A stretch of DNA of 48,612 nt. Origin: a virus. Of this stretch, positions 1 to 48,612 are shown piece after piece. Made by a program: the position numbers and the translations under genes. The notes under the pieces were generated by a model. That model saw only the letters and a program-made list of their open reading frames with translations. It was not told the DNA's origin and did not search any database. Every line of letters begins with the position of its first letter. Position 1 is the first letter of the stretch. The stretch lies in the IMG/VR virus record IMGVR_UViG_3300013132_000076, positions 1-48,612 of that record, one strand, 5' to 3'.

Positions 1-349
1 CCCGGATGGCCCGATCTGCCGCGCCCTCAACCGCACGGCCATCTCTCGCGGGAGTCTCCGAAGCGAGCGCGACAGTGCGGCTGTTCTGTTTCTCTTCGCT
101 CAGCGCGGCCAGGCGGCGGTCGATCTCGGCGCGAACGAAGTCTACCGCTGCGTTCCATCCGCTGGCGGCAGCATCGCCGTCCACCACGCGATGGCATCGC
201 GTTTCGCGCAGGCTCTCCAGCTCGCAACGGATCTCCGAGAGAGCGAAGTCGGCCACGTGATGCTGGAGCATCGGGTAGATGCTAGTGCTGCTCTGCCACT
301 CGGAGATCATCTCTTCGACACGCTTGACCAGTTCAGAGTCGCGGCTCAT
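1..349 (-). CDS. Hypothetical protein, N-terminal part, cut by window edge
   Basis: Leftward gene with ATG at 349-347 and an AAAGG-type ribosome-binding site just before it. The frame stays open through base 1, so only about 116 residues are visible. The protein begins MSRDSELVKRVEEMI and is rich in Glu, Arg and Ala, with predicted helices including a stretch reading FVRAEIDRRLAALSEEK. No catalytic motif is recognisable. It follows the gene ending at 367 by 17 bases, so it is probably the next member of the same leftward operon. Function unknown. It could be the front half of the gene whose tail lies at the right edge, but the two pieces do not join in frame as given. Confidence 0.7.
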   Translation of the reverse strand, partial: MSRDSELVKRVEEMISEWQSSTSIYPMLQHHVADFALSEIRCELESLRETRCHRVVDGDAAASGWNAAVDFVRAEIDRRLAALSEEKQNSRTVALASETPARDGRAVEGAADRAIR

Positions 350-366
350 CGCGCACCTTTCGATCT

Positions 367-846
367 TCACGGGCGGCCCCCTTCGATCTCGACCCAACCG
401 TACACCCCAAGCTTGGCGCGTGGCGTGTAGCCCTCGGTAGGCAGACCGCGTGAGCACAAGACAGCATGCCGGTTCTCTCCGATGCAACCACCGCTCACCC
501 AGAGCCCCGCGGCCCGCTCCGCTGCCTCTCGCGCCAGGAAGGTCCGCGCACGCGGCGCGAGTTCGTCATCTGTTGCGAAGTCCACTCGGTAGCTCCTCCA
601 CGGGAGTCTCATCGGATTCATGTTGTGGTGCCTGGTACGACGCCCCGGGCTGGCGGTTGAAGTCACAGGCCGATCAGTCTCCATGCAGTCCTCGCACTTC
701 GGCTCCTCGGCAGTCCACTCGTCGCCGTCCCACTGGCCGTTGCTCATGTGGTACGCGCCGCACTCCTCGCACGGCGTCTCGCGCTTCTCCCACGGGCGCG
801 GGTCCAGTTCGTCGCTGTCCATGTCGTAGTCGTAGTCGTCGCTCAC
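367..846 (-). CDS. Hypothetical acidic protein with zinc-ribbon-like cysteines
   Basis: 159 residues starting with GTG at 846; this start shares GTGA with the stop of the upstream gene (843-845), which argues for translational coupling. The first 20 residues are strongly acidic (many Asp, Glu and Tyr). Two CxxC pairs follow at about residues 26-29 (CEEC) and 52-55 (CEDC), which could bind one zinc ion. The C-terminal half carries an FLAREAAERAAGLWVSGG helix and a short beta-rich end. An internal ATG (MNPMRLPWRSY) might give a shorter product. No known phage family is recognised; a DNA- or protein-binding role is a guess based only on the zinc-ribbon-like cysteines. Confidence 0.6.
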   Translation of the reverse strand: MSDDYDYDMDSDELDPRPWEKRETPCEECGAYHMSNGQWDGDEWTAEEPKCEDCMETDRPVTSTASPGRRTRHHNMNPMRLPWRSYRVDFATDDELAPRARTFLAREAAERAAGLWVSGGCIGENRHAVLCSRGLPTEGYTPRAKLGVYGWVEIEGGRP

Positions 847-1010
847 GGCTTATTCTCCTTGGCCTTCTCGAGCAGCATCGCCAGGAGCTGCGACCAGGAA
901 AGCCCATGCTTCGCCTTGAGCCGCATCAGCGACTCCTTGATCGGGCCGGGCAGCCACATGTTCACGGCGCCTCCGCGCGGGGCGGTCGGCTTTGGTTGCG
1001 TTCTCACCAT
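843..1010 (-). CDS. Small ribbon-helix-helix-like DNA-binding protein
   Basis: 55 residues from ATG at 1010-1008. The second half fits a ribbon-helix-helix (Arc/MetJ/CopG) fold: a short strand (AVNMWLP) followed by two helices (IKESLMRLKAKHG, then SWSQLLAMLLEKAKE). Proteins of this class bind operators as dimers, the strands pairing to contact DNA. The N-terminus is basic (MVRTQPKPTAPRGG). It lies just downstream of the terminator of the large leftward gene, so it probably has its own promoter in 1011-1102 or depends on readthrough. It overlaps the next gene by 4 bases. The fold is inferred from the pattern only, and no target operator was identified. Confidence 0.55.
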   Translation of the reverse strand: MVRTQPKPTAPRGGAVNMWLPGPIKESLMRLKAKHGLSWSQLLAMLLEKAKENKP

Positions 1011-1046
1011 GCGCACACTATCGCCACATGCGCATGGCGTGTCAAC

Positions 1047-1083
1047 AAAAAATCCGGCGGCCACCCGAAGGCAACCGCCGGAT
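1047..1083 (-). terminator. Intrinsic terminator of the large leftward gene
   Basis: A perfect 9-bp inverted repeat (ATCCGGCGG at 1052-1060, CCGCCGGAT at 1075-1083) with a 14-base loop. On the minus strand it is followed at once by six T (A1047-A1052 on plus). It sits 20 bases past the stop of the 1103-5089 gene, as expected for a rho-independent terminator. Confidence 0.85.
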
Positions 1084-1102
1084 CTCGTGTGATGACAGGG
1101 CC

Positions 1103-4100
1103 TTACGCCGTGATCGTGATGTAGGCCGCTTTCGTCTCCACGTCCGTCCCAGCCGGCCCGGTGATGGTCAGCTTGACCGTCCAGGAGCCCGTCGTGAAGA
1201 GGTGGTCGACGTACTTGCCGGTTTTGTTGATGGTCGAGCCGCCGAGGGTTAGCTCCCACTCGTAGGTGTCGACCTTGCCCACGCACTTGTCGGCGATGAG
1301 GCCGATGCGCTTGGAGCCTCCGCTGCCGCTCGTCGAGGTGGCCGAGAAGTCGGCGGCAAGCGTGATGCTCGGGCTGTTGTGGAGCATCTGCCACACGAGA
1401 GCGCAGTTCTGCTCGATGCGGCGGCCGGGGCCGCCGAACTCGCCCCATGCCCGCATGACCGTCAGGGCATCGGCCAGGCTGGCCGTGCTCGTGAGGCGCT
1501 GGATGCATGTGTCCGCGGCAGAGCTCGAACCGGCCAGGTCGCCCTGGTACTTGTAGGGTGCCACGAGGTTGGAGATTGCCGTGTCCTCCGAGCCGCCGAT
1601 CAGCTCGGACTCGCCGATGGCGCGGCCAAACGCCAGGCCGACCTCGGCGGTCCCGAACGAGAACGTCTCGGTGTTGACCACGGTGCCGAAGGCGTCAGCC
1701 GTGCCGTTGTCGATCAGGATCTCGGTGACCGTGACGAAGTGCTTGGTCGTCTGGAAGGTCTGGGTTGCGGCTCCACGCCCCTGCGCGACGATGGTGTCCG
1801 AGATGACGGACGACACCTGGCCGTTGCTCGAGCCGTCGACGTAGGTGTTGAAGCCGGTCCCCGTGATGCGGAATGTTCGCTTCTTGGCGTTGGTGTAGGT
1901 CGAGCCTCCGGTGATGGTCAGCCTGATCGGCGTCGGAATGAACGCCTGCGTGAGCCCGACCGAACTGCCGTACTGCGTTCCGCTGTTGCTGTTGCTGAGC
2001 GTAAAGGCCGTGCCGGCCGTGGCCGGGTTGGCCGGAACCTGCGACGACGCGCCAGAAACCGTGGCGTAGTGCGTGGCGGCGACGGTCGGGTACGTCGACG
2101 GCCGGATGGCGAGGCCGGTGATAGGGTTGAACTCCGGCATCGTCGCCTGGCTCCCGTAGACGATCCAGTCAGCGGCGCTGTTCGCCGGCGGCGTGGAGTC
2201 GAAGAACAGCACGGGATTGCCGGATGCGTCGACGCGGCGAGCCACTGGCATGTAGATGTGGTGCCCGGTGTCGACCGATGGCGTCACGTCCCACAGATAG
2301 TCCTTGATGCCGGCGATGCGCGCCGCGTCTTGCGTGCGGAGCAGGTCGACGCCGATGCGCACGCCATCGAGCGACGATCCGGCCGGGATGAACACGTTGC
2401 ACAGCGCCGACACGGCGTTGGCGAACTTGGCTTCGTCTCGGCCGGCGGTCAGGTAGAACACGCAGAGCTGGCTCGATCCGCCGTTGCTCACGCCAAACGG
2501 AGCCTGCTTGGTGTTCTTGTTGGTGTAGCAGGTGTAGAGCCCGTTGGGCATCAACGAGCTGCGGAGGATGCCGTTGACGTTCGACACCCAGCGGGCGGCG
2601 TTGAAGGTCGCGGTCTTGGGAACGCTGCCCCACACCACCGCGCTCGAGGCCGAGTCAAAGTGCGCGTTGGCGATGGCGAGCCACTGAGAGAACTGGAGAA
2701 TGCCGTAGGCGAAGTCCCGCGTCCCGGCGAAGCCTCGGCCGCCAGGGGGCGTTCGCGCATCGGGCTGATTGAACGCGATCCCCAGGTGCTCCCAGAAGTG
2801 CATCCGCACCTCCATCGCCGTCATCCAGACGTAGAGCTTGGAGAGCGGGTCATTGGTGAGCAGGAACAGCGCGATGTCGGGGCCGGTGAGCCGCTGCGAG
2901 TGCTGCTGGTCGATGTTGTTGATGTTGTCGTTGCCCTCGTACAGGGGGAGCTGGCGCTGCGCGCGCCCGAAGTTCCAGAACTCCGTTCCTGCGGGCGTAC
3001 CAGAAACGGCGATCACCCTGATGTCGGTGACCTTCTTGAACTGGCTGGTGGTGCGCCAGATCTTGTTGCTGCTGTAGCCGCCGCTTTGGCCGGCGCAGAC
3101 GATCTCCTCTGTCACGGCGATGTCGAACTCGCCGGTCCCCGTGATGCGGAACGTGATGGAGTCGCCCACATCCCAGGTCGAGCCGCCGATGAGCGTCACT
3201 TCGACAGGGACAGACTCGTCCGCGCCAGGTCCGAGCACAGACACGGAGGGCGGCGAGTCGGGCGGTGCGGCGTTGGCCTGCCGCAAGTATCCGGCACCGC
3301 GGAACTCGAGGTCGAGGGCCAAGCCGCTGCCGGGTACGCTCTGCGCCCACCAGTCGGCGACGCCGGCGCTCGTGTCGCCGAAATAGTCGAGCGGCGTCGA
3401 GCCCACTCCGCTGATGACGCCAGCGCGCGTCGGGTTGTAGTCGGAGTCGAGAATGATCTCCGCGCGCAGCCTGGGGTTGTTGAGCGGGAGGCAGACGAAC
3501 GGACCGAACTTGACACCTGTGGTGCCGTTGTGCGTCCAGCGCCGGTCGCGCCGCTGCCATGTGCCCTCCTGCCCGGTCGGGCCTCCGGTGTGCCATGTGG
3601 GGGACACAGGCAGGCCGCTCAGGTTGTAGTACATCGCTCCATCGCAGCGCGAGTGCATGCGCAGCTGTTGCACCTTGAGCTGTTCGATGGCGGCGTTGCG
3701 CACGTCGAGGGCGTGCGGAGCACCGTAGTCGGAAAGCATCCCGACGCCGCTGGTGAGTCCGCCGTACGTCTGGTTGGCACCGGGCCACATCCAGCCTTGC
3801 GGCGTGTAGCCTTCGTCTTGCGCCTCGTCCGAGGTGTACGGCAGGAGATCGTTCAGCCTCTGCTTTGCTATGTCGGCCTCTTCGGTGAAGTCCGGGTCCC
3901 AGGACGTGAGCGGCTTCGACGGCAGCCCCTCAGGCTTCATCGACCACCCGCCGTAACGGCTCCAGTCGGAGCGCCCGTAGACGAGCTTGGCGTAGGGCGT
4001 GGTCGCGCTCGGATGCAGCGCGAAGCGGAACGACCGCTCCATCATCAGCGGCATCACATGCCGCCGGTTGAGATCGGTCGCCTGGATCTGGCGCACGAGC

Positions 4101-5089
4101 GACTGAACATCGTTGCCGGCGCTGAACTCGAAGAATGCGCTGTCGGCTGGGCTGCCGGAGTCGCGCATCTCGGCCGTCATCTTCCAGGTGTTGGCGCCGG
4201 TGAGCGGCTCGAGCGCAGAGATGCCGCGAAGCAGGAGCCGCGTGAACGTGAAGTCCAACGTGCGCATGGCCCCGAAGCCAACCTGGTTCGTCTGGAGTTC
4301 GCCGCCCAGCGGGTCCTTGGGATCGAAGGATCCGCCGATGGGGCCGCCTGTGCGCTCCTCGATGACTCCGTTGTGCCAGTTGATGATGAACTGCACCTCG
4401 GGCGTGTGCGCCATCACGGTCGCCCAGACGTGGACGTACCCGTAGCTGCCGCCGGCCCTCATCGGGATGTGCTTGTAGAGCGTGCGCTTGAGCGGCCCCC
4501 AGGTGTGGTAGCCGTTGAGCTGCCGGGGCTCGGTCCACATCTTGCGGATGGTGAGCGCGCCAGTGAGCGGGTCCTCGATTTGCCCGAAGCCAGTCAGGGT
4601 CGCGCGATCCGAGAAGATGTCGTTGCCGCCGTTGCGCTGCCCCTCAAGGCTGAACTTGATCCCGGGTCCTTCGCCGACCACCGGGCCTAACCCGCCGAAG
4701 TTGGCGACGGCCCATGCGTCGGCGTCGATGAGCGACCGCTGTTGCTTGCTCGTCGTGAAACCGCCAGCATCGGTCTGATCGGCGAAGACGAGCACGTCGC
4801 CGGAAACCACGTCCATGACGAAATCCGTGCCGCTCGAGTCGGTCACGTTGAACGTGATCTCGTAGTAGTCATGCAGCGCCGTGCGCGCGATGAGGTCGGC
4901 CTGGGTCTGATACCAGGATGTGTCCAGGGACGGAAGACGCCGAACGCCGAAGCGGCTTTGCCCGGTGAGGGTGTCGCGCGGGACAGTACACGTCACCGAT
5001 ACGAGGTACGGGAGCGCCGGCTCCGACTCGATCTTGAAGTGCTGGATAGCGCGACCGTTGACGACTTCTGCGGGTTGCAGCGTGGGCAT
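1103..5089 (-). CDS. Large PKD-domain protein, putative receptor-binding or polysaccharide-acting protein
   Basis: 1,328 residues from ATG at 5089 with an AGGAG ribosome-binding site 7 bases upstream. There is no signal peptide. Two related beta-rich repeats occur at roughly residues 625-705 and 1053-1150; both contain a GGST...TFRITGTG core and end WNFGRA or FSFGTAE, like the ITVTG modules of phage surface proteins. Residues about 705-900 (NIDQQHSQRLTGPDIALFLL, then RDFAYGILQF) look helical and resemble alpha/alpha-toroid carbohydrate-active proteins, which is a weak call. The last 55 residues look like a PKD domain (YEWEL, then GSWTVKLTITGPAGT). It has its own terminator and lies outside the virion operon, so a tail fibre or a released depolymerase are both possible. 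Confidence 0.6.
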   Translation of the reverse strand: MPTLQPAEVVNGRAIQHFKIESEPALPYLVSVTCTVPRDTLTGQSRFGVRRLPSLDTSWYQTQADLIARTALHDYYEITFNVTDSSGTDFVMDVVSGDVLVFADQTDAGGFTTSKQQRSLIDADAWAVANFGGLGPVVGEGPGIKFSLEGQRNGGNDIFSDRATLTGFGQIEDPLTGALTIRKMWTEPRQLNGYHTWGPLKRTLYKHIPMRAGGSYGYVHVWATVMAHTPEVQFIINWHNGVIEERTGGPIGGSFDPKDPLGGELQTNQVGFGAMRTLDFTFTRLLLRGISALEPLTGANTWKMTAEMRDSGSPADSAFFEFSAGNDVQSLVRQIQATDLNRRHVMPLMMERSFRFALHPSATTPYAKLVYGRSDWSRYGGWSMKPEGLPSKPLTSWDPDFTEEADIAKQRLNDLLPYTSDEAQDEGYTPQGWMWPGANQTYGGLTSGVGMLSDYGAPHALDVRNAAIEQLKVQQLRMHSRCDGAMYYNLSGLPVSPTWHTGGPTGQEGTWQRRDRRWTHNGTTGVKFGPFVCLPLNNPRLRAEIILDSDYNPTRAGVISGVGSTPLDYFGDTSAGVADWWAQSVPGSGLALDLEFRGAGYLRQANAAPPDSPPSVSVLGPGADESVPVEVTLIGGSTWDVGDSITFRITGTGEFDIAVTEEIVCAGQSGGYSSNKIWRTTSQFKKVTDIRVIAVSGTPAGTEFWNFGRAQRQLPLYEGNDNINNIDQQHSQRLTGPDIALFLLTNDPLSKLYVWMTAMEVRMHFWEHLGIAFNQPDARTPPGGRGFAGTRDFAYGILQFSQWLAIANAHFDSASSAVVWGSVPKTATFNAARWVSNVNGILRSSLMPNGLYTCYTNKNTKQAPFGVSNGGSSQLCVFYLTAGRDEAKFANAVSALCNVFIPAGSSLDGVRIGVDLLRTQDAARIAGIKDYLWDVTPSVDTGHHIYMPVARRVDASGNPVLFFDSTPPANSAADWIVYGSQATMPEFNPITGLAIRPSTYPTVAATHYATVSGASSQVPANPATAGTAFTLSNSNSGTQYGSSVGLTQAFIPTPIRLTITGGSTYTNAKKRTFRITGTGFNTYVDGSSNGQVSSVISDTIVAQGRGAATQTFQTTKHFVTVTEILIDNGTADAFGTVVNTETFSFGTAEVGLAFGRAIGESELIGGSEDTAISNLVAPYKYQGDLAGSSSAADTCIQRLTSTASLADALTVMRAWGEFGGPGRRIEQNCALVWQMLHNSPSITLAADFSATSTSGSGGSKRIGLIADKCVGKVDTYEWELTLGGSTINKTGKYVDHLFTTGSWTVKLTITGPAGTDVETKAAYITITA

Positions 5090-5090
5090 G

Positions 5091-5133
5091 AAAAAGCTCC
5101 TGGTCCGCTGGGTTGAAGCGGAAGCCAGGAGCT
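5091..5133 (-). promoter_or_regulatory. Terminator-like hairpin that contains the next gene's ribosome-binding site
   Basis: Stem of 9 bp (5095-5103 with 5125-5133) plus an inner 5-bp stem (5105-5109 with 5117-5121). On the minus strand the 3' arm CCAGGAGCT runs straight into TTTTTC and then the ATG at 5089. The AGGAG that should start the 1,328-residue protein is therefore fully paired inside the stem. It follows the stop of the beta-helix gene (5168), so it can end that transcript, mask the ribosome-binding site, or both. Confidence 0.75.
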
Positions 5134-5167
5134 AGGGTGCCCGCGGCGGGGCCGATGAGCAAGCCCG

Positions 5168-5989
5168 CTACCAGCGAATCGTCACGCTGTCGGGGCTGGA
5201 GTAGTAGCCCGGCGGGTCAAACGCCTGGAACGAGAGCGTACGTCCCAGGAGCCCAGGCTCGGGCGGCATGTCGATCCGCGTTGTGAACGGCACGCGGTCC
5301 ACGGCCACAGCCTGAACGGCCTGCCAGGCGCCCAGGTGGTTCCAGCCGTAGTAGGCCCCGCGCATGAGACCAGGCGGCTGCGTGTCAACGGCCATGTATA
5401 GCCACGCCACGGGGCCGGGGGTGCTGACGCGCACCGTCAAATGACCGCCGGGGTGAGCTCGCCAGGGGTTGCCGCCACTGGCGCCGATGTCGTCGCGGAT
5501 CGGGATGGACTCTCCAGATGACACGCTGACGACCTGGTTGGCCCAGGTGCGCGCAGCCTGTACGTCGCCGCCTACCGTGCATCTTCGCACGAGAACATCC
5601 CATCCGGGGGCGCTCACGCCTTCGCGCACGCCGCCACGGATGAGTTCGAGGTATCCGCCGCCGGCCTGGAGCTGCACGGCCTGCGGCAGCACGTCCTCGA
5701 GCCGGACGGTCGAGAATCCGCCGCCGGCCACGTCTCGCTGCACGAGGGTCCCGGCCACGCGCACGAGCCCGTCTCCGGGGCCGTCGAGCGTGATCGAGCC
5801 GACCGAGCAGTCGTAGCCGGCGCCGCGACCGAGCAGGGTGACAGGGCGCCGGATGATGAGGTCTTCGTTGGGGTGATGCCGTTCCGGCATCAGAACCACG
5901 GCCCCCGAAGGGGCCAGGTCGATCTGGCGCTGGATGGAAGGAAGTGTGGGGGTCGTCTGGCAGATGAGGGTGAGGATGATGGACAGCAT
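5168..5989 (-). CDS. Putative secreted parallel beta-helix (pectate-lyase-like) protein
   Basis: 273 residues from ATG at 5989, four bases after the RecT-like stop. A short hydrophobic leader (MLSIILTLICQT) is followed by a region typical of right-handed beta-helix proteins: SIQRQIDLAPSGAVVLMP, DLIIRRPVTLLGRG and SITLDGPGDGLVRVAG alternate short strands and turns as in pectate-lyase-fold or NosD-like proteins. A C-terminal beta domain (about 190-273) ends FDPPGYYSSPDSVTIRW. The leader resembles that of the sulfatase at 13125. Beta-helix proteins of phages often bind or cleave polysaccharides, but no catalytic residues can be assigned. An upstream non-ATG start at 6028 would overlap the RecT-like gene and is less likely. 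Confidence 0.6.
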   Translation of the reverse strand: MLSIILTLICQTTPTLPSIQRQIDLAPSGAVVLMPERHHPNEDLIIRRPVTLLGRGAGYDCSVGSITLDGPGDGLVRVAGTLVQRDVAGGGFSTVRLEDVLPQAVQLQAGGGYLELIRGGVREGVSAPGWDVLVRRCTVGGDVQAARTWANQVVSVSSGESIPIRDDIGASGGNPWRAHPGGHLTVRVSTPGPVAWLYMAVDTQPPGLMRGAYYGWNHLGAWQAVQAVAVDRVPFTTRIDMPPEPGLLGRTLSFQAFDPPGYYSSPDSVTIRW

Positions 5990-5993
5990 GTGG

Positions 5994-7061
5994 TTAGCCC
6001 CAGGGGAGTTCTTCGCCGATAGAAGCAACGCGCCCGGCCTCGGGCACGCCGATCTTGTTGTTGATGATAGCGAGACAGCAGGCCGCGTACTCGTGCGCCT
6101 TGACGCGCTGGTCGAGCGGCAGCTTCTGCGCCTTGTTCACGATATCGAGCAACAGGGCGTGGCGACCGCCACCCTTGCCGCCCTTCACGGTGTCGCGCCA
6201 GGTGGGGGCACGCTCGGACAGCTTGCCCTTCGGCACGGGCTGGTCGCACCAAGACGAGAACACGTCGCAACGCACCTCGAATGCGGTATCGAGGATGGTC
6301 TCGGCGTCATAGGCCCAGATGGGCGGCACGGAGTCGTCTGCGGCATCCTGGGGCGGCTCAGGGGACGGCTCGGGGTCGGGCTGGACTTCCGGCTCAGGCA
6401 TCGGCGCCGCCGCGCTCTGGACCTCAGGCATCGTCTCCAGCAGGCCCTCGAGCGTGCGGGGGCGAGCCTGCGGTGCCTTGACCTCGAAGGACGCCTCCCG
6501 GGGGATGTCGTCGACCTCCTCGGCGCCTCCGATGCCGCCGAACACGTCGGCGAAGCCCTCGCGTGCGGCGAACCACCACGCCCGCCACGTCGCCTGACGG
6601 ATGGGGTAGTCGGTCCACGGGCCGGCCTTGCCCCACAGCTTCGCGCGCTTCGCGTCCTGCGTGCTGAACGTGCCGACGAACTCGCCGGCCATGCCCTTGC
6701 GCCGCATCTTGACGATGACCTCGAAGTCGTCGGGCTTGCCGAGCACCTTGATCTCGGGGGCGCCGTCGAGCATTCCGCTTGCCATCAGGATTGCCTTGCC
6801 AGCGTCGCCGAAGATGGACGGGCGCCCGTTGAGTACCTTGATGTTGGACAGTGCGAACATCGGCGGCAGGCCCAGCTCGAGCCCGAGCTGGATCTTCACG
6901 GCCACGCCCTGCGGCGTGTCGCCCTTCGGAGCGTAGCCGCTCGCCACGATGAGGTTGCTCATGCGCTGTAGGTCTTCGAGGTCGCGCACCTCGACGCCGG
7001 ACGAGCCGATCTTGACGGACTTCGCGGGGACGCTACTGGGGGAGGATTGCGGGGCGGTCAT
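5994..7061 (-). CDS. recT: RecT-like single-strand DNA annealing protein
   Basis: 355 residues from ATG at 7061, which overlaps the end of the nuclease gene by 29 bases. The core matches RecT-type annealing proteins. It has VAVKIQLGLELGLPPMFALS (about 53-72), then VLNGRPSIFGDAGKAILMAS (about 76-95) and a WTDYPIRQATWRAWWFAAREGFADVFGG segment (about 149-176) typical of the family. A long acidic, proline-rich linker (about 205-235) leads to a helical C-terminal region. RecT proteins anneal single strands exposed by a partner 5'-3' exonuclease, and that partner is the adjacent upstream gene. The start was chosen because the frame upstream is low-complexity Arg/Ser sequence antisense to the nuclease. 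Confidence 0.85.
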   Translation of the reverse strand: MTAPQSSPSSVPAKSVKIGSSGVEVRDLEDLQRMSNLIVASGYAPKGDTPQGVAVKIQLGLELGLPPMFALSNIKVLNGRPSIFGDAGKAILMASGMLDGAPEIKVLGKPDDFEVIVKMRRKGMAGEFVGTFSTQDAKRAKLWGKAGPWTDYPIRQATWRAWWFAAREGFADVFGGIGGAEEVDDIPREASFEVKAPQARPRTLEGLLETMPEVQSAAAPMPEPEVQPDPEPSPEPPQDAADDSVPPIWAYDAETILDTAFEVRCDVFSSWCDQPVPKGKLSERAPTWRDTVKGGKGGGRHALLLDIVNKAQKLPLDQRVKAHEYAACCLAIINNKIGVPEAGRVASIGEELPWG

Positions 7062-8034
7062 GTGATAGGGCCTTGGCTTGTTTGGTGATGGAGGAATCGA
7101 GACGGAACACTCTGAACTCGGACGTGCGCGCTTCGCGCGGAGGATCGTTGCGGACTTGGGTCTTCCACGTCCCGGCCTTCTTGCCGTTGATGGTGAACAC
7201 CTCGGCCGGTCCGATCTCGGACTTGAGACGAGCCTCGAGCGCGCCGGCGTGTTCTTCCAGCGCCTTGAGCTCGGCCTTGATGTTGGCGAGGTCCACCAGG
7301 AGCTCGGGATGCTCGAGCTCTTTCGAGAGCCCGGCGACACTCTTCGGGAACTGGTCTCCGATGAAGTCGACATCGGCGGCCAGGGCCGCGGGCGGCACGT
7401 CGCCATCGAGCGAACGCCAGAACTGCACGGCCAGCGCCGCAAGACGCTCCACGAACTGGCGGTTGAGCTCGATGTCGGGCGCATCCTTGCGGCTGTTGCC
7501 GCCGATGATGGCGCCGATAGCGCCGCGCTCAATGCCAGTGCAGAACATCTCGATCTGAACCTGGATCTGCACCGAGAGCGGCGGAACAACCTCGCCAGCC
7601 TCAACCCAGCGGTCGAGCAGGAACGCCGACACGTTCTTGAGTTGGAGCACGCGCACCTCAGCCTCGGATTCTCCGGCTGCCGGGCGGACAATGAATCGGT
7701 CCGGCGTGCATTGGATAGGGAACTGCGGGTGTCGAACGACAACCTGGGCCGCGTCGCGCAGCCCGTAGAACTCCTGCGGCGTCACCACATGAACGCCGTG
7801 GGCGTGGGCGTACCACCTGGCGTTGCCGTCCTCGAGGAACTTGCCGGCCAGCAGCGCCTCGGTGTCCTCGAGTGTCGATGCACGGTCGAGCTTCTTCTTG
7901 CTCCATAGCTGGAGCGGCGTCATGTAGGGGTTCTGCCCAACGAGCGCGGCGATCTCGGAGGCTCCGAGCATCTTGGCGCGCTCGGCGTGCCAGGCGTTTT
8001 CGGTTGCGCAGGGGATGATGATAGGGCTATGCAT
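7033..8034 (-). CDS. YqaJ/lambda-Exo-type recombination exonuclease, catalytic Glu replaced by Gln
   Basis: 333 residues from ATG at 8034, overlapping the upstream gene by 8 bases. YqaJ-family landmarks appear in order. These are GASEIAALVGQNPYMTP (about 24-40), GKFLEDGNARWYA (about 64-76, conserved Glu), CTPDRF with Asp112, then VLQLKNVS (about 129-136), and the VQIQVQIEMFCTG glutamine motif (about 155-167). In the family the ExK box supplies a metal-binding Glu and a catalytic Lys. Here the Glu position is Gln131 while Lys133 is kept. The C-terminal third is a coiled region (ELKALEEHAGALEARLKSE). With the RecT-like gene it forms a standard two-gene recombination module. Activity may be reduced unless another residue substitutes. 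Confidence 0.8.
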   Translation of the reverse strand: MHSPIIIPCATENAWHAERAKMLGASEIAALVGQNPYMTPLQLWSKKKLDRASTLEDTEALLAGKFLEDGNARWYAHAHGVHVVTPQEFYGLRDAAQVVVRHPQFPIQCTPDRFIVRPAAGESEAEVRVLQLKNVSAFLLDRWVEAGEVVPPLSVQIQVQIEMFCTGIERGAIGAIIGGNSRKDAPDIELNRQFVERLAALAVQFWRSLDGDVPPAALAADVDFIGDQFPKSVAGLSKELEHPELLVDLANIKAELKALEEHAGALEARLKSEIGPAEVFTINGKKAGTWKTQVRNDPPREARTSEFRVFRLDSSITKQAKALSHDRPAILPQ

Positions 8035-8257
8035 AGTAGGGCTCTCGCTCGAATGCCCCTGTGGGGGCAAGGTATGCGGCTTGGCCGCCGTTGACGCTCA
8101 CGCGGAGCTTCGGAATGTACCCCGGCGCGTGAGCATAGCCGGTCGGTACGTCGTCTGTTTCAAGATGAACTTCTATCCATCCGTCGGGATGCAGGTAGGC
8201 GCTGGCGCGCACGTAGGCGTGGGCTTGGCGCGTGGGGAAGTGGTGTAGGTCACTCAT
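8027..8257 (-). CDS. Hypothetical protein
   Basis: 76 residues from ATG at 8257. The start shares ATGA with the stop of the small membrane peptide gene upstream, and the gene runs 8 bases into the nuclease gene, so it is embedded in a coupled chain. The sequence is mixed and looks folded: MSDLHHFPTRQAHAYVRASA, then DGWIEVHLETDD and a beta-rich end with IPKLRVSVNGGQAAYL. No family is recognised. The coding call rests on the tight junctions and balanced composition, not on homology. Confidence 0.65.
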   Translation of the reverse strand: MSDLHHFPTRQAHAYVRASAYLHPDGWIEVHLETDDVPTGYAHAPGYIPKLRVSVNGGQAAYLAPTGAFEREPYYA

Positions 8258-8379
8258 CGCGGAGTGCCGGCGTGGGCCAGTAGGGCGATGGCGTGGCCGA
8301 GCGCCACGGCGGCGATGGCCGCAAGTGATAGGGCGAGCGCGTACGCTCCGAGTAGGAGGAAAACGCGGGGCTGCTTCAT
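8254..8379 (-). CDS. Small single-pass membrane peptide
   Basis: 41 residues from ATG at 8379. After a basic start (MKQPRV) there is one long hydrophobic segment, about residues 6-35 (FLLLGAYALALSLAAIAAVA and on), ending in a short polar tail. The stop overlaps the start of the following gene by 4 bases. Small membrane peptides of this kind are common in phage early operons and may alter the host membrane or lysis timing. Nothing in the sequence decides between these. No strong ribosome-binding site is visible, but a large hairpin (8405-8452) precedes it. Confidence 0.55.
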   Translation of the reverse strand: MKQPRVFLLLGAYALALSLAAIAAVALGHAIALLAHAGTPR

Positions 8380-8401
8380 GGGGTTTCGCTTGGGTAGTGG
8401 G

Positions 8402-8452
8402 AAAGCCGCCGGGCGGTTTGGAGGGAGGGAACGCACGCCCCCGCCCGGCGGC
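8402..8452 (-). terminator. Strong hairpin inside the leftward operon, attenuator-like
   Basis: Perfect 12-bp inverted repeat GCCGCCGGGCGG (8405-8416) and CCGCCCGGCGGC (8441-8452), loop 24 bases. On the minus strand the stem is followed by only three T, so termination would be partial. It separates the zinc-finger gene (8467-8718) from the membrane peptide gene and could set expression of the recombination genes downstream. Confidence 0.55.
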
Positions 8453-8466
8453 ACGCTGGGCGTGCG

Positions 8467-8718
8467 CTATCGTTCGGTGCAGTCCGCTAGGTGTGCGGGC
8501 TTGGTGCATCCACAATCCGGGCAAGGCCCGGCCTTGCGTTGCAGGAAGGCATAGAAGTACCGGGCGCGCGATCCGTTGGCGTTCGCCGGCTGGCGGTACT
8601 GCCAGTGGTCGGCGGCGTCTAGGATGGCGTGGACGCAGTCGCTCGAGAGCGAGTGGAAGTCGGGCGCGTCGGCCAGGCCGAGAGCGCGTAGCGTGGCGCG
8701 GGCTTCTCCGGGAGTCAC
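8467..8718 (-). CDS. Hypothetical protein with CPDCGC zinc-knuckle-like motif
   Basis: 83 residues from a GTG start at 8718 that shares GTGA with the stop of the upstream gene. The N-terminal half is helical (MTPGEARATLRALGLADAPD); the C-terminal end carries CPDCGC and a further Cys near the terminus (ADCTER), so one zinc site is possible. The middle has an aromatic segment (DHWQYRQ, ARYFYAFLQRK). No known family was recognised. It belongs to a run of very small coupled genes that probably encode early host-interaction proteins. Confidence 0.6.
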   Translation of the reverse strand: MTPGEARATLRALGLADAPDFHSLSSDCVHAILDAADHWQYRQPANANGSRARYFYAFLQRKAGPCPDCGCTKPAHLADCTER

Positions 8719-8939
8719 GGGCGAACCGCCTTTCTAGCTGCGCCCAAGGCTTCATGCGCAGGGCATCCGCCCGTGCAGTCGGGGTAGGCGAGCGTGTGTA
8801 TCTGCTCGAGTTCCCTGATGCAAAGCGCCAGTGCTGCGCGCTGCTCAGCCTCGCGCTCGCTACGTGCGCGTGAGGCGAGTTCGCCCGTGAGGTGCTTGTA
8901 GGTGCGCTCGGCTGCGCGCCATCCGGATCGTTTTCTCAT
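8715..8939 (-). CDS. Hypothetical helical protein
   Basis: 74 residues from ATG at 8939, which shares ATGA with the stop of the next gene upstream. It is strongly basic and helical (MRKRSGWRAAERTYKHLTGE, then REAEQRAALALCIRELEQIH). A cysteine pair follows (PDCTGGCPAH) before an Ala-rich end. The longer frame starting at 8966 would overlap the upstream gene further and begins with Arg-rich sequence, so the 8939 start is preferred. Function unknown. Confidence 0.6.
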   Translation of the reverse strand: MRKRSGWRAAERTYKHLTGELASRARSEREAEQRAALALCIRELEQIHTLAYPDCTGGCPAHEALGAARKAVRP

Positions 8940-9298
8940 GACGGCACCCCGATCTCGATGCCGCACGGGTGCACGACTTTGCAGGCGTACCCGCGCGGGT
9001 CTCCGGCGGTCTTGACGGTCCAGCCTTCGGGGAGCTCAATAGCCTTCGCTCGCGCCGTGGCGCGGCAGTCCGGGCATCCCTTGGCCTTGACGGTCTCGGG
9101 CGCCCACCCGCACTTGCACTCGGGGCACTCGCGCGTAGGTCGCTCGCCGTTGCCGGCGGGGTAGTCGCCGTTGCACTGCGCTTCCGAGAGGCGCTGGAGC
9201 GTGCGAGCGACGCGCAGGAGCGCGCTCGTCTGGTACTCGCTGAAGCCGTAGCGGCCCGCGTTGCGCATGAAGGCGTCGCGTTCGGATTGGCGGCTCAC
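8936..9298 (-). CDS. Hypothetical protein with two CxxC zinc-binding pairs
   Basis: 120 residues from a GTG at 9298 that overlaps the stop of the 34-residue gene upstream (GTGA). The N-terminal third is helical (SRQSERDAFMRNAGRYGFSE, TSALLRVARTLQRLSEA). The centre has CPECKCGW and CPDCRA (about residues 58-80), which together look like a four-cysteine zinc ribbon. The C-terminal part is beta-like (PEGWTVKTAGDPRGYACKVV). A nucleic-acid-binding role is plausible for a phage zinc-ribbon protein but is not shown here. Confidence 0.65.
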   Translation of the reverse strand: MSRQSERDAFMRNAGRYGFSEYQTSALLRVARTLQRLSEAQCNGDYPAGNGERPTRECPECKCGWAPETVKAKGCPDCRATARAKAIELPEGWTVKTAGDPRGYACKVVHPCGIEIGVPS

Positions 9299-9399
9299 GG
9301 GCGCACCCCCTTGCGCGAAGCGGCACCGGGGACCTCAAGCCATCCGTGTCCGGGATCTTCAATAAACCGATAGGTTTTCTGCACTGTAGTTTTCTCCAT
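9295..9399 (-). CDS. Short phage protein resembling the head of the DPGHGWLEV family, apparently truncated
   Basis: 34 residues from ATG at 9399. It reads MEKTTVQKTYRFIEDPGHGW then LEVPGAASRKGVRP. From memory, YRF-x-x-DPGHGWLEVP is the opening of a widespread small phage protein whose members usually continue for some 50 more residues; here the frame ends soon after that motif. The stop overlaps the GTG start of the next gene. It may be a genuine short version or a remnant left by a deletion that fused it to its neighbour. Confidence 0.5.
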   Translation of the reverse strand: MEKTTVQKTYRFIEDPGHGWLEVPGAASRKGVRP

Positions 9400-9484
9400 T
9401 GAAGCGTGCGGGCCTGGCTCATCAGCCGGCAAGGCGGCCCGCTATCCTTGGTCCGGGACGGCGCGCGCGGCGCCGTTTCGCCAT

Positions 9485-9721
9485 TCATTCGTAGAGCGAC
9501 TCCGGCACGTAATCCAAGCGTTCGCGCCACACTTCCGGGTGCGCGTGCTCGATGGCGAAGAGCCGCATCGTGCCGGTTGCAGTGTGCGCCGTGACATCGA
9601 GCGACTCTTCGCAGCGCATACAAAGAAGGACGGCAACGGCATCGGGCGCGTCAATAGACGGCGTCGGCCGAGAAACTCTGCACCCAAGACGAAGCGAGCG
9701 AACGGAATAGATTGTGTTCAT
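9485..9721 (-). CDS. Hypothetical protein
   Basis: 78 residues from ATG at 9721, sharing ATGA with the stop of the 25-residue membrane peptide gene. Composition is balanced: MNTIYSVRSLRLGCRVSRPT, a hydrophobic strand with a cysteine pair (VAVLLCMRCEES), then FAIEHAHPEVWRERLDYVPE. The CxxC might be a redox or metal site. The stop lies 86 bases before the next gene, and that gap holds GC-rich inverted repeats (for example 9408-9414 with 9436-9442). No family recognised. Confidence 0.55.
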   Translation of the reverse strand: MNTIYSVRSLRLGCRVSRPTPSIDAPDAVAVLLCMRCEESLDVTAHTATGTMRLFAIEHAHPEVWRERLDYVPESLYE

Positions 9722-9795
9722 GCCAGCGCCAGGAGTACGACGACGAGAAGGAAGAACAGGAAGGATGATAGGGCCTCGCGTTCGCGTGCGTTCAC
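9718..9795 (-). CDS. Tiny single-pass membrane peptide
   Basis: 25 residues from GTG at 9795: a charged head (MNARERE) and a hydrophobic tail of about 17 residues (FLFFLLVVVLLALA at its core). Its GTG overlaps the stop of the upstream gene and its stop overlaps the ATG of the downstream gene, so it is locked into the chain on both sides. The bases around its start (GTGAACGCACGCGAA) repeat exactly at the start of the upstream gene at 10037, which suggests a local duplication. Confidence 0.5.
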   Translation of the reverse strand: MNAREREALSSFLFFLLVVVLLALA

Positions 9796-10037
9796 GGTGC
9801 GACTCCCTTCGGTGTGAGCGGGCAGTCGAAGCCGTGTCCGTTGCGCACCGCGCAAGCCGGGCAGACAAGCGGGTCACCATGCAGGCCGAGTGCAACGGCT
9901 TCGGCCTCGACTTCGTCGATCCATGCCAGCTTTCCCCACCCGCTCGGATGCTTCCCACCGCTACCCTTGCGGCGCAAGATCTCCAGCACCCGAAGCCCAA
10001 GCTGGGACGCGAGGGGAAGAAGTTCGCGTGCGTTCAC
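9792..10037 (-). CDS. Hypothetical protein, paralogue of its upstream neighbour
   Basis: 81 residues from GTG at 10037, sharing GTGA with the upstream stop. It begins MNARELLPLASQLGLRVLEI and shares the QLGLRV-x-x-IL-x-R core with the product of 10034-10312, so the two look like tandem duplicates. The C-terminal region has a CPAC pair plus one further Cys (DPLVCPACAVRNGHGFDCPL), a possible zinc site that the paralogue lacks. Function unknown. Confidence 0.6.
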   Translation of the reverse strand: MNARELLPLASQLGLRVLEILRRKGSGGKHPSGWGKLAWIDEVEAEAVALGLHGDPLVCPACAVRNGHGFDCPLTPKGVAP

Positions 10038-10312
10038 GTGCGCGCCCCCGTCTTGGAGTCGATCAGGCCGAGCTCCGCGCACGCGCTCAAGATGTCCGCA
10101 CAGGCGTTCTGCTGCTCCTCAAGTAGAGCACGCTCGAGCGTCGGAGGGAGCGCCCCGCCGTATCTCTGCGCCCCGAAGTACATCGATGCTGCCGAGTTCC
10201 CCCCAAGCCAACGAGCGCGAGTGAGAATCGACACTACACGCAGCCCGAGCTGCGCCGCTAGCGCGTGCTCACTGAACAGGTCGGGTGCGTAGCCGTTAGG
10301 CTCTTTCTTCAT
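10034..10312 (-). CDS. Hypothetical protein, first gene of the leftward early operon
   Basis: 92 residues from ATG at 10312, the first coding region after the promoter at 10371-10399. It reads MKKEPNGYAPDLFSEHALAA, then a QLGLRVVSILTRARW core shared with the next gene, then helices (PTLERALLEEQQNACADILS). No enzymatic motif. As the promoter-proximal gene of the operon it is likely made early and in quantity. An upstream in-frame start at 10342 would place the ATG closer to the promoter but has no better ribosome-binding site. Confidence 0.65.
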   Translation of the reverse strand: MKKEPNGYAPDLFSEHALAAQLGLRVVSILTRARWLGGNSAASMYFGAQRYGGALPPTLERALLEEQQNACADILSACAELGLIDSKTGART

Positions 10313-10370
10313 ACTTCGCCCCTCCAAGGGCGCGCGAGTCACTGCGCACTATGCGCCGCGATCACGCGAG

Positions 10371-10399
10371 ATTATACGGTAGCAGATCTAATAGTTCAA
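10371..10399 (-). promoter_or_regulatory. Sigma70-like promoter of the leftward operon
   Basis: Minus strand: TTGAAC (10399-10394), a 17-base spacer, and a consensus TATAAT (10376-10371). It lies about 60 bases upstream of the first ATG at 10312. The element GATCTGCTAC in its spacer also occurs in the second leftward promoter region at 11741-11750. Confidence 0.8.
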
Positions 10400-10400
10400 C

Positions 10401-10424
10401 GGTTTACGCAAGGGTTTACGCAAG
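10401..10424. repeat. Two tandem 12-bp repeats next to the promoter
   Basis: GGTTTACGCAAG occurs at 10401-10412 and again at 10413-10424 with no spacer. The array begins one base upstream of the -35 box of the leftward promoter. This is where an activator or repressor would bind, or a short iteron-like site. Confidence 0.7.
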
Positions 10425-11288
10425 GGATACAGAGCCCGAATCCCGCCAGCCGTGCCAGGCATGATAGGGCACCACACCATGCTGGACGGGACGGACCGAG
10501 CGGCAGAGCGGAAGATGCAGGGCAGGACAAAGCAGGGGCGCAGAAGCGAGGGGGGGCTCTCCCTCCCCCTTCCTCTCCTCTCCTCTCCATTCTGTAACCC
10601 GTGCCGTTCTGTCCCGATCCGTCGATCCCGAGCTCGAGCTCGAGTCAACGCCATGGCGCTGCGCGGCTTGGCTTCCTTGCCTCCAAGGCGGCTCGTGGAT
10701 CGGCGCGAGCGAAGCGAGCCCGAGGCGCGGAGCGGAGCGGAGCGGGCCCGCAGGCCGAGGCGCGGCGCGCCGAACCTCGGGGACAGCGGCAGCGCGGCAG
10801 ACCCCCGGGGAGGGGTGGCCCGGGGGTTTTCGCCGCCGGGGTGTTGGGGGAGGAGATCACCTCCTCTTGCAGTGGGTCCCATCCGGGTCCCATCAGCTGG
10901 GTCCCATCGTCCGCGGTGCCCTGGTGAGCACCTGTCCGGTCTCGAGCGGAGCGAGCGACCGTCTGTGGTGTCAGTAGAGCCGGATCGAGAGGGGGCTTTG
11001 CAGCCCCCGTCCCCCAGTCGGCGACGCACAGAGGGTTACTCCGCGTCTCTTCCCCTTCGACACGGCTCGGTGTGGCCCGCAGGCCTCCGGCAGAGCGCCC
11101 GAGGGCGCCTGTTGGTCGCTCGAGTCCGCGCGGGCTCCGGCTCTGGCCGCGGTCGAGGGCGGTGCGTCGTGGTGGGAGGGTTCCCAGACAATCGGCGCGC
11201 GCGCGAGGGTACTACGTCAGGCCAGTGCTGGCCGTGCGCGGAGGCATGATGGGGTGTGGTGGCGTGTGCCGTCAAGGGGTGGAGGCAG
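10425..11288. other. Gene-free, hairpin- and repeat-rich region
   Basis: All open frames here are Arg/Ser/Pro-rich with no plausible protein features, so I see no gene in about 860 bases. It contains a 32-base all-pyrimidine run after seven G (10550-10588), stacked GC palindromes, the triple repeat at 10875-10909, and a 7-bp hairpin GGGGGCT-ttgc-AGCCCCC (10991-11008). It lies downstream of one leftward gene and upstream of the next leftward promoter. It may be a replication origin or a structured untranslated region; neither is proven. Confidence 0.5.
10875..10909. repeat. Three direct copies of GGGTCCCATC
   Basis: Perfect 10-bp copies at 10875-10884, 10886-10895 and 10900-10909, with start-to-start spacing of 11 and 14 bases, so the first two sit on about the same face of the helix. 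They lie in the gene-free region. Their arrangement resembles iterons or a multi-site operator. Confidence 0.7.
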
Positions 11289-11329
11289 AAAAAAAGCCCC
11301 CGAGTGCGGTTCGCGGCGCACCCGGGGGC
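11289..11329 (-). terminator. Intrinsic terminator of the 11373-11675 gene
   Basis: Stem GCCCCCGAGTGCG (11296-11308) pairs with CGCACCCGGGGGC (11317-11329) with one mismatch. On the minus strand it is followed by seven T (11295-11289). It is about 45 bases past the stop of the leftward gene. Confidence 0.85.
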
Positions 11330-11372
11330 GAGAAGCTCCCGAAGGGGAGAGAGTGGGTCCTCGGTAGGCTTC

Positions 11373-11675
11373 TCAGATGATCGGATCCTCTCCGGCGATG
11401 TCCTCGGCGTCCTTGTCGAGTGCTTCCATGAGGTCGTTGACGGCGTTCTCGGCGGCGACGGCGACTCGTGATCGGGCGGGGAAGTGGTCGATGACGAAGT
11501 TGAGACACGAGATGGCGTTGCGGAGCTTCTTGCCGTGGGGCTCCTGTGCGGCTTGCTTGAGTCGCATGCGCATCTTGATCTTCTCGGCGGCGCGGAGGTG
11601 TGCCTCGATGAGCTCGTGGTCGGATCGGCGGCCGGAGTGTTGCGCGTGGGCGGGGAGTTCGGTGTCGGTGGTCAT
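11373..11675 (-). CDS. Hypothetical helical protein, single-gene leftward unit
   Basis: 100 residues from ATG at 11675 with an AAGG-type ribosome-binding site. Helical and charged throughout: a disordered start (MTTDTELPAHAQHS), then a basic helix (AAEKIKMRMRLKQAAQ), LRNAISCLNFVIDHFPARSR and a helical acidic end (VNDLMEALDKDAEDIAGEDP). It has its own promoter region (11738-11767) and terminator (11289-11329), so it is regulated separately. A small regulator is plausible but no DNA-binding fold is clear. Confidence 0.65.
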   Translation of the reverse strand: MTTDTELPAHAQHSGRRSDHELIEAHLRAAEKIKMRMRLKQAAQEPHGKKLRNAISCLNFVIDHFPARSRVAVAAENAVNDLMEALDKDAEDIAGEDPII

Positions 11676-11710
11676 GATGGGCCTTGCTGAAAGAAGTGCC
11701 GCGAGAAGTG

Positions 11711-11740
11711 TTGACGCGCGGCGGGTTGAGTGCTTAGATA
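11711..11740 (+). promoter_or_regulatory. Possible rightward promoter facing the sulfatase operon
   Basis: TTGACG (11711-11716), 18-base spacer, TAGATA (11735-11740). It overlaps the leftward promoter, giving a divergent pair between 11675 and 11783. The -10 box is a poor match, so this is tentative. Confidence 0.35.
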
Positions 11741-11767
11741 GTAGCAGATCCGATCACCTCCGTTCAA
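11738..11767 (-). promoter_or_regulatory. Putative promoter of the single leftward gene
   Basis: Minus strand: TTGAAC (11767-11762), 18-base spacer, TACTAT (11743-11738). The -35 hexamer and the GATCTGCTAC element match those of the promoter at 10371-10399, though the distance between them differs. The weaker -10 box lowers confidence. Confidence 0.5.
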
Positions 11768-11782
11768 GAAAGCAGGCACAGA

Positions 11783-11962
11783 ATGAAGGGTCCGAGAGCA
11801 CCGAAAGTGGGCGCCGAGTACGCCAACAAGGCCCCGTGCAAGATGCCCTGTCACAAGGTCGGTCCGATGGCTCGAGGCGGGGCGCGCGAGAACATCACTG
11901 GCGGTGGCGTGACGCGGAGCGCGCTCAAGGCGGGCAGCTTCAAGCCGTCCAAGGGGAAGTGA
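11783..11962 (+). CDS. Small basic hypothetical protein
   Basis: 59 residues from ATG at 11783, the first gene of the rightward early operon. It is rich in Lys, Gly and Arg (MKGPRAPKVGAEYANKAPCK, then CHKVGPMARGGARENITGGG and KAGSFKPSKGK) with two cysteines and a histidine close together (CKMPCH). It may bind nucleic acid or zinc. The next ATG follows the stop by one base. No family is recognised. Confidence 0.6.
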   Translation: MKGPRAPKVGAEYANKAPCKMPCHKVGPMARGGARENITGGGVTRSALKAGSFKPSKGK

Positions 11963-11963
11963 G

Positions 11964-12203
11964 ATGGCGAAGCGGAACCATCACAACCCGGCCTACGACA
12001 AGGCGTACGCGGCGCGTCCCGAGCAGAAGAAGGCTCGAGCTCGCCGGAACGCTGACCGCGCGGAGGCCGAGCGCCGTGGCCTGGTGAAGAAGGGCGACGG
12101 CAAGGAAGTCGACCACGAGCGCACGATGGCGCGTGGAGGCTACCGAGTCGTCAGTCGCCGCACGAACCGCATCAAGGCGAACAAGAGCCCGGCGCGGAAG
12201 TGA
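11964..12203 (+). CDS. HNH-like small basic protein
   Basis: 79 residues from ATG at 11964. It starts MAKRNHHNPAYDKAYAARPE, has a long basic helix (QKKARARRNADRAEAERRG), then KKGDGKEVDHERTMARGGYR and ends VVSRRTNRIKANKS. The GDGKEVDH...GG...VVSRRTNR pattern matches a common phage family related to HNH nucleases, in which Asp-His and a later Asn-Arg frame the metal site. Only one clear His remains in the core, so nuclease activity is uncertain. The stop TGA overlaps the next ATG (TGATG). Confidence 0.65.
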   Translation: MAKRNHHNPAYDKAYAARPEQKKARARRNADRAEAERRGLVKKGDGKEVDHERTMARGGYRVVSRRTNRIKANKSPARK

Positions 12204-12301
12204 TGGCATGCTTCTGGATCGTCGTGACCGCCCTTGCGCTTGTGGCGCTGGGCGTCATCGTGGGGTCCTTCCTTCGGATGAGAGACAACGACTACTACTA
12301 G
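12203..12301 (+). CDS. Small single-pass membrane peptide
   Basis: 32 residues from ATG at 12203 (TGATG overlap with the upstream stop). A hydrophobic helix from about residue 3 to 23 (CFWIVVTALALVALGVIVGS) is followed by a short polar tail (RMRDNDYY). Function unknown. Its place in an early operon next to a second membrane peptide suggests a role at the host membrane. Confidence 0.55.
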   Translation: MACFWIVVTALALVALGVIVGSFLRMRDNDYY

Positions 12302-12310
12302 GAGACGAAC

Positions 12311-12469
12311 ATGACTTGGGACGCGGTATTCACTTCGGCGGTTGGTCAGCTTCTCGCGGCGGGGATCCTCGTGGGGTGCTGGCTGGTGTGGAAGACGGCG
12401 GTTCTGGTGGCGCAGATTGCCCGTGCGATCCGTCGCGTGCAGGTCGACGTGACATGCAAGAAGGCGTGA
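12311..12469 (+). CDS. Small membrane protein
   Basis: 52 residues from ATG at 12311 with a clear GGAG ribosome-binding site 7 bases upstream. A transmembrane helix runs from about residue 8 to 28 (SAVGQLLAAGILVGCWLVWK) followed by an amphipathic helix (TAVLVAQIARAIRRVQVDV) and a short Lys-containing tail. It could be an accessory lysis or membrane-protection protein, but nothing specific is diagnostic. Confidence 0.6.
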   Translation: MTWDAVFTSAVGQLLAAGILVGCWLVWKTAVLVAQIARAIRRVQVDVTCKKA

Positions 12470-12525
12470 TGTCTTTCCCCCGCGACTTCCGCCTGCCGCT
12501 CGAGCACGAGGACTACGAAGAATGA
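12469..12525 (+). CDS. Very short possible peptide
   Basis: 18 residues (MSFPRDFRLPLEHEDYEE) from an ATG that overlaps the upstream stop (TGATG), with its own stop overlapping the next ATG. The double coupling is the only support. It may serve mainly to pass ribosomes from one gene to the next. Confidence 0.35.
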   Translation: MSFPRDFRLPLEHEDYEE

Positions 12526-12641
12526 ACCCTGACGAGAAGGAGCGGTTCGAGGAGCGCGCGGCCATCCGCGAGTACCTCGGTGGGTTCACGCGAGAAGAGG
12601 CCGAGCGCCTGGCGCTTGAAGACGTGAGGCGCTGCCGATGA
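12522..12641 (+). CDS. Small helical phage protein
   Basis: 39 residues from ATG at 12522 (ATGA overlap). It reads MNPDEKERFEERAAIREYLG then GFTREEAERLALEDVRR. The EERAAIREY-x-GG-x-x-REEAERLA pattern recurs in small phage proteins and at the ends of phage primase-like proteins; it is a helical module of unknown job. Its stop overlaps the ATG of the next gene. Confidence 0.55.
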   Translation: MNPDEKERFEERAAIREYLGGFTREEAERLALEDVRRCR

Positions 12642-12910
12642 CCATGCCCGAGCAGCGCGAGCGCGCGGTTGATGCCCTCGAGGCGATGGTCGTTGAGTGG
12701 TTCAAGCGGTGGCCGAGCGCGGCCGAAGGTCGCCGTCACCTCCGTCGCGTCATGCGCCACTACCCGACTTCTCGCCACATCGTTCATCTCTTGCGCGCCG
12801 AGGAGACGCGACGAACCTGCAATCACAAGAGACTCATGGCTGCACGCGACCACAACCTGTTCCTGTGCACCAACTGCAATACCCAGGTTGATCCGCTGAA
12901 AACCCGATGA
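12638..12910 (+). CDS. Hypothetical protein with C-terminal zinc-like motif
   Basis: 90 residues from ATG at 12638, overlapping the upstream stop. The first two thirds are helical and basic (EQRERAVDALEAMVVEWFKR, then GRRHLRRVMRHYPTSRHIVH). The end has CNHKRL and CTNCNTQ, i.e. Cys-x-His and CxxC, which could hold one zinc. No family recognised. It belongs to the coupled chain that leads into the sulfatase gene. Confidence 0.6.
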   Translation: MTMPEQRERAVDALEAMVVEWFKRWPSAAEGRRHLRRVMRHYPTSRHIVHLLRAEETRRTCNHKRLMAARDHNLFLCTNCNTQVDPLKTR

Positions 12911-13128
12911 ACATCTCCGAGCGGCTGCTGGTCAAGATTCGTGATCTTCTCGACGAGGCCGGCATCGACCGTGCCGTGGTCGTGATCGACGATCCTGACG
13001 ACAACGTGATCCACCACCACGCGCGCGGTTCCGCGTGCTGGCGCGTCGGCGCTGGCGCGCTGATCGAAGGCCGCGCGCGCGGAGAGCTCGTGTTTGTCCC
13101 TGCTGGCTCGAACGAAGACGACCAATGA
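12907..13128 (+). CDS. Hypothetical protein upstream of the sulfatase
   Basis: 73 residues from ATG at 12907 (ATGA overlap with the upstream stop). An amphipathic helix (ISERLLVKIRDLLDEAGID) precedes a beta-rich part (RAVVVIDDPDDNVIHHHARG) and an acidic tail. Its stop shares bases with the sulfatase ATG (ATGA at 13125-13128), so sulfatase translation is probably coupled to it. Function unknown. Confidence 0.6.
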   Translation: MNISERLLVKIRDLLDEAGIDRAVVVIDDPDDNVIHHHARGSACWRVGAGALIEGRARGELVFVPAGSNEDDQ

Positions 13129-14402
13129 TCCTCGCTACCCTCCTGCTCCTCTGCCAGACGCCCAACGTCCTCGTCATCCTCGGCGACGACCTGGGGTGGC
13201 CCGAGCGCCACCTGATGCCTGCGCTCGACGAGATTGCGACGCGCGGCGTCACGTTCACGCGCGCCTACACGTTCCCTGTGTGCTCGCCAACGAGGTACGC
13301 GGCGCTGACCGGGCGCTACCCGCGACGCGCCGGCATCGGCGACGTGGTGAACGCGCACAACAGCGCGAGCGGTGCGAGTCCAGCGCCCGACCGGCTGGCC
13401 GTCATGCTTCCCGAGGCGCTCAAGCCGACGCACGAGACGCTGCTCGTCGGCAAGTGGCACTTGGGCCGGGCTTCGGTCGGAGCCAGGACGGACCTCCTTG
13501 CTCTCACCGAGTCCGGCCCGTTCGTCTCTGGCTTCGACTCTTGGCTCGCCGGCAACCCGAACAGCATCTCGCAGGGGCCGGGCTCGAGCGGGTACTACAA
13601 CTGGTATCGGGTGGACGACGCGCAGATCACGCAGGGCGCTACCGTCTACGCGACGCACGCGCAGCGCGACGCCTTCATCGGCTGGTGGGGCTCGACGCCG
13701 GGGCCGAAGCTCGGCTGGCTGGCGTTCAACTCGGCGCATCAGCCGTTCGACCCGCCGCCCGGGCGCGCGCCGACGGGCACCGTGCGCGGCGACTACGAGC
13801 AGCTCGTGGCCGACCTCGACGACTCGTTGCAGGCCGTGCTCGCCGCCGTGGACCTCTCGACCACATGGGTCGTCTACGTCGGAGACAACGGCACGCCCGA
13901 CGACGCGCGGCCCGCGGGCACGCCATCGGGCTACTGGAAGGGCACATGCTACGAGGGCGGCGTGCGCGTCCCGCTCATCGTCAGCGGCCCGGGCGTCACG
14001 AGCGGGATCTGCTCCGACCGGCTGGTGTCCGTGCTCGACATCGCGCCGACGCTGCTCGAAGTGCTCGAGGTCGATTCGCGCGGCTTCGAGGACGGGCGCT
14101 CGTTTGCCGACGAGCTCGGCGCGTGGGCAGGCCAGCCCGAGCGCGCGTTCGTGTTCACCGAGCGGTACGACACGCCGGCGGCCAACCCGAGCATCGGGTA
14201 CGACGACCAGGCGGTCATCGAGGCGTGCTGGAAGCTGCGGCGCGTGGACCGTGACGGCCCGGGCGCTGCGCCCAGCGTGGACAGCGCCTACTACCTGCCC
14301 AGCGACCCCTACGAGCAGAATCCCATCGACCCGGCCTTGCTTCCGCCGGGGCTGCGCGCAAGGCTGTACGCCGAACTGACATCTGTCCCTTCGAGATTCT
14401 GA
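13125..14402 (+). CDS. Sulfatase (formylglycine-dependent alkaline-phosphatase superfamily)
   Basis: 425 residues from ATG at 13125. It hydrolyses sulfate esters in this family; the substrate here is unknown. Motifs appear in order. NVLVILGDDLG carries metal ligands Asp21 and Asp22. CSPTR (53-57) has the Cys that maturation converts to formylglycine, followed by LTGRYPRRAG. GKWHLG has Lys110 and His112, SAHQPF has His205, and VGDNG has Asp254 and Asn255. Lys272 is followed by CYEGGVRVP. All expected active-site residues are present, so it looks functional. The leader MILATLLLLCQT is short and signal-like, implying export. No formylglycine-generating enzyme is encoded nearby, so host maturation would be needed. 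It is expressed from the early rightward operon. Confidence 0.93.
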   Translation: MILATLLLLCQTPNVLVILGDDLGWPERHLMPALDEIATRGVTFTRAYTFPVCSPTRYAALTGRYPRRAGIGDVVNAHNSASGASPAPDRLAVMLPEALKPTHETLLVGKWHLGRASVGARTDLLALTESGPFVSGFDSWLAGNPNSISQGPGSSGYYNWYRVDDAQITQGATVYATHAQRDAFIGWWGSTPGPKLGWLAFNSAHQPFDPPPGRAPTGTVRGDYEQLVADLDDSLQAVLAAVDLSTTWVVYVGDNGTPDDARPAGTPSGYWKGTCYEGGVRVPLIVSGPGVTSGICSDRLVSVLDIAPTLLEVLEVDSRGFEDGRSFADELGAWAGQPERAFVFTERYDTPAANPSIGYDDQAVIEACWKLRRVDRDGPGAAPSVDSAYYLPSDPYEQNPIDPALLPPGLRARLYAELTSVPSRF

Positions 14403-14404
14403 CA

Positions 14405-14761
14405 ATGAAACGCATCCTCCTCAACTCCGCCTACGTTGCCTCGTGCGTCCTGCTGTGCGTGTGCGTGCTGTCGGCGTGCATCGCCAACCCCCGCAAGGCC
14501 GCGGCGCACCGCGAACTCGTGGAGGAGATCACCGCTCAGCTTCTCGATGCGGGCGTGGTGCCCACGCGCGAGCAGCTCGAGCGGCTGGACGCGCGCATCG
14601 CCACGGTCGAGAGCGAACCCGACAACGTGCTCCCGCAGTGGGCGGAGCTGCCTACCGCCGTTGCAGCCGCGATGCTGGGTGTGAAGACGCTCCCCTCGCA
14701 CTGGTTCCGGGGTCCGTTCGACCGGACCGCGTGCCTTCCGGTGCCTGGTCAGGCGACTTGA
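14405..14761 (+). CDS. Putative lipoprotein
   Basis: 118 residues from ATG at 14405, two bases after the sulfatase stop. A classic lipoprotein signal is visible: basic MKR, a hydrophobic core, and lipobox LSAC with Cys25, so the mature protein would be lipid-anchored. Next come a helix (HRELVEEITAQLLDAGVVPT), an acidic stretch, and a mildly hydrophobic segment (PTAVAAAMLGVKTLPSHW). Its position after the sulfatase suggests a joint envelope role. An outer spanin is an alternative, but no inner spanin or endolysin is adjacent. Confidence 0.65.
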   Translation: MKRILLNSAYVASCVLLCVCVLSACIANPRKAAAHRELVEEITAQLLDAGVVPTREQLERLDARIATVESEPDNVLPQWAELPTAVAAAMLGVKTLPSHWFRGPFDRTACLPVPGQAT

Positions 14762-14820
14762 GCAGGGGCGGTGCGCTGATCCACAGCAGCGTGCCGACTC
14801 ACGGCCCCCCCGACTTGCCT

Positions 14821-14985
14821 CGGCGCGTGGACCGTGACGGCCCGGGCGCTGCGCCCAGCGTGGACAGCGCCTACTACCTGCCCAACGACCCCCACGAGCA
14901 GAATCCCATCGACCCGGCCTTGCTTCCGCCGGGGCTGCGCGCAAGGCTGTACGCCGAACTGACCTCTGTCCCCTCGAGACTCTGA
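14821..14985 (+). pseudogene. Sulfatase C-terminal fragment (duplicate)
   Basis: Encodes a near-copy of the last 54 sulfatase residues, from RRVDRDGPGAAPSVDSAYYL to SVPSRL and stop. No start codon with a ribosome-binding site precedes it, and no catalytic motif is included. It is a remnant of the duplication. The 59 bases before it (14762-14820) match neither the sulfatase nor any gene I recognise. Confidence 0.8.
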
Positions 14986-14987
14986 CC

Positions 14988-15101
14988 ATGAAGCGCATCC
15001 TTGCCATTGTCGCGTACGTCGTGTCGTGCGTTCTGCTGTGCGGGCTGATCGTCGCGTGCAAGACCTCGCCCGAGGCCATCGCCGCGCCACCCAAGTCGTG
15101 A
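14988..15101 (+). CDS. Second small lipoprotein, paralogue of the first
   Basis: 37 residues from ATG at 14988. It opens MKRILAIVAYVVSCVLLCGL and ends its signal with lipobox IVAC (Cys24), leaving only a 13-residue mature tail (KTSPEAIAAPPKS plus the Cys). The opening matches MKRILLNSAYVASCVLLCVC of the 118-residue lipoprotein, so it arose by the duplication and lost the rest. The tiny proline-containing tail resembles short outer-spanin-like lipoproteins, but that is only a size argument. Confidence 0.6.
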   Translation: MKRILAIVAYVVSCVLLCGLIVACKTSPEAIAAPPKS

Positions 15102-15454
15102 TCCCGCTCGACTTCAACAAGCACACCTCCCCGCTCGGCCGCCGAGTGTGGGAGTTGGTGTTTTATGAGCTCGACAAGGCCGAGAAGTTCCTGCCCACCG
15201 AGTTTGCCAGCGCCGAACAGGCGTGGGCCCTCTTGCGCTTCAAGGTATCGGAACGCGCCGCAGTCCTTGCCTCGAGGGCCGAGACGGAGCTATACACCGA
15301 CGAAGAACGCCTTGCGTGTCGCAAGCGCCAACGACAACGGAGCAAGCATGAAGAAGCCCAAGGTTCAGGGAAAGAGCCCGCAGGTCCCGTCTCCGAAGAC
15401 CCCCCAGCCGGTCGGGCATCAGCTCGGCCTGGTCAAGCGCGCGCACTACGATGA
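15098..15454 (+). CDS. Hypothetical helical protein
   Basis: 118 residues from a GTG at 15098 that overlaps the upstream stop (GTGA). The first 75 residues look folded and helical (MIPLDFNKHTSPLGRRVWEL, FYELDKAEKFLPTEFASAEQ, AWALLRFKVSERAAVLASRA). The tail is basic and low-complexity, and its last 107 bases overlap the next gene in another frame. No family recognised. The longer frame from 15026 begins with Arg-rich sequence read through the lipoprotein gene and is not preferred. Confidence 0.55.
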   Translation: MIPLDFNKHTSPLGRRVWELVFYELDKAEKFLPTEFASAEQAWALLRFKVSERAAVLASRAETELYTDEERLACRKRQRQRSKHEEAQGSGKEPAGPVSEDPPAGRASARPGQARALR

Positions 15455-15551
15455 GCGCCCCTCGCGCTCGCCTGCGTTCGACTACGGCGTGGAGAAGCGC
15501 CACATGACGCTCGGCAAGGTCGCCGGCTTCAAGGGTTCGGTCTTGAACTGA
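15348..15551 (+). CDS. Small basic hypothetical protein
   Basis: 67 residues from ATG at 15348 with GGAG 7 bases upstream. It starts with a Lys/Pro/Gln-rich stretch (MKKPKVQGKSPQVPSPKTPQ) and continues HQLGLVKRAHYDERPSRSPA, then a more ordered end (DYGVEKRHMTLGKVAGFKGS). It overlaps the tail of the previous gene by 107 bases in a different frame. Possibly a nucleic-acid- or capsid-associated basic protein; function unknown. Confidence 0.55.
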   Translation: MKKPKVQGKSPQVPSPKTPQPVGHQLGLVKRAHYDERPSRSPAFDYGVEKRHMTLGKVAGFKGSVLN

Positions 15552-15554
15552 CCG

Positions 15555-15899
15555 ATGGCGATTGTTGTTCCGTTCGAGGCCCCGGACGGCTCGGTCAAGC
15601 GCGGCTGGTTCAAGGTCGTCAACACGACCTCCGGCGATGTCGTGATGAGAGCGGTCGGCAACCCGCCTGCCTACGTCAAGGCCGCCACGCGGCTCATCAT
15701 GAAGCTGGCCGAGGGAGAGACGCTCACGCAGAGCGAGAAGGATGCCGTGATGATCCTGGCGTCGCTGTGGATGATCGGATCGAACAAGGCCACACACCAG
15801 GTCCAAGGCTTCAAGGCCATCAAGGAGATCCTGGGCGAAGGCAGGGCCGAGATCACGGAAGATCAGCGCACGGCTGCGCTCCGCGACCTCGGCCTCTGA
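15555..15899 (+). CDS. Hypothetical protein, last gene of the rightward early operon
   Basis: 114 residues from ATG at 15555, 3 bases after the previous stop. A beta-rich start (MAIVVPFEAPDGSVKRGWFK) is followed by helices (YVKAATRLIMKLAEGETLTQ, EKDAVMILASLWMIGSNKAT, GFKAIKEILGEGRAEITEDQ). No catalytic pattern is evident. The stop lies only 4 bases from the stop of the converging gene at 15904, leaving no room for a terminator, so transcripts from the two strands probably overlap. Confidence 0.65.
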   Translation: MAIVVPFEAPDGSVKRGWFKVVNTTSGDVVMRAVGNPPAYVKAATRLIMKLAEGETLTQSEKDAVMILASLWMIGSNKATHQVQGFKAIKEILGEGRAEITEDQRTAALRDLGL

Positions 15900-15903
15900 T
15901 GGG

Positions 15904-16236
15904 TCACTCGAAGTACGAGACTTCCACGTCCGGCTCGGGTTCCACGTCCTCGAGCTTGAGGAGCCGCTTGAGGGCCGCGACCTCGAGCCCGAAGCTGTAG
16001 GGCGCCTTCGTATCCCGCATCAGGTCTTGCACGGCCTTGTCTTGGGTCACGCGCATGTGCCCCTCGCGGAACGCGCGCATCCGCAGGCCGTTGTCGAACT
16101 GCTCGCCGATGAGGATGCGGAGGCTCGCCCAGTCCTCGTCGGTGAACGTCTTGGTGAACTCGGCCACGTCACGCTTGCGCTCCTTGATGAGCCGCTCGCG
16201 CCGGCGCTCCATGAAGGCAACTACCGAGGCTTCCAT
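15904..16236 (-). CDS. Hypothetical helical protein of the replication operon
   Basis: 110 residues from ATG at 16236, overlapping the upstream gene by 16 bases. It is a helical, highly charged protein: FMERRRERLIKERKRDVAEF, DWASLRILIGEQFDNGLRMR, VTQDKAVQDLMRDTKAPYSF and an acidic end (EDVEPEPDVEVSYFE). No known domain is recognised. Its place as the third gene after an initiator-like and a loader-like gene suggests a replication accessory role, by context only. Confidence 0.6.
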   Translation of the reverse strand: MEASVVAFMERRRERLIKERKRDVAEFTKTFTDEDWASLRILIGEQFDNGLRMRAFREGHMRVTQDKAVQDLMRDTKAPYSFGLEVAALKRLLKLEDVEPEPDVEVSYFE

Positions 16237-16613
16237 CGCGCCTCCAGCTCTCGGGCGACGTGGGCAGGAAGCACAAACTGCTCGGGCTCGCGCCGCGGCG
16301 GCAGTTCCATCGGCGGTGCCGGGAACTCCCGCACCTGTTCCCTGCCGATGATCTTCCCGTCGACCGGGTGACGGACCATCTTCCAGGTCAGGACGCCGAA
16401 GATCGCATCGCGCATCTCGCCGGGCGTCGGAGGAAACCCGGAGGAGTGATTCTGGATGACGTGATCCGCCGCGCGCCGGATCTGGCCGGCGGAGAGGTCC
16501 GACAGCGCCTTGTCCCAGACCTTGATCCGGGCCGCATTCGGCTCGATCTGCGGCCAAACCATCACAAAGTCGGCGAACACCGACACCCAAACGGCCTTGC
16601 GTGCGTCGTCCAT
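16221..16613 (-). CDS. Putative helicase loader or replication accessory protein
   Basis: 130 residues from ATG at 16613, which shares one base with the upstream TAA (TAATG). The central part, LSAGQIRRAADHVIQNHSSG then FPPTPGEMRDAIFG, fits the pattern of small phage helicase loaders and inhibitors such as the G39P type, where helices are followed by FPPT-x-x-EIR. The tail is Pro/Arg-rich with an extended REFPAPPMELPPRREPEQ stretch. With no helicase in the window, it would have to load the host replicative helicase. Homology is inferred from the pattern, not a search. Confidence 0.5.
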   Translation of the reverse strand: MDDARKAVWVSVFADFVMVWPQIEPNAARIKVWDKALSDLSAGQIRRAADHVIQNHSSGFPPTPGEMRDAIFGVLTWKMVRHPVDGKIIGREQVREFPAPPMELPPRREPEQFVLPAHVARELEARWKPR

Positions 16614-16972
16614 TACAGGCCCTCCACGGCAGCGCGAAGCGTCAGGAGGTTGCGTTCGTCCCGTGACACCGGACGGACCTCAGCGGCAAGCTGGTTCCAC
16701 CGCGAGTAGAGCAGACACGGCGAGGCGTTCTGCGCGTACCAGACGCTCGGCGGGTTCAGTAGGAGGCGCCGCGCGCGGTCCAGGTACATCCAGCTCGATC
16801 CTGCCAGCTTGAACCCCAGCTTGACGAAGTGGAGATCCTTCGGGGTCCAGACGTAGGGCGTCCCTCGCGTCTCCTCCCACAGCCGCGTCCAGCCGTCTAC
16901 TGCCTCTTGGTGCGGCCCTGCCGGGCGCCGCCTTGCCTTGTTCCCATCCTCAGCGAAGAGGAATCTCTGCAT
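16613..16972 (-). CDS. Replication-initiation-like protein
   Basis: 119 residues from ATG at 16972 with GGAG 8 bases upstream. The segment EAVDGWTRLWEETRGTPYVW, then TPKDLHFVKLGFKLAG, SSWMYLDRARRLLLNP and LLYSRWNQLAAE, matches a helical module common at the ends of phage replisome-organiser proteins (W...Y-x-W...D...K-L...LL..WN.L). Such proteins bind the origin and recruit loader and helicase. Here the module stands alone without a winged-helix part, so it may be a minimal version. It is the first gene of a leftward three-gene operon. Confidence 0.5.
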   Translation of the reverse strand: MQRFLFAEDGNKARRRPAGPHQEAVDGWTRLWEETRGTPYVWTPKDLHFVKLGFKLAGSSWMYLDRARRLLLNPPSVWYAQNASPCLLYSRWNQLAAEVRPVSRDERNLLTLRAAVEGL

Positions 16973-17001
16973 CTTGCACTCCAGAAGGCACCGGAGAGCC
17001 C

Positions 17002-17030
17002 TTGGCAACATGCCTCGGGATTCCTACTCT
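17002..17030 (+). promoter_or_regulatory. Possible late promoter
   Basis: TTGGCA (17002-17007), a 17-base spacer and TACTCT (17025-17030), facing the terminase and virion genes. The -35 box matches the consensus in five of six bases; the -10 box is weak. Confidence 0.3.
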
Positions 17031-17083
17031 CTTCGGTGCGTACCATCATGCGCGCCAGTTTGCCTCGCTTGGGCAAGGTGGTC

Positions 17084-17120
17084 AAGGGCTCGGCTGGTCT
17101 GCACTCCCAGCCGAGCCCTT
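17084..17120 (+). terminator. Perfect 14-bp inverted repeat upstream of the terminase gene
   Basis: AAGGGCTCGGCTGG (17084-17097) and its exact complement CCAGCCGAGCCCTT (17107-17120), loop of 9 bases, followed on plus by CTTCTTCCGG. It ends 33 bases before the terminase ATG in the divergent gap. It could stop rightward transcripts running antisense through the replication operon. It could also be an operator or a packaging site; the sequence does not decide. Confidence 0.55.
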
Positions 17121-17153
17121 CTTCTTCCGGCGCGCGAGCACTACGCTGACGGC

Positions 17154-18437
17154 ATGGCCGAGTGGAAACTGCGAAGCGAGATGCCGGATCCGGAGTTCGA
17201 TCCGGCGCAGTACGCCATCGAGCTCAAGCGCGAGGTACCCTCCGAGGCCCTCTGGGACAACCACAGGTTCGCGCGCCTCTTCTCGAAAGACGCCGGAGTC
17301 TACGGGCCGCGCAAGGGCAACCCTCGGCGGATCGGCCTGCGTCGCTTCGTGGAGCGGTTCTTCTTCGTCAAGACGAAGGACGGCGATGTGCAGCCGTTCA
17401 TCCTCAACGACAGCCAGCGCAGGCTTCTAGCTGAGATCGTGCGGATGGAGCGCGCCGGCGTTCCCGTGCGCCTCATCATCCTCAAGGCTCGCCAGCAGGG
17501 ATTCTCAACGTTCATCGCAGCGTTGGCCGCGTGGTACTGCCTGACGCGCAAGCAGGCGCGCGCGTGCCTTGTGGCGCACCGGAAGCAGACCTCGCAAGTC
17601 ATCTTCGGCAAGGTCCGGCTGATGATCCGCTCGATGGTCAAGCAGGACCGCAAGCGATGGACGTTCGAGTTGCTCTCCGACACCGGCTCGCAGATCGTGT
17701 TCGACGAGCCGATCTTCTCGCAGATCGTGGTCGACTCGGCCGAGGTCGCCGAGCCCGGGCGCGGAGACACGGTGCAATTTCTTCACGAGTCCGAGAGTCC
17801 ATCGTGGAAGGACGCTTCATCGAAGATCGCCGCGCTGCGGCAGATCCTCCCTTCGTCCCTTGACACCTACGGGTTCTGCGAGTCGACGGCGAAGGGTGAC
17901 TCCAATCAGTTCGCCCGCGAGTTCAAGGCCGCCTGGAAGAAGTCGAGGCCGGGCAAGCCCATCGTTCTCGGGTGGAGGGCGATCTTCTTCCCGTGGTACT
18001 TCGATCAGGGGTATCGCTGGAGCTCCATCCACCGCAAGGCGCTGCCGCCCGAGCTCGAGCAGGACATCCGCGAGACGCTTGACGAGGAGGAAAAGGCGCT
18101 GCTCGAGACGACCTACCTGCGCCGCGGGCATGGCATCGTCCATGTTGACTTCGATCAGCTCGCTTGGCGGCGGTACGCCCTGGCCGAGCTGTGTCAGCGC
18201 GACCTGAACCGACTGCACGAGGAGTACCCGGCCACGCCAGAGGAGGCGTTCATCGCCTCTGGCGCCCGGTTCTTCGATCCCCTGCTCATCAAGCGGATGC
18301 GTGACGCTGTGAGCGAGCCCCTGTGGCGTGGGGAGATCACCGACCCCGAGGGCGACGCGCTTCTCGTCCGGCGCTTGCCCGGGTCCGGGCCGGACATGGA
18401 AGTCGAGGACGCCGAAGAGGTGGAGGTGGTCGATTGA
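17154..18437 (+). CDS. terL: Terminase large subunit, ATPase part (split gene)
   Basis: 427 residues from ATG at 17154. It powers DNA packaging through the portal. Walker A is KARQQGFST (about 111-119), the Walker B-like stretch VQFLHESE lies at about 207-214, and the coupling motif ESTAKG at about 243-248. The last 30 residues are an acidic linker (DMEVEDAEEVEVVD) and then TGA. No nuclease motifs follow in this frame; they are in the next gene, which starts inside the stop codon. In most tailed phages both domains form one chain, so the gene has undergone fission at the interdomain linker or is joined by recoding. No strong ribosome-binding site is seen at the start. Confidence 0.88.
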   Translation: MAEWKLRSEMPDPEFDPAQYAIELKREVPSEALWDNHRFARLFSKDAGVYGPRKGNPRRIGLRRFVERFFFVKTKDGDVQPFILNDSQRRLLAEIVRMERAGVPVRLIILKARQQGFSTFIAALAAWYCLTRKQARACLVAHRKQTSQVIFGKVRLMIRSMVKQDRKRWTFELLSDTGSQIVFDEPIFSQIVVDSAEVAEPGRGDTVQFLHESESPSWKDASSKIAALRQILPSSLDTYGFCESTAKGDSNQFAREFKAAWKKSRPGKPIVLGWRAIFFPWYFDQGYRWSSIHRKALPPELEQDIRETLDEEEKALLETTYLRRGHGIVHVDFDQLAWRRYALAELCQRDLNRLHEEYPATPEEAFIASGARFFDPLLIKRMRDAVSEPLWRGEITDPEGDALLVRRLPGSGPDMEVEDAEEVEVVD

Positions 18438-19156
18438 GGCACGGCCAGCACATCCAGAGCCCGCACGGCGGGCTGCGGATCTACTGCTACCCAGAGCCCC
18501 GCCGGAAGTACGCCATCGGGGTTGACACCTCGGCCGGCATCCGCGACGGGGACTATTCCTGCGCACAGGTCTTGGCGATGGACACCGGGGAGCAGGTTGC
18601 CGAGTGGCACGGCCTGTACCGGGCGACCATGTGGGGAACCGCCTGCGCCCGCCTAGGGTGGTTCTACAACACGGCCGTCATCGCCTTTGAGACGCACCCA
18701 TCCCCCCACGGCCTGCGGGCCTACGATGCCTGCCACCAGTACGGATACGACAACCTCTGGGTGCAGCGGAAATGGGACGACCGGGTTGGCAAGTTCATCG
18801 CCAAGAAGGGCTGGGTGCGCACCCCGCACTCAACCCTCGTGATGCTCGAGCGGGTGAGGGACGCCATCGCCAGGGGCGCCCGGGTTCACTCCGAGGGGCT
18901 CCTTGACGAGCTCGCGGCGATCACCATGAACCAGGAAAAGGGCAAGGTCGAGTCGACCGAGAACGACGACCGGGTCATGGCCTACGCCATCGCCAGCATC
19001 ATGGTCGACGACGCCTGGAGCGCCGGGGAGGCCGAGCCGGATGACAAGCCGCCGGAAGACATGGCAGAAGCCTATTGGCGTCGGCGTGAAGAAAGGCTTA
19101 GGCTCGGGGCGTCCGAGGAACCAACACCACAGGAAGTGCTCTGGGATGGAAACTAG
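18434..19156 (+). CDS. terL: Terminase large subunit, nuclease part (split gene)
   Basis: 240 residues beginning with TTG at 18434, which shares TTGA with the stop of the ATPase gene. It carries the RNase H-like nuclease of the terminase: YAIGVDTSAGIRDGDYS (Asp31, Asp40), AVIAFETHPSPHG (Glu86) and ENDDRVMAYAIASIM (Asp178/179) supply the metal-binding acids that cut concatemers. The opening HGGLRIYCYPEPRRKYAIGV is what normally continues directly from an ATPase linker. No slippery sequence is obvious at the junction, so separate, coupled translation from TTG is the simpler reading. It ends by overlapping the next ATG. Confidence 0.85.
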   Translation: MRHGQHIQSPHGGLRIYCYPEPRRKYAIGVDTSAGIRDGDYSCAQVLAMDTGEQVAEWHGLYRATMWGTACARLGWFYNTAVIAFETHPSPHGLRAYDACHQYGYDNLWVQRKWDDRVGKFIAKKGWVRTPHSTLVMLERVRDAIARGARVHSEGLLDELAAITMNQEKGKVESTENDDRVMAYAIASIMVDDAWSAGEAEPDDKPPEDMAEAYWRRREERLRLGASEEPTPQEVLWDGN

Positions 19157-19433
19157 CCTAGCCGTTGCGGCCGTCGTTGCGTGCGCGCTCCTATTCTGGG
19201 GGTGGGCCGTGCTGTGTTGGACGATCAGGGACATGCACGCGAAGACCGCCGCCGCCCTCGAACGCCAGCAGGAGATGAACACCGAGCAGGCCCGGCACAT
19301 CTGGACGCTGGCCGGCAGTCAGGATCCTGCCAAGGCCCAGGCGGTCGCCGTCCTTGAGACTGCCGGAAGGCCGCATGGGATCCACAACGACGTGCCCGCG
19401 TACCTGGACGACGCAGCCATGTCGAGGATGTGA
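19146..19433 (+). CDS. Small membrane-anchored protein between terminase and portal
   Basis: 95 residues from ATG at 19146, overlapping the nuclease gene by 11 bases. An N-terminal hydrophobic segment (about 4-27, LAVAAVVACALLFWGWAVLC) is followed by a soluble helix with Lys, Glu and Gln (TIRDMHAKTAAALERQQEMN) and a polar end. Topology is probably one membrane helix with a cytoplasmic or periplasmic helical tail. Function unknown; its place between packaging genes is unusual for a membrane protein. Confidence 0.65.
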   Translation: METSLAVAAVVACALLFWGWAVLCWTIRDMHAKTAAALERQQEMNTEQARHIWTLAGSQDPAKAQAVAVLETAGRPHGIHNDVPAYLDDAAMSRM

Positions 19434-19434
19434 G

Positions 19435-21534
19435 ATGGCGCGAAAGCACGCCAAGATCAGCGACAGTGACGCGGCCGAGTTGATCCGAAAGAGGATCGAC
19501 TTCCACGGCCAGTCGGCTCGTCGCAAGCCGTTCGAGCGGATGGTGCTCCGCAACCGCGCCTTCTTCTTCGGCAAGCAGCACTTCATCCAGGACGAGCAGA
19601 CGGGGCGCCTCAAGAACCCCACCAACGTCCCGCAGCATCGCGTCTTCTACAAGGCGAACATGATCCTCGGGAACGTGCTCCGGTCGATCCTGACCGTCAC
19701 GAACGCCCAGGGCAAGTTCGTAGTACCGCCCAAGGACAACACGCGCCAGTCGCGGCACGCGGCGTGGGTGTCGACTAAGGTGTTCGAGCACCTTGAATAC
19801 ATCCTCCAGATGCCGGAGAAGGAGCAGGTGGCGACGCTCTACGCGGCGCTGGACGGCTCGGTAATCTGGAAAGTGGCGTGGGATCCCGAGGCCGGCGAGA
19901 TGTCGCGCTTCTACTGGGGCGACGAGGCCGGCAAGACCGTGCTTCCTGATCCCGACGAGCGCACGCGCGCGATGCTCGAGGAGTCGGGCAGCTACGACGA
20001 CCTCGCCTCCGGGGAGGTGTCCGCCGAGGCGTTCCCGTGGGCTCAATGCTGGTGGGACTGGACCGCGCGCGAGGACGGCTTCGACCGCGCCCAGTGGGGT
20101 GCCACAGCCTCGGTCGTCTCACTCGACTACATCGAAGAGACATACGGCGCGAAGGCCGCCGCGATGGTCAAGCCGGACGAGGCACTGGACGGCTCGCTCT
20201 ACTACGACGAGGCGATCAGCTTCATGGCGTCGACCTACGGCGCCGTGCAGCAGTACGACGACGACGAGGAGGCGCAGGGGCCGCGCACGGTTCTTGTCGA
20301 ATACTGGGAGCGCCCGCGCCCGCAGAACGGAAACCTCGGGCGCAACCTTCACTTCGCCGGCGGGCACGTCCTCGTCAACCGCGACAACAAGTATCGCCTG
20401 ACCGGCCACCCGATCCCGCTCATCAAGCAGGACTGGATCAAGGCGCCAGGCCGCTTCATCGGCATCAGCCTCGTCGAGCAGCTCACGAGCCCGCAGCACC
20501 AATACAACTTGGCGCGCGCGACCATCGCCGAACACCAGAAGGTCTACGGGCATCCCGCGATGCTCGTGCCGAAGAACAGCGAGATCCCGACCGGACACCT
20601 CACCGTCTCGCCGGGCACCGTCCACACCTACAACCCGACCGGCGGCGAGATCAAGTTCGCGCCTTCGCCGCAGCTCCCCAAGGAGGTCGTGCAGAACGCG
20701 GAGATGGCTCGCGCCGAGATGGCCGAGATCAGCTCGCAGCAGTCGCTCGACGGCTCCAGGCTCCCCGGCCAGCTCCGCAGCGGCCCTGCGCTCGAAGCCG
20801 TGTTCGAGGAGCGGAACAAGATGCTCGGGCATCCCGCCATGAACTACATCATGGCGAAGGAGCGGATCGGCCGGCACATGCTCGCGCTGGCAAAAAAGTG
20901 GTACACCCCCGAGCGCGTCATCAGCTACGTCGGCGAGGACAAGAAGTTTCGCGCCCTGTCATTCTCGCGCGCAGACCTCCAGACCGACCTCCGCGTCATC
21001 GTCGACCGCTCCAAGCTCATCAGCTCGCCGTCCGCCGTCCGGGCGCGTGTGCTCGAGATGATCCAGCTCGGCGCCGTCGACCCGATGAACAACCCGGACG
21101 ACCGCGAGGCCGTGTTCAAGGCCCTCGAGTTCGGCGGCGTCGAAGAAATCATCTCCGACCGGCTCCAGGAGGAAGAGAACCAGGAGCGCGAGATCGACGA
21201 GATCATCACGAACCCGACGATCTGGATGGAGCCGCGCATCGACATGATGGCTCCATCAGGCGAAGGAGGCGCCCCCGTTACCACGCAGGGCTACCCGACT
21301 GGCGAGTTCGACGACCACCGCGCGCACATGCGCGTCCTCGTCCGCTTCATCCGCTCCGAGGAGTTCCGCAAGCTCGACCCGATCACGCAGAGCATCATCC
21401 AGCACCACGCCCGGGCTCACCAAACGATCTTGCAACAGCAGGAGATGCAGGCAATCATGATGCAGCAGGCCCTAGCCGGCGGAGCCGGACAGAAGGGCCA
21501 GCCCAGCAAACCGAAAGCGATGGCCCCACAATGA
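19435..21534 (+). CDS. Portal protein
   Basis: 699 residues from ATG at 19435, 1 base after the previous stop. The portal forms the dodecameric DNA channel at the capsid vertex. Length, position after the terminase and features all fit podovirus portals: KPFERMVLRNRAFFFGKQHF near the start, an acidic middle, then GHPIPLIKQDWIKAPGRFIG and SLVEQLTSPQHQYNLARATI (about 340-370). A long helical region follows (AEMARAEMAEISSQQSLDGS, PALEAVFEERNKMLGHPAMN). The C-terminus is Gln/Met-rich (ILQQQEMQAIMMQQALAGGA), probably a barrel or flexible tail. Its stop overlaps the next start by 4 bases. Confidence 0.85.
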   Translation: MARKHAKISDSDAAELIRKRIDFHGQSARRKPFERMVLRNRAFFFGKQHFIQDEQTGRLKNPTNVPQHRVFYKANMILGNVLRSILTVTNAQGKFVVPPKDNTRQSRHAAWVSTKVFEHLEYILQMPEKEQVATLYAALDGSVIWKVAWDPEAGEMSRFYWGDEAGKTVLPDPDERTRAMLEESGSYDDLASGEVSAEAFPWAQCWWDWTAREDGFDRAQWGATASVVSLDYIEETYGAKAAAMVKPDEALDGSLYYDEAISFMASTYGAVQQYDDDEEAQGPRTVLVEYWERPRPQNGNLGRNLHFAGGHVLVNRDNKYRLTGHPIPLIKQDWIKAPGRFIGISLVEQLTSPQHQYNLARATIAEHQKVYGHPAMLVPKNSEIPTGHLTVSPGTVHTYNPTGGEIKFAPSPQLPKEVVQNAEMARAEMAEISSQQSLDGSRLPGQLRSGPALEAVFEERNKMLGHPAMNYIMAKERIGRHMLALAKKWYTPERVISYVGEDKKFRALSFSRADLQTDLRVIVDRSKLISSPSAVRARVLEMIQLGAVDPMNNPDDREAVFKALEFGGVEEIISDRLQEEENQEREIDEIITNPTIWMEPRIDMMAPSGEGGAPVTTQGYPTGEFDDHRAHMRVLVRFIRSEEFRKLDPITQSIIQHHARAHQTILQQQEMQAIMMQQALAGGAGQKGQPSKPKAMAPQ

Positions 21535-22091
21535 GCGCAATCCCCGCACCCCAAGCCTACGACCCCAGGGAAGCCGCCGCGGCTGTCCTGCAAGCCGTGC
21601 TGCACCGAGACGCGAGCAAGGCTCTTGCCGAAGTCGAGGTCGTCTCCGACGAGCTGTGGGCTTACGGCTGCAACGGCAACCCGAGGCACGTTGGCATCCT
21701 GTTCTTTTCCGAGCCGCAGGCCGGGTCCGATCTGCACGGCGGCCAGTGGACGGCCATCTGGCGGCCCGAGGGCGGCGGCGCCTTCTGGGGCGACTCCGGC
21801 GACATTATCTGTCAACAGTGCTGGCTGGAGCGCGAGGAGCGCGTTCCGCTGCGCCTGCGAGTCGGGCAAGCCAAGGACCGCAAGCTCGGCATGACGATCA
21901 CGATGGAGCCGGAGTGGAAACGCCGCTTCGCCCACAAGATGAGCCGCGCGGAGCTGGAGAGGTTCCTGCCGTCGCGCGAGCAACCCAAGGCCCCCAAGAC
22001 CGAGACGAACGATGTCAACCGAAGCAAGCAACCCGAACCCCGCAACGCCCCCGCAGTCCCCGCCGGGAAGCAGCCCGCAGGGGCTCCGTGA
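21531..22091 (+). CDS. Hypothetical protein between portal and scaffold
   Basis: 186 residues from ATG at 21531 (ATGA overlap with portal). The core looks folded and beta-rich: ALAEVEVVSDELWAYGCNGN, HVGILFFSEPQAGSDLHGGQ, WRPEGGGAFWGDSGDIICQQ, with a CQQC pair at about residues 94-97. After EWKRRFAHKMSRAELERFLP the last 40 residues are Pro/Lys-rich and overlap the start of the scaffold-like gene by 80 bases in another frame; both frames there are Pro-rich. No family is recognised; virion or assembly role inferred from position. Confidence 0.65.
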   Translation: MSAIPAPQAYDPREAAAAVLQAVLHRDASKALAEVEVVSDELWAYGCNGNPRHVGILFFSEPQAGSDLHGGQWTAIWRPEGGGAFWGDSGDIICQQCWLEREERVPLRLRVGQAKDRKLGMTITMEPEWKRRFAHKMSRAELERFLPSREQPKAPKTETNDVNRSKQPEPRNAPAVPAGKQPAGAP

Positions 22092-22923
22092 GCTCGAGCT
22101 CAAGTTCAACGGCTCTGCGCAGAAGGTCGATCTGACCGACAAGGCGCAGGTTGAAGCACTGACGCGGAACGCCCAGCTCGGGATGCTCTACACCCAGAAG
22201 GAGGCGCGTCTCCGTGAAATGCAAGCCTCCCTCGCCGCCAAGCAGCAGTACGCGACGGTGGGCGAGCAGCTCGAGAACTTCAAGGCCCGCAACCCGACCG
22301 CCGCCAACGCGGTCGCGCAGGCCGTTCGCGCCCTCGAAGAAGGGCGCACGACACCCGAGCAGGTTCTGGCCGCGCTACGCGGGCAGGATCAAAGCCAAGC
22401 CGACGACGAGGTGGCCCACACCAGGGCCGATGCGGACCCCAAAACCAGGGGGATGCTGGACCAAATCGCGGTGCGGCAGCAGGCATTGGAGCGTGAGCTC
22501 GAAGGCTTCCGGCGCAAGGACACGCTTCGGGAGCGGACGAGCGAGATCGACTCCGTGCTGGCGAGCGACGAGGTTTTGCGGCATCGTCCGAAGCTGCAAG
22601 AGCTCGTGCGCGAGCGAATCCAGAGGCATCTCGACGACGGCAAGGATCTGGCCGAGGCCACCCTTCTCGAAACGACCAGGGCGCGCGAGCTCCTGGCCGA
22701 ACAGCTCCAGTCCGAACGGGATCAGCGTCTGGCAAACCAAGACCTCAAGACGACCAGCCCCAGCGTGGGAACGCCGCTCACGCGGGACTTCCGCCCCGAC
22801 TACAAGCCCGACCCGAAGGCGTCTCCGAGAGATCGGACGGCGGCTTCGCTCAAGGCTGTCTCGGCGAAGGCCCGCGAGTTCCTCAACGCCACCATGCGCG
22901 GTGCTGTGTCGGGACCCCAGTAA
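22012..22923 (+). CDS. Putative scaffolding protein
   Basis: 303 residues from ATG at 22012. It is charged, helical and free of catalytic motifs, and it stands directly before the major capsid gene, as scaffolds do. A Pro/Asn-rich start is followed by coiled stretches: QKEARLREMQASLAAKQQYA, QAVRALEEGRTTPEQVLAAL, IAVRQQALERELEGFRRKDT and LQELVRERIQRHLDDGKDLA. The end is basic (PDYKPDPKASPRDRTAASLK, VSAKAREFLNATMRG), as expected for the capsid-binding tail of scaffolds. It overlaps the previous gene by 80 bases. No embedded protease domain is seen. Confidence 0.7.
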   Translation: MSTEASNPNPATPPQSPPGSSPQGLRELELKFNGSAQKVDLTDKAQVEALTRNAQLGMLYTQKEARLREMQASLAAKQQYATVGEQLENFKARNPTAANAVAQAVRALEEGRTTPEQVLAALRGQDQSQADDEVAHTRADADPKTRGMLDQIAVRQQALERELEGFRRKDTLRERTSEIDSVLASDEVLRHRPKLQELVRERIQRHLDDGKDLAEATLLETTRARELLAEQLQSERDQRLANQDLKTTSPSVGTPLTRDFRPDYKPDPKASPRDRTAASLKAVSAKAREFLNATMRGAVSGPQ

Positions 22924-22942
22924 CTCGTAAGGAGATCAGCTC

Positions 22943-24415
22943 ATGGCTGTCACCGATGCGGGTCTTGGCACCGCCTGGAACTTCTCCCAGGGGTTTGCCT
23001 CGACCCTGATGACCGACTTCTACCAGCCCTGGATCAACGACGCGAAGAACAACGCGAGCGTGCTCCTCGGGATGGTTCCCGAGACTTCCGACCAGATCAA
23101 CGGCAAGTTCGTCATCGAACCTGTCAAGTTCGGTCGAAACGTCGACGCCTTCGGCTTCGTGCGGGACAACGGCAAGTTGCCGGACCCGGGCTCGGCTAAG
23201 GCTCGTCCGTACGCCTACCGCGTCCGCCAGATGTTCGCTCGCGCGAAGATCAGCGGCCGGATCATGCGTGCCTCGCAGTCCAACCCGGTCGCGTACGTCG
23301 ATGCCCTCGACGACGTGATGCAGCAGATGGCCGATGACATGGCCGTCGAGCTGAACCGCATCCTGCACTCGGACGGCTCCGGCCGCATCGCCGAGCTGTC
23401 GGCTGTGACGGGCGGCGGCCTCACGACGGGACAGGTGGACCTCCGCCTGAACCAAAACATCGAGAGCGTCGCCTCCTGTACGTCGTCCCCGGCTCAGTTC
23501 CTCAAGGACGACTACATCAGCCGTCGCGTCGCCATCGTCGCCCCAGACGGCACGGTGCGCGGCATCCGTCGTGTCATCGCCGTCGTCAGCGAGACGGTCG
23601 GCCCTCCGTCTGCGGCTCGTGTCACGACCGGCGATCCCATCACGGGCGCCGCCGTGGCTCTCCCCGCCGGAACGGCCATCGGCGACTGGATCGTCACGGC
23701 CGCTCGCAACACGGCGGACGGGGGCGGCCAAGCCGAGTCGATCAACACCGGCTTCAAGAACGAGCCGATGGGGATTGCCGGCATCTTCGCCGACACGGGC
23801 GTTCTCGACGGCCACGGCATCGCCACGGCCCCGTCGTACACCGTCAACGGTGGCACGATGAGCTACACCCCGAACGACGACTACGACGAGACGAACGTCG
23901 CCGCCGCTGGCTTCCAGGGGATCCCGGTTGACTCGACGCACCCGTGGAACCGCTCCATCGTCATGGATGGCGCTGGTGTCCTGCGTGTGCCCACCGAAGA
24001 GCTGCTCCAGCTCGTGATGGATCGTCTCGAGGAGGAGAACAACGCCGAGTGCGAGGTTCTCCTGTCCGGTTTCGGCGAGCGTTCCGCCTACGGCGAGACG
24101 CTGACGCCGGACAAGCGGTACAACAACACGACCACGCTGTCGGGTGGTTGGACCGGCCTGGACTTCAAGGGCAAGACCTGGGTGGTCGACCGCCACTGTC
24201 TCAAGAACCGGATCTACTTCCTCGGTCTCCGAGGTGGCGGCTTCCGGCAGCACGTCGAGACGACCTTCCAGGCTCTCGACCCGCTGGGTCCGATGTGGTA
24301 TCGGCTCCAGGACGACGACGAGTACCACGCCGCGTGGGTCGCCGGAATGAACTTCGGCGTCGGCATCCGCAACAAGTGCGGCGCCGTCGTGACGGACATC
24401 CGGCGCTCGACGTGA
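22943..24415 (+). CDS. Major capsid protein
   Basis: 490 residues from ATG at 22943 with a strong AAGGAG ribosome-binding site, the best in the window, as expected for the most abundant virion protein. Sequence features fit HK97-fold capsid proteins: a helical N-arm (NFSQGFASTLMTDFYQPWIN), SGRIMRASQSNPVAYVDALD then DVMQQMADDMAVELNRILHS (about 108-150, the spine-helix region), and a beta-rich body with an insertion-like segment. Near the end comes TWVVDRHCLKNRIYFLGLRG. It is followed by a hairpin at 24436-24462 that may stabilise or trim the transcript. Confidence 0.85.
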   Translation: MAVTDAGLGTAWNFSQGFASTLMTDFYQPWINDAKNNASVLLGMVPETSDQINGKFVIEPVKFGRNVDAFGFVRDNGKLPDPGSAKARPYAYRVRQMFARAKISGRIMRASQSNPVAYVDALDDVMQQMADDMAVELNRILHSDGSGRIAELSAVTGGGLTTGQVDLRLNQNIESVASCTSSPAQFLKDDYISRRVAIVAPDGTVRGIRRVIAVVSETVGPPSAARVTTGDPITGAAVALPAGTAIGDWIVTAARNTADGGGQAESINTGFKNEPMGIAGIFADTGVLDGHGIATAPSYTVNGGTMSYTPNDDYDETNVAAAGFQGIPVDSTHPWNRSIVMDGAGVLRVPTEELLQLVMDRLEEENNAECEVLLSGFGERSAYGETLTPDKRYNNTTTLSGGWTGLDFKGKTWVVDRHCLKNRIYFLGLRGGGFRQHVETTFQALDPLGPMWYRLQDDDEYHAAWVAGMNFGVGIRNKCGAVVTDIRRST

Positions 24416-24435
24416 CCGTCTGCTGACTGAGATCC

Positions 24436-24462
24436 GGGGGCCGGGCGCTGTGCTCGGCCCCC
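24436..24462 (+). terminator. Hairpin after the capsid gene
   Basis: GGGGGCCG (24436-24443) pairs with CGGCCCCC (24455-24462), 11-base loop, 20 bases past the capsid stop. There is no T-run, so it is more likely a partial terminator or mRNA-stabilising stem than a full stop. Confidence 0.55.
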
Positions 24463-24489
24463 ACTACTCGAAAAGAGAAAGGACTCGAC

Positions 24490-25122
24490 ATGGGTATCAG
24501 AACGAAAGACATCAAGAAGACCGCGACCATTGCGCAGTTCGCGCAGCACATCCCGCTCATCCTGCCTCCTGGATCAGCGACGTTCTTCGCAGCGGCCACG
24601 GCGCGCACGAACATCGTGCTCGGCTTTGCCTTTACCTTGGCCGGACGCGCACATGGGGCGGTCGGTGCTGTTCATCTCAACCTCGCCACGGCGACCGACT
24701 TCACCAACGCATTTTCCGTGTCAGTCCTGCTGACTGGCCGGGACGAGAACCACGAAGCAATCACCGAAACCGTGACGATCACGGGCAACGGGACGGCCGC
24801 GCAAACCGTTGCGTCCAACACGCTCTTCTCGTCGCTCGACTCCGCTGTGGTGACGAGCGTGACCGGGAACGTGGCTGGCATCGGCACGGCGCTGACGTTC
24901 TCGCTTGGGTCTGCGGACACGGCATCGTGCAAAGTTCCGAACCCGTACCGTGGCGTTCCCGCAGCCAGCATGCAGATCATTGCGCTTGGCACGGTGGCGA
25001 CCATTGCGGCGACCTCGGTTGCTCCGCACAACTTCCTGACCGTCCCGAACACGACGAACCAGGTGCGGATCTGTGCCGTTGGCATCTTCGGCCAGGACCC
25101 CCGCAGCTTCCTCGAAGCGTAA
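24490..25122 (+). CDS. Putative head decoration or structural protein
   Basis: 210 residues from ATG at 24490 with GAAAGGA upstream. The body is Thr/Ala/Val-rich and beta-like, with FSVSVLLTGRDENHEAITET, VTITGNGTAAQTVASNTLFS and SAVVTSVTGNVAGIGTALTF in series. This is the ITVTG-type module common in phage surface proteins and also seen in the large leftward protein. Position right after the major capsid protein suits a capsid decoration or head-completion protein. No cleavage or binding motif is visible. Confidence 0.55.
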   Translation: MGIRTKDIKKTATIAQFAQHIPLILPPGSATFFAAATARTNIVLGFAFTLAGRAHGAVGAVHLNLATATDFTNAFSVSVLLTGRDENHEAITETVTITGNGTAAQTVASNTLFSSLDSAVVTSVTGNVAGIGTALTFSLGSADTASCKVPNPYRGVPAASMQIIALGTVATIAATSVAPHNFLTVPNTTNQVRICAVGIFGQDPRSFLEA

Positions 25123-25127
25123 CAGCC

Positions 25128-25652
25128 ATGATCGAACTCGTCGACCGCACTCCCCCGGCGGACCTGATGAAGGAACTCCACCGGAGCGTCCCGAACGTCA
25201 GGATCCGCTGGGATCGCCCGCGCGGACTCTGGATGATCGAGGAGCGTGGTCGACTCAGCGGCCAGTGGCACTACGTCTGCTACTGGGCGGACTTCGTGGG
25301 GCAGTACCAGGTGCCTGTGTACCGGGAACTACCCACGAGTGCCGGCCCGATCCTGGAGAAGCTGCACGACATCGACATGGCCCGGTTCCTGCGCAACCCC
25401 AAGGCTGCCTGGAAGGAGCTCGAGCGCAACATGGACGAGGCCCGCGTCCAGCGCGCTCGAACCAAGATGGAGAAGTGGCGGGACGCCATGCGGCAGTATG
25501 GCGAAGACCTCGCCGCGCGCGGTGGCGGCATCCGCCAGACCTTCGGATTCGGCAAGAGCGCCGGCTTGAACTACGGCCGCAATAGGCTGTGGCTTCCTCG
25601 CGGCTCTGACGTGACGCGCAAGTTCGCGTCTGACATGCAGAGGGAACAGTGA
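25128..25652 (+). CDS. Hypothetical virion-operon protein
   Basis: 174 residues from ATG at 25128. It has an ordered N-terminal half (VPNVRIRWDRPRGLWMIEER, SGQWHYVCYWADFVGQYQVP, a strand-rich region with several Trp) and a helical, basic second half (AWKELERNMDEARVQRARTK, MEKWRDAMRQYGEDLAARGG). The end is basic and aromatic. Location between the decoration-like protein and the connector-like protein suggests head completion or assembly, but no family is recognised. The stop overlaps the GTG of the next gene (GTGA). Confidence 0.6.
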   Translation: MIELVDRTPPADLMKELHRSVPNVRIRWDRPRGLWMIEERGRLSGQWHYVCYWADFVGQYQVPVYRELPTSAGPILEKLHDIDMARFLRNPKAAWKELERNMDEARVQRARTKMEKWRDAMRQYGEDLAARGGGIRQTFGFGKSAGLNYGRNRLWLPRGSDVTRKFASDMQREQ

Positions 25653-26590
25653 CGCGGCTCACGACCCTACTCGAAGAGACGAAGCTCGCGCTCGACAGCG
25701 TGGCCTCGGCCAAGTGGAGTGAGGCCCAGATCGCGGCGCAGCTCAACGCGCAACTTGTCTCGATGATCCGCAAGATGACGGAGACGGATCAGGCGTATCA
25801 CGCCCACGTCTTCACGATCCTCGCCACGGCGGCGCGCACGATCCACACCGGCAAGTACGCCTACCGGATGCCGCCGTGGATGATGAAGCTCTCGGAGGTG
25901 CGCCAGTATCTCGGCGGCTCCGGGGTCAATGTCGGGCCGATCATCCCGCGCACGTCAAAATGGGGCGGGCAGGGGTGGGTCCACACGGCCATCAACGAGA
26001 TCGCGCTCGTCGGTTGGTCGCAAGCGATGGACCTCGAATGTTACGTCTCGAAGATCCCGGCGCGCATGACGAAGGGAACGCTTGGCGCGCAGTCGCCGGC
26101 CACGTCGAGTCAACTCCTCCTCGACCCCGATGGCGCCGCCGGAGACGCGACGAACTTCCCGCACGAGAGCGTGGCCGACGCCTACGCTGGCGCGGTCTTT
26201 GAGATCACAGGCCCGGCCGGCACGCGCAAGGGGCAGATGCTCCGCTGCATCGCCTCGACGCCGAACCAGGGCGTCGGCACGAACCAGCACCTCCTGACGA
26301 TGGAGAGCGCCTGGACGAGCCAGCCGCAGACTGGCGACACCTACGAGATGCACGCGGAGATCCCCGGCGAGCACTCGCGCCTTCTCGTCCTGCTTGTCGC
26401 GCGCGCCTTGCTGTCGCAGCAGCGCAACCTGGAGGGGGTGCGCATCTACCAAGCCGAGCTGCAAGAACAGTGGCAGCAGTTCCTCGACGCCATCAAGGAA
26501 CGTGATCTCCAGCAGCCGGCCGTGATCCAAGACCCCCTGCCGACGATGGGCGTGTCGCCGGCGATGTCCTCTGTCATGTGGGAACAGTAA
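25649..26590 (+). CDS. Putative head-tail connector or adaptor protein
   Basis: 313 residues from GTG at 25649 (GTGA overlap). The N-terminal part is helical (LTTLLEETKLALDSVASAKW, EAQIAAQLNAQLVSMIRKMT), then a beta-rich middle (TGKYAYRMPPWMMKLSEVRQ; ALVGWSQAMDLECYVSKIPA; AVFEITGPAGTRKGQMLRCI), and a final helical bundle (SRLLVLLVARALLSQQRNLE, IYQAELQEQWQQFLDAIKER). A helical ring protein with a beta domain at this place in the operon fits a podovirus adaptor joining portal to nozzle. This is inferred from order and shape, not from a signature. Confidence 0.5.
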   Translation: MTRLTTLLEETKLALDSVASAKWSEAQIAAQLNAQLVSMIRKMTETDQAYHAHVFTILATAARTIHTGKYAYRMPPWMMKLSEVRQYLGGSGVNVGPIIPRTSKWGGQGWVHTAINEIALVGWSQAMDLECYVSKIPARMTKGTLGAQSPATSSQLLLDPDGAAGDATNFPHESVADAYAGAVFEITGPAGTRKGQMLRCIASTPNQGVGTNQHLLTMESAWTSQPQTGDTYEMHAEIPGEHSRLLVLLVARALLSQQRNLEGVRIYQAELQEQWQQFLDAIKERDLQQPAVIQDPLPTMGVSPAMSSVMWEQ

Positions 26591-26979
26591 TGGAGCAACC
26601 CTGGGACTACTTCACCGTCAACACGACGGACATCGCCAACCCGACATGGCCGGTCGTCACGGCTGGCGTTCCGCCCGGTATGGGGGGAAGTACCGTGTCC
26701 GCAACTGCGCCTTCCGGGCTACTCGCTCCGGTCGGATCGCTCATCGTCTTGCGAGGCGTTTTCTCGCTTGGGATTACGCCTCAGCAGATCGAGCTCCGGC
26801 ACGCAGACGGAACCACCGTGTACCTCGATGGCGGAATCATCTTGACCTCGAGCGCAACGAACCCGATCAACTCTCTGGGGCAGGCCCCGATTGCACTTCC
26901 GCTCTGGAATGGCCTCTGCGCCATCTCGAAGAACAACGTCGCCGGGCGCGTTCTCATCGCCTACAACCGGATCAAGTGA
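26590..26979 (+). CDS. Small beta-rich virion protein
   Basis: 129 residues from ATG at 26590, overlapping the previous TAA by one base. Short strands alternate with turns: TWPVVTAGVPPGMGGSTVSA, LAPVGSLIVLRGVFSLGITP, IELRHADGTTVYLDGGIILT, then PLWNGLCAISKNNVAGRVLI. It lacks long helices and catalytic residues. It lies between the adaptor-like gene and the giant tail gene and so may be a minor tail or head-completion component. No family recognised. Confidence 0.6.
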   Translation: MEQPWDYFTVNTTDIANPTWPVVTAGVPPGMGGSTVSATAPSGLLAPVGSLIVLRGVFSLGITPQQIELRHADGTTVYLDGGIILTSSATNPINSLGQAPIALPLWNGLCAISKNNVAGRVLIAYNRIK

Positions 26980-26982
26980 CCA

Positions 26983-29900
26983 GTGCCGAGTTCATCTCAG
27001 CGCCGGTTCCAGCTCAAAGGGCTCTCGGGCGGCCTCAAGTCCGACCGTAACGCAACGCGCATCGGCGACGACCAGACTCCGCGCGCTGTCAACGTGGAGT
27101 TTTCGGACGACTCCGCACGCTCGGCGCGTGGGTCGCTCAAGCTGAACAATCAGGTCGCTCCGACGCCCGGCATCCTGTGTCGCGTCGATCCGGCCTACTC
27201 GCCGCTGTACGTCGAGGCCAACAAGAGCGTGCCCCTGCGCGGGTACATCACGCACCGCTACGATCCCGGCTACGACATCGGCGGCGACTTCGCGGCGGCA
27301 GGCTCGTTCCCGTCCGAGACGTTCCACAACCGGCGCGGACGCAGCTTCGAGCGCCAGATCAGTTTCTCGCTCCCGCCGGACTTCCGCATGGGTGAGCGCC
27401 CTGCGCGCGGCGAAGGCGCGCCCACGTCCGGAAACGCCGCCATCGAAGCCGGGTGCGGGTACGACGAGCTGCTCGACGACTGCACGATCATCATGCAGAA
27501 GGGCGGCGACCGCACCGCCCCGATGAGCTGGGCGCTCGGCATCGTCAACGCCGGCAACTACGCCTACAACGTGGGGCTCGGCTCGGCGCCCGCGCGCAAG
27601 AGCAACTACTTCCTCGTGTTCATGTGGCTGGATGCGCCCGAATGGGCCGGCACCGGCCAGGACTCGATGCGCTACGACCTGGCAACCGGAGGGGCGTCCG
27701 GTTCGACCGGCTCCTACTCCACGCAGGCGCTTCGAGCGTTCATCTTCGACGGGCGAAACGACACCGTGGCCTACGCGCTCGAGCCGGGCCGCAGCTACAG
27801 CGTTTCGCTTTCCGTCACGCTCGATACGGCCGCCGTGTCTGCCGGAGCATGGAACCACAACGGAAGGGTGGACGTGCGGATGCAGGAGCACGGCGGCCGG
27901 TACTGGACCGGCAGCTTCGTCGACTCGGCCGGCGGCGGCACGACCACCAACCTCTCCACCTGGAAGGGGCCGACCGACTCGCTGCGTTACCTCGCCAAGT
28001 ACGGGATCCGCTACTCGGGACGCGACGCCGAACACGTCGGCCTCGGATACCGCATGGCACCGTGGCAGGCGCAGGGCTGGATCCCGTTCGGGATGGACTC
28101 GGCCGCGATGGAGCACAAGGGATTCCGCGTCGCCGACTGCTCGCTCAACTCCATCGACGACCTGTACGGCCCCGGCCTCTACACCTTGACTTGCTCCCAC
28201 GCGGCCGGGGCCAACACCTACGTCACGATCAACGGGAACAGGGCTCTCACCGACAGCAACGCGAACTTCTCGCAGAGCCCTCTCGGAACGCGCGGGGCAC
28301 TCTGGGCAGGTTACGGGCGTGCGAGCGCAGGGGCTCCCGCGACCAACTTCAACCCGGATGCCCTGCGCGGCTACCGTCTGGTGTTCCCGCGTTCGAGCGT
28401 GACCGGGTTCCAGGGCGGCGTGTTCAACATCCAGAACTACGTAGAGCAGGGCGTCGGCGACTACCGACTCTTCTTGCAGGACGTGGGCAGCACGGCGACC
28501 ACCTGGTCAAACCAGCCATTCCTCATCCGCGCGTTCCGCTGGAACCAGCAGGACATCGTAGTCCACGAGCACCGCGCCTGGGCCTCCAGCCGGGACTACG
28601 CGGATCCCCGCGTGCAATTCAGCTTGCGCTCTACGCTCAGGATGGACGACTCGACCGAGCCGCAGCTCTCGAAGCTCGTTGCGTACTGGCCCTATGACGA
28701 CGCTGGCGGGCGCGTGTGCCGTGAGCTCGTGCGAGGCAAGCATGGATTCATGGCGCCGTTCGGCCTGGCGCTCTCGAAGGAGGGCGCGGAAGGCGAGAAC
28801 GCTCTCTTCTTGTCCGGTGAAGGCGACGCCCTCGTCTACGACCTGTCGGAGCATCCGGTGTTCGCGCGCGAGCTGCGTGCCATGCAGCAATCCAACTCGC
28901 GCGGCTTCGCCGTCGAAGTGTCGTGCATCATCCCCGAGGCGCACTACGGCGTTGCGACGCTTACGTCTCCAGGGCCTCGATCCGGCGAGTACGAAGCCGC
29001 GTACTGCCCAGACCTGGTGACGGTTTCCGTCAAGGACGCAGACAACAGCGGCAGCGTCTCGCCGGCCTCGCCCATTCTCTGCTTCGGGCATCACTCGTGG
29101 TGGCAAATCGCTTCGAGCACGACACCGGAGCGTCGCCCGCAGGGGTTCCAGCTTGACGTGCATCGGGGGCGCGACTCCGACTCTCCGACGATGCAGTCGG
29201 CCATCGTAGGTTTCACGCGCAACTCGGGCGGAGCGGGCCTGTGGGACGACACGACGCCGTGGGTTGGCCGGCGCGTGACCATCCAGATCGGGTTCCAGCC
29301 GTCTCCCGCGAACCGCGCAGGGACGGCCGGATTTCAGGACGAGTACCGCATCTACATCGCGGCCACGCCCAAAGGCGACTTCAAGTACGCGGCGGGCGAC
29401 GACCCGCAGGCCGAGTTTGCCTACTACGCGGACCTCTCCATTCACAAGAAAGACCTGCTCCGCTCGGTCATCTCCATCGGCGGCGGGTGGAACCCTGGCG
29501 CGTACCGTGGGTACACCGAGTACGGCGCTCGCCTGATCGTCGACAAGGTGCGCGTCTACGGGGCGACGGCCGCTGGAGAACTCCCCACGTCCAGCGGCTC
29601 CTCCGTCGCGTCGCGTCGCGGGAAGATCCTTGGCCGCAACAGCCTTCCACAGCGGGCTCTGGCGCTAGATGACATGCTGGCCCCGCTCGGGCCTGGACTC
29701 CGAACGCTGAGCGTTACGGAGGGTTCGTCTACACAGGCCGCCCCTGGAAACACCAGCCTGTTCACACAGCTTCCCGAGACCACCAGCGAGTCCGTGCGGG
29801 AGAAGTTCCTCGCCGTCCTGGCCGACACGCACGAAGCGGCCGACGTGGCTGAAGTGTCAAAGACCTACCGCGACTTCTACTGGATCCAGTCGGTAGCGAG

Positions 29901-32900
29901 CGATGGGCTGTCGCTCTCGACCGCGACGCCCTACGACGGCTCAAGCGCGAACGGCATCGGCGCCGCCGTTTTCAACGTCGTTGGCTACGTCAACTTCGAC
30001 ACCGCCTCGGACGACGTTGTGCGTCGGCCCCTGACGCTGGGGTCTGGAACGCCGTACAAGCCGGGCGTGACGGGCACAGACGACCTCGTGCTGTCCGAGC
30101 CGCTGTTCGAGAACCTGGCGCCCGTCGAGGGTGTGTGGCGCGTGCGCGTGGCGTCTCCGTTCACTGATGGCGGCCTGGCCCGCGTTCTTCCGAAGTGGAC
30201 GCGCGGCGTGGCCGTTCCTCGAGCGAACGAGATCACCGGAGTTGTTGCCCTAGACGACGAGCAGTACGCGACTGCGGGCGGCGCGATATTCCGCGTCGAC
30301 GACCGATGGGTGGAGGATGGCCCTACGCAATCACTGCGCTCGAGCCTGGCGTTTGCCGGGCGCGAAGTAGGCGGACTTGAGGCGCGCTGGCCGCTTGTGA
30401 ACGACGCTGCGCGGTTCGCCAACTATTCCAACGTGTGGCCCTACTGGACCTCGGCCATCTACGACGACTTCACCTGGGTCTACGACTTCTGGGTGCGCAT
30501 CGATGAGTATGCCGAGATCCAGACGCTCCTGTGGCTTGGGTGTGACTTCTCGCACCTCCAGCTTGGACCGGCGGCGAACGACAACCGGCGCGGTATTGGC
30601 CTTTGGGTGCGCCTGAACGGTGGGCGCCCTGAGTTGGTGCGCGAGAGTCAAGCCAACTTCTCCGGCGGCGCCTCCACGCCGCAGGATGGCAGGTACACAT
30701 CGACTGCCGCAGACCGCATCCCGCTTCGGACGTGGACGCATCTGCGCCTGTACCTCACGCACAACAACGACAGCGGCACGCTGACGGTCAAGAAACCCGT
30801 GTGGAAGATCAACGGGCGCACGGCGGCCTCGACGGTCAACGGCGTTGAGACTGGCCTTGCTGGCGCGGATGACTGGATCCAGCCGCACAACGGCGGCGGG
30901 CTCATTGGCACCGCCGGAGACGCGCGCAACCTCATGCTCCTCGGCGCCGCACGAGACTGCGTGCGCATCCCGTCCAAGGCGCAGTTCGCGGCGCTCGGCC
31001 AGCTCGGCGGACGCGAGTTTCTGGGAGGCCGCATCGCAGGGCGTATGCACCCCCTACTTGGGCGGATGGCGGATGTTGCTGTCTGGCGTGCAGCAGCAAG
31101 CGATGCGTCCGTGAGCGGCTTCCCAGACTTCGACCCGTACACGCTGGACTACTCCGGTCGCCTCCTGCGCTTCCGCGCGAAGCTGCAAGATGGGGTCGGC
31201 TACAAGGTCACAGACGAAGGGACGGACACGGCAAGTGGCGGATCTGTCGGCGTGGGAATCGTGGAGAGCCACCCGTTCATCGACCTGTTCTCGGAACTTG
31301 AGGCTGACTCTCCGCGCCCATCGTTCGCGCAGATGCAGCAGCGCGTGTACGTCGCCAACGGCGGGCGCGTGGCGTACGTCGAGCGCGACCGCGGCGGCGA
31401 GGCTGGCGTTCTGCCGCCGTCGACCAAGCCGAGCTTTGTGATCGAGCGCAAACCTCTGTGGGGCGAGAACGTAGCCCTTGTGGACGTGCAGCGTCGTGCG
31501 GCAGTCGGAACCGAGGAGCGCGTCTACCACCTCTCGAGCCACGGGAACAACTACCTGACGCAGGCGTGGCACGACGAGATGAAGTGGACGAAGGACGACT
31601 CGGCATCGCCGGACACCTTCGACGTGCTCGCCGTCAAGTTCCTCTGGAGCCCGCGCGACGTGATGGGGCGGATCCCGCTGTGGAGCTCGCGCCGTAGCCG
31701 CGAGTCCGGTGGCCTCTACCTCGAGTGCGTCGATGGCAAGGTCGAGCTCGGCTGGTACGACACGGCGCTCAAGGAGCGCGTCTCGCTCGTCAGTAGCACC
31801 CAGGTCTTCCGCCCTGGGTACTGGTACTACGTCGCTCTCCGCAAGGCGTTCCCGATGCAGGACGCGCAGGAGGGCAACTGGCTCAACTCCTACTGGGCCG
31901 ATCAGCGTCGCCGTCGCGCGACCTTCGGATCCATCGTGGGGACATGGGCTGTCGGCAACGTCGTCGAGAACGCAGGGCAGACGAAGCAGGGCGTGGTCAC
32001 CAAGGTCACGACGACACACATCGAGTATTGGCTCTTCACGGGCGACACCGACTTCACGAGCGGCGAGAACGTGCGCGTGCGCGGAGCGGTCGGCAACACC
32101 GGGCAGATCACGCAGACCCCGTACCAGATGACGGGAGACGCGCTCGTGGTGCGCGAGTTCGAGAAGATCAGCACGTCTCCGGCGACGAACTTCAACTCCA
32201 TGCCGACGTGGCCGATGAAGCCATCGACGCGGGCGTGCATCAGCTTCACGAGCGAGATGCCGCGCAGCCCGAACACGACGGCCATCGGCCAGGTCACGCC
32301 GAAGGGCGTCATCTACAACGGCGGTGCGACTGGAGAGGTCACGGTGTCGACCGCGCTCCCGGCCACGACCGGGACCGACGTTCGGATCTTCCACCCGGAC
32401 ATGCTGGGGATGATCTGGCAGTTCTCCGCAACCTCGGCCAACGCGCCCGAGGCCACCTATCGGATAGCTGTCTACATCAGCGAGACGCAGGTCCGCGTGT
32501 TCGATCAGTACGGCAACGCGCCAAACCTCGTCGGCTTCGTGGACCGCGAGGGCGGCGTGTTCTCTGGTGCCGAGATGCAGAAGTCGGAGCGGTTCGACGA
32601 ATCAAACCAGCCGGATATATCCGCGTACCCGACCGAGTTCATGGGGAGCGAGCTTGCGCTCGATCCATCGACGGGCGTGGCTCGGCACAGCGGCAAGTTC
32701 GACTCGTTCGCATGGGTCGTCGTGTCGTCGAACGTCGATGCCTTCTACTCCCAGGTGCAGGCGTTCCAGAACAGTGTCGCCGGCCTCGACCACAGCGAGA
32801 TCGGCCTCGACTCGTTTGCCAACGAGATCATCACGGCGGCGCCTGGCCCGGTGCGGGCCGACTCGGCGCGCACGTTCGCCTGTGTGAACACCGTGCCATA

Positions 32901-34662
32901 CGCCGGCGGCACGCACGTCTCCTCGCAGCCAAACGAGGCGCTCGAGGTGAAGCTCGATGCCGAGAGTTCGACGAATGCCGAGAGCCTCTACTGGCAGTAT
33001 CTCTCGAAGCCGGATGAGTCGTGGGGGACGCGCAAGGTGGCCGTCGTCTTCTACGACGCCGATCAGGACTCGCTCTCGAACCCCGGCCCGCTCCTCACGG
33101 TCGACAACCCGCCCGAGGACAAGGCGAACCCGAGCGGCCTCACGCGCCTTGTGCTGACCGGGCTTCCGGTGAGCTACCAGTCCGGCAACATCCAGCGGTG
33201 GGTGTACGTCTCGATGTCCGGCGAGCCCGTGCCGTTCCGCCAGGCCATCGTGTCCGACAACATCTCGAGCTCAGTGGGGCTCGACCTCGACGAGTCGAAG
33301 CTCGACCTGACCGTCCCGCTCTACTACGACAACGCTCCGCCGCCCGACTGCCGCTCCATCGGCGTGAGCCAGGGCGTGATGTTCTACGGCGACGTGAAGC
33401 TCGGAGGGACGCGCGAGCCGAGCGGCCTGCGCTTCTCAAAGCCGTTCTTCCCGCTCTCCGTGCCGTACAGGAACTACGCCCTGTTGCTGGGCGGCAAGAG
33501 CGACGGGATCGTCGGCATGGCCGACCTCAACGGGCGGCTCATCGTCTGGAAGCACGATTCGATGTTCCTCGTGACCATCCGCGAGGGCGCGGCGATCATC
33601 GAGACGATCTCGAAGAACGTGGGGCTCGCCGGCCCGCAGGCAATGGCCGTGATCGACCAGGAGGTCTACTGGCTTTCCTCTGATCGCGGGCTCTACTTCT
33701 ACTCCGGCGCCGGCGGGCCGGTGTGGCTCGGCAAGGATGTGAGCGACTCGTTCGCTGGCTCGAACGTCGAGCTGCCCGTCGACGCGCGCGAGCTGCGACG
33801 CGCCTCCCTCGCGGTCAACCGCGCGCAGGATCAGATCGTGATGTGCCTCCAGTCGAGCGCCGAGGCCGTGATGCGCCGGCGCTTCTCCATCGAGTACGAC
33901 AGTGCGCTCTCGGGTGCAGCCCTGGGCGATGCGAGCGGGTTCCGGTACGCCTCGTACAAGGACCCGAACGTGACCGCCCTCGGCAGCGCCGACCGGACTT
34001 CTGGCGGGCCTCAGAGGCTCTTGGCTGGAACTGCCGAGGGCTTCCTTGCCTACCTAGACCGCGAAGACACCCAGCTCCACCTCGCCGGCTCCTCGTGGAA
34101 CGTCTCCTCCGTCACGCTTGGTGCGGCGAGCACGACCAGCAATCTCGTCCTGGCCGCTCCGGTGTCCGGCCTGACCGACCTCGAGGGGATCCGTGGAGCG
34201 CCCCTGTCATGGACGAGCGGCGGCGTGACCTACGAAGCTACGGCGCTGTTTTCGGACGGCTCGAGCATCTACCTCGACCGCCCCGTCGCCTCGGCTCCGG
34301 CCACCGGCACCGTCGTCTCCATCGGCGCGATCCCGTGGGTCTGGGAGTCTAAGTGGCTCGACATGGGCAACTTTGAAGAGAAGAAGGAGGTCCACTACCT
34401 CGACCTCGTGCTGACGCCGCAGGCCGGCGGGACGGCGACCATCGAGTTCTTCCGCGACTTCGAGGCGTCCCCGGCGGCCATCGTCATCTCGGGCGTACTC
34501 GCCACATCGGCGACCATCGACCTGACGCGGCCGACCGCCCGGTTCGCCCTCGGCGAGATCGCCTGCCAGCACCTCAAGTTCCGCATCCGCTCCGACTCCC
34601 CGGGCGTGAAGTGCGAGGTGGTGGGGGCTGTCCTGCGGCCTCAGGATGTGGAGCTACACTGA
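26983..34662 (+). CDS. Giant tail nozzle-like protein with LamG/ConA-like insertions
   Basis: 2,559 residues from GTG at 26983. The N-terminus (KGLSGGLKSDRNATRIGDDQ, then TPRAVNVEFSDDSARSARGS) matches the opening of tail-tubular-B/nozzle proteins. The C-terminal third carries the propeller signatures of the same class, GVSQGVMFYGDVKLGGTREP, LNGRLIVWKHDSMFLVTIRE and VIDQEVYWLSSDRGLYFYSG (about 2125-2245). Between them lie jelly-roll segments resembling LamG/concanavalin domains at about 566 (LVAYWPYDDAGGRVCRELVR), 1129 (GLEARWPL...) and 1545-1630 (SRESGGLYLECVDGKVELGW). Typical nozzles have about 600-800 residues, so about 1,700 residues appear to be inserted, possibly for glycan binding. It is one frame without breaks. 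Confidence 0.65.
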   Translation: MPSSSQRRFQLKGLSGGLKSDRNATRIGDDQTPRAVNVEFSDDSARSARGSLKLNNQVAPTPGILCRVDPAYSPLYVEANKSVPLRGYITHRYDPGYDIGGDFAAAGSFPSETFHNRRGRSFERQISFSLPPDFRMGERPARGEGAPTSGNAAIEAGCGYDELLDDCTIIMQKGGDRTAPMSWALGIVNAGNYAYNVGLGSAPARKSNYFLVFMWLDAPEWAGTGQDSMRYDLATGGASGSTGSYSTQALRAFIFDGRNDTVAYALEPGRSYSVSLSVTLDTAAVSAGAWNHNGRVDVRMQEHGGRYWTGSFVDSAGGGTTTNLSTWKGPTDSLRYLAKYGIRYSGRDAEHVGLGYRMAPWQAQGWIPFGMDSAAMEHKGFRVADCSLNSIDDLYGPGLYTLTCSHAAGANTYVTINGNRALTDSNANFSQSPLGTRGALWAGYGRASAGAPATNFNPDALRGYRLVFPRSSVTGFQGGVFNIQNYVEQGVGDYRLFLQDVGSTATTWSNQPFLIRAFRWNQQDIVVHEHRAWASSRDYADPRVQFSLRSTLRMDDSTEPQLSKLVAYWPYDDAGGRVCRELVRGKHGFMAPFGLALSKEGAEGENALFLSGEGDALVYDLSEHPVFARELRAMQQSNSRGFAVEVSCIIPEAHYGVATLTSPGPRSGEYEAAYCPDLVTVSVKDADNSGSVSPASPILCFGHHSWWQIASSTTPERRPQGFQLDVHRGRDSDSPTMQSAIVGFTRNSGGAGLWDDTTPWVGRRVTIQIGFQPSPANRAGTAGFQDEYRIYIAATPKGDFKYAAGDDPQAEFAYYADLSIHKKDLLRSVISIGGGWNPGAYRGYTEYGARLIVDKVRVYGATAAGELPTSSGSSVASRRGKILGRNSLPQRALALDDMLAPLGPGLRTLSVTEGSSTQAAPGNTSLFTQLPETTSESVREKFLAVLADTHEAADVAEVSKTYRDFYWIQSVASDGLSLSTATPYDGSSANGIGAAVFNVVGYVNFDTASDDVVRRPLTLGSGTPYKPGVTGTDDLVLSEPLFENLAPVEGVWRVRVASPFTDGGLARVLPKWTRGVAVPRANEITGVVALDDEQYATAGGAIFRVDDRWVEDGPTQSLRSSLAFAGREVGGLEARWPLVNDAARFANYSNVWPYWTSAIYDDFTWVYDFWVRIDEYAEIQTLLWLGCDFSHLQLGPAANDNRRGIGLWVRLNGGRPELVRESQANFSGGASTPQDGRYTSTAADRIPLRTWTHLRLYLTHNNDSGTLTVKKPVWKINGRTAASTVNGVETGLAGADDWIQPHNGGGLIGTAGDARNLMLLGAARDCVRIPSKAQFAALGQLGGREFLGGRIAGRMHPLLGRMADVAVWRAAASDASVSGFPDFDPYTLDYSGRLLRFRAKLQDGVGYKVTDEGTDTASGGSVGVGIVESHPFIDLFSELEADSPRPSFAQMQQRVYVANGGRVAYVERDRGGEAGVLPPSTKPSFVIERKPLWGENVALVDVQRRAAVGTEERVYHLSSHGNNYLTQAWHDEMKWTKDDSASPDTFDVLAVKFLWSPRDVMGRIPLWSSRRSRESGGLYLECVDGKVELGWYDTALKERVSLVSSTQVFRPGYWYYVALRKAFPMQDAQEGNWLNSYWADQRRRRATFGSIVGTWAVGNVVENAGQTKQGVVTKVTTTHIEYWLFTGDTDFTSGENVRVRGAVGNTGQITQTPYQMTGDALVVREFEKISTSPATNFNSMPTWPMKPSTRACISFTSEMPRSPNTTAIGQVTPKGVIYNGGATGEVTVSTALPATTGTDVRIFHPDMLGMIWQFSATSANAPEATYRIAVYISETQVRVFDQYGNAPNLVGFVDREGGVFSGAEMQKSERFDESNQPDISAYPTEFMGSELALDPSTGVARHSGKFDSFAWVVVSSNVDAFYSQVQAFQNSVAGLDHSEIGLDSFANEIITAAPGPVRADSARTFACVNTVPYAGGTHVSSQPNEALEVKLDAESSTNAESLYWQYLSKPDESWGTRKVAVVFYDADQDSLSNPGPLLTVDNPPEDKANPSGLTRLVLTGLPVSYQSGNIQRWVYVSMSGEPVPFRQAIVSDNISSSVGLDLDESKLDLTVPLYYDNAPPPDCRSIGVSQGVMFYGDVKLGGTREPSGLRFSKPFFPLSVPYRNYALLLGGKSDGIVGMADLNGRLIVWKHDSMFLVTIREGAAIIETISKNVGLAGPQAMAVIDQEVYWLSSDRGLYFYSGAGGPVWLGKDVSDSFAGSNVELPVDARELRRASLAVNRAQDQIVMCLQSSAEAVMRRRFSIEYDSALSGAALGDASGFRYASYKDPNVTALGSADRTSGGPQRLLAGTAEGFLAYLDREDTQLHLAGSSWNVSSVTLGAASTTSNLVLAAPVSGLTDLEGIRGAPLSWTSGGVTYEATALFSDGSSIYLDRPVASAPATGTVVSIGAIPWVWESKWLDMGNFEEKKEVHYLDLVLTPQAGGTATIEFFRDFEASPAAIVISGVLATSATIDLTRPTARFALGEIACQHLKFRIRSDSPGVKCEVVGAVLRPQDVELH

Positions 34663-36263
34663 TGCCGCGCCTGACCTCTGCCCGGTTCCGTGGCATCGCC
34701 GCGAAGGTGTCGGAGGTGCAGTCTTCCCGCCTGCGGGACCGCCGCCGCCGCGCCGGCCAGGCGCTCGTGACCTCCGGGACCGGCCCGGATGGCGCCAGCG
34801 AGGCGTACGCAATCCAGAAGCTCGTTACCGCCGGGGCCGTCTCGCAAGAGGAGGCGGACGCCTACATGGCTCAGGCGTTCCCTGATCGCGCGTGGGCCGG
34901 GCGCCAGTACGGAGACCAGGCAGACGCCGGCCAGGACGCCGAGATCAACCAGGCCGTCTTGGAGCGCAAGCCAGGGGCCTCTGCGGCCATCTTCCAAGCG
35001 CAGCAGCTCCCGGGGCGCAAGCGCAACCGTGGCGTCGACCCGTCGGCTGCCGGTGGTCAGCCAATTCGGGCGCCCAAGCTCTCGTCCGAGTTTGACCCCG
35101 TTGAGGTCCAGAGGGCCATCGAGAGCGTCGGCGAGCAGGCCGCGCAGGCCATCCGCCAGGTTCGGGCCACCCCACCCGACCTGCCGGCTCACTCCATCGA
35201 CGGGGCCTCCATTCGCCCGGGCTCGATCCCATTTGAGGCGCTCGAGGGCGGCTCCGTTGCCCGCGCGCTGGCGTGGCCTACGCAGGACGAGGCCATCGAA
35301 ATTCGCCTGACGCACTCTGACGCCCGAGATCGGTACGTTCGGCGTGTCAGCGTTGCGGGGCCGGGCCGAGTCTGGACGGCAAGCGACTCTTCCTCTCGGA
35401 ACTCGCGCCTCGGCGTCGGCCCGGCCCGTTACCGCATCGTCACGCCGGGGATGCGGTTCGGGGTGATGAGCACGCGGCTCGAACCCACCGCTGATCTGGC
35501 TGCCAACCTCAACCCCGGATTCCGGGTCCAGTACGGCATCGTGATCGCCGGCATCCCGCACTTCCGCGGTCAGGCGCCGTCGCGGATCCTGGCTGTTGAA
35601 GCTGTTGGAGACACCGGAACCAGCTTCCGCACGCTGTTTCAGACGGGCGGGAATGCCGCCGTCTGGCCGCCAGCGGGAACCAGCCGCAACTTCTACTGGA
35701 ACCGGACGCAGGCTGACCACCTCGATCTGGGTAGCTACCCGTTCGCGGATGCGTTCGGCTCAGACACGTCCCTGGCCGCGTCGGCCGCCAGCCTGCGGGA
35801 CACCCAGGGGTTCATGTTCCAGCTCGTCACGGGGCGCGACGGCGGCGAGGTCTTCCGTCAGCTCTGCTCGCGTCAGACGCTCGGCCGCGCGCTCCGAATG
35901 GACGGCCACGGGCCGGCGGCCAGCCTGCCGGCCGGGATCTTCCCTGAGGCGCCCACGGTCCCAATCTGCGTCGACTGGGGCAGCCCCACATCCTACACGC
36001 ACAGGACCGAGAGCTACGATCTCACGACGGTCGGCACGCGCGTCGTCACGGGGATGCCGTTCTCCTACGACGACTGCGCGGCCTTGGCGGCCACGGGCGA
36101 CACGTTCTCGCTCGTGGTGATGCCGGTCGGCGAAAAGCTCGTGAGCCAGAGCCCGGCTCCGACCTATGGAACCCCTGAGGTCTGGTGGCAGAATGGGCTC
36201 AAGGTGGCCGGTTCGGTCACTGGCCGGTTGCGCTCGTGGGCGCTAGATATCATCGTAGACTGA
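34662..36263 (+). CDS. Putative tail or virion structural protein
   Basis: 533 residues from ATG at 34662 (TGATG overlap with the giant gene). The first 150 residues are helical and basic (TSARFRGIAAKVSEVQSSRL, LRDRRRRAGQALVTSGTGPD), followed by helices (AIESVGEQAAQAIRQVRATP) and then a long beta-rich region that includes YGIVIAGIPHFRGQAPSRIL and MFQLVTGRDGGEVFRQLCSR. It ends VAGSVTGRLRSWALDIIVD. No enzyme motif is obvious. Position after the nozzle-like protein suggests a distal tail or ejected protein; no family recognised. Confidence 0.6.
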   Translation: MPRLTSARFRGIAAKVSEVQSSRLRDRRRRAGQALVTSGTGPDGASEAYAIQKLVTAGAVSQEEADAYMAQAFPDRAWAGRQYGDQADAGQDAEINQAVLERKPGASAAIFQAQQLPGRKRNRGVDPSAAGGQPIRAPKLSSEFDPVEVQRAIESVGEQAAQAIRQVRATPPDLPAHSIDGASIRPGSIPFEALEGGSVARALAWPTQDEAIEIRLTHSDARDRYVRRVSVAGPGRVWTASDSSSRNSRLGVGPARYRIVTPGMRFGVMSTRLEPTADLAANLNPGFRVQYGIVIAGIPHFRGQAPSRILAVEAVGDTGTSFRTLFQTGGNAAVWPPAGTSRNFYWNRTQADHLDLGSYPFADAFGSDTSLAASAASLRDTQGFMFQLVTGRDGGEVFRQLCSRQTLGRALRMDGHGPAASLPAGIFPEAPTVPICVDWGSPTSYTHRTESYDLTTVGTRVVTGMPFSYDDCAALAATGDTFSLVVMPVGEKLVSQSPAPTYGTPEVWWQNGLKVAGSVTGRLRSWALDIIVD

Positions 36264-36273
36264 GGCGCATCAC

Positions 36274-36936
36274 ATGGCAGGAAACGACTTCTCGAGCTGG
36301 CTGCAAGGCATCGGGGACTCCAACTTCTCGCAGGCGTACACCGCGCAGCGAGGTGAGGAGGGCTACCTCCGTGGCACGCCGCAGGGCCTTGGCGCGAGCC
36401 AGGTGCCGGCGATGTGGAAGGCGTTTGCTCCGTTCGGCGAGTCGCTCATCAACAAGGAGCACCTTGCGCGCTACCGAGGACAGGCGACCGGGCTCGCCTC
36501 CGGCCGGCGAGAGTTCGAGCGCGGGCTCCTCAACGCCTACCAGTCCGCCGGAGCAAACCCGCTGATGGCGCGCGCTCAACTGGCCGAGTCGGCGCCGCAG
36601 CTCGGCGAGCAGCTCTCGGCGCTCCGCGGGCAGAACGAGGCCGCGCGGCTCGAGGACATCTTCGGGTTCTCGACGGCGCTGCAAAACGCCTTCGCGCAGA
36701 ACTACGACCAGGAGCGCAACATGCTCCTCCAGGCGCACCTCGCCAGCCTCGGCCGCAAGTCTGGGCGCGAGGGTGCCAAGAGCCAGATGTGGGGCCAGCT
36801 CGGCGGCGCGGCGCTCGGCGCGGCCGGCATGGCATTCGGCGGACCGCTCGGCGGGATGATCGCGGGCGGAGCTGGGCAACAAATGTTCGGCGGCGGGCAG
36901 CAGGCGCAGCCCGACTACACCGGCTGGGGGCTCTGA
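36274..36936 (+). CDS. Putative internal virion (ejection) protein with Gly-rich C-terminus
   Basis: 220 residues from ATG at 36274. A soluble helical part (SAGANPLMARAQLAESAPQL, QLSALRGQNEAARLEDIFGF, NMLLQAHLASLGRKSG) leads to a Gly/Ala-rich hydrophobic segment at about 170-205 (GGAALGAAGMAFGGPLGGMI) that could insert in a membrane. Short proteins of this design next to giant internal virion proteins often help DNA ejection across the host envelope. No catalytic residues are visible. It lies 10 bases after the previous gene. Confidence 0.6.
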   Translation: MAGNDFSSWLQGIGDSNFSQAYTAQRGEEGYLRGTPQGLGASQVPAMWKAFAPFGESLINKEHLARYRGQATGLASGRREFERGLLNAYQSAGANPLMARAQLAESAPQLGEQLSALRGQNEAARLEDIFGFSTALQNAFAQNYDQERNMLLQAHLASLGRKSGREGAKSQMWGQLGGAALGAAGMAFGGPLGGMIAGGAGQQMFGGGQQAQPDYTGWGL

Positions 36937-36939
36937 TCC

Positions 36940-38484
36940 ATGCCCAAGACCTTCAACCTCTACGGTGGCACGCCGAACCAAGAGGGCGTCTCGCGCGCCT
37001 TCGAGACTTCGGTGCAGGCTTCCAACGCCGCGTCGCAGATGAAGGCGCAGGGTGCCGGGCAGGCGGCGCAACTCTTCATGTCCGGCCTGAGCCGCGGCAT
37101 GGAGATGGCGCAGCAGCGCCAGGAGGCCGAGCGGCAACGCGGATTCCAGGAGCAGATGTTCAACCGCCAGCAGTCGGCGGAGCAGCAGCGCCAGGGCGCC
37201 TACATGGCGTTCCAGGCCGGCGAGAGCGCCAAGGCACGCGACTTCGACACGGCCAAGACGCTGTTCGGCGCCGAGCAGGAGCAGCGAGCCTCGCAGGAGT
37301 TGCGTGCGTTCCAGTCGCAGCAGTTCGATGCCGACTGGCAGAACCGCATGGCGATGGCGCAGATGGAGCATCGGTATGCGCAGGAGCAGCAGCGCCGCGA
37401 GGCCGAGGCCAAGCAGGCGAAGCAGAAGGCTGTTGACGATGCCGTGTTCGAGGCCACGACGTTCGCACTGTCGCCGCAGGGCTCGAAGCAAGTCTACATG
37501 CCGCTCAAGATGAGCTACCTCGACGCGCTGCAACTCAAGGGGAAGCCGCCCGAGATCGTCGACCGCGAGGTGATGGCGCTGTTCCCGGAGACGCGCCCCA
37601 AGATGGGTGCGATGGGCGAGGGCGAAGACCGCTCTGCGCTTGACGCCAAACTCAAGTGGCTGGCGCAAGAAATCGACATGGAAGTGCCCAACGAGATCGC
37701 GCTCATGCGCGGGATGCAGCACCTCACGGCCACCTACGGCGCCGATGCAGCCAAGGAAGCCATCGGGGAGCTCGAGGGCCGCTCTGGCGTGAAGCCCGCT
37801 CGCGGCATCAAGGGCGCACGCGAGGTTGTTCGGGCGCACCTTCTCGACCAGCTCGCCGCGATCAAGGCCGCCGGACGAGGCGCGCAGTATCAGGGCAGCG
37901 TGGATCCCATCGACGCGGCGCAGGATCAGGACCGGAACGAGGATCTTGTTGCGCCGCCCAAGGAGTTCGCGCTCACGCCGGAGATGCTCCAGCGCACCGG
38001 GGTTGCCGAAGACCAGATCCCGCGCGAGCTGGCAGCGGTCGCCAATCTCGGCCCGTACGCTCCGCGCATCTCCGTCCAGGACGACGGCAGCCTCAAGTTC
38101 ATCCCGGGCCAAGACGAAGCTAACAATCCTGTTCCGGTGCTGCCGGGCGCGCAGGAGGCTCTCGACAAGCTCATGTCGAACAAGACGATCCGCGCACGCT
38201 TGCTCGGGATCTCCAGCACGCCCGAGCAGGACCGCACGCCGGCCGAGGTCAAGGACATGGGGACGCTGTTCGAGATGCTCACCAAGAAGACGACGGACGT
38301 GCCGCCGCAGACGAGCAACCTGAGCACGCGCGTCTGGGTCAACGGGCAGCAGGGCGAACTCACGACGGACATGATGAAGGCAAAGCCGACGCAGGCGCCC
38401 GCCACTAGCCCGCTGTCTCCAGGCATGATCGAACTCCAGAAGTACCGCGAACGGATGCGCCGCGAGGCAGGCGGCAAGAAGTGA
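36940..38484 (+). CDS. Putative internal virion protein, coiled coil
   Basis: 514 residues from ATG at 36940. The N-terminal 160 residues are an almost continuous Gln/Glu/Arg-rich helix (MSGLSRGMEMAQQRQEAERQ, RGFQEQMFNRQQSAEQQRQG, MEHRYAQEQQRREAEAKQAK), which is the look of ejection proteins. The middle is a helical domain (KWLAQEIDMEVPNEIALMRG, TATYGADAAKEAIGELEGRS) and the end is less ordered. No lytic transglycosylase motif is seen. It sits between the small ejection-like protein and the 2,432-residue protein and overlaps the latter by 4 bases. Confidence 0.65.
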   Translation: MPKTFNLYGGTPNQEGVSRAFETSVQASNAASQMKAQGAGQAAQLFMSGLSRGMEMAQQRQEAERQRGFQEQMFNRQQSAEQQRQGAYMAFQAGESAKARDFDTAKTLFGAEQEQRASQELRAFQSQQFDADWQNRMAMAQMEHRYAQEQQRREAEAKQAKQKAVDDAVFEATTFALSPQGSKQVYMPLKMSYLDALQLKGKPPEIVDREVMALFPETRPKMGAMGEGEDRSALDAKLKWLAQEIDMEVPNEIALMRGMQHLTATYGADAAKEAIGELEGRSGVKPARGIKGAREVVRAHLLDQLAAIKAAGRGAQYQGSVDPIDAAQDQDRNEDLVAPPKEFALTPEMLQRTGVAEDQIPRELAAVANLGPYAPRISVQDDGSLKFIPGQDEANNPVPVLPGAQEALDKLMSNKTIRARLLGISSTPEQDRTPAEVKDMGTLFEMLTKKTTDVPPQTSNLSTRVWVNGQQGELTTDMMKAKPTQAPATSPLSPGMIELQKYRERMRREAGGKK

Positions 38485-41400
38485 CGCTCGGCAAGCCCGG
38501 CGACTGGACGGAAGCCGACGAGCTCGAGCTGGGGCGCAGCCTGCTCGATGACATCAGCGGGCGCATAGACCGTGGTGAGGACGTGCCGGATGAACTGTTC
38601 GGTGCTGCCGAAGGGTTCCTCGAGACTGCCGCTGTCATGGCGCACCAGTCCGACTCTGAGGCGCAAGAGGCGTGGTTCCACGCTTACTCGAAGTTTGACT
38701 ACGGGCTCAAGCGGGCCACCTTATCGGCCGATTTGAAGGCGCGCGGCGTGTGGGAAAGAGGGGGCGCGTCACTCGTCCGCCTTGCCCGCAAGGATCCGGT
38801 CGCTGCCGATCTCGCCGGCATGTTTCTGAGTGAGGAAGCTGGGTACGACTTCGAGCCTTCCGACTCCATGCGCGCCCGCGCGTTCTCGCTGACGCCCGAG
38901 TCAATTCGGAACTACTGGATCCTCAACGCTGCGCCCCGCGTCGACCAGGACGGCCGGCCAGTGATCGAGGACTCGGATGGGATGGTGTGGGATCTGTCCG
39001 AGGCACTGTCTGAGTTCCAGCGGCCCGAGGTGCGTCATGCGCTCGCGCAGTCGCGCCAAGGTGTTGTCCCTGGCCCCGATGCGCTGTCGAACACGCTGGG
39101 CGCGATGGGTACCGCGCAGATGGTACTCCAGGGCGTCAGTAAGGCCAAGGTGGCGCTGGGCCGAGAGCAGACAGCCAACCTCCGCACGGCGCAACCTGGG
39201 CTTGTTCTGCCGTGGACGCTCCCCATTGAGGGCTTCGACGAGAAGATCAAAGACCCGCTGTGGACGCGCGCGCTCATTCAAACGATGGAGGAGATGGAGA
39301 AAGCGGGGGAGCTTGACCCGTCCGCTCTCGAAACGCTGACGCGCGTAGCGAGCGGCTTCGCCGACTTCGTGCTGTTCTCAAAGGGCCTCAGTGCCAGCAG
39401 CAAGGCTCTTGGGTCCTTCGCTGTGTCGAAGGGCGTCTCCGGCGCGTCGATGCAGAGGAAGCTCGCCGCGCGCCTCGCCGCCGGCCGCTCCGATCTCGTG
39501 TTCCCGCTCAACACGCACGTCGGTCGGCTTGCGGCCGACTTCATGGGATACGACGTGGCGACGCGCGTGTTCAACGACACGACGACGGTGACGGAAGACA
39601 TGTGGACGGGCCTCAAGTCCGCAGCCGTGTTCGGCATCGCCGGCAACGTCGCCCGTCTGACGCGCGCTCCTGTGTCGAAGCTGGCGGAGAAGGCGCTCAA
39701 GGTCGAGAAGGCCGTCCCGGCTTCGCTTGACACGATGGAGAACCTGCACAAGCAGGTGATGAAGTCGAACGAGGCAACGCTCCTCGGGGCGCTCAAGAAG
39801 ATCGAGGCGCGCGGCGTCACGCGCGACATGGCGAAGCGCACCATCGACTCGATGCTGACGGGCATGTACGTCCACGCCTTCGGCGAGGTGCAAGAGGAAG
39901 GTGGCTTCGGCTCATTCTGGCAGAGCCTCCTGAGTCCGAACGCGCTGGCGACCGGCATGGGTTTCGCGCTCGGGACGGCGTTGCAGGCGGGGCCGGCCGT
40001 CCGGCGCAAGATGAACGACCTGTTCCGCAGTCCGGCGGGACGGCAAATGATGCGCTCTGTGGCGGAACGCCTCGCGTCTCCGCGCGCCAGCGAGGACGTG
40101 CGCCAGGTGTGGGACAAGTTCGACCTGTACCGCAAGACGGCGCCCAACGTCTTCAAGGGTCTCATCAAGACGAACCAGTCTGCGCGCGAGACGATGGCGG
40201 CGCGCGAGTCGAACCTCCAGGCGATCCGAACGCTGATGGGGTGGCATCCCGAGCGCGGAGAGCCGAGCCAAGATCAGCACAGGCCGCGCTCCATTCCGTA
40301 CAACCCCGATTCGACTGCGCGCGAGAGGTTCGAGACAAGCATCACGATCGGCCAGGGTGCGCTCGCCGGGATCAAGGCGCAGCAGCCGAAGTACCTGCTC
40401 GGCGAGATCGAAAAGCAGACGCTCCAGGACATCGGATTCTCCGATCACAAGCACGCCCTCAACGCGGTCAACAAGTACCTGCGCGAGAAGGAAGGCGACG
40501 AGGCCGAGCAGTTCAAGCGCCTGTCTGACGTGCCGCGTCCTATCTGGATGCGGATGCTGGACCACTACGACGCGGAGGCTCGCGCTGCCGCTGCGGTGCC
40601 GAAGCAGTCTGAGCTTCCCGTCATGGAAGGCGAAGGGACGGATCTCGTTGGGATCGCGGCGATGCGCGCGAAGTCCGAACGTGTGCCCGTCACGCCCGAG
40701 GCGCCTGGCGGACTCGACTTCACGGCGAAGGGCGGTGGCACGCACTCGCCTATTTCCCTCAAGCAAGCCGCCGATCTGTACCAGCGCGCACAGCACATTC
40801 CTGAGAACGCCGGCAAGGCTCCGCTCATCGTTGTCGTCGAGACGAAGGTGAAGGGAGAGAAGGGGCGGCCATCGCTCAAAACCGCCATCGAGCGCGTTGC
40901 CAGCGGAAAGAAGACGGTGGACTGGCTGGCGGAGAAGTTCCCGGAAGGGCGCGAGGCCATCGAAGCCGGAAGGACGCTTGTCGAGGTTGCAATAGCGGTG
41001 CGCGCCGCGTGGCAAAAGGCCAACACCGACCGCCTGCTAAAGTCCTCCAGTGCTCGACGCCAGCCGAAGACGCTCCAAGATTTCGTTGCCATGAACGGCG
41101 GCATCGTCTACTCGGAGGATCTCAAGTCGCTCACGCGCCGCGACAACCCGCGCAAAGACGGGCGAACCGTCGTCTACTCCGCGAAGTCCGGCAAGGGGAT
41201 GAAGTTGGACGACATGGCCGAGCGTGCGTGGGAGGAGGGATTTTTCCCGGGCGAGCGTCCAGACATCAACGAGTTCGTCAACGCGCTTGTCGAGAACCGC
41301 TACCACCCTGACGATGCGAGGCTTACGAAGGAGCACGAGGCTCACGTAGCGCGCGTTGAGACGGAAGGCGCGGCTCAGTGGCGGCGCGGCATCGAGTCCG

Positions 41401-44400
41401 GCGAAGCCCCTCTCCCGCTCGACCCGGCCGAGCGCAGCAAGTTCATCCAGGACACATTCTCCGGCGATCCAAACTACGCCGGGATGAAGCCCGACGAGAT
41501 CGAGGCTCAGGTGATGGATCTTCGCCGGCAAGCATCCGAGGGCGATCCCGGCGCCGCCTTTGCCAGCCGCCCGGCAACGATCAAGGAGCGCACGGAGGCA
41601 TACGCCACGCGCTCGCAACGCCTGGCCGACGACCTCAAGGCGATGGGCGTAGTCGGCGAAGAGGCCACGCGCTCGAGCCCGGAGGTGACAGAGGCCGTTC
41701 TGCGCCTCGCGGACGGAGACACGATGCTCCTAGAGGGCCGCGCCTCGAAAGAGGAGATGCAGCAGCACGTCGCCGCCGCGCGCGAGATGATCGCCGATGT
41801 GCGCGGCGCGATATCCTCGATCTACGAGACGGGGACACCAGAACGCGCCGCTGTGGACATCCTGTTCGACGCGCTCGACTCGATGCGCCTGACGCGCGAT
41901 CCGAAGCCGGAGACGGTCGAGTTTTTCAAGAAGCACGGCGCCTTGGACGAGTTCGGCATCATCAAGCAGGCCGCGCTCGACCAGATGAAACGCGACCTCG
42001 TGGAGCGGATGTGGGAGCAGGTTCGCGGGCACGAGGAGCTTGGCGACTTCCAGATGTTCTCCGGATTGCCTGTGGCGTTCGCAGGACACAAGTTCTCTAG
42101 CATCGAGCCTCGGATCTCCTGGAATAAGATCTACGCCAACCCGACCTTCCAGCGGTTCATGCAGCGCCCTTGGGTGCGCAAGCTGTTTCGTGGGGCAACC
42201 GAAGCGGGCTCGTGGCCTGGCATCAACATCTTCAGCGCTGGGCCGCTCTCTCGCCCGCAGTCTGAGGCGACCCAGGGCGCTGTGCGGCGCGGCATGTTCA
42301 CCATCGCGCGCAAGGCCAGCGAGATGCGGCACCTCGAAATGCGCGCGGCGGCAATCGCCAAGGCGATGAGCGCCCCGTTCCAGGGGCGACGGATGCCGCT
42401 GGAGCACAGCGAGTTTTTCGTGCGCGGAGTCGAGAGCGGCAGCTTCCAGGACGCCCGTAGTCCAGCGGACTTCGAGGCGCGCATGGCCGGCACGGGCTAC
42501 CTGTTCCGCGTGTACCAGGACTACACGGAACTGATGGCGACGATCACTGACCTGGCTCGTCCGTGGTTGAGCAAGGAGCAGATAGCGGCGCGCGGCGGCA
42601 AGTATCTGATGACGCGGTTCGTGCGCGAGGATGTTGCGAGCGTCTCTGGTGCGGTTGCGAGCGGCGAGGTCCCTGTGTCGGACATCGGGCGCGCGATGCT
42701 GCGCGAGGACGGAGCGCCTGACATCGTTGGGTCGGCCATGCGGATCTTCGACGCGCCGTACCTCGTCACCAAGAGCGTCGAGAGCTGGAGCACGCTGCTG
42801 CGCGCGTCGAATGCTTGGTTCGAGCCGATCCACGGCAGCTCCTTCGTGTCGGCGAACGAACTGCGGAAGATGCACCCGCTCGACGCCGAGGACTACGCGC
42901 TCGCTGGCGTTCGGATCAAGCCCGGCAAGGGGCAGTCGCTCCTCTCGGCGATGGAAGACCTGGCAAACACCGGGCGCTACGAGACGGACACGCTGTTGAC
43001 CTCGTTCCGTCTCCAGACGCTCCAGGAGTCGATGGCGAAGGAGGGCGCTCCACCGACGCCGGGCAAGATGGCCTACAGCGCCGAGCTGACGCAAATGATC
43101 CAGACGTGGCTGGGCGAAGGCCCGGACGGCCCGGTCTACTTGCCGCGCAGTCTCCAGCAGGAGATCGGCCTACTCACAGAGGAGGCGTTCACATCTCCAG
43201 GCGGAAGCGCACTGAAAGAGATCGGGCGCACGGTCGACCTCGCCGGATCTTTCATGAAGCGCGGGCTGACGGCGCTGCGTCCGGCGGCGATGTCGCTGGA
43301 CTACCTCTCCTCCGCGATGAACAACCATGTCGGCCGCGCAGTTCCGCTGACGGACTTCATCGGTGGGCACTTCGGCGTCAAGAGCACCGACACCTACCAG
43401 GGGCTCCGCGCGTGGGAGCTCTACAGCAGATGGGTCAAGGATGGCGCCCCGCGGAGCCCGAGTGGGCTTGAGCCGGCCGATGGGTGGTCCGTCGCAGAGT
43501 GGGCACACCTCCAGCGCGCCAAGCGGTTCCTCGACACAGCCGGCGCCTCGTCCTCTGTCTACGCCGTCATTGGACCCGAGATCGCCAGCGCAACGGGCAT
43601 CTCGTCGGAGAGCCCGGCACAGCTTCGCGCGGCGCTGGAGTCACAGCTCGAAGAGCACGCTTCCCGTGCCGGGATCACGCTCTCGCAGAGGGACCGCCTT
43701 GCGGCCCGCATCGCGCAGATCGCCAAGTCGAGCGCGCACGGGCTCGAACACGTCGACGAGTCCATCGCTCGCCTGATGGATGAGCCGGACCCTGCGGCGC
43801 ACGCGCGCGCCATGCAGCAGTACGGCGCGATGCGGCACCTGCTCGAGATCTTCACCTTCAAGTACCCGGCCTTCCTGCGGATGTCCCGAGAGCACCCTGA
43901 CGTGCCGGGCACCAAGGTCATGCAGGCCGCGCTCGAGCGCACTGGCAACGTCGGCGACACAACCTCGGCGTCGAGGCGTTGGCTGTCGATGCACACGCCG
44001 TACGGAAACGTGGCCTGGCAGAAGGCGCAGGGCCAGTGGAAGGTCCCTGGCACGAAGTTCGGCATCGGCAAGGCGTGGCCACGGATGCTCATTGCGACCC
44101 TGCTGCGCAACCGCTTCTACTCCTACCCGCAGACGATGGCGCCACAGATGCTCCAGTGGCACATCACGAACCCCATCGGGGTCGCCTTCGCGGCAGCGGT
44201 GACCTACGGGGTCAAGTCGGGGATCTGGGCGCTCATGGGCGACGAGGAGCGTCAGCGCATGGAGGAGGAGATGGCGGCCTCGCGGCAAGGGGCAGTGAGC
44301 TGGATGGCGATGCACGAGTCGGAGCGCGAAGCGTACGAGCGGGCGCTCAACGGCTCCCGCGTAGGCTTCGTCGGGGGCGGGATGCGCCTGCCAGAGAAGG

Positions 44401-45779
44401 CCGTCAGTGAGGCTAGGGCGTTATGGGCCAACGTCGCCGGCGGGGGCGACCCCTGGGCCATCCCCATGCCCAAGCACGGCGGAGAGGCCCGCAGCGCCTC
44501 CCTGAGCGAGCTGTCGCCCACCGGGTTCCTGATGGGCCGCGCCAGGACCCAGGCGTCCCTGGTGTCAAACGTGCTTGGAGCCGGCGAAGGGAAGGCTCGA
44601 GAGGGCCTCCAGGGCGTCAGCCGCATCCTCGGCCTCACAGCTCAAGCTGTGTTCGGGACGGCCGCTGGCGTGTTGACGGCAGACGATCCGCTCATCCAGG
44701 CTCTCGGCGGCAAGGGCAGCGTCACCGAGGCGCTCGCCAGCAAGACGTTCTCGACCTTGGGCACGGCCGGCCTGCTGTACCCCAGGCTGGGGATGTTCAC
44801 CCCGGAGGGCATCTTCATCGGCGAGAACGCCGTCCTGAACGGTAAGAGCTGGCGGGAGGCCCTGCGCGGCGTCGACCGCTTCTACAACTCGCAGGATGCC
44901 TCTGGCGCTCTCGCTGCAAGCGCCCTGCGCGTCATGTGGCCGTCGAGGGCCATGTACGCCAGGCCGCCCCTGGGCGCATCTGAGGACGCCTGGACGGCTC
45001 TGCTGTCCGAGGTCTACGGACCAGGCTTCCAGGCGAGCTCGGAGCAGGGTCGGGACAAGACCCGGGCCGGCCGGTGGGGGATGATGCAGATGGCCGTCAT
45101 GTTGGGCGACCTCTACGAGCAGCACTTCGACAAGGCCGGCGACCCCGCCGAGGCCGAGGTGACCCTGAGCGAGCGCGTGGTTGGAGCCACCCTGGAGCTG
45201 ATGCAGCACTCCGTACCGGCGCCCGGCGGGGGCTTCGACCTCGAACCCGGCTACGAGCCCAAGGGAATCCTGATGCGCTCGGTGGCCGACCTCCCGGAGA
45301 CGGTGCGGCCCCACGCCGTCGAGTTCCTGCGCCGCTGGCTGACAACAGACACTTTCACCCAGGATGGGCTCTCGTGGCTGTTCATGGCCGGCGAGGGGCG
45401 CGAGATGCCCAAAGGGCTGTTCCGAGCCGGCATGATGAACGCCCTGTCAGATCCGTCAGGCACGAGCCTGCTGGCGTGGTGGGCCGAGCAAATCAAAGAC
45501 AACGACCAGGCTGTCATGGGCCACCTCGCCCCGCTCATCAACGACGTGCAGATGCCGTCCAAAGGCTCTGCGGCGCACAAGACCTGGGCCAACATCCTTG
45601 TCCAGTACGCTCGAGCTGGGGTCCGCCTGCCGCCGCTGCCGGCCGAGGGGCGAGCCACGGTCGACGAGATCCTTGGAGCCAAGGGGGCGCCTCGGGCCTT
45701 GCAGGGAGGGCAGGCATTCGAGAACGTGTTGCAGATGCGCCAGCCGTCCGAGGCCGAGTCAATCTTCATGCCGCGATGA
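38481..45779 (+). CDS. Giant internal virion or ejection protein
   Basis: 2,432 residues from GTG at 38481 (GTGA overlap), the second-largest product here. It is mostly helical with few cysteines. It contains a hydrophobic cluster near residues 1898-1920 (ITNPIGVAFAAAVTYGVKSG), a region like those in large polyvalent phage proteins (LTALRPAAMSLDYLSSAMNN, then HVGRAVPLTDFIGGHFGVKS), and a helical C-terminus ending QPSEAESIFMPR. No clear peptidase, lysozyme or ADP-ribosyltransferase motif was found by eye. Giant proteins at this place are ejected with the genome in several podoviruses. Enzymatic domains could be hidden and need profile searches. Confidence 0.6.
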   Translation: MTLGKPGDWTEADELELGRSLLDDISGRIDRGEDVPDELFGAAEGFLETAAVMAHQSDSEAQEAWFHAYSKFDYGLKRATLSADLKARGVWERGGASLVRLARKDPVAADLAGMFLSEEAGYDFEPSDSMRARAFSLTPESIRNYWILNAAPRVDQDGRPVIEDSDGMVWDLSEALSEFQRPEVRHALAQSRQGVVPGPDALSNTLGAMGTAQMVLQGVSKAKVALGREQTANLRTAQPGLVLPWTLPIEGFDEKIKDPLWTRALIQTMEEMEKAGELDPSALETLTRVASGFADFVLFSKGLSASSKALGSFAVSKGVSGASMQRKLAARLAAGRSDLVFPLNTHVGRLAADFMGYDVATRVFNDTTTVTEDMWTGLKSAAVFGIAGNVARLTRAPVSKLAEKALKVEKAVPASLDTMENLHKQVMKSNEATLLGALKKIEARGVTRDMAKRTIDSMLTGMYVHAFGEVQEEGGFGSFWQSLLSPNALATGMGFALGTALQAGPAVRRKMNDLFRSPAGRQMMRSVAERLASPRASEDVRQVWDKFDLYRKTAPNVFKGLIKTNQSARETMAARESNLQAIRTLMGWHPERGEPSQDQHRPRSIPYNPDSTARERFETSITIGQGALAGIKAQQPKYLLGEIEKQTLQDIGFSDHKHALNAVNKYLREKEGDEAEQFKRLSDVPRPIWMRMLDHYDAEARAAAAVPKQSELPVMEGEGTDLVGIAAMRAKSERVPVTPEAPGGLDFTAKGGGTHSPISLKQAADLYQRAQHIPENAGKAPLIVVVETKVKGEKGRPSLKTAIERVASGKKTVDWLAEKFPEGREAIEAGRTLVEVAIAVRAAWQKANTDRLLKSSSARRQPKTLQDFVAMNGGIVYSEDLKSLTRRDNPRKDGRTVVYSAKSGKGMKLDDMAERAWEEGFFPGERPDINEFVNALVENRYHPDDARLTKEHEAHVARVETEGAAQWRRGIESGEAPLPLDPAERSKFIQDTFSGDPNYAGMKPDEIEAQVMDLRRQASEGDPGAAFASRPATIKERTEAYATRSQRLADDLKAMGVVGEEATRSSPEVTEAVLRLADGDTMLLEGRASKEEMQQHVAAAREMIADVRGAISSIYETGTPERAAVDILFDALDSMRLTRDPKPETVEFFKKHGALDEFGIIKQAALDQMKRDLVERMWEQVRGHEELGDFQMFSGLPVAFAGHKFSSIEPRISWNKIYANPTFQRFMQRPWVRKLFRGATEAGSWPGINIFSAGPLSRPQSEATQGAVRRGMFTIARKASEMRHLEMRAAAIAKAMSAPFQGRRMPLEHSEFFVRGVESGSFQDARSPADFEARMAGTGYLFRVYQDYTELMATITDLARPWLSKEQIAARGGKYLMTRFVREDVASVSGAVASGEVPVSDIGRAMLREDGAPDIVGSAMRIFDAPYLVTKSVESWSTLLRASNAWFEPIHGSSFVSANELRKMHPLDAEDYALAGVRIKPGKGQSLLSAMEDLANTGRYETDTLLTSFRLQTLQESMAKEGAPPTPGKMAYSAELTQMIQTWLGEGPDGPVYLPRSLQQEIGLLTEEAFTSPGGSALKEIGRTVDLAGSFMKRGLTALRPAAMSLDYLSSAMNNHVGRAVPLTDFIGGHFGVKSTDTYQGLRAWELYSRWVKDGAPRSPSGLEPADGWSVAEWAHLQRAKRFLDTAGASSSVYAVIGPEIASATGISSESPAQLRAALESQLEEHASRAGITLSQRDRLAARIAQIAKSSAHGLEHVDESIARLMDEPDPAAHARAMQQYGAMRHLLEIFTFKYPAFLRMSREHPDVPGTKVMQAALERTGNVGDTTSASRRWLSMHTPYGNVAWQKAQGQWKVPGTKFGIGKAWPRMLIATLLRNRFYSYPQTMAPQMLQWHITNPIGVAFAAAVTYGVKSGIWALMGDEERQRMEEEMAASRQGAVSWMAMHESEREAYERALNGSRVGFVGGGMRLPEKAVSEARALWANVAGGGDPWAIPMPKHGGEARSASLSELSPTGFLMGRARTQASLVSNVLGAGEGKAREGLQGVSRILGLTAQAVFGTAAGVLTADDPLIQALGGKGSVTEALASKTFSTLGTAGLLYPRLGMFTPEGIFIGENAVLNGKSWREALRGVDRFYNSQDASGALAASALRVMWPSRAMYARPPLGASEDAWTALLSEVYGPGFQASSEQGRDKTRAGRWGMMQMAVMLGDLYEQHFDKAGDPAEAEVTLSERVVGATLELMQHSVPAPGGGFDLEPGYEPKGILMRSVADLPETVRPHAVEFLRRWLTTDTFTQDGLSWLFMAGEGREMPKGLFRAGMMNALSDPSGTSLLAWWAEQIKDNDQAVMGHLAPLINDVQMPSKGSAAHKTWANILVQYARAGVRLPPLPAEGRATVDEILGAKGAPRALQGGQAFENVLQMRQPSEAESIFMPR

Positions 45780-46147
45780 CTGCACAGCGACCCGCTCGAC
45801 AGTGGACCTCGAAGCTCGCGGCTTTCCCTGGCGGCGTGACAAAGGGTGACCCGTTCGATGCCGTGTCGCTTCCGGCCGAGCCGCGCAGCACGACCTCAAT
45901 CGCGTACGCAAGCCCGCTGACGCTGACCAGAAACGTGGCGATGACGCCGGCGCTTCCGACCGTCGTTGGAATCCAGCCGCGGTACTTCTACGTCCAGCCG
46001 TCCCTACCGGCGGGGCTGTCCCTCCACAACGGCACTGGGGCCATCTCGGGGACACCGACCGCCGCATCGGGTGCCACGGACTACACCGTCACAGCCGTCT
46101 CGGGATCTGACCCGCGCACGGCGCGCATCACGATCACGGTGACCTGA
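45776..46147 (+). CDS. Ig-like (He_PIG-type) domain protein
   Basis: 123 residues from ATG at 45776 (ATGA overlap). After a short basic lead (TAQRPARQWTSKLAAFPGGV) and a linker, the C-terminal 75 residues form one putative Ig-like domain: FYVQPSLPAGLSLHNGTGAI then SGTPTAASGATDYTVTAVSG. The LPAGL-x-x-x-x-x-TGAISGTPT core is the signature of the He_PIG/putative-Ig family, found on cell-surface and phage tail proteins and thought to aid glycan or surface contact. It probably decorates the fibre encoded next, sharing its coupled start. Confidence 0.75.
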   Translation: MTAQRPARQWTSKLAAFPGGVTKGDPFDAVSLPAEPRSTTSIAYASPLTLTRNVAMTPALPTVVGIQPRYFYVQPSLPAGLSLHNGTGAISGTPTAASGATDYTVTAVSGSDPRTARITITVT

Positions 46148-47766
46148 TGCCCACCTACGGCCCCGACTCCTCCGGCGAGTTCCAGCGCGAGAGCCCGATC
46201 AGGTTTCTCGACGCGCTGCCGGGCTCTGGAGACTTCGTGGGCGACATGGTGAGCCTGACGACGGGCTCTGTCGGTGTCTACTCGTGGGACGGCGCTGCGT
46301 GGGTTGGGCCGTTTGGCACAGGCGGCGGTGGCGGAGGCGCACCTACCACAGCGCAGTACCTCGTCGGCGCGCTTGATGGCGGGCTTTCCGCCGAGCGCCT
46401 TGTGACCGACACGGCGGAAGTGACGTGGGACCTCGGGACCGCAGGGCAGGCAAAGGCCAACGTCGGCGCCATCGCGCAGGCCAAGGTCACCAACCTCACG
46501 ACCGACCTTGCGGCGAAGGTGCCAACCTCGCGCACGATCTCAACCACGGCCCCGCTGACCGGCGGCGGCGACCTCAGCGCCAACCGGACTCTCGCCATCA
46601 GCGACGCTACGACCACGGCCAAGGGTGCCGTCGAGCTCGCCACGGACGGGGAGACTGCGGCTGGCGTCGTCGTCCAGGGCAACGACTCGCGCCTCTCGAA
46701 CGCGCGCACACCCACGGCACACGCGACGAACCATCAGCCGGGCGGCTCTGACCAGATGGCCGTGGACGCGGCGGCGGCAACCGGCTCCCTACGCACACTG
46801 GGCACGGGCAGCACGCAGGCGTGTGCCGGGAACGACTCCAGGCTCTCTGACGCTCGAGCGCCTACAGGTAGCGCGGGCGGCGACCTGGCCGGGACGTACC
46901 CCAACCCGGACATCGCGGCGGGCGCGGTCGGCAACGCCGAGCTGCGCGACTCTGCGGCGCTCTCCGTCATCGGGCGCTCGGCCAACTCGGTCGGCGATCC
47001 TGCGGACATCGCCACCACGAGCGGCTCGAACCTTGTGCTGCGCGAGAGCGGCGGGCTGATCGTGTGGGCACAGGTCGGCACGAACGCCATCGCGGACGGC
47101 GCGATCACGACAGCCAAGATCGGCAACCTCGAGGTCACAGTCGGCAAGATCGCGCGCATGAGCGGCGGCGGTCCCGGCCTGATGACCGGCGACCTCACTG
47201 GCGACGCCGAGTGGAAGGGTCCAGCCAACTTCCCGGCGATCCCGTGGTTCAAGGACGCCTCGACCGAAGTGGCGTTCCCTCGCTGGTCCGGCACGACGTT
47301 CCCCACGTCGGTTGCAGACGGCCAGCACTTCTACCACACGACCCACAAGGTCGCGTACAGCTACAACGCCACGGCGGGCGGATGGCTCTCCATCGGGGTC
47401 TACGAGATCCCCTACGGCAACAGCGCGGACTTGGCCGGAAGCGCCTACGCGGAGCTTGGCGAGGTCGCGGCGTTTCCCACCTACAGCGCGACCGTAGGGC
47501 ACCTGTTCGGATTCGCAACGAAGGTCGTCGGCATTTCGCTCAACCAAGCCACCACGCCGGGCGGCACGGTCGTTGTCGAGGTGTGGGACGATGGCGTGGC
47601 AATCGGTGCCAGTGCGCAGCTTTCCACGACGCTACAGTCGGACGCGACCGAGGAGCTGCTTTCCACCACCATCGCGTCGAAGTCGATCATCGCTGTACGC
47701 ATTCTCAGCGGCACAGCAGAAGGCCCCTTCCGAGGCATAGTCAGACTCCGTAGATTCGAGACATGA
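46147..47766 (+). CDS. Tail fibre or spike protein
   Basis: 539 residues from ATG at 46147. The first 100 residues include FLDALPGSGDFVGDMVSLTT and a Gly-rich hinge (TGGGGGGAPTTAQY). Then come fibre-type repeats: LTGGGDLSANRTLAISDATT, two GNDSRLS-x-AR-x-PT units (about 178 and 227) and GSAGGDLAGTYPNPDIAAGA, the last being a standard fibre motif. The C-terminal 170 residues form a globular beta domain (SRWSG-like YSYNATAGGWLSIGVYEIPY, TTPGGTVVVEVWDDGVAIGA) that may bind the receptor. No chaperone is obvious next to it. Confidence 0.8.
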   Translation: MPTYGPDSSGEFQRESPIRFLDALPGSGDFVGDMVSLTTGSVGVYSWDGAAWVGPFGTGGGGGGAPTTAQYLVGALDGGLSAERLVTDTAEVTWDLGTAGQAKANVGAIAQAKVTNLTTDLAAKVPTSRTISTTAPLTGGGDLSANRTLAISDATTTAKGAVELATDGETAAGVVVQGNDSRLSNARTPTAHATNHQPGGSDQMAVDAAAATGSLRTLGTGSTQACAGNDSRLSDARAPTGSAGGDLAGTYPNPDIAAGAVGNAELRDSAALSVIGRSANSVGDPADIATTSGSNLVLRESGGLIVWAQVGTNAIADGAITTAKIGNLEVTVGKIARMSGGGPGLMTGDLTGDAEWKGPANFPAIPWFKDASTEVAFPRWSGTTFPTSVADGQHFYHTTHKVAYSYNATAGGWLSIGVYEIPYGNSADLAGSAYAELGEVAAFPTYSATVGHLFGFATKVVGISLNQATTPGGTVVVEVWDDGVAIGASAQLSTTLQSDATEELLSTTIASKSIIAVRILSGTAEGPFRGIVRLRRFET

Positions 47767-47996
47767 ACATGGAACACATCGAAGCCCACGTCGAATCGCT
47801 CCGGGGTGACGTTGCTCAACTCAAGGGTGACGTGTACGGTCAGGACCCGGAGAAACCTGGGCTCTCGATGCGTCTCTATCGGATCGAGCAGAACATGCTC
47901 ATCGGGTACAAGCTCGCGCTGGTGGTCATTCCAGCGGCGTTCGTGTGGCGGCTACTCGACCTGTTTGTGTTCCGGAACGGCAACGGAGCGCCGTGA
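47763..47996 (+). CDS. Putative holin-like small membrane protein
   Basis: 77 residues from ATG at 47763 (ATGA overlap), last gene of the rightward block. The N-terminal half is a charged helix (MEHIEAHVESLRGDVAQLKG) and a single membrane segment lies at about residues 48-70 (IGYKLALVVIPAAFVWRLLD). The shape, with a coiled head, one membrane helix and a short tail, resembles small accessory lysis proteins and the haemolysin-XhlA type. No endolysin is adjacent or elsewhere in the window, so the lysis assignment is only by shape and place. Its last 45 bases overlap the converging resolvase gene. Confidence 0.5.
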   Translation: MNMEHIEAHVESLRGDVAQLKGDVYGQDPEKPGLSMRLYRIEQNMLIGYKLALVVIPAAFVWRLLDLFVFRNGNGAP

Positions 47997-48422
47997 CTCC
48001 CACACGCGCCTGCCATACTCTGCAATGAGGAGTGCGTCGGCGTTGGCGTGTGTGATCTTGACGCCCGGAAACAACTGCTGAGCGCGTGCCTTCGTGACGT
48101 TCTTGTTTCCCTTCGACATGCAGCCCATCGACTTCTGCCACGTCTGCGGCGTCACTTCCTCGAATGGGATGGAGAGCGCCACGAGGATGCCGCGCAGGAA
48201 TCCGTAGCTCTGCCCGAACTTGAAGCTCGAGCTGACGCCCTGCTTCGGCATGGAGTGAACACGCTCGATGAAAGCGAAGTCGACGACGTGCTCGGCGTCC
48301 CAGCTTGCGACGGCGTGCGCGATGTCGGCCTCGGTGGAGTCGAGCTTGATCCAGCTCGGCTCACCTCCGTCGTCGATGCAGGCGATGGCTCCGCTACCTC
48401 CGGGGTCTACGCCGAGGATCAC
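47952..48422 (-). CDS. RuvC-like Holliday junction resolvase
   Basis: 156 residues from a GTG at 48422, chosen because the protein then opens MILGVDPGGSGAIACIDDGG, the normal start of the family, and because this GTG shares GTGA with the upstream stop. Catalytic acids fit the RNase H-like RuvC fold: Asp6, Glu53 (FIERVHSMPKQGVSS) and the C-terminal HANADALLIAEYGRR with Asp129. It would resolve branched DNA made by the Exo/RecT system before packaging. Its 3' end overlaps the holin-like gene on the other strand by 45 bases. Confidence 0.85.
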   Translation of the reverse strand: MILGVDPGGSGAIACIDDGGEPSWIKLDSTEADIAHAVASWDAEHVVDFAFIERVHSMPKQGVSSSFKFGQSYGFLRGILVALSIPFEEVTPQTWQKSMGCMSKGNKNVTKARAQQLFPGVKITHANADALLIAEYGRRVWESRRSVAVPEHKQVE

Positions 48423-48493
48423 AGCCCCGCCTCCTCGACGATGCATTCCGGCGCGTGGCGCTTCGTGCCGGAGCACACGGAGAGGTATCTCAC
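48419..48493 (-). CDS. Tiny peptide beginning like a DNA cytosine methyltransferase
   Basis: 24 residues from a GTG at 48493, opening MRYLSVCSG. That stretch is the usual start of phage C5 cytosine methyltransferases (YLSVCSGIEAAT), but the sequence then turns to TKRHAPECIVEEAGL and stops. It overlaps both neighbours by GTGA, so it is translated in step with the upstream gene and the resolvase. It may be the stub left when a methyltransferase gene was deleted in frame, or a coincidence. Confidence 0.4.
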   Translation of the reverse strand: MRYLSVCSGTKRHAPECIVEEAGL

Positions 48494-48612
48494 GAGAGCC
48501 TCCACTTGGCGCGGGCCGCGTCGAGCTCATCCTCGGAGCATCCGCCGTCTTTCACCGCATAACGCGCGAAGTCCGCCGCCATCTCGCGGAGAAGGCGCTC
48601 TGCTTCGTGGCA
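48490..48612 (-). CDS. Hypothetical protein, C-terminal part, cut by window edge
   Basis: The last 40 residues (CHEAERLLREMAADFARYAV, then KDGGCSEDELDAARAKWRLS) and the stop at 48490-48492 of a leftward gene that begins beyond the window. It is helical and charged. The composition resembles the cut gene at 1-349. If the genome is circular the two could be one gene, but joining the edges as given puts this frame out of register. Confidence 0.6.
   Translation of the reverse strand, partial: CHEAERLLREMAADFARYAVKDGGCSEDELDAARAKWRLS

Follow-up and report, generated by a model that had tools for sequence, protein, structure and literature searches.

Organization of the Sulfatase Locus

The stretch of DNA analyzed here (the window) comprises the 48,612 bases of an IMG/VR record. 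On its plus strand, at 13125-14402 and exactly where the preliminary description had placed it, lies an S1-type formylglycine (FGly) sulfatase gene, read as an uninterrupted translation of 425 amino acids with a short hydrophobic N-terminus (MILATLLLLCQ-TPNVLVILGDD). A GTG start upstream, at 13035, was rejected: it is not conserved, and in a related but diverged phage (IMGVR_UViG_3300033076_001042, hereafter L003) the gene starts at the equivalent ATG, after AAGGAG. The TGA (13126-13128) of a small plus-strand ORF (12907-13128), which lacks a counterpart in the aligned portion of L003, overlaps the sulfatase ATG (13125-13127). Directly downstream, two nucleotides separate the sulfatase stop from the ATG at 14405 of a predicted lipoprotein of 118 aa (14405-14761, plus strand, lipobox VLSAC). 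The ATGA overlaps said to embed the gene thus hold for the upstream junction but not for the downstream one. Two predicted membrane products with counterparts in L003 are also encoded on the plus strand, a 32-aa peptide (12203-12301) and a 52-aa protein (12311-12469) that is holin-like by size only.

The sulfatase has a minus-strand RecE/RecT module on one side and the terminase on the other, and it shares its strand with the packaging and virion genes, which leaves its earlier assignment to an early operon unsupported. The minus-strand module encodes a RecT-like annealing protein (5994-7742, start uncertain; phrog_561, E 7.8e-13) and a RecE-like exonuclease (7033-8070; phrog_434, E 4.1e-53). 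On the plus strand follow the terminase large subunit in a first part (16938-18437; phrog_2, E 8.7e-11) and a second part (18323-19156; phrog_24361, E 3.2e-5), a P22-like portal protein (19354-21534; PF16510, E 5.4e-12; phrog_156, E 2.7e-26), the major capsid protein (22943-24415; phrog_14242, E 1.5e-33) and a tail protein (46147-47766; phrog_1197, E 2.3e-15). With terminase, portal, capsid, tail and RecE/RecT genes surrounding the sulfatase, the window is tailed-phage DNA whose flanks are not host chromosome, and the gene is phage-encoded, as had been proposed. No integrase was recognized among the window proteins searched, and the tRNA and Rfam scans of the window gave no match. When GenBank phages were searched with the capsid and portal, only distant matches were obtained, among them Podoviridae ctLwi270, a spring podovirus sequenced as a complete genome, whose capsid is distantly related to that of the window.

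Several other features of the record were observed. The terminase large subunit is carried by two overlapping ORFs (16938-19156), a split that recurs in L003 and in ctLwi270, where two terminase CDS are annotated. The virion region contains two very large ORFs, at 26983-34662 (2559 aa; a weak internal-virion-protein match only, phrog_511) and 38481-45779 (2432 aa). A 1328-aa ORF on the minus strand (1103-5089) matches nothing in Pfam or PHROGs; its coding signal is strong.

Fold and Active Site of the Encoded Protein

The window protein contains a single Pfam Sulfatase domain (PF00884, residues 13-314), and its score of 115.2 bits (E 4.7e-33) against a curated cut-off of 25 bits is far beyond chance. 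In a phmmer search of PDB chains the top matches were sulfatases only. Structure prediction, which the preliminary description had proposed as a check, gave the same answer: the AlphaFold2 model, built from a 26-sequence alignment, reached a pLDDT of 87 and a pTM of 0.91 and has the alkaline-phosphatase-like sulfatase fold, all 50 of the 50 best listed PDB fold matches being sulfatases (Foldseek against S1 sulfatases, E 1.8e-25 to 1e-23, query TM 0.72-0.76). The protein also matches phrog_19870, as do all seven viral relatives scanned; PHROGs gives this family no function, and these matches indicate that it is probably a sulfatase family.

Every motif named in the preliminary description is present in the translation. 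The maturation site CSPTR (13281-13295, plus strand; residues 53-57) includes Cys53, the predicted precursor of formylglycine, and the conserved Arg57, and it fits the published maturation consensus C/S-X-P/A-S/X-R (PMC10154612); GKWHLG, SAHQPF, DNG and EGGVRVP occupy residues 109-114, 203-208, 254-256 and 277-283. In an alignment of 26 rows comprising viral and bacterial relatives, the catalytic set (C53, R57, K110, H112, H205 and K272) and the Ca2+-ligand positions (D21, D22, D254 and N255) are invariant, in agreement with the intact active site claimed earlier, and in the viral alignment all ten positions are kept except K272 in one end-truncated row. The extended SulfAtlas patterns are not matched: the catalytic and Ca-binding 1 patterns are each missed at a single position (A60 and G20), and the third, G-Y-x-[TSCV]-x(3)-GK, fails even in loosened form. 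These misses are not decisive, because many relatives, bacterial ones included, miss the extended patterns too, and the source paper itself reports that they do not recover every sulfatase (PMC5066984). The protein has a complete S1 active site and is apparently a working sulfatase.

The preliminary description had also stated that no formylglycine-generating enzyme (FGE) is encoded here, and searches of the window and of ten related viral records, several of them fragments, revealed no FGE-family gene. With none found there, activation would rely on the host. FGE-family genes were present in 10/10 bacterial genomes checked. Three of six kin Planctomycetota genomes have a very strong match (E below 1e-60). 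FGE genes have been reported in Pseudoalteromonas phages (PMC10232697). In four viral relatives (L021-L024) CxPxR is replaced by CSQSR or CGQSR, which fall outside the FGE consensus; maturation in that branch may differ accordingly. In these four proteins the other catalytic residues are all retained wherever the sequence is complete.

Conservation in a Second Phage and Occurrence in Other Viruses

A search of related phage genomes, likewise suggested as a check, found the gene at the same place in L003, whose gene order is that of the window. The sulfatases of the two phages are 88% identical, compared with 81% for the lipoprotein, 51% for the portal and 48% for the capsid. The dN/dS of the sulfatase between the two (about 0.22) points to purifying selection. 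In the sulfatase, 24% of the four-fold degenerate sites differ (54/229), against 48% (87/180) for the portal, 47% for the capsid and 44-45% for the terminase and lipoprotein. Because synonymous divergence of the sulfatase is half that of the portal, the gene appears to have a more recent shared ancestry than its neighbors, which suggests exchange of the sulfatase between phages. A recent partial duplicate of 14238-14459 lies at 14821-15042 on the plus strand, comprising the last ~53 sulfatase codons and the start of the lipoprotein gene; 5/165 bases differ in its sulfatase part, and it is a further sign of rearrangement at this locus. After the duplicate, a second short lipoprotein-like ORF runs from about 14989 (MKRILAIVAYVVSCVLLCGLIVACKTS...).

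Viral contigs of IMG/VR were scanned with family alignments (viral relatives L017-L025 and L106-L115), and 14 further viral sulfatases of the subfamily were identified, in several unrelated capsid and portal types. Among the fetched stretches, a terminase was found for L017, L021, L106 and L112, portal phrog_145 for L018, L107 and L109, and capsid phrog_29 with tail genes for L019 and L020; L022 and L110 gave only weak matches, and there was no PHROG match for the single flank protein tested in each of L108 and L111 or for the two tested in L023. The hallmark genes recovered support a phage origin for the relatives that have them, and the subfamily is thus spread over three or more unrelated portal/capsid backgrounds. 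One viral protein has a different architecture: the 957-aa product of L115:9176-12046 joins an extra N-terminal region (phrog_5417) to a C-terminal sulfatase domain and is encoded near a Tail_P2_I gene, making it a possible tail-fiber sulfatase.

Kinship With Planctomycetota Sulfatases

In a sparse tree, with bacterial sequences found by pattern, the 16 viral sequences formed one clade (99/94 support). For denser sampling, profiles were searched against 392 genomes of Planctomycetota, 338 of Verrucomicrobiota and 297 of Acidobacteriota, with best scores of 361, 308 and 266 bits, respectively. The denser tree contains a subfamily of 22 members (100/98 support) in which 16 phage genes and six bacterial genes are intermixed. 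The five bacterial genes seen closest to the viral sequences (L116, L119, L125, L128 and L132) and the sixth candidate (L121) all came from the Planctomycetota search. A virus-only clade was rejected after this denser sampling (viral monophyly, p-AU 6.7e-52). The preliminary description had named clades of phage sulfatases as a finding that would support it; many further phage sulfatases do exist, but they do not form a pure phage clade.

Six changes of the virus/bacterium label are required on the tree, and well-supported branches force three of them. The neighbors of the four bacterial members checked (L116, L132, L125 and L128) are ordinary chromosomal genes, for example Mfd, MMPL and MBOAT. 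The mixing of phage and Planctomycetota genes in one subfamily points to repeated host-phage transfer, in which the gene has probably moved more than once, in one direction or the other, between Planctomycetota-like bacteria and phages. This gene kinship may hint at the host phylum of the phage. A capsid profile and alignment search of the 392 Planctomycetota genomes detected no prophage of the window type.

Possible Function and Alternative Explanations

The N-termini of the family, classed by eye, are diverse. That of the window protein is a hydrophobic MILATLLLL helix with no positive charge, unusually short for a signal peptide, and short hydrophobic N-termini also occur in L003, L018, L020, L106 and L110; signal peptides are clear in L017, L107 and L109, those of L108 and L112 are lipobox-like, and no export signal was seen at the N-termini of L019 and L021-L024. 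Together with the adjacent lipoprotein and the small membrane proteins, these N-termini favor an exported enzyme acting on envelope or matrix glycans of the host, and the conserved lipoprotein and small membrane protein neighbors fit an envelope-acting or host-exit module.

Overall, the best explanation, to which we give about even credence, is an intact, host-activated and exported FGly sulfatase from a Planctomycetota-type pool that desulfates host glycans late in infection. A tailed phage would have acquired the gene from that pool directly or via other phages. The FGE of the host would convert Cys53 to formylglycine, and the short hydrophobic N-terminus would carry the enzyme through the membrane, where it would strip sulfate esters from envelope, capsule or matrix glycans; phage progeny could then escape without sticking to sulfated debris, much as other viruses employ receptor-destroying sialidases and depolymerases. 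The substrate, the host and the timing in this scheme are what we infer. Production of sulfated exopolymers has been reported for PVC bacteria (Pontiella, PMC7356697). More tentatively, and with somewhat more doubt than belief, we suggest that phages of bacteria with sulfated matrices (Planctomycetota/PVC-like) may repeatedly have captured this subfamily as a receptor-destroying or host-exit enzyme. If so, the sulfated glycans of such bacteria would act as receptors for phages or as barriers to them.

The enzyme could instead be a component of the particle or tail that desulfates the capsule during adsorption. The gene after the sulfatase encodes a tail or similar virion-type protein in L019, L020, L021 and L023 (a minor tail gene directly after it in L019 and L020), which would also suit a virion enzyme, and the 957-aa protein of L115, with its sulfatase domain behind an extra N-terminal region and near the Tail_P2_I gene, points the same way. 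However, the window protein lacks an additional domain and starts with a hydrophobic stretch, the genes beside it encode a lipoprotein and small membrane proteins rather than tail components, and signal peptides occur in many relatives, so a virion-associated depolymerase seems unlikely. Sulfatases also commonly serve sulfur and carbon scavenging. A deep groundwater review lists viral sulfatases as sulfur-cycle auxiliary genes (PMC10029852), and sulfate or carbon freed from sulfated organics might feed the infected cell. Such a metabolic role is rather improbable here: the search of window proteins recognized no transporter, sulfur-assimilation or glycoside-hydrolase gene, the private benefit from an exported enzyme within one infection cycle would be small, and planctomycete-type hosts are already rich in sulfatases, many of their genomes containing dozens of candidate stretches.

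With the export signals or lipoboxes seen in relatives, the enzyme would sit at the cell surface, where desulfation could also block the adsorption of competing phages. The chemistry of such superinfection exclusion, or receptor change, is mechanistically that of late desulfation of host glycans, but no integrase was recognized in the proteins searched, and we regard it as quite improbable. That the protein is not a sulfatase in practice, but a superfamily member working as an FGly phosphodiesterase or phosphonate hydrolase, or that the gene is passenger DNA, is very improbable. The fold families overlap, the window protein has a weak NCBIfam match to PehA, and the extended SulfAtlas patterns are missed at the two positions given above; the best fold matches, however, are carbohydrate and aryl sulfatases, and purifying selection and conservation in L003 speak against a passenger.

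Comparison With Known Sulfatases

The window protein shares the fold, active-site residues and FGly motif of S1 sulfatases (SulfAtlas S1, PF00884), including human 4-sulfatase (1FSU), the carrageenan sulfatase PsS1_19B and a Pedobacter enzyme (7STT); unlike these, to which it is ~20-25% identical, it is short (425 aa) and phage-encoded. The chromosomal sulfatases of Planctomycetota (L116 and L132 from one genome, L125 and L128) agree with it in subfamily and motifs at about 33-37% identity, but differ in genomic context and, in L116 and L132, in their longer, conventional signal peptides; the Planctomycetota relatives are of the exported type. Giant-virus sulfatases (Yasminevirus and Tetraselmis virus 1) have the same fold at 12-18% identity; they belong to eukaryotic viruses and are not close kin. 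In the BFVD viral fold library these were the only close viral matches, with none from a phage. Phage depolymerases and sialidases are virus-encoded enzymes that edit surface glycans. The window enzyme would differ from them in removing sulfate without cutting sugar chains and in needing FGly activation by the host; it would thus be a phage enzyme whose activity needs a post-translational modification by the host.

Among 50,697 GenBank phage records there was no match above ~40% identity (best full-length match 22-26%), and the sole direct mention of viral sulfatase genes found in the open-access literature searched was one line in the deep-groundwater review (PMC10029852). Given the lack of a phage fold match and of a GenBank phage above 40% identity, and with this literature touching on the topic only in passing, the recurrence of one sulfatase subfamily across unrelated tailed phages appears to be undescribed so far, while its chemistry is already known. 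The subfamily offers a handle on which glycans must be crossed by phages of sulfatase-rich, poorly cultured bacteria.

Two kinds of GenBank entry were set aside as phage sulfatases. Fecal 'Bacteriophage sp.' records are unannotated, and a contig of Acinetobacter phage MD-2021a (CAKLQF020000021) resembles bacterial chromosome over the part that was read (porin, vanillate demethylase); this and similar records can inflate counts of phage sulfatases.
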